The position numbers and the translations under genes are program-made. 20,878 nucleotides of DNA, from positions 1 to 20,878 of IMG/VR virus record IMGVR_UViG_3300032561_001603; one strand, written 5' to 3'. Below the pieces are notes generated by a model. It was not told the DNA's origin, searched no databases, and was given only the letters and a program-made list of their open reading frames with translations. Positions within the stretch are counted from its first letter, which is position 1. Every line of letters starts with the position of its first letter. Of this stretch, positions 1-20,878 are shown piece after piece. The DNA is from a virus.

Positions 1-335
1 TAGGTCTGGGTGGCCCAGGTGATCCGGAACTGCTTGTAGGTCCCGGGGGTCACCTTTGCCGCAGGCAGGATCACCGCGCTGTTGCCGTTCTGGAGCAGCA
101 TCAGGTCGCAGGTCTTCTGGACGTTCCCCAGGGCGACCCAGTTGCTGCCGTCGGGGCTTCCTTCCACCTTTTCCAGGCTGACCACGGCCTGGTCGTAGCC
201 TGGGAAGCTGTCGGATCCGAAGCGGAGTGTCAGGCTGCCGGTGGACGGGGCCGAGTACGAAGTCCCGCCACCCCCACCGCAGGCCACTGCCAATCCGACA
301 GCGAGAAGCGAGGCCAGGAATGAATAACTGCGCAT
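1..335 (-). CDS. DUF4382-like lipoprotein, 3' end outside window
   Basis: The minus-strand frame opens with ATG at 335 and runs off the left edge, giving about 111 residues. The product starts with a short basic-hydrophobic signal peptide (MRSYSFLASLL) ending in a lipobox-like LAVAC, followed by a glycine run, so it should be a lipidated secreted or outer-membrane protein. The next part, with TGSLTLRFGSDSFPGYDQAVVS and then a valine/lysine-rich strand mentioning 'KVEGSPDGSNW', resembles the N-terminal beta-rich part of DUF4382 proteins, a family of unknown function. A GGAG sequence about 5 nt upstream of the ATG supports the start. This is chromosomal flank, not part of the integrated element. 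Family assignment is from memory of the pattern. Confidence 0.6.
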   Translation of the reverse strand, partial: MRSYSFLASLLAVGLAVACGGGGGTSYSAPSTGSLTLRFGSDSFPGYDQAVVSLEKVEGSPDGSNWVALGNVQKTCDLMLLQNGNSAVILPAAKVTPGTYKQFRITWATQT

Positions 336-478
336 CGGAGGCTCCATGAAGAGGTCCGGATCCAGTGTAGACCCAGCGGCAGGTCCCTGGTTGAAGCAGG
401 CATGCGGTGGGCCAGGTTCAGTCCCACGCCCGTTCCGAGGCATTCCGTTCAGTGACTTGGAATCCCCCTCTCTCCGCC

Positions 479-506
479 AAAAAAGAAGCCGCCTGGCGGC
501 GGCTTC
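479..506 (-). terminator. Intrinsic terminator after tRNA-Ser(GCU)
   Basis: A perfect 9-bp stem (gaagccgcc / ggcggcttc, 485..493 with 498..506) has a 4-nt loop. Read on the minus strand it is followed by six T residues (479..484). It starts 3 nt after the CCA end of the minus-strand tRNA-Ser and is its likely terminator. Confidence 0.85.
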
Positions 507-509
507 CCA

Positions 510-602
<93 letters not shown>

Positions 603-754
603 AAGGCCTTCAAGATTACCGTTGGGAGCCGATTGACACAAGGCTTCTTGACTGGACTAGGGCTGGCCTTCGGGATCGAGGCGCCCGGGGAACGTGGAAC
701 GGAGCGATGACCCGGGAATGGGGTTCGGCTGTGGGATGCAGGAAGGGCCAGAGG

Positions 755-1180
755 CTAAGAGTCGCTGGTGGTCCCTTTCGTGGAGAACTGGACGAGGTAC
801 TTGGCCATCAACTTGTCCTCGACGCTGATGTGGTTCTCCATCCAATCCTTCACGAATTCCATGACCCCAGCCGCCACTGCCTTGGGGTCCTTGCTGGAAA
901 TGGCCGTCAGGCCCTGGACCCGGGACCTCATGCCATCGTGGAAGGCCTTGTGCTCCTGGAACCTTGGGTAATGGTTGGCCAGCATGTGGATTTCCTCTTC
1001 CTCACAGTGCGCGTCAAGGTAATCGCCGAGGAACGCGAGGAGGTTCGTGATGTGTTCCCGGTGGAAGTCCTGTTGGACGGCCTCGAGAAAATCATTGAAC
1101 TCGGCCAGCAGACGCCGGTGCTGCTCATCGAGGTTGGGGAATCCCGTCTCCCACTCTGGGTTCCATTCGAGCCGGCTCAC
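755..1180 (-). CDS. Bacteriohemerythrin
   Basis: A 141-residue single-domain hemerythrin, a non-haem di-iron protein that binds O2 reversibly in the cytoplasm and is used for oxygen storage, delivery or sensing. All seven iron ligands are present with standard spacing: H21, H58, E62, H77, H81, H117 and D122, within the motifs LDEQH, HCEEEE, HKAFH and NHISVED. The length matches single-domain bacterial hemerythrins. I chose the GTG at 1180 because GGGGGAGGT lies 3 nt upstream and because it begins with the family's typical 'LEWNPEWETG'. A longer reading from 1237 adds 19 residues with no resemblance to the family. It is monocistronic chromosomal flank and suggests a microaerobic or facultatively anaerobic host. 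Confidence 0.93.
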   Translation of the reverse strand: MSRLEWNPEWETGFPNLDEQHRRLLAEFNDFLEAVQQDFHREHITNLLAFLGDYLDAHCEEEEIHMLANHYPRFQEHKAFHDGMRSRVQGLTAISSKDPKAVAAGVMEFVKDWMENHISVEDKLMAKYLVQFSTKGTTSDS

Positions 1181-1485
1181 GCTACCTCCCCCAACCTGAC
1201 GGTGTTGCAGCGGTCGAAATCGCCGTGCCTCAAACATAAAAATGAGTCACGAGTCATCATTAAGCAAGCCGGAAAACTCCAAGGTGGGTCCCGAAGTGTA
1301 ATCCGGATCGACCCATGGCCGGGGAAGGTCCCTCTACCCTTGCAGCCCCGGTGTGCCTGGGACCTGGAAGGGCCCCCATCGTCTTTGGAATGCCCACAGG
1401 TCTGCAGGCTCCCTGGGCACAGGGGTACAGGTGCTCCGGGCCCCTTCCCGGAGCTGAATCGGGGCCTGATCAGCAAGCCTTTCAC
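1181..1485. other. Intergenic region: hemerythrin upstream region and tRNA 3' flank
   Basis: No gene is supported here. An AT-richer patch around 1230..1265 lies 50 to 85 bp upstream of the hemerythrin start and contains a tandem 7-mer, gagtcac/gagtcat (1244..1257), a possible regulator site in the promoter region. At 1433..1454 there is a perfect 8-bp hairpin (gctccggg / cccggagc, 6-nt loop) about 32 nt beyond the 3' end of the split host tRNA. It lacks a T tract, so it is only a weak candidate terminator for that tRNA. Confidence 0.45.
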
Positions 1486-1543
1486 TGGCGGAGGGTGAGG
1501 GATTCGAACCCCCGAACGCTTTCACGTCTCCAGTTTTCAAGAC
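1486..1543 (-). pseudogene. Host tRNA-Ser(UGA), displaced 3' half
   Basis: The minus strand holds CCA (1486..1488), the 3' acceptor strand ACCCTCC, a T-arm with TTCGAAT, a long variable arm, the 3' strand of the anticodon stem (ACTGG) and the anticodon loop with TGA (1537..1539). Past the core the sequence departs from any tRNA. The missing 5' half lies at 20752..20790. Joined, the halves form a perfect anticodon stem (CCAGT/ACTGG) and a perfect 7-bp acceptor stem (GGAGGGT/ACCCTCC). This half is separated from the tRNA promoter by the element and should be silent. Confidence 0.93.
1535..1543. repeat. attL core, 9 bp
   Basis: The sequence tttcaagac is repeated directly at 20752..20760. It covers the 7-nt anticodon loop plus two stem bases. 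To its left is host tRNA sequence (ccagt), to its right element sequence (gagcgg). A 7-bp overlap centred on an anticodon loop is a known target style for tRNA-directed tyrosine recombinases. Confidence 0.88.
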
Positions 1544-1661
1544 GAGCGGTAGAGAAGCAAAACCCTAATGCTTGCAATGCATATTCTGGAATTGTAACCA
1601 ATCAGCAACCGCTGGCCAGATTGGACGATTCGGCCCCCGGCATGGCAGACTTTGTATACCC

Positions 1662-1749
1662 GGAGGGATGGGTGAGCGGTTTATACCAATAGTCTTGAAA
1701 ACTATCGAGGTGAAAGCCTCCGGGGGTTCGAATCCCTCTCCCTCCGCCA
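1662..1749 (+). tRNA. Element-borne tRNA-Ser(UGA)
   Basis: A complete 88-nt class II tRNA with encoded CCA. The acceptor stem is GGAGGGA/TCCCTCC, the D stem GGT/ACC with loop AGCGGTTTAT, the anticodon stem ATAGT/ACTAT around CTTGAAA (anticodon UGA), then a long variable arm and a T-loop TTCGAAT. It has the same length and anticodon as the host gene that the element splits. Its D, anticodon and acceptor stems differ from the host copy by paired substitutions, so it is a diverged functional gene and not a recent duplicate. It sits 119 bp inside attL, in the opposite orientation to the host copy. It probably supplies the UCA-reading serine tRNA lost on integration. The upstream promoter is not clear. 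Confidence 0.93.
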
Positions 1750-1752
1750 CTT

Positions 1753-1790
1753 CCTGCTAGTAGAGCCGTTGCGAGGCTCTCCTAAGCAGG
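1753..1790. terminator. Two-tier stem-loop between convergent tRNA and membrane gene
   Basis: An outer stem cctgct/agcagg (1753..1758 with 1785..1790) encloses an inner stem agagcc/ggctct (1762..1767 with 1775..1780). It begins 4 nt after the tRNA CCA and lies just past the stop of the convergent gene at 1819. It could end transcription or guide tRNA 3' processing. There is no T tract on either strand, so terminator function is uncertain. Confidence 0.4.
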
Positions 1791-1818
1791 CGTCTGCACA
1801 TGGTAGCGAGGGGCCTGC

Positions 1819-2151
1819 CTACGAAGCAGAATGTCGTGATGCGTGGAGTAGTGCGTCAATGGGAGTGTGGACCGTCGCCACGACCAAGAAGGCCAGCCAG
1901 AGGTTGAGCCCAACCCACACAGCAGGCGTGAGCGGGATCGGCCCGCCGAAGGCTACTATTTGCCTGAGCACGCAGAACAGCAGGACAGTCCCGAGCAGCC
2001 CAGCCGTCAAGAACTTGAGACCGGATGCCTCATACACGCCCACGAGAATTGCCAGAAGCTCAAGTGGTCGATCCCAGGATGAGGGAGCCACAGCGTGGAT
2101 GAGGGCAATGAGAACAAGGGTCAGGGTGAGTCTGCGCCATTTGGTGAACAT
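1819..2151 (-). CDS. Small membrane protein, unknown function
   Basis: A 110-residue hydrophobic protein with a short basic N-terminus (MFTKWRR) and about three or four membrane-spanning segments, around residues 5-25, 32-50, 52-70 and 80-98, separated by short loops with few charges. I recognise no family. I chose the ATG at 2151 because GGAGGT (2159..2164) sits 7 nt upstream; the in-frame ATG at 2184 would place that Shine-Dalgarno inside the gene. It is the last minus-strand gene before attL, after the integrase. Its upstream region has a promoter-like sequence and a repeat-palindrome-repeat. Its size would allow a holin or superinfection-exclusion role, but nothing in the sequence proves either. 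The opposite strand is also open but codes for a polar, low-quality product. Confidence 0.6.
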   Translation of the reverse strand: MFTKWRRLTLTLVLIALIHAVAPSSWDRPLELLAILVGVYEASGLKFLTAGLLGTVLLFCVLRQIVAFGGPIPLTPAVWVGLNLWLAFLVVATVHTPIDALLHASRHSAS

Positions 2152-2179
2152 GGGCATTACCTCCGTGCCAAGATAGGCA

Positions 2180-2209
2180 CTCATAATGGTAAAGGCTCAT
2201 ATCGTCCAA
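2180..2209 (-). promoter_or_regulatory. Candidate promoter for the small membrane protein
   Basis: On the minus strand TTGGAC (2204..2209) and TATGAG (2180..2185) are separated by 18 nt, placing the start about 22 nt ahead of the ATG at 2151. The -35 touches the 12-bp repeat at 2208..2219. A 5-bp hairpin, gtgcc/ggcac (2165..2180), directly precedes the Shine-Dalgarno sequence and could affect translation. Confidence 0.35.
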
Positions 2210-2246
2210 CTTTGCGCAGAGCATTAATGCTTTGAACTTTGCGCAG
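2208..2246. repeat. 12-bp direct repeat flanking a 12-bp palindrome
   Basis: The sequence aactttgcgcag occurs at 2208..2219 and again at 2235..2246, a 27-bp period. The palindrome agcattaatgct fills 2220..2231 between them. It lies between the end of the integrase gene and the membrane protein gene. This is a plausible binding site for a regulator or a recombination accessory protein. At about 670 bp from the core it is far for a classical integrase arm site. Confidence 0.7.
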
Positions 2247-2263
2247 GGGGCGTTTCACCCCTG

Positions 2264-3562
2264 CTAGTAGGCCCCGCCAAGGGCACCCTTGAGCAGGTCT
2301 CCAGACACTTGGGACGCCTTGTCATCTGCCCGCTTCAGGACGTGCGCATAGATGGTCATGGTGATGACCGGGGTCGAATGACCCAGGCGCTGGGAGACAA
2401 CGTGCAGGGGGACACCCGCGTCGAGAAGCTGCGAGGCATGGGTGTGCCTCAGGTCGTGCAGGCGGAGGTCTTCAAACCCCGCTGCATCGGCTGCTCGCCT
2501 GAATTCCTTGCTGATGGCATCAGGGTGCCACGGCCTGGAGAAATCGACGTCCTTCACCACTGACTTGAGCGGCTGCCTGCCACGGGGCCGCCTGATCACA
2601 CAGGGGAACACCAGGCCGTCATTGGGGCAGAGCACCCCCAGGCTGCTGGCCAATTCTTCGTGATACTGCCGATGCCGCTTCAACGCATCACAAAGACCCT
2701 CATCGATGTTGATCTTCCGGATGCTGCTCTTGTTCTTGGGGGCCTTCACCCGGAGGCCGAACTTCTTGGTTTTCTCCAACGCCTTGTTGATGCGGATGGT
2801 CTTCTTGTCGAAATCCACGTCTGACCAGCGCAGGGCCAGCAGTTCCCCACGACGCACCCCCGTGCCCGTGGCCACCAGAGCCACGGTGAAGATGGGCTTC
2901 TCCCGGATTGAGGCAAAGAGGGTCTGGAGTTCATCCTTCTCAAGCGCCTTGATCGGGCCGTAATCATCATCCTCGATGCTCGAGGCCTGCGACTTCTCCG
3001 GGTTCGGTGCGGTCACATCCTCGACCGGGTTCCGGTTGATGATCCGCAGCTTCATGGCCTTGTTGAGCGCCTGGAAGAGGATGCGGTGGTAGTGCAGAAC
3101 ACTCTGCCCGGTAAGCGCACAATCCTCTCCAGGCTCTTCCCCGGCAGCCTCAGCCTTCCTACGGTTGGGGATGTGCCCGGCCTTCAACAGCGCCGTATAC
3201 ATGCGCTGGATGGCCGTTGAGGTGAGCTTCTGAATGAGCGTTGTGCCGATGTGGGGGATGATCTGGGTCGTGATGGCCAGTTCGTAGCCTTCCCAAGTGC
3301 TCTGGCTGACCTTGGCTGCGGCATGGTCATCGAGCCAGAACCGCAGCCATTCGGCAACGGTCATCTTGGTGGGGTCAACGCTTGTCCCGTTGTCCACTTC
3401 CCCGAGTTCCTTGCGGAGCCCCTTCTGTGCTTCGGCCTTCGTCTTGAACGTCTTGTAGTTCTGTTTCCGCTTGCCGGTCACTGGGTCAGGTTCCCCATCC
3501 CATTTGATGAGGTAGGAGACGCCCTTCTTTCCTTCACGTTTGATGATGGATCCCTGGCTCAT
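2264..3562 (-). CDS. int: Tyrosine site-specific integrase
   Basis: A 432-residue phage-type tyrosine recombinase that integrates and excises the element at the tRNA-Ser anticodon loop. The N-terminus (about 1-55, 'SYLIKWDGEPDPVTGKRK') looks like an AP2-type arm-binding domain, the region about 65-190 is a SAM-like core-binding domain, and 205-415 is the catalytic domain. The active-site set is visible: R237 in GVRRGELLALRW, a lysine near 273-276, H369 and R372 in LHDLRH, H395 in RLGHS, and the nucleophile Y405 in TIYAHV. Length is normal for the family. Its ATG overlaps the stop of the upstream zinc-finger gene by 4 bp, so the two are probably co-translated. It lies about 720 bp from attL, the usual integrase-next-to-att arrangement. 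Confidence 0.97.
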   Translation of the reverse strand: MSQGSIIKREGKKGVSYLIKWDGEPDPVTGKRKQNYKTFKTKAEAQKGLRKELGEVDNGTSVDPTKMTVAEWLRFWLDDHAAAKVSQSTWEGYELAITTQIIPHIGTTLIQKLTSTAIQRMYTALLKAGHIPNRRKAEAAGEEPGEDCALTGQSVLHYHRILFQALNKAMKLRIINRNPVEDVTAPNPEKSQASSIEDDDYGPIKALEKDELQTLFASIREKPIFTVALVATGTGVRRGELLALRWSDVDFDKKTIRINKALEKTKKFGLRVKAPKNKSSIRKINIDEGLCDALKRHRQYHEELASSLGVLCPNDGLVFPCVIRRPRGRQPLKSVVKDVDFSRPWHPDAISKEFRRAADAAGFEDLRLHDLRHTHASQLLDAGVPLHVVSQRLGHSTPVITMTIYAHVLKRADDKASQVSGDLLKGALGGAY

Positions 3563-4326
3563 TTTGACCTCTTCCTACGCTTGGCTGGGTCGGGTGGAAT
3601 GTCTGGGTTAGGTATCAATCCCATCTTTGTAAGCACTGCATCACTGGCGTCTACACCATGCGATTCAACGGGCTGCCCCTTGCCAGCCTTTCGTGCATAA
3701 CGCCCCGTCCGAATGCCGTAGTTGTGCGCGTTCCGGCAGTTGTCGCTGCAATACTCCCTGCGGTCAGTGTGTTGGCCGTTCACCTTGCCAACGTAGAATG
3801 CGTTAGGGCAGTCAGGCCGGGCACATGGGCGGAGTTCGATGGCACCGGCATTCTCCTGCGCCAATCGCAGCCACATCCACGCCAGCAGGGTGCGGGGGGA
3901 TACTTTCAGGATCGTCTGGAATCCCACGGTATCCATGACCACAGACATGTGCTGCGGGCACCACTGGTTGAAGTGGCGGTTCCGTTCCTCTGGAGAGGCA
4001 GTTTTATCGTCGTGAGCATGCTCGACGTAAATCCACATGTTGGTGTGAGCCAGCCAAATTTGAGCCAGGGTCTCGGTTTTAGGCGCAGGGTTACCGTCAA
4101 CCCCCAGCAGGCCGTATTCGTTGATGAAGGCCAGCAACGCATCGTTGTCCCCCAACTCCAATTTCAGGAAGCGGCGGTGCATGTAGTCGCACTTCTCTGC
4201 GGGGTCGTAGCGCTCGACGGGGCCACCTGAGGCCTCGATGCGATTCCCAGGTGTTCGGACGTATCCAGACACATCCCGCTCCCATTGGAGCTTGTCAAAA
4301 ATCGGCCATTTTGACTCTGGGAACAT
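3559..4326 (-). CDS. CGNR-like zinc-finger protein upstream of integrase
   Basis: A 255-residue protein, first gene of the leftward operon. A C-terminal treble-clef-like zinc site is visible: C168-x4-C173, then C193-x3-C197 in 'YCSDNCRNAHNYG', close to the CGNR zinc-finger pattern, followed by a basic tail ending in RKRSK. The N-terminal 150 residues are helical with no motif I recognise. Proteins of this kind are thought to bind DNA, but no function is established for this one. I prefer the ATG at 4326 with GGAAGG 6 nt upstream; a GTG at 4329 is in frame. Its stop overlaps the integrase start (ATGA). The position suggests a regulator or directionality partner of the integrase; that is inference. 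Confidence 0.7.
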   Translation of the reverse strand: MFPESKWPIFDKLQWERDVSGYVRTPGNRIEASGGPVERYDPAEKCDYMHRRFLKLELGDNDALLAFINEYGLLGVDGNPAPKTETLAQIWLAHTNMWIYVEHAHDDKTASPEERNRHFNQWCPQHMSVVMDTVGFQTILKVSPRTLLAWMWLRLAQENAGAIELRPCARPDCPNAFYVGKVNGQHTDRREYCSDNCRNAHNYGIRTGRYARKAGKGQPVESHGVDASDAVLTKMGLIPNPDIPPDPAKRRKRSK

Positions 4327-4350
4327 CACAGCCCTTCCACGGTAACTTCA

Positions 4351-4393
4351 TGCCGTTCCGTTCAAGACTGTGCCGTTCCGTCCGTCTTGTCAA
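4351..4393 (-). promoter_or_regulatory. Candidate int-operon promoter with repeated operator
   Basis: A perfect -35, TTGACA, lies on the minus strand at 4388..4393. The -10 is poor (cagtct at 17 nt), so activation or another start is possible. The direct repeat tgccgttccgt occurs at 4351..4361 and 4371..4381, a 20-bp (two-turn) period placed across the core promoter. The 11-mer gaacggaacgg read on the minus strand at 4353..4363 recurs on the plus strand at 20716..20726 beside attR. Confidence 0.5.
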
Positions 4394-4430
4394 GGTGCTT
4401 ATTGGCTATGTTGCTTAGCCATCATCGAAG

Positions 4431-4464
4431 ATTCATCGCAAATATCATATTGTTTCCGATGAAT
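4431..4464. promoter_or_regulatory. Imperfect 12-bp inverted repeat in the divergent control region
   Basis: attcatcgcaaa (4431..4442) and tttccgatgaat (4453..4464) pair at 11 of 12 positions across an AT-rich 10-bp spacer. It lies between the leftward integrase operon and the rightward replication operon. This is the expected place for an operator of a dimeric repressor that sets the lysogeny or excision choice. No repressor is identified with confidence. Confidence 0.45.
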
Positions 4465-4543
4465 TTTGGCCTCATCCTTCTGGACATGGCGATACCAAGT
4501 AGCACGAACGGGCCTTGGAGTTCGCCTTAGTCGAGGAGTTCCA

Positions 4544-4756
4544 ATGCCCAACAACGACCAGAACCAGGTAGAACGCCTGGCCTGCTCGATCCCAGAAGCG
4601 GGGAAGATGATCGGCCTTGGTCGGACTGCATCCTACGAAGCAGCCCAGCGAGGGGAGATACCAACGATTCCGTTTGGGGGTCGATTGGTGGTCCCCCTCG
4701 CCGTCTTCAAAAAGAAGCTCGGCGGGGGCGACTCTGAGGAAGTGGTGGCCCCGTGA
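4544..4756 (+). CDS. HTH_17/AlpA-type excisionase or regulator
   Basis: A 70-residue protein whose core, from 'CSIPEAGKMIGLGRTASYEAAQRGEIP' to 'RLVVPLAVFKKKL', is the MerR-like winged helix-turn-helix of the excisionase/HTH_17 family: a helix-turn-helix, a short wing with the GGR turn, and a closing basic helix. Such proteins bend DNA for excision or control phage promoters. I chose the ATG at 4544 because AGGAG lies 5 nt upstream; the open frame extends to 4466 without a ribosome site. It is the first gene of the rightward operon and overlaps the next gene by 4 bp (GTGA). Confidence 0.8.
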   Translation: MPNNDQNQVERLACSIPEAGKMIGLGRTASYEAAQRGEIPTIPFGGRLVVPLAVFKKKLGGGDSEEVVAP

Positions 4757-5163
4757 CCGCTGTCGAGTCCATCATCGACCGCGCCTGCAAACGGAAACTG
4801 GCGACATGGGTGCTCAGCCCTGAAGGCCTGATGAGGAACAAGAACGCTGATGATGCCCGGTATGGGTATCTGGTCGTCGTCCAGGACAGCACTGGCCCGG
4901 ACGCTTTTGATGAAGCCACTCTCAAGGCGATGCTCACGGGTGCTCAGTCAGTGCTGTGCAGCGCAGAGATGGACCAGTCACATGCAGCGATGATCGGCCT
5001 GATGCTGGATATGGCGGTTGCCCCGCGCATCGTCATCATCGTGACGATGCCCCGGCACCACGCTGCCTGGAACCGGAAAGTCGAGTTGCTGGCAGGGTGT
5101 GGCCCTCTGATCCATGTCGTTTCCGATGAAGCCACCCCCGAAGATTGGGGGTCTGCTCAGTGA
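4753..5163 (+). CDS. Hypothetical protein in replication operon
   Basis: A 136-residue protein that I do not recognise. It starts with GTG overlapping the stop of the HTH gene (GTGA) and its own stop overlaps the GTG of the replication gene, so it is embedded in a translationally coupled operon and is surely expressed. It looks like a small alpha/beta fold: a helical first third (TAVESIIDRACKRKLATWV), strands 'YGYLVVVQ' and 'PRIVIIVTMP', and an acidic C-terminus. The position between a regulator and a primase suggests an accessory replication or control role, which is inference only. Confidence 0.75.
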   Translation: MTAVESIIDRACKRKLATWVLSPEGLMRNKNADDARYGYLVVVQDSTGPDAFDEATLKAMLTGAQSVLCSAEMDQSHAAMIGLMLDMAVAPRIVIIVTMPRHHAAWNRKVELLAGCGPLIHVVSDEATPEDWGSAQ

Positions 5164-7658
5164 GCGAACCCGCTGTTGCCACCCCCCTGCCAGAAATCGA
5201 AGTGCCTGCGGTCCTGCGCTCAAAGCGGGGTTGGGTGGTATGGAAGTTCCAGCCGGATCCCAAGCGTCCCGAGAAACCCAAGAAGATGCCCTACTACGTC
5301 TCAGGGCGGGTCCGCAGTGGAACCAACGGCAGCCCGGAAGATCGTGAGCAGTTGGTTGATTTCGACACGGCCATGGCCGCATGCCGAAGGGGCGGCTTTG
5401 ACGGGGTGGGGTTCGCCACGCTCCCAGATTTCGGGGTGGTGGCCCTGGATTTTGATGGCTGTGTCATGGGTGGGTTGGTCGATCCCACGGTGTCACGGCT
5501 GGTGGCCAACACCTATTGCGAGCTTTCGCCCTCTGGCACAGGGGTGCGAGCCTTCATGCTCGGATCGCTGCACAATCAGAAGAGTAGGGCGACAGCGGAT
5601 CAGTGGGGGTTTGAGACCTTCCACGACACCCAGTTCGTGACGGTCACAGGTGATGCGCTCGATATTTGCCGGATGTTCGGCAATGAAGACACCGTTGCAG
5701 ACCTGACCCCGGAAGTCGTAGCCCTCTTTAATCAACGGTTCCCCAAGGCAGGCGGCCAAACCCAGCCCAAGTCTCAGGAAGAGGAGAAGGAAGCAGACAT
5801 CAGCCGTGCTTTCGCCCTTGGGTCCGTCAACGATGACACCTTGGCGGATCTGCGGGATGCCCTGCTCATCGGCCTGGCAAAGGCTGCACCTGGCTTGAGC
5901 TACAAGGATTGGACCGATATCGGGCAGGCGCTCAAGAGCTTGGAGCAGGCCGGGCGGGGTGCTGAGGCGCTGACTCTGTGGCATGACTTCTCAGCCCTGG
6001 ACCCTGCTCGATACAGCGCAGACGACACGGACCAGAAGTGGGAGAGCTATTCCCCCAGCAGGATCACCTATAAATCCATCTTCCACTTGGCCCAGCGCAA
6101 CGGATGGGCAAACCCTCGCACCAAGACTGACGACTACACCAAGCTGGAAGACAGGACCGACACAGGCAACGCAAACCTGCTGGTCAGGTTGACGGGAGGG
6201 AACCTGCGCTTCGTTCCCGAACGTCGGCTGTGGATCCTGTGGGATGGGTCGAAGTGGACCGGCGATGAATTCGGATCTGTGGCGTGGGCGGCTGCGCAGA
6301 AGGTGGCCCAGCACTACCACGCGAGGGCTCAGGAACTGAAGAAGCAGGCCGATGGTGATGCGCTGTCCAAGGATGAGCGCAAGCGCCTGGATGCTGCTGT
6401 CGAGAGCGTAGAGAAGTGGGCGGGGCATTGCCGGAACAAGCGAACCATCGACGCCATGCTGGCCCTTGCTTCGAAGAACCCGCAGGTGGTGGTGCCTGTG
6501 TCCAGCCTCGACACAGACCCCTGGCTCTTCGGGGTGGCAAACGGTGTGGTCGATATGCGCACAGGCCAGCTTCGTCCTGAGGCTCGGGAAGAGTTCGTCA
6601 CCAAGCGCAGCCCTATCGCTTTCGACCCTGCGGCCCAGGCCCCGCGCTGGGTCCGGTTCATCGAAGAGATTATGGGCACCCCCCTGCCAGCCGAGTTCGA
6701 CCCCACCACGGGGTTGGTCGCACCTGGGTCAGTGGGGCGCTACCGGCCCCGCCCTGCGCTCGCCAGCTACCTCCAAAGGGCTCTGGGTTACGGCCTGACG
6801 GGTGCGGTAGTCGAACACAAGATGTTCTTTGCCATCGGCCCAGGCAGCAACGGTAAGAACATCCTGCTTGATACGGTGCTGGAAGTGTCCGGGGGCTACG
6901 GCAAGACGATCCCACCTGAGGCGCTGATGGCCACCCGCCATGATGCTGATGCAGAGCGGCCCTCCCCCACAGCCGCCACCCTGGCAGGGGCGAGGCTCGC
7001 TGTCAGTAGCGAGAGCCGGGATGGGCAAAAGCTCGATGTGGCCCTGGTGAAGCGGCACACGGGTGGTGGGTTTATGACTGCCCGGATGATGAGGGAGAAC
7101 ACCTTCACCTTCCCCATCAGTCACAAGCTGTGGCTGATGACCAACCACCGCCCCGGCCTCGACCACATGGACGATGCCTTGAGGGGTCGGCTGCACCTGA
7201 TCCCCTTCGATCGCCAGTGGAACAGGCCTGGCCACCCCGCCCGGAATGAGGAACTGCCAGACGGTGACAAGGATCTGATGGCCACCCTGCGGGCTGAGGC
7301 CTGCGGGATCCTCGTGTGGCTGATCCAGGGTGCTGTCCGTTACGCCAAGGAAGGCTTGGAGCCGCCTGAGGAAGTGGCCCGGATGACCCGGACCTATTTT
7401 GCTGAGCAGGACCCCATTGGCCGTTGGGTCGAGACGCAGGAACGGTGCGAGCCCCAAAGGGGAACGCAGGCCAGCGCCCTGTATGCGCAGTTCACCAAGG
7501 ATCTGGGCACCGAATCAGCCGGGGTCACTGAGAAGGCCTTCTGCCAGGCACTCGGAAACCGGCACGGGATCAACAAGTGCAAGAAGAAGGCGGGCATGCA
7601 CTACGGGCTGGCCCTCAACGGCATGAATGAGCCTGGAAAGGTGCAGGGTGCAGGATGA
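5160..7658 (+). CDS. PrimPol plus P4/D5-family SF3 helicase replication protein
   Basis: An 832-residue replication initiator. The N-terminal part (about 15-190) resembles a primase-polymerase domain, with the acidic motif LDFDG at 96-100 and 'ELSPSGTGVRAF' near 121-132. A helical linker follows. The C-terminal half has a D5_N-type region ('VANGVVDMRTGQL', around 460) and an SF3 ATPase: Walker A GPGSNGKN at 560-567, a Walker B-like 'LAVSSES' near 612, and the 'LWLMTNHRP' sensor region near 657-665. It should prime and unwind the element's own DNA. The Walker A ends in Asn where Ser/Thr is usual. Start: GTG at 5160 overlapping the upstream stop; a TTG at 5145 is less likely. It overlaps the next small ORF by ATGA. 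Confidence 0.9.
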   Translation: MSEPAVATPLPEIEVPAVLRSKRGWVVWKFQPDPKRPEKPKKMPYYVSGRVRSGTNGSPEDREQLVDFDTAMAACRRGGFDGVGFATLPDFGVVALDFDGCVMGGLVDPTVSRLVANTYCELSPSGTGVRAFMLGSLHNQKSRATADQWGFETFHDTQFVTVTGDALDICRMFGNEDTVADLTPEVVALFNQRFPKAGGQTQPKSQEEEKEADISRAFALGSVNDDTLADLRDALLIGLAKAAPGLSYKDWTDIGQALKSLEQAGRGAEALTLWHDFSALDPARYSADDTDQKWESYSPSRITYKSIFHLAQRNGWANPRTKTDDYTKLEDRTDTGNANLLVRLTGGNLRFVPERRLWILWDGSKWTGDEFGSVAWAAAQKVAQHYHARAQELKKQADGDALSKDERKRLDAAVESVEKWAGHCRNKRTIDAMLALASKNPQVVVPVSSLDTDPWLFGVANGVVDMRTGQLRPEAREEFVTKRSPIAFDPAAQAPRWVRFIEEIMGTPLPAEFDPTTGLVAPGSVGRYRPRPALASYLQRALGYGLTGAVVEHKMFFAIGPGSNGKNILLDTVLEVSGGYGKTIPPEALMATRHDADAERPSPTAATLAGARLAVSSESRDGQKLDVALVKRHTGGGFMTARMMRENTFTFPISHKLWLMTNHRPGLDHMDDALRGRLHLIPFDRQWNRPGHPARNEELPDGDKDLMATLRAEACGILVWLIQGAVRYAKEGLEPPEEVARMTRTYFAEQDPIGRWVETQERCEPQRGTQASALYAQFTKDLGTESAGVTEKAFCQALGNRHGINKCKKKAGMHYGLALNGMNEPGKVQGAG

Positions 7659-7753
7659 TGCAGCGTTTCTCTAGTTCCTCTCTAACGGGTCAAAAAACCA
7701 TGTATAGGGGGAGATGTAGGGGAATCATGCGCAACCCTGCACCCTGCACCTTT
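7637..7753. repeat. 18-bp perfect inverted repeat between primase and terS
   Basis: aaaggtgcagggtgcagg (7637..7654) is exactly reverse-complemented at 7736..7753, with 81 bp between. Each arm holds a tandem ggtgcag 7-mer. The left arm covers the last codons and stop region of the replication gene, the right arm lies inside the small ORF. In RNA it forms a long stem; in DNA it offers four 7-mer sites. Possible roles are a packaging (pac) site, a replication origin with iterons, or mRNA control. None is proven. Confidence 0.85.
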
Positions 7754-7855
7754 GCCCCCTGCTCGACCCCCAACACCATCGCCCACGACCCCCGCTGCTC
7801 GAAACCCCGTGTGTGCGGCCACTACACGACTAGGAATTCAGGGGTGCGCCGATGA
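7655..7855 (+). CDS. Small Cys-rich ORF coupled to primase and terS
   Basis: A 66-residue ORF whose ATG overlaps the replication gene stop (ATGA) and whose stop overlaps the terS ATG (ATGA), so both junctions are of the coupled kind seen elsewhere in this operon. It holds four cysteines and a histidine in 'CTFAPCSTPNTIAHDPRC' and 'VCGHY', which could form a zinc site. An internal ATG (7727) with GGGG upstream would give a 42-residue form. Composition is otherwise unremarkable, and I recognise no family. It contains the inverted repeat, so the open frame could be incidental. Confidence 0.45.
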   Translation: MMQRFSSSSLTGQKTMYRGRCRGIMRNPAPCTFAPCSTPNTIAHDPRCSKPRVCGHYTTRNSGVRR

Positions 7856-8379
7856 GCGCACAGAAGCTGACGCACAAGCAACAGGCCTTCGTCCGGTCAT
7901 ACGTGCGCCTTGGGGGCATGAATGCGACTCAGGCGGCCCTGGCTGCTGGGTATAGCGGCAAGGATGGTGGCGCAGGTGCAGGTGTGGCCGCGAGCCGGAT
8001 GCTGCAAAAGCCTCACATCCTGCATGCGATCCGGGAAGAGACAGAGCGCACCCTGCGGGCTGGGGTGGCTCAGGGTGCGCAGGTGCTGCTGGACCTGGCC
8101 TCGAATGCTCAGAGCGAGTCTGTGCGCCTTCAAGCAGCCACGGCCCTGCTAGACCGGGGCGGGATGCAGCTTGCCTCGATGAGCGAGCACCACATCGTTG
8201 TGGAAGACAGGCGCACCGATGCCGAGTTGCTGTCCCGAGTCGAAGAACTGAGCCGAGAGCTTGGGGTGGGATCCAGGGTCATTCCGGGGGAACTATCCAG
8301 CGTTTCACCCGCCCTGGTTGCAAATCCTGGTTACAAAAAGCCAATGACGGTTGATTCGATTGAGGTTGACCGTGAATAG
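7852..8379 (+). CDS. terS: Terminase small subunit (Terminase_2 type)
   Basis: A 175-residue protein that recognises the DNA packaging site and loads the large subunit. The N-terminus 'KLTHKQQAFVRSYVRLGGMNATQAALAAGYS' is the hallmark helix-turn-helix of Terminase_2 small subunits, at about residues 5-36. The middle (50-110) is helical with 'ESVRLQAATALLDRGG', the oligomerisation part, and an acidic C-terminal third follows. Length is typical. It is followed by a 357-bp gap and then the large subunit. In a satellite this is the gene that would direct packaging of its own DNA. Confidence 0.9.
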   Translation: MSAQKLTHKQQAFVRSYVRLGGMNATQAALAAGYSGKDGGAGAGVAASRMLQKPHILHAIREETERTLRAGVAQGAQVLLDLASNAQSESVRLQAATALLDRGGMQLASMSEHHIVVEDRRTDAELLSRVEELSRELGVGSRVIPGELSSVSPALVANPGYKKPMTVDSIEVDRE

Positions 8380-8736
8380 CGCCCGTCTAACAGACCGTTC
8401 CCTTTGCAACCCAACCCCCAAAAGGCAAGAAATGCTAGGAAGCGTAGCCGCCCATGTCGTGGTGGCACGGCCTGGGTTGAGAGCATGGGTGTCGGGCTGG
8501 CTCGATCCCCTCTCCCCCGCTAAGGCACCAACGCCTGGCCATGTGCGCATCGAGGCACCCCCTCAATCCTATGGGGTAGTCGGGCGAAATCACACGACCA
8601 GGGGGTGGGGGTGGGGGGCACACCCGGATTCGCGGGCCAACCGAAGGTCGAGGGGTGCCACCCCCGCGATTGCATGGTTTCAACCCTTCGGTGCTGTTGC
8701 GTCCGGAGCGGTCAAAAAATTCGGAGGTTCCAGAAA
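8380..8736 (+). other. 357-bp unexplained region between terminase subunits, with G-rich tract
   Basis: I see no convincing gene here. The notable structure is a G-rich block at 8601..8618 (three G-runs of five, five and six, separated by single Ts), which could fold as a G-quadruplex, and a later segment (ggggtgccaccccc, about 8653..8666) that can pair with it. An open frame covers the region from 8351 (or a GTG at 8371..8373) and ends at 8740 in ATGA overlap with terL, but its product looks random. Long gaps are rare in this element, so a DNA-level role, such as a packaging site, is possible. Confidence 0.5.
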
Positions 8737-10281
8737 ATGACCCGACCTGACCCCCAGAAATTGGCTGAGTTGGCCCAGCACCTCGAGGAACTGAAGCGCC
8801 GGAAAGAAGAGAACCGGCTGAGCTACTACGTCGCCTATACGAAGCAGAGTGAGTTCCACGAACTTGGTGCCACCAAGCGTGAGCGCATGTTCATGGCTGG
8901 CAACCAGCTTGGGAAGACGTGGTCTGGGGGCATGGAAATGACCATGCACCTGACGGGGGAATATCCGGATTGGTGGCGGGGCCGCCGATTCCAGGGGCCT
9001 GTCCGGGCCTGGGCCTCGGGTGTGACGGGTGAGAGCACCCGAGACAACCCCCAGCGCATCCTGCTTGGCCCTCTCGGGAAGCAGGGCACGGGCTCGATCC
9101 CCAAGGATTCCATTGTGGAGGTCAGGACCGGGCGGGGCCTGCCAGACGCCCTCGACAATGTTCTGGTCAAGCACAAGAGTGGTGGCGTCTCGCAGGTGGC
9201 CTTCAAGTCATACGAGCGGGGCCGGGAGAAGTGGCAGGGCGAAACTCTGGACGTGGTGTGGCTCGATGAAGAGCCGCCCATCGATATCTACTCTGAGGCC
9301 CTGGCCCGTATCGCAGCCCGTAGCGGGATGATCTACCTCACAGCCACCCCCCTGCTAGGCATGTCTGATGTGGTGCGCCGATTCCTGAATGAGCCGACGG
9401 CTGACAGGGCATACGTCCAGATGACCATTTCTGATGCCTTGCACATCAGCCCGGAGGACCGGGAACGGATCATCGAGGGATACCCAGCGCATGAGCGTGA
9501 GGCCCGCGTGAAGGGCATCCCCATGTTGGGCTCAGGCCGGGTGTTCCCTGTGGCTGAGGAAAAGCTGCTGGAGGAAGCCTTCTCGATTCCCCAATTCTGG
9601 CCCCGCATCGTTGGGATCGACTTTGGATGGGACCACCCGACCGCAGCCGCTTGGCTCGCTTGGGACCGTGACCAGGACATCGTCCACATCTATGACGTGT
9701 ATCGTGTCCGGGAAGAGACGGCCATCACCCATGCCGCTGCCATCAAGGCTAGGGGTGAGTGGATCCCGATTGCTTGGCCGCATGACGGTGCCCAGACGGA
9801 AAAGGGTGGAGGGGAGACCCTTGCTGCCCAATACAAGAAGCTGGGTCTCCGGATGCTCAACGTCCAAGCTCGCTTCGAAGATGGCGGGAACAGTGTCGAG
9901 GCCGGAGTCATGGACATGCTCAACCGCATGCAGACGGGCCGCCTGCGGGTAGCTGCCCATCTTGGTGAGTGGTGGGATGAGTTCCGCATGTATCACCGCA
10001 AAGATGGACGGATCGTCAAAGAGCATGACGACATCCTGAGTGCCACTCGATACGCCTTGATGATGCTCAAGCACGCTCGCACTGGGTCTGAATACTCCAA
10101 ACGTGGCCCCCGCCAAGCTCATGGGGTGAATTACAACGTATTCGACCCCTACGGACCTGATGAATCCGACAGCCGGGAATCGGGGATAGGGGTGGTGTGT
10201 GGTCCTCCCCCCTACGGCGACAGGACCCGCCGCCGCCGCAGCATCAGTGCGGAAGACACCGACTATCCCTTTTTCAATTGA
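8737..10281 (+). CDS. terL: Terminase large subunit (ATPase-nuclease)
   Basis: A 514-residue packaging motor. The ATPase domain shows Walker A GNQLGKT at 55-61, 'YPDWWRGRRFQGPVRAWASG' at about 75-95 typical of podovirus-type large terminases, Walker B 'VVWLDEEP' around 172-179 and the coupling motif 'TATPL' near 204. The nuclease domain begins at 'IVGIDFGWDHP' with the first catalytic aspartate near 294, and a late acidic residue in 'HDDILSATRYALM' near 430. All motor and nuclease motifs appear intact. ATG at 8737 with GGAGG 9 nt upstream; the open frame extends to 8605 without support. The next gene starts 8 bp after the stop, where a portal gene would normally be found. Confidence 0.94.
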   Translation: MTRPDPQKLAELAQHLEELKRRKEENRLSYYVAYTKQSEFHELGATKRERMFMAGNQLGKTWSGGMEMTMHLTGEYPDWWRGRRFQGPVRAWASGVTGESTRDNPQRILLGPLGKQGTGSIPKDSIVEVRTGRGLPDALDNVLVKHKSGGVSQVAFKSYERGREKWQGETLDVVWLDEEPPIDIYSEALARIAARSGMIYLTATPLLGMSDVVRRFLNEPTADRAYVQMTISDALHISPEDRERIIEGYPAHEREARVKGIPMLGSGRVFPVAEEKLLEEAFSIPQFWPRIVGIDFGWDHPTAAAWLAWDRDQDIVHIYDVYRVREETAITHAAAIKARGEWIPIAWPHDGAQTEKGGGETLAAQYKKLGLRMLNVQARFEDGGNSVEAGVMDMLNRMQTGRLRVAAHLGEWWDEFRMYHRKDGRIVKEHDDILSATRYALMMLKHARTGSEYSKRGPRQAHGVNYNVFDPYGPDESDSRESGIGVVCGPPPYGDRTRRRRSISAEDTDYPFFN

Positions 10282-10289
10282 GGTGAGCC

Positions 10290-12341
10290 ATGCCCATCAT
10301 TCAAGGCTATGACGAACACATCATGCCCCAAGGTCAGATCGGGGTGCGTGCTACACCTGACGACTTTGGTGCGCAGATCGGCCAGGGCATGCAGCGTCTT
10401 GGTGCTGGGCTGGGGGATGCCGCAGACACGGCCTTCAAAATCGCTGAATCCCAGGACGTAACAAACGTCCACGTCAACATGGCCAAAGGCAGGGCGGAGT
10501 GGACACAAAACCTCCAGGACAGGGCGAACGCAGCCCAGCCGGGAGATGAGACCTTCCTCGATAGCTTCCACAGCGACATCGCATCCTGGGCCGAAAAGGG
10601 TGCAGCTTCCGCAGCCACCCCTGCCGGGCGGAAGCTTTACGCATCAATGGCGGCCAACATGGTCAGCGAGTTCACCCAGCGTGCCATCGGCATTCATTCC
10701 GAGTTGGCTGGGCAGGACGCAAGGAACAAATACGAACTGATGATGAAGTCGGCTGGGTCTACGGTCTATCAGGACCAGTCGCAGATCGGCACGGTCATCG
10801 ATCAAAGCAAGGCATACATCGATGATCCCAAGGGGCCGTTCGCCAAGATCCCTCAGCCTACACGCGACAAGTTCAAGCAGCAGATTGAACAGGATGTCAA
10901 CTTCGCCGCCGCTCGTGGGTTCGTTCGCCACAGCCCCGATGCGTTGCTCCAGTCCGTTGCGCCTGACCAACTGACGCAGTTCAAGCCTTGGGACAATCTC
11001 ATCCAGTCGAACGCTGCCCCAGGCGGCAAGGTCAGCATCAGCCCGGAAACCATGGCACAGGCACCCGCTGTCACGGCTGCGGCTGCGGTTAAGAATGTGA
11101 ACCCCAACATTCTCCTGGCCCAGGCTGATGCCGCTGGGGGTGTGGCCGAAGACCCGAAGGTGCAGGCATCTGACGTGGCCGCCCTGCTCAAGCAATACGG
11201 GGGTGATTACCGAAAGGCCCTGGCTGCTTACCACATGGGCACGACTGGCCTTGATGCCACCCTGCAACGGTGGGGGTCCGAATGGGAGGCCAATCTACCG
11301 GAGGCAACCAGAGACTACGTCAACACGATCATGGTCAAGTCCGGGGCCGTGGCTGAGGGCCAGTCCACTGACGTGGTAGCACCAGAGCTTCCGGCCCAGC
11401 CTGACCCAACCGCACCCCCACCCCCAGCAGGCCCGCGTGCGCCCGCCGCATCGACCCTACCCTTTTTTCAGAACATGTCCTGGGAACAACAGGACCACGT
11501 TGTGAAGGAGGCGGTCCAGCTTCAGCACATGCGTATGACCATGGCGGAGAAGGCCAGGGCTGAGCAGGAATACGAACTCAAGAAGCAGCAAGACGGGGTA
11601 ATGGATGGGTTCCTGAAGCAGATCATCGACCCGGCCACGAACGGCAAGTTCAGCGAAAAGGCCGTGCTTGCTGACACGACGTTATCTTGGCAACAGAAGC
11701 AGCACGCCATTGACTACAACCTGACCCGCATGCGGGAACTCAGTTCAGCGGCTGAGACCAGGACGAACCCGGCTGAGGTTCGGCGATTGATGCTTCAGAT
11801 TCATGCCGCAGACGATGACCTGACGAAGACCTACAACATGGATCCGGTCATGGCCTCCTACAAGTCCGGGTCCATTTCCACGAACGAACTGCGAATGCTC
11901 CGGGTTGAGGTGGAACAACTCCGCAGCGGAGACACCAACAGCTTTCAGAAGCAGGTGCATTCGGCCCGTGAGGTGGTCTACACCTCGCTTGCCCGGAGTG
12001 TGTGGGGTCAGTCCATGCCTGAGGTTGCGGCTGATGCTGCCTATAGGTTCAACGCAGACATGGACAGTCGGATTGCTGAGATGCGCAAGGCGAACCAAGA
12101 CCCCCGCACCCTGCTCGATCCAGCGTCAAAGGATTACTTGCTGAAACCAGAGCGCATCAAGGGGTATCTGCCCGGCACTCAATCAGCCCTGAGCACGGGT
12201 GGGGGGAAGGTCATTCAGCAGGGGCAGAGTGACCGCACTCCCGACCCTGCCCTTGAGGTCGGCAAGGTCTATGAGGTCAAACCGGGGGTGAAGATGACCT
12301 ATCTTGGCGGGGCCAAGAATCTGAGCACGAGTTGGAAATGA
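10290..12341 (+). CDS. Internal virion/ejection-like protein with decayed transglycosylase segment
   Basis: A 683-residue protein. The N-terminus has 'DFGAQIGQGMQRLGAGLGDAADTAFKIAESQD', a style common in podovirus internal virion proteins, followed by long helices to about 230. Residues 268-345 resemble the SLT lytic transglycosylase fold: 'NPNILLAQAD' at the start and 'KQYGGDYRKALAAYHMG' near 301-317. The stretch with the catalytic glutamate (normally ESG) reads ADAAGG and the GLMQ core is missing, so enzyme activity is unlikely. A Pro-rich linker (366-389) and a coiled-coil-like segment (395-440) follow. A GAGGTGA ribosome site lies 3 nt upstream. Its stop overlaps the next gene by 4 bp. 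A role in DNA ejection across the envelope is inferred from this family style. Confidence 0.7.
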   Translation: MPIIQGYDEHIMPQGQIGVRATPDDFGAQIGQGMQRLGAGLGDAADTAFKIAESQDVTNVHVNMAKGRAEWTQNLQDRANAAQPGDETFLDSFHSDIASWAEKGAASAATPAGRKLYASMAANMVSEFTQRAIGIHSELAGQDARNKYELMMKSAGSTVYQDQSQIGTVIDQSKAYIDDPKGPFAKIPQPTRDKFKQQIEQDVNFAAARGFVRHSPDALLQSVAPDQLTQFKPWDNLIQSNAAPGGKVSISPETMAQAPAVTAAAAVKNVNPNILLAQADAAGGVAEDPKVQASDVAALLKQYGGDYRKALAAYHMGTTGLDATLQRWGSEWEANLPEATRDYVNTIMVKSGAVAEGQSTDVVAPELPAQPDPTAPPPPAGPRAPAASTLPFFQNMSWEQQDHVVKEAVQLQHMRMTMAEKARAEQEYELKKQQDGVMDGFLKQIIDPATNGKFSEKAVLADTTLSWQQKQHAIDYNLTRMRELSSAAETRTNPAEVRRLMLQIHAADDDLTKTYNMDPVMASYKSGSISTNELRMLRVEVEQLRSGDTNSFQKQVHSAREVVYTSLARSVWGQSMPEVAADAAYRFNADMDSRIAEMRKANQDPRTLLDPASKDYLLKPERIKGYLPGTQSALSTGGGKVIQQGQSDRTPDPALEVGKVYEVKPGVKMTYLGGAKNLSTSWK

Positions 12342-15300
12342 GCGAACCGCTGAACATCGACTTCATTGACCAGCCCAAGCAGGACACCAGCCTGGGCATC
12401 GACTTCATTGATCAGCCGAAGGGCAGAGCGTTCAATCCTGCACAAGGGCAACAGTATCAGCCGGGCTTCTTCAACAAATATCCGGCCATTCAGCCCGCTT
12501 CCATCGGCCCTGCCAAGCCGCACGATGAACAGTCTGATTTCATGCTGGCTCTGGATTCCACTTCTCAATTCATCCGGAAAACTCAGGCCGCCACTGAGGC
12601 CTTGAACCGGGGCATTGATGACACGATTCATGGAAGGTTCGCGGGCATCGGCGGGCGGATGGCCGATCAATACAGCGCCGAAATGGATGCCCCCCACGGC
12701 CCCGCCCGTGTTGGCAGCGGCATGGCGGATGCATTCAGGGCAGGATTGGAAGGGTCTTCGGGCGGGCTCTTAGCCCGTGGCCACCTGCCTGACGTTGTGC
12801 TCGATCCCCAGAATGCCAAGTGGTATGAAAAGCTGGCGTCCGGTGCGGGCTCGCTGATCGGCGATGCTCCGGCCATGGTCGGCGGGTTCTTGGTGGGCGG
12901 GGCCGCAGGCATCGAGACTGGGCCAGGTGCCGTCCTCATTGGTGGGGCCGCTGGGTTCGCTGCCCCCACTGCCATCCGGGAAGCGCTGGTCAATGCCTAC
13001 ACCCTCGATCAGGTCAGTAGCAGTGCCGATTTCCTGAACCGGGCGAACATATCAATCATGCGAGTCGGCAAGGATGCCCTTGTTGGGGCGCTCACCTCAG
13101 GGACCGGGGCCGTAGTTGGGAAGGCCGTTGCCCCCCTGGCTGAGGGTGCCGTGGCCGGGGGCCGCATCTCAGCCACTACGGCAAGGATCGCAACTGGAAC
13201 GGCCACAGCCGGGGCCGAAGTTGGGACCATGACCGTGGCCCCGGCTCTGCTCGAGGGCCGCCTGCCAGAGCCTGAAGACTTCATGAACGCAGCCCTGCTC
13301 GTGGGAGGCCTGAGGGGCGCGGGTGTAGTGGCTGGGAAGCTACGAGCCATCTATGCAAAGACGGGGGTTGAACCCATTCAGGTAGTAGCCGATGCGAAGA
13401 ACAACCCCGAGATCATGGCTGATCTACTGAAATCACCTACAATGGAAAGCGAGGCTGAATATGATTCCAGTCAAAGCAAAGGCACAACGGGATCTGGCGA
13501 AGTATCCCAACCCACAGGACGAGCCTTTGGAAGTGATGCACCAGCGGCTGGGGATGCCGCCCCCGGCGACACTGGAGGACGGCCCGAATTGGGCGGACCA
13601 GGATCCACGACGACCCTTGCCGAATCCCCCAGGCTCCAGTCTTACCAAGTAAGAAATATCCCTGTCATCAACGTCAATGGAGTTGAGATTGCAGGCGGCC
13701 CTCGGCCTCCCTACTTCTCTTTCCATGGAAACGTTGGAACAGACGGTGTGCCCCAAGCCGGAGGCGAAACAACAGGGGCTGCGGGAGTTGGGGTCTACAT
13801 CGGGCAGACCCACGCTACGGCAGGAAAGTTCCGGGGAGGCATGGCCGAAGACGGCACCCCCAACGGGCAAGTGTTGGCTCTTTACCACGACACCTCCCTT
13901 CTCAAGACGGTGGACCTGCGGCCAGATCGGGTCTACACCCCTCAAGAGGCCTTGGCACTTGGGTTTGACTCCCAAGGGGAGAGCGCAACCGGCCACGAAA
14001 TCAGACTCGCTTTGGTCGGGGAGTTGGGGCCTGCGGGGTTCACCAAGCACATGCAGGATCTGGGTTTCAACGGTGTGGCCTACGGCCTTGGATTGGATGG
14101 TAAGACCCCCGCCTGGTGTGTCTTTGATCAGTCCGTTTTCAAGAGAGTGACCGACACCAAGGGCTGGTCAGCGGATGAGATTGCCCGCAGGGAGGCCTTT
14201 GACCCGACTCCAATCAAGGTGGGCACTGTTCCGGTGGAGCAGCCGCTGCCCCGCGCCTACAGGCCCTTGGCAGCCGAGCGAGCGGCACAGGATGCGTTCT
14301 CTGGGGAGCGGGCACAGCAGGTGTTGGACCACCCCTTTGCAGACGTGCCTGAGACCAAGCAGCCGTTTCAACTCAACATGCGCTACATCGATGGGCCAGA
14401 GGATCTGAAGGCGCTTCAGACCCGCATGGCCGACGTGTATCAGGAAGACATCAATGCGGCTCGTGGTGGAACTCAGAGTTGGGCTGAGACTGAATCGAAG
14501 GCCGCCCAGCAGGTAGCTGATATGACTGGCCAGGATCTGGAAAAGGTTCTGGCTGGACGCCAACCGGGCGACACGTCGAATGCCGTGCAGCTTCAGATCA
14601 TGGGGGACATCCTCATGCAGGCCACGGTCGAGGCCGGTAACGCCATCAAGGCTGTCCAGGAAGCAGGCGTCAACGCTACTGATGGGATGAAGGCCGATGC
14701 TCTTTCGGCAATCCATCGCGTGGCCATGGTGCAGGCTGATTTCACCGGGGCTAGTTCCGAGCTTGGCCGGGCACTTCAATATCTTCAGAGGATCAAGGAA
14801 CTGAGGGCCAAAGGGGAAGGCCTTCGAAATCTGGTTGACCTGTATGGAGAGTCAAACCCAACGGAACTTCTTCGTCTGGCTGCTGAAGCAAACAGCCCAG
14901 AGGGCCTGGCCATGTTTGCTCGGGAAATGAACAAGGCCACCACCTGGGGCAAGGTCATCGAGTATTGGAAAGGCAGCGTGCTTGGCCCGTTGGCTGTCGG
15001 GAAGAAGGTCACTAGCGACTTGGCCATGACCGTCATGCAGCCCATCGTGGATGAGGCATCCTGGGCCTATGGGGCTGCCAGGGAAGCGATGGGCGGGGAG
15101 GAGAACACCCAGTCCGCTGCCAGGGGTGCGGCTCGGGCAGTCGGCAATTTACGGGCTGCGAGTGATGCACTCAAAATCACCTTGGCCCAGATGCGATCAG
15201 AAGGCCCTATCGATGGGGCAGCCAACGTCGTCAAGGAGATGCTATTCAAGGATGACCCAGGCGGGATGATGGGCAACCGGCATCAACTTGGCGGCAACTT

Positions 15301-16681
15301 CGGCAAGGCCATTCGAATGAACTTCAGTGCCCTGGAGTTCATCACCGAATACTTCAAGAACCTCCAGATGCGCGGGGAAGCCTACGCCATGGCAGCAGAC
15401 GAGGCCGGGAAAGCTGGGCTTTCTATCGGCACCCGTGAGTTCTGGGAGCAGGTTGGCGAGCGAGGCATGCAGCCATCTGAGGCCACCATCGACCACCTGG
15501 AACAGTTCGGCAGGCGCATGACCTTCGGTGAGAAGTTGGGGCCAGTTGGGCAGGCCGTGAACAAGCTGGTTCAGGCCGCCCCGGTGCTGGAATTTGTCGT
15601 CCCCTTCCGAAAGGCCCCGGCCAACGTCATCAAGCAGGAAATTCGGCTATCTCCGCTGGCACCGTTCTCGGAGCAGTGGAGGGCTGACTTCAAAGCCGGG
15701 GGTGAGACCCAAGCCCGTGCCCTGGCTGAGATGACAGTTGGAACGGCCATCGCTGGGCTGGCCATGTCCTGGGCCGCCTCTGGCCGCATCAGTGGGGCGG
15801 GCGATCCTGACCCCGCCAAGCGTGCGACCCAGATGGCCGCAGGCTGGCAGCCTCACAGCATCAAGATTGGGGGCAAGTGGTATTCCTATGGGAAGGTCCA
15901 TCCAACGGGGCTTCTCATGGGTATGGTGGCCGACGTCCACGACATGTGGGGCTACATGGATGCTGGGGATTCAGACAAGGCGCTAAAGGCTGTCCAGAAT
16001 GCAGCCGCTGAGGCCATCAAGGAACAGCCCTTTCTCCAGGGTGTTGAGAATGCCTCTGATGCACTCCAGGCTGCGGACGGCAAGGGCGCTCGATTCGCGC
16101 AGAACTTCGTGTCGGGGTTCGTCCCTATGGGCGGCACCCTCAGCACCGTGGCCGCAGCCATGGACCCTTACCGCCGCGAGGTAGACAGCATCATGGCCGC
16201 CGTCATGAACAAGGTCCCAGGGTTGCGGCAGAACCTAGAACCTAAACGGGATCTGTTCGGCCAGGAAATTCCAGAATCCCAGCGCCTGCTGGGCCTCAGT
16301 CCGATCAAGGCCACCGAACCAACAGAGGACAAGGTTCGGACTGAAGCGGCCCGGCTTGGCATCAGTTCCCCCCACATTCCGAAGTCCATCCAACTCCCCG
16401 CTGCGCACATCCATGACCTGGGCAAGGTTGAACTCACCCCCCAGCAGCGTGACGTGTTCGGCGACGTGGCTGGGCACATGGCCTATCAAGTCCTGGCTCA
16501 GATGGTGAACAGCCCTGGGTGGGACTACATGCCCGATCTGGTGAAGCAGCGGGCCTTCACAGTGGCTCTGGAGAAGACGCACAAGGCTGGGGAGATGGCT
16601 GCCGTGTCAGACGAGCAGAGGCAGAAGGAAATCCAGCGCATCATCGGGGTGGTGGGGGAGAAGCTCAAACCCCCGAAGTAA
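12338..16681 (+). CDS. Giant polyvalent ejection protein with ART-like and LPD38-like regions
   Basis: 1447 residues, the largest gene. It starts with two IDFIDQPK repeats (7-14 and 21-28). Glycine-rich hydrophobic stretches at about 167-220 and 245-300 could insert in membranes. Residues about 457-605, from 'YFSFHG' through 'GAAGVGVYIGQTHATAGKF' to 'LGFNGVAYG' and 'WCVFDQSVFKRV', look like the ADP-ribosyltransferase-fold domains of phage polyvalent proteins. Long helices follow. From about 870 on, 'YWKGSVLGPLAVG', 'WQPHSIKIGGKWYSYG' (1169) and 'RDLFGQEIPES' (1304) match the style of LPD38 regions in giant internal virion proteins. Such proteins are injected with the DNA. ATG at 12338 overlaps the upstream stop (ATGA). 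Domain calls are from memory. Confidence 0.7.
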   Translation: MSEPLNIDFIDQPKQDTSLGIDFIDQPKGRAFNPAQGQQYQPGFFNKYPAIQPASIGPAKPHDEQSDFMLALDSTSQFIRKTQAATEALNRGIDDTIHGRFAGIGGRMADQYSAEMDAPHGPARVGSGMADAFRAGLEGSSGGLLARGHLPDVVLDPQNAKWYEKLASGAGSLIGDAPAMVGGFLVGGAAGIETGPGAVLIGGAAGFAAPTAIREALVNAYTLDQVSSSADFLNRANISIMRVGKDALVGALTSGTGAVVGKAVAPLAEGAVAGGRISATTARIATGTATAGAEVGTMTVAPALLEGRLPEPEDFMNAALLVGGLRGAGVVAGKLRAIYAKTGVEPIQVVADAKNNPEIMADLLKSPTMESEAEYDSSQSKGTTGSGEVSQPTGRAFGSDAPAAGDAAPGDTGGRPELGGPGSTTTLAESPRLQSYQVRNIPVINVNGVEIAGGPRPPYFSFHGNVGTDGVPQAGGETTGAAGVGVYIGQTHATAGKFRGGMAEDGTPNGQVLALYHDTSLLKTVDLRPDRVYTPQEALALGFDSQGESATGHEIRLALVGELGPAGFTKHMQDLGFNGVAYGLGLDGKTPAWCVFDQSVFKRVTDTKGWSADEIARREAFDPTPIKVGTVPVEQPLPRAYRPLAAERAAQDAFSGERAQQVLDHPFADVPETKQPFQLNMRYIDGPEDLKALQTRMADVYQEDINAARGGTQSWAETESKAAQQVADMTGQDLEKVLAGRQPGDTSNAVQLQIMGDILMQATVEAGNAIKAVQEAGVNATDGMKADALSAIHRVAMVQADFTGASSELGRALQYLQRIKELRAKGEGLRNLVDLYGESNPTELLRLAAEANSPEGLAMFAREMNKATTWGKVIEYWKGSVLGPLAVGKKVTSDLAMTVMQPIVDEASWAYGAAREAMGGEENTQSAARGAARAVGNLRAASDALKITLAQMRSEGPIDGAANVVKEMLFKDDPGGMMGNRHQLGGNFGKAIRMNFSALEFITEYFKNLQMRGEAYAMAADEAGKAGLSIGTREFWEQVGERGMQPSEATIDHLEQFGRRMTFGEKLGPVGQAVNKLVQAAPVLEFVVPFRKAPANVIKQEIRLSPLAPFSEQWRADFKAGGETQARALAEMTVGTAIAGLAMSWAASGRISGAGDPDPAKRATQMAAGWQPHSIKIGGKWYSYGKVHPTGLLMGMVADVHDMWGYMDAGDSDKALKAVQNAAAEAIKEQPFLQGVENASDALQAADGKGARFAQNFVSGFVPMGGTLSTVAAAMDPYRREVDSIMAAVMNKVPGLRQNLEPKRDLFGQEIPESQRLLGLSPIKATEPTEDKVRTEAARLGISSPHIPKSIQLPAAHIHDLGKVELTPQQRDVFGDVAGHMAYQVLAQMVNSPGWDYMPDLVKQRAFTVALEKTHKAGEMAAVSDEQRQKEIQRIIGVVGEKLKPPK

Positions 16682-16770
16682 CCCCTATGTCTGGTAAAAT
16701 TAAGCAGCGTTGGAGAGGCCCTGGTCCCCGATAACCCCGTGATCCTTGGCACTTTCCCCACTGCAAAAAG

Positions 16771-16799
16771 TTGCGGGATTTGTATTCCCTCTACATAAT
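16771..16799 (+). promoter_or_regulatory. Candidate promoter of the hairpin-array RNA
   Basis: TTGCGG (16771..16776), a 17-bp spacer and CATAAT (16794..16799, five of six matches to the -10 consensus). The expected start is near 16806, 7 nt before the first hairpin. The 89 bp before it, after the giant gene, hold no convincing gene; a 15-codon basic frame at 16687 has no ribosome site. Confidence 0.55.
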
Positions 16800-16805
16800 T
16801 CAGCC

Positions 16806-16960
16806 TGGAACCCCGTAAGGCATGCCTTACGGCCCCCACCCCCTGCGGGGTGGGACTATCACCAGAAGGCACGTCCTTCTGGCCCCGGTGCCCTGCGGTG
16901 CCGGACTAATCTCCAAGGGGTATACCCCAAGGTGCCGGTCGCTAGCGCGACCGGTTTTTT
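16806..16960 (+). ncRNA. Tandem twin-hairpin RNA, three 50-nt units
   Basis: Six hairpins, each with 8-nt arms, are arranged as three pairs. Pair 1: ccgtaagg-catg-ccttacgg (16813..16832) and cccacccc-ctgc-ggggtggg (16835..16854). Pair 2: ccagaagg-cacgt-ccttctgg (16862..16882) and ccggtgcc-ctgc-ggtgccgg (16885..16904, two G-U pairs). Pair 3: ccaagggg-tata-ccccaagg (16913..16932, two A-A mismatches) and ccggtcgc-tagc-gcgaccgg (16935..16954). Hairpins in a pair are 2 nt apart and pairs 7-8 nt apart, so the period is 49-51 nt. Stems differ between units but keep pairing, which points to selection on structure. A promoter precedes it and T6 follows the last hairpin, predicting a transcript of about 155 nt. 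No known RNA family is recognised. Confidence 0.7.
16935..16960 (+). terminator. Intrinsic terminator, last hairpin of the array
   Basis: An 8-bp GC-rich stem ccggtcgc/gcgaccgg with loop tagc, followed by six T residues (16955..16960). It ends the hairpin-array transcript and stands 36 bp before the NYN gene, so partial read-through would set expression of that gene. Confidence 0.88.
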
Positions 16961-16996
16961 ATTGTGGGCACCATTCCCAGGGCGTAAGTTCGAGTG

Positions 16997-17668
16997 ATGT
17001 CAAAGACACGAGTTATCGCCTTCATCGATGGATACAACTTTTATCACTCGGTTCATGAGATGAACCCTGTTGATCGACGGACGGGGCGGTTGCTCAGGAT
17101 AAAGGACCACCTCAAGTGGGTGAACCTCTGGTCCCTGGTAAAGGCATTCACTCAGCCCTCCAAAGAAGATTTGATTGGCGTCCACTACTTCTCTGCTTAC
17201 GCCACCTGGAGACCCGCGTCATTTGCCAAGCATCGAGCCTTTGTAGCTGCCTTGAAAACCACGGGCGTCAACGTGGTCCTAGGCAAATTCAAAGAGAAGC
17301 CCAGATCGTGCCGCAAATGCGCCGCTACTTGGAAAGGCCACGAGGAGAAGGAAACCGACGTGAACCTCGCCCTGTATCTGCTGGACCTCGCCTATAAGGA
17401 TGAGTTCGACAAGGCAATCGTGCTGACCGCTGATACGGACATCCTCCCTGCCATCCGCATGGTGAAGGACCGATTCCCCAACAAGGAAATCGTCGGGCTA
17501 CTTCCGAATACTCGATTCGTGGCCGCGAATGCTCTGAGAACCCTCTGCCCGGTGAGCAGCTTTAACGAGGGGCATCTCAAGAAGAACCTATTCCCGGCAG
17601 TGATAGCTGTTCCTGGGAGCAAGGACATCGTCCGGCCCCCAGCTTACGACCCTCCGGCTGTTCCGTAG
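16997..17668 (+). CDS. NYN-domain (PIN-like) nuclease
   Basis: A 223-residue protein of the NYN/LabA-like superfamily, metal-dependent PIN-like RNases. The acidic centre is visible: D11 in 'IAFIDGYNFY' with N14, then D121 in 'EKETDVNLALYLLD', and D146/D148 in 'IVLTADTDILPAI'. The insertion 'CRKCAATWKGH' (C105, C108, H115) may bind zinc or RNA. The C-terminal 30 residues are Pro-rich. The ATG at 16997 is preceded by an in-frame GTG at 16994; no good ribosome site is seen for either, suggesting low translation. It lies directly after the hairpin-array RNA and its terminator. Cytoplasmic RNA cleavage is the likely activity; a defence or toxin role is inferred from context. Confidence 0.85.
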   Translation: MSKTRVIAFIDGYNFYHSVHEMNPVDRRTGRLLRIKDHLKWVNLWSLVKAFTQPSKEDLIGVHYFSAYATWRPASFAKHRAFVAALKTTGVNVVLGKFKEKPRSCRKCAATWKGHEEKETDVNLALYLLDLAYKDEFDKAIVLTADTDILPAIRMVKDRFPNKEIVGLLPNTRFVAANALRTLCPVSSFNEGHLKKNLFPAVIAVPGSKDIVRPPAYDPPAVP

Positions 17669-17671
17669 CCC

Positions 17672-17714
17672 GATCCTGGTATGGAACTTGATCACAACTG
17701 AGGTAGACAGGATC
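17672..17714. promoter_or_regulatory. 7-bp inverted repeat upstream of the NTase gene
   Basis: gatcctg (17672..17678) and caggatc (17708..17714) are exact inverted copies with 29 bp between, in the short gap between the NYN and nucleotidyltransferase genes. It could be an operator or a weak hairpin; no clear promoter is seen with it. Confidence 0.3.
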
Positions 17715-17757
17715 CCGACATCCTGGTGAAATTCCCGCTTACCTCCAAGAGGAACCT

Positions 17758-18369
17758 TTGCTGAGCCTCACAGATCAGGGAGTCTTGCCCCCATTCATAG
17801 GGGATCCAGCCTCCGAGGGGCCGTCAGGGTTTTCGCCTTTCTTGTTCACACCGGAAGATTTCGTGGCTGTCTTTGGGACAAGCCCTCACAGAAGCCGGAT
17901 CCTCACGGGATTCTTTGAATACCGTAAGGCGCTCCGAAGATTCGGGGTGAGCGGGACCCAATGGATTGGGGGCAGCTTCGTCGAAGACTGCAAGAAGATT
18001 CGAGGGCGTGAGCCAAGCGATATTGACGTGGTCACTTTCATTGATGGGGCCACGGTGCCCCAGCCTGGGCACCCTCTGCACGAAGATTTCAGAACCTTCA
18101 TTTCCCACAGCCATCGAAAAGTGTTGAAGGCTGATTATCTCTGCGATGCATTTATCGTGAGCGCGATGTATCTCCACCCTTCTGGCGGCCTGATGAATGT
18201 CTATGCCGCAACTGATGTGGTCAGGTATTGGTGTAACTTCTTCGGGCATTCTCGATCCATAGCCGGAGCCGCCCAGGTCTGGAAGGGCATGGTGGAGATT
18301 CCCCTTTCAACCGATCCTGTTGATGCAGAGGCTGTCAGGCTGCTTGAGAAGGAAGGGGGTGGATCATGA
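17758..18369 (+). CDS. Nucleotidyltransferase-fold protein (DUF6932-like)
   Basis: A 203-residue protein with a nucleotidyltransferase signature: 'IGGSF' (G71, G72, S73) followed by 'SDIDVVTF' with D88 and D90, the GS...DxD pattern of the MNT/pol-beta type fold. The opening 'QGVLPPFIGDPA' and 'TPEDFVAVFGTSPHR' match the style of DUF6932 proteins. These domains transfer nucleotides to proteins or RNA, or act as antitoxins or toxins; the substrate here is unknown. The start is TTG at 17758, supported by AGAGGA 4 nt upstream. It overlaps the next gene by 4 bp (ATGA), so the pair is one translational unit. Confidence 0.72.
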   Translation: MLSLTDQGVLPPFIGDPASEGPSGFSPFLFTPEDFVAVFGTSPHRSRILTGFFEYRKALRRFGVSGTQWIGGSFVEDCKKIRGREPSDIDVVTFIDGATVPQPGHPLHEDFRTFISHSHRKVLKADYLCDAFIVSAMYLHPSGGLMNVYAATDVVRYWCNFFGHSRSIAGAAQVWKGMVEIPLSTDPVDAEAVRLLEKEGGGS

Positions 18370-19310
18370 GTAGAGTGACTGATCGATCCTTCCTGCTGGC
18401 CCAAGAATCTGAACTCATCAGAATGGTCGAAGCGTGCTCACAAGATGATTGGTTCCGTCGTGACACCCTTCAGGCTCGTCTCGATGCGGTGCGAGAGGAA
18501 TTGGAAGCGCTTCCGATAGAAACCGTGGTTCCGAGGCCAGCGGAAGTCGCCATGCTTTTTGACGGCGCTCCCGTGGAGGCAAGGAAGGGCATTGAGGCCG
18601 CATTCGTCCCAGAGGCAATTGAGAAATTCACCGCCCTGGTAGCTGCCCGGCTAGAGGAAATTCGGAAGAGGGTCGGCAAGTCGCTTCAGCATCAGTTCAG
18701 TGCCAGGCCCCTATTAATCGTTGGCACGGCTGAGGGCTCATTCGGGTTCCAGTTCCGTGAGGCTGCGGCCCCCGCAGAGGACAATAAGCTCATCGGCAGT
18801 TCATACACCGAAGAGGCCATCAAGGATGCCGTAGCACTCATCAACGACTTCGACAAACTGGATGACGCGCATTTCAGCAAGCGTGTCGCACAAATTGACC
18901 GGCGATCCATCCAGGCTCTGGCTGGATTCTTCCAGCACGTTGTGGATAACAAGGCGACACTAAAATTCCGCTCGGACGCGATCAACACTGAAATCGACCG
19001 CCCGTCTGTTCTTCACATCGCAGAGCGAGCCCGGCAGGTTGAAAAGCAGGCGGACACCATCGACATTCCGGGGATGCTGTATGGGCTGATGCGATTTGGG
19101 CGAAGGTTCGAATTCCAGCCTGAAGTCGGGAAATGGTTCGATGGCCGAATCGCCGATACCTTCGACATGGGCACCGCGCCAAGGGAATTGCCTACCAAGT
19201 GTGTCGGGGTCTTTCATCAGGTCCGCGAGCTACATGTGGGGAAGGGAGCGAGGCCCCGGTGGAGGCACGAGCTACTTGCCATCAAGCCTTGGATCGAAGG
19301 GGAGTCGTAG
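18366..19310 (+). CDS. Partner protein of the nucleotidyltransferase, unknown
   Basis: A 314-residue protein starting with the ATG that overlaps the stop of the NTase gene. The first 115 residues are strongly helical and charged, with heptad-like leucines ('LQARLDAVREELEAL', 'VAARLEEIRKRVGKSL'). Next comes a short beta part, 'PLLIVGTAEGSFGFQF' (about 115-130), then another helical region ('AIKDAVALINDFDKL'), and a C-terminal part with 'DIPGMLYGLMRFGRRFEF'. I do not recognise a named domain. Strict coupling to the nucleotidyltransferase suggests the two proteins act together, perhaps as a toxin-antitoxin or defence pair. No enzymatic motif is visible. Confidence 0.72.
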   Translation: MSRVTDRSFLLAQESELIRMVEACSQDDWFRRDTLQARLDAVREELEALPIETVVPRPAEVAMLFDGAPVEARKGIEAAFVPEAIEKFTALVAARLEEIRKRVGKSLQHQFSARPLLIVGTAEGSFGFQFREAAAPAEDNKLIGSSYTEEAIKDAVALINDFDKLDDAHFSKRVAQIDRRSIQALAGFFQHVVDNKATLKFRSDAINTEIDRPSVLHIAERARQVEKQADTIDIPGMLYGLMRFGRRFEFQPEVGKWFDGRIADTFDMGTAPRELPTKCVGVFHQVRELHVGKGARPRWRHELLAIKPWIEGES

Positions 19311-19460
19311 ATTCTCGGTTCCAGTGGAACAGCCGCTGCCACGGCAGAGGGTGGCCCCCCGTTGCGACCCTCGCACCATGTGGCGACTCTCACGACAGAA
19401 GTAGCCCTCTTTCTGTAGCGAAAATCGCAACATGTTGAGATAATAACAACAGAAATAATT

Positions 19461-19492
19461 AGACTTGACACGAGTCTCGGGCAACCCAAAAT
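19461..19492 (+). promoter_or_regulatory. Promoter and operator for the terminal two-gene operon
   Basis: TTGACA (19465..19470) and CAAAAT (19487..19492) with a 16-bp spacer. An inverted repeat agact/agtct (19461..19465 with 19473..19477) embraces the -35 and could be an operator. The region just upstream (19421..19460) is the most AT-rich part of the right side and includes the palindrome caacatgttg (19428..19437). Confidence 0.6.
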
Positions 19493-19526
19493 TGGCAGGT
19501 CAAACAACCCGCCAAGGAGGCGACCC

Positions 19527-19898
19527 GTGGAAACCACCTATGAATCGATCAACACCAAGGGCATCCTGCACGACATCGCAGAGGACGCCATTCAACTGAA
19601 CAACATGTTGGTCTGGTTCGGTGTGGATACCTTGCCTGCGGAGGTCCAGGCCTCTCGGGAAGAGCTTTACCAAGCCCTCCAGGCAGAGCGGCCCATGAGC
19701 AATGGCGACCTCTGTGCCATTGCCAATGAGTGCGCCTTCATGGTGGCTGCGATCCTCGACCCGACAGAGGGCATGGACATGATCAACTGGGTCGGGGGAG
19801 AGCCCAGCCGCATCCTCGTGGACCTGCTTAGGAAGCTCGTGCCCTTGGGCTTGATGGACAACTACACGCGAGAGAATGGCGGGTTCGGTATCTGGTGA
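19527..19898 (+). CDS. Small acidic protein, unknown, first of two-gene operon
   Basis: A 123-residue acidic, mostly helical protein starting with GTG; AAGGAGG lies 6 nt upstream, the best ribosome site in the window. The first half ('ILHDIAEDAIQLNNMLVWFGV', 'ASREELYQALQAERP') is amphipathic helix, the second half more hydrophobic ('ECAFMVAAILDPTEGMDMINWVGG'). I recognise no family. Its stop overlaps a GTG of the next frame (GTGA) and it has its own promoter upstream. An acidic first gene followed by a possible ADP-ribosyltransferase-like protein would suit an antitoxin or an immunity partner, which is speculation from gene order. Confidence 0.72.
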   Translation: METTYESINTKGILHDIAEDAIQLNNMLVWFGVDTLPAEVQASREELYQALQAERPMSNGDLCAIANECAFMVAAILDPTEGMDMINWVGGEPSRILVDLLRKLVPLGLMDNYTRENGGFGIW

Positions 19899-19906
19899 GG
19901 CGGGGC

Positions 19907-20587
19907 ATGACGATTGAGGAGCAATACCGGGAGTGGGAGGAGACAGGCCGGGAATGGATCGGCAACCTCATGCCCACCCTGCGGGGCCACGGCTGCGTCT
20001 GGCACAGATGCACCGTGGCGGGACTCCAGGGCATCGTGAGAGCCGGGGCAATCCTCCCAGCAGGGGAGACAACCGAGCCTTCATGCGTGAGTGACTGCCA
20101 GGCGCACCGTCTAGGCGCTGTGCCCCTATTCGACTTCGACAACCCGACAGAGCGAGAGGTCTATCGTGCAGCGAAGATGGGGTGGGCTGGGTTCTTGCAC
20201 GGGGAAGAGGGGATCACGGTATGGCTGAGGATCCCTGTGGGCCGCTTGGACCCTGGCGGGCTGCTTCTCCGTGACGTGGAAGCCGCCAAGGGCAACCCCC
20301 TCATCTCACACCGCTACAAATGGATCCCCTATGTCGAGGCCTGGCACCTGGCCCCAATCGACTGGCGAAATGTAGACCAAGCCTGGGCCGTCCGGATGCC
20401 CTATGGCGGGGGTGCCTACACCATGACCGGCCTGAGCCTCGCAGACCCCGTATCGGAGGCCCAGCAACTTCGCCAAACATGGGGTGAGGAGTGGGAGCGG
20501 AGACGGGCTCTGGACCGTGCGGAAGGGAAGATCGATCTTGGAGAAGCGCTGAGGGAGGCTCAAGCGCGGCGGCAATCTGAGGCCTGA
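19907..20587 (+). CDS. Possible ADP-ribosyltransferase-like protein, unknown
   Basis: A 226-residue protein. The segment 'VWHRCTVAGLQGIVRAGAILPAGE' resembles the start of DarT/ART-type folds (an aromatic-His-Arg/Thr opening, then a helix ending in 'I..G.i'), and 'YKWIPYVEAWHLAPI' near residue 145 resembles the late strand carrying the catalytic glutamate in such folds. The match is weak and a different fold is possible. The C-terminal 40 residues are a charged helix. The ATG at 19907 has GAGG 6 nt upstream; a GTG at 19895 overlapping the previous stop would add four residues. It is the last gene before attR and is co-transcribed with the acidic protein. Confidence 0.6.
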   Translation: MTIEEQYREWEETGREWIGNLMPTLRGHGCVWHRCTVAGLQGIVRAGAILPAGETTEPSCVSDCQAHRLGAVPLFDFDNPTEREVYRAAKMGWAGFLHGEEGITVWLRIPVGRLDPGGLLLRDVEAAKGNPLISHRYKWIPYVEAWHLAPIDWRNVDQAWAVRMPYGGGAYTMTGLSLADPVSEAQQLRQTWGEEWERRRALDRAEGKIDLGEALREAQARRQSEA

Positions 20588-20751
20588 TCCCACACGGCCA
20601 ACACAGGGCGGGTTTTGCAACCGGGATGTAACCGGACGCCCCATAACGGGGCCGGACAGGGCAGCATACAGATACCCTCAAACCCCCGGTTTTGCTGGGT
20701 TTCTCGGACGATTCAGAACGGAACGGACAGGCGGAAACACTATGGAGCCGA
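20588..20751. other. Right arm of the element beside attR
   Basis: This stretch has no gene. It contains a hairpin gcccc/ggggc (20638..20652), flanked by repeated ccggac, and a 6-bp stem aaaccc/gggttt (20680..20702, 11-nt loop) that could weakly end transcription in either direction. The tandem site gaacggaacgg (20716..20726) lies 25 bp from the attR core and is also present in the integrase operon promoter. Together these look like recombination accessory sites next to the attachment core. Confidence 0.5.
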
Positions 20752-20760
20752 TTTCAAGAC
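20752..20760. repeat. attR core, 9 bp
   Basis: Second copy of tttcaagac, in direct orientation to 1535..1543. To its left is element sequence (gccga), to its right host tRNA sequence (tggcgcc). The 9 bp are the exact limit of identity between the two ends. Confidence 0.88.
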
Positions 20761-20790
20761 TGGCGCCATCAACCGCTCGGCCAACCCTCC
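20752..20790 (-). pseudogene. Host tRNA-Ser(UGA), 5' half
   Basis: The minus strand begins GGAGGGT (5' acceptor strand, first base at 20790), then a serine-type D arm with GCC/GGC stem and AGCGGTT loop, the 5' anticodon stem CCAGT and loop CTTGAAA. After the core the sequence becomes element DNA that cannot pair with CCAGT, so the tRNA is broken here. This half keeps the original tRNA promoter side, so a truncated transcript running into the element is expected. Confidence 0.93.
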
Positions 20791-20878
20791 GTGCGAACAG
20801 TTTGCCCTGGGGGCCCCCGATTCGTCCATTTTGGACCCGGGAGGGAGGGGGCCGAGGCTGGGGCGTGACTGGTCCGGT

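Follow-up and report, generated by a model that had tools for sequence, protein, structure and literature searches.

A tandem twin-hairpin RNA beside an NYN nuclease gene: a probable RNA-controlled toxin or phage-defence module not yet described

What is the function of a run of six hairpins lying between a virion gene and a nuclease gene? The question is raised by an IMG/VR record of 20,878 bases (the whole stretch that we analysed, hereafter the window), in which the hairpin array is placed between a gp16-like gene, ending at 16681, and an NYN-domain gene, starting at 16994 or 16997. A preliminary description of this DNA, made from its sequence, had recognised the hairpins without naming a functional partner, and we propose that this partner is the downstream NYN RNase gene. 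Together, RNA and nuclease gene probably constitute a module of an undescribed kind, a toxin or an anti-phage defence under the control of RNA. Its parts are the following.

16771..16799, + strand: putative sigma70-type promoter TTGCGG-17-CATAAT, read from the sequence, with a weak -35 box
16813..16832, + strand: hairpin 1 (unit 1A), 8 bp, loop CATG, a perfect 20-bp palindrome
16835..16854, + strand: hairpin 2 (unit 1B), 8 bp, loop CTGC (kept in relatives)
16862..16882, + strand: hairpin 3 (unit 2A), 8 bp, loop CACGT (5 nt)
16885..16904, + strand: hairpin 4 (unit 2B), 8 bp including two G-U pairs, loop CTGC
16913..16932, + strand: hairpin 5 (unit 3A), CC-AA-GGGG-TATA-CCCC-AA-GG, loop TATA, with an internal loop of two A.A mismatches
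16935..16963, + strand: hairpin 6 (unit 3B) and U-tract, an intrinsic terminator (stem 16935-16954, loop TAGC)
16997..17668, + strand (GTG start at 16994 also possible): NYN-domain (PIN-like) RNase, HEC-09 (Pfam NYN, 4.3e-10; PADLOC HEC-09, 1.9e-42)

The array, the nuclease and the element that carries them

All six hairpins are present, in three pairs, between 16813 and 16954. The 50-nt period and the likeness of units 1 and 2 (74% identity over 34 nt) were also as described, and so was the third unit, with its mismatched hairpin 5 and its terminator in the place of hairpin 6. The linkers inside the pairs are CC, CC and TG in units 1, 2 and 3, and those separating the pairs are ACTATCA and then ACTAATCT. 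Hairpin 6 is followed, on its 3' side, by TTTTTTATT, and this terminator separates the RNA from the NYN gene. Folding of the array, one of the checks that had been suggested, gave a minimum free energy of -90.2 kcal/mol (z -5.3 relative to dinucleotide shuffles), and none of 200 shuffles was equally stable. The longest chain of hairpins on the + strand of the window consists of four perfect 8-bp hairpins (gaps of at most 10 nt), against a maximum of two in 40 whole-window shuffles. The layout had been thought to belong to no known family, and Rfam indeed gave no match at the gathering score; a permissive search of 16690-17010 returned sub-threshold matches only. The putative promoter, with its poor -35 box, fell under the threshold of our promoter scan. 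It would place the start of transcription at about 16806, for which there are no transcript data. We regard 16806-16963 as a small RNA gene in its own right, about 150 nt long and with inferred transcription. It comprises three twin-hairpin units in tandem.

The gene downstream encodes a protein for which a Pfam search found NYN alone. The match to the HEC-09 profile is near full length (residues 5-216) and the catalytic residues are present. In PADLOC, HEC-09 stands for Hma-embedded candidate 09, a candidate defence family held as a protein model. Residues D11, E117, D121, D146 and D148 are invariant in homologues, and for the metal-binding aspartates (D11, D121, D146 and D148) this holds in two alignments of 19-20 homologues. 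An AlphaFold model of the protein (pLDDT 94) resembles PDB 2qip and the MARF1 NYN domain with Z scores of 16.6/15.1, and also 14.7, far above all other rows of the comparison. Judging from alignment and model, the RNase fold and active site are intact; data on RNase activity and toxicity are lacking. The family is widespread on plasmids, with 346 matching PLSDB records at E <= 0.001, and a tblastn search of the host's class found no copy of the window's NYN.

Which element carries this pair? A Holophagaceae metagenome-assembled genome (L007) has an empty site, which window positions 1-1543 match at 99.7% and 20752-20878 at 100%. The two flanks join there at a 9-base core. Hence, the element at about 1544-20751 is complete, with about 19.2 kb, and its insertion target is a tRNA-Ser(UGA) gene. 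It encodes an integrase, a D5-type primase, terminase subunits (TerS, TerL) and two T7-like ejection proteins; we recognised no capsid, portal or tail genes in it. We read it as satellite-like, either as a T7-like phage's satellite or as a prophage that has been reduced, and the RNA/NYN pair is part of its cargo.

Several other features of the element deserve mention. The chromosomal tRNA-Ser(UGA) is split in its anticodon arm (core TTTCAAGAC; window 1535-1749 and 20743-20878), and the element has a complete tRNA-Ser(UGA) of its own at 1662-1749, which apparently replaces the broken host gene. The region of TerS/TerL and the T7-like ejection proteins spans 7852-16681. A 37-nt inverted repeat (76%, 43 nt between the arms) lies at the end of the primase gene, at 7637-7753, and is a possible origin or regulatory site. 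Finally, 17758-18369 encodes a DUF6932 protein similar to the PADLOC candidate PDC-M63A (3e-12), in which a nucleotidyltransferase-like motif can be seen by eye; this could be a second defence gene in the cargo region.

Conservation of the RNA upstream of NYN genes

Is the array kept in relatives of the nuclease gene? A scan of viral contigs with an NYN alignment gave 80 loci. In the four closest relatives (L068, L069, L070 and L071; 44-46% identity), three twin hairpins again precede the NYN start codon. The stems have about 8 bp each, and 1-3 nt (mostly 2) separate the hairpins of a pair; the second loop is of the CTGC type and the sixth hairpin is a terminator. Two of these relatives (L068/L069) also have an internal loop resembling that of hairpin 5 and, at the matching place, a promoter TTGACA-17-GATAAT. 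The sequence of the stems has changed almost everywhere and the pairing is retained. In an alignment of 11 units, 91.4% of the cells are paired and 13 of 16 pairs have changed on both sides. The covariation score is 0.632, compared with 0.203 +/- 0.033 in shuffles, of which 0 in 500 reach it, and with at most 0.176 when the structure is slid. These paired changes bear out the earlier proposal of selection on RNA shape. The cruciform DNA offered as its alternative fares less well, since every array that we found precedes an NYN gene.

The loops tell a different story from the one first proposed. Each first loop had been read as self-complementary (CATG, ACGT, TATA), which would allow loop-loop kissing. 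Two of them are as read; that of hairpin 3 has five nucleotides, CACGT, of which ACGT is only a part. We rejected the kissing itself, because the first loops of the relatives differ (CAAG, CACG, TACG, GAAA and CAATC, among others) and are not kept self-complementary. It is the second loop, CTGC/TTGC, that is conserved.

A covariance-model search had also been suggested. We built a model (R1) from the units of the window and the four relatives and ran it over 100 sources (416 kb). Every non-training match at E < 0.2 was just upstream of an NYN gene: the remaining units of the training loci (unit 3 of the window, units 1 and 3 of L071) and the new loci L098, L128 and L078/L080. Run over 93 genomes of the host's class, the same model gave five weak matches only (Holophagae, L148-L152), and the two closest genomes contain no DNA copy. 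We therefore rejected a host repeat, and a known REP family, which would have refuted the preliminary reading, was not met. In viral contigs, a DNA pattern made from units 1 and 2 found nothing. A looser two-loop pattern found 16 contigs, only three of which fold as arrays; these adjoin NYN genes and are contigs already listed (L183, L185 and L189 are those of L068, L070 and L069, respectively). The remaining ones have low-complexity CCCTGCGG repeats or are chance matches.

How far does the association extend? In Acidobacteriota genomes, on plasmids and in viral contigs, most of the NYN genes inspected are preceded by a structured stretch that ends in a terminator. We quantified this with 98 NYN loci from several phyla, non-redundant on their upstream sequence. 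The stretch from -125 to -15 has a median fold z of -3.1, against -0.2 in 300 control ORF starts of the same loci (p 1e-32). A same-strand terminator within 110 nt is found in 76 of the 98 loci (78%) and in 113 of 569 controls (20%), and promoter-like sites occur in 49 loci where shuffles predict 12.5 +/- 2.5. As the control ORFs came from mechanical calling, some of them are not real. The length of the hairpin chain did not discriminate (95% of the controls have a chain of at least two), and the terminator and z-score statistics were used instead. About a fifth of the loci lack a clear terminator, e.g., L101, L104 and L105. Once frames antisense to NYN itself are excluded, protein neighbours recur in 5 of the 98 loci at most. 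Hence, the RNA is the only conserved partner that we found.

The units vary in number, from one to three, and in sequence. L074 has a single twin unit, two small enterobacterial plasmids (L050, L051) have several hairpins upstream of NYN, and in an E. coli plasmid (L061) a 33-nt sequence is repeated in tandem (2.6 copies, 96% match), with one more, diverged copy, before the terminator and NYN. A second RNA model, trained on single-twin RNAs from Acidobacteriota and viral contigs, describes another type: 33 distinct sequences, 95.3% paired, with a covariation of 0.676 compared with 0.207. That alignment was fitted to the model and the figure leans towards it. Between distant NYN clades the RNA types are alike in layout and not in sequence; we speak of one kind of RNA because position and structure are shared.

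Possible roles of the RNA

We are highly confident that the RNA gene at 16806-16963 is functionally paired with the NYN family. What could the RNA do? Promoter, RNA repeats, terminator and RNase gene make up the checklist of type III toxin-antitoxin systems (PMC8860590). Since the anatomy of the locus matches this list, we propose an RNA that keeps the NYN RNase silent by binding to it. The promoter would provide abundant RNA, and the terminator would leave little read-through into the nuclease gene. The folded units would bind the nuclease and hold it inactive, with the CTGC loop on every second hairpin as the likeliest contact, by inference. Phage infection, or loss of the element, would stop the supply of RNA, and the nuclease, once freed, would cut RNA. 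This antitoxin function by a type III-like mechanism rests on analogy, and we hold it to be only somewhat more likely than not: binding, inhibition and a role in defence are all inferred.

The hairpins could instead be the 5' leader of the NYN mRNA, bound or cut by the nuclease, or setting its level by attenuation at the terminator, without any antitoxin function. This would suit their usual place, upstream on the same strand with the terminator ahead of the start codon. However, four loci (L029, L030, L031 and L117) encode a clear member of the RNA upstream of NYN but on the other strand, in divergent orientation. Three of them (L029, L030 and L117) show a TTGACA box and a TA-rich box, about 17 nt apart, ahead of the RNA. 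In these four loci the RNA cannot be the leader of the NYN mRNA. Attenuation would not need a tandem duplication of units either, and some RNAs exist without NYN. The second model gave 19 matches below E 1e-10 in 396 Acidobacteriota genomes. Among the 17 that were classified, 11 are beside NYN (several being training sequences), 1 is beside an NYN fragment (L167) and 5 had no NYN that we could find (L157, L159, L164, L166 and L168). Orphan RNAs would be expected if only the nuclease, and not the RNA, does harm on its own, though the numbers are small. We find an autoregulatory leader improbable. Also unlikely, in our view, is a role as activator, guide or sensor of the nuclease, in which a phage product that disturbs or binds the RNA would, for example, switch the nuclease on. 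In favour of such a role, HEC-09 is a candidate defence family whose genes occur on plasmids, in prophages and in satellites, and the conserved CTGC loop and the covarying stems point to an RNA that binds protein; yet there is no variable segment resembling a guide, and the orphan RNAs and the tandem-repeat layout suit an antitoxin better.

Two further explanations make less of the nuclease. An RNA gene that has its own promoter and terminator and is carried by a phage satellite-like element could produce a small RNA acting in trans on host or phage mRNAs, with NYN adjacent only as shared cargo and perhaps processing it. We hold this to be very unlikely, given that the adjacency to NYN is kept across phyla and in mobile elements with unrelated neighbours. 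Hardly tenable is the idea that the array is a stack of terminators or the 3' end of a phage late operon, a REP-type repeat, or DNA for cruciform formation, packaging or replication. In the window, the array does come after the last of the T7-like virion genes and end in a terminator, and hairpin 1 is a perfect DNA palindrome. Nevertheless, the array tracks NYN and not phage genes, and the host's class has no clear copies such as a REP-type repeat would leave. The late-operon version was rejected on the T7-like relatives L003-L005, in which the gp16-like gene is directly followed by a tail-fibre gene with no array; this moved our attention to the NYN gene. A search of genomes for relatives of the gp16-like gene gave none that were useful. 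Furthermore, in ten annotated plasmid loci the upstream gene is directed away from NYN, so the hairpins there are not the 3' end of another operon.

Comparison with known systems and other NYN-linked RNAs

How does the proposed RNA antitoxin compare with known ones? Like the type III systems ToxIN, CptIN and TenpIN (for E. coli ToxIN, see PMC8860590), the locus has a putative promoter, tandem RNA units, a terminator and an endoribonuclease gene, and occurs on mobile elements and in a context of phage defence. The promoter is weak in the window and strong in the relatives, and across the family promoter-like sites exceed the shuffles by the counts given above. The tandem repeats are met by the three twin units, and by the near-identical 33-nt repeats of L061; the terminator is met in the window and in most loci. 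The toxin is not: the nuclease has an NYN/PIN-like fold, that of 2qip and MARF1, and is not ToxN-like. The repeats of type III systems are near-identical, whereas units 1 and 2 of the window have diverged, each unit is a twin hairpin, and NYN loci have few copies. The NYN-linked RNA gene can be divergent, unlike those of type III. In type III systems, the RNA unit folds into a pseudoknot and closes a ring together with the toxin. Nested hairpins explain the covariation seen here (pseudoknots were not searched). Inhibition has not been demonstrated. We therefore do not file the pair under type III, as the nuclease is not ToxN-like and neutralisation is only inferred.

Other known systems share single traits. 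The CRISPR-associated NYN protein of Bacteroides, a related one, is an Mn-dependent RNase. It shares the catalytic aspartates, and its D13A mutant does not cleave; trimming of crRNA was proposed for it, and the accessible part of its description mentions no adjoining dedicated hairpin RNA (PMC11346440). REP and BIME elements likewise consist of short palindromes in runs between genes, but this array lacks dispersed copies in the host or its class and is tied to one gene family. For HEC-09 itself, we found no RNA partner in the open literature, and searches of 5.39 million open papers gave none that links an NYN nuclease with an antitoxin RNA; as this leaves aside preprints and subscription papers, a prior description is not excluded.

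The pair could belong to a widespread, undescribed class of modules, in which an NYN (PIN-like) endoribonuclease is controlled by its own hairpin-array RNA. This would be a new type of RNA antitoxin, with its own nuclease fold and RNA architecture and with a part in phage defence. Its members would be those of Acidobacteriota, Pseudomonadota, Deinococcota, Spirochaetota and Actinomycetota, and those carried by plasmids, prophages and satellites. We consider this class as likely to prove wrong as right. Computation shows the RNA structure and covariation, the adjacency to NYN over several phyla, terminators, promoter-like sites, the intact catalytic site, the one to three units, the lack of a conserved protein partner and the divergent RNAs; transcription, binding, inhibition and defence are inferences without transcript, binding or toxicity data. 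If true, it would provide a partner and a mechanism for the large uncharacterised HEC-09/NYN family, found on hundreds of plasmid records and many viral contigs, and extend control by RNA antitoxins beyond ToxN-type families to a PIN-like nuclease. The finding supplies short RNA-protein pairs for a direct test and a covariance model to find the RNA gene.

Some NYN loci have additional features. L172 is grouped with L167 among the orphan RNA copies, in which the NYN gene is absent or only a fragment. Four small enterobacterial plasmids (L050, L051, L054 and L059) carry an extra long, near-perfect inverted repeat, with arms of about 20-30 bp, upstream of the hairpin RNA. L066 encodes, at 1750-2691, a 313-aa NYN-family protein annotated with an Xre/MbcA/ParS toxin-binding domain. 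This locus, together with L057, L058 and L063-L065, has a different type of NYN-linked RNA, in which CAACCCC...TTGGGGTG closes a loop (GCGATTAAGTT in L063/L064) and a terminator follows. The CAACCCC type is found on plasmids of Klebsiella, Pantoea, Marinobacter, Aeromonas, Hydrogenophaga and Cupriavidus.
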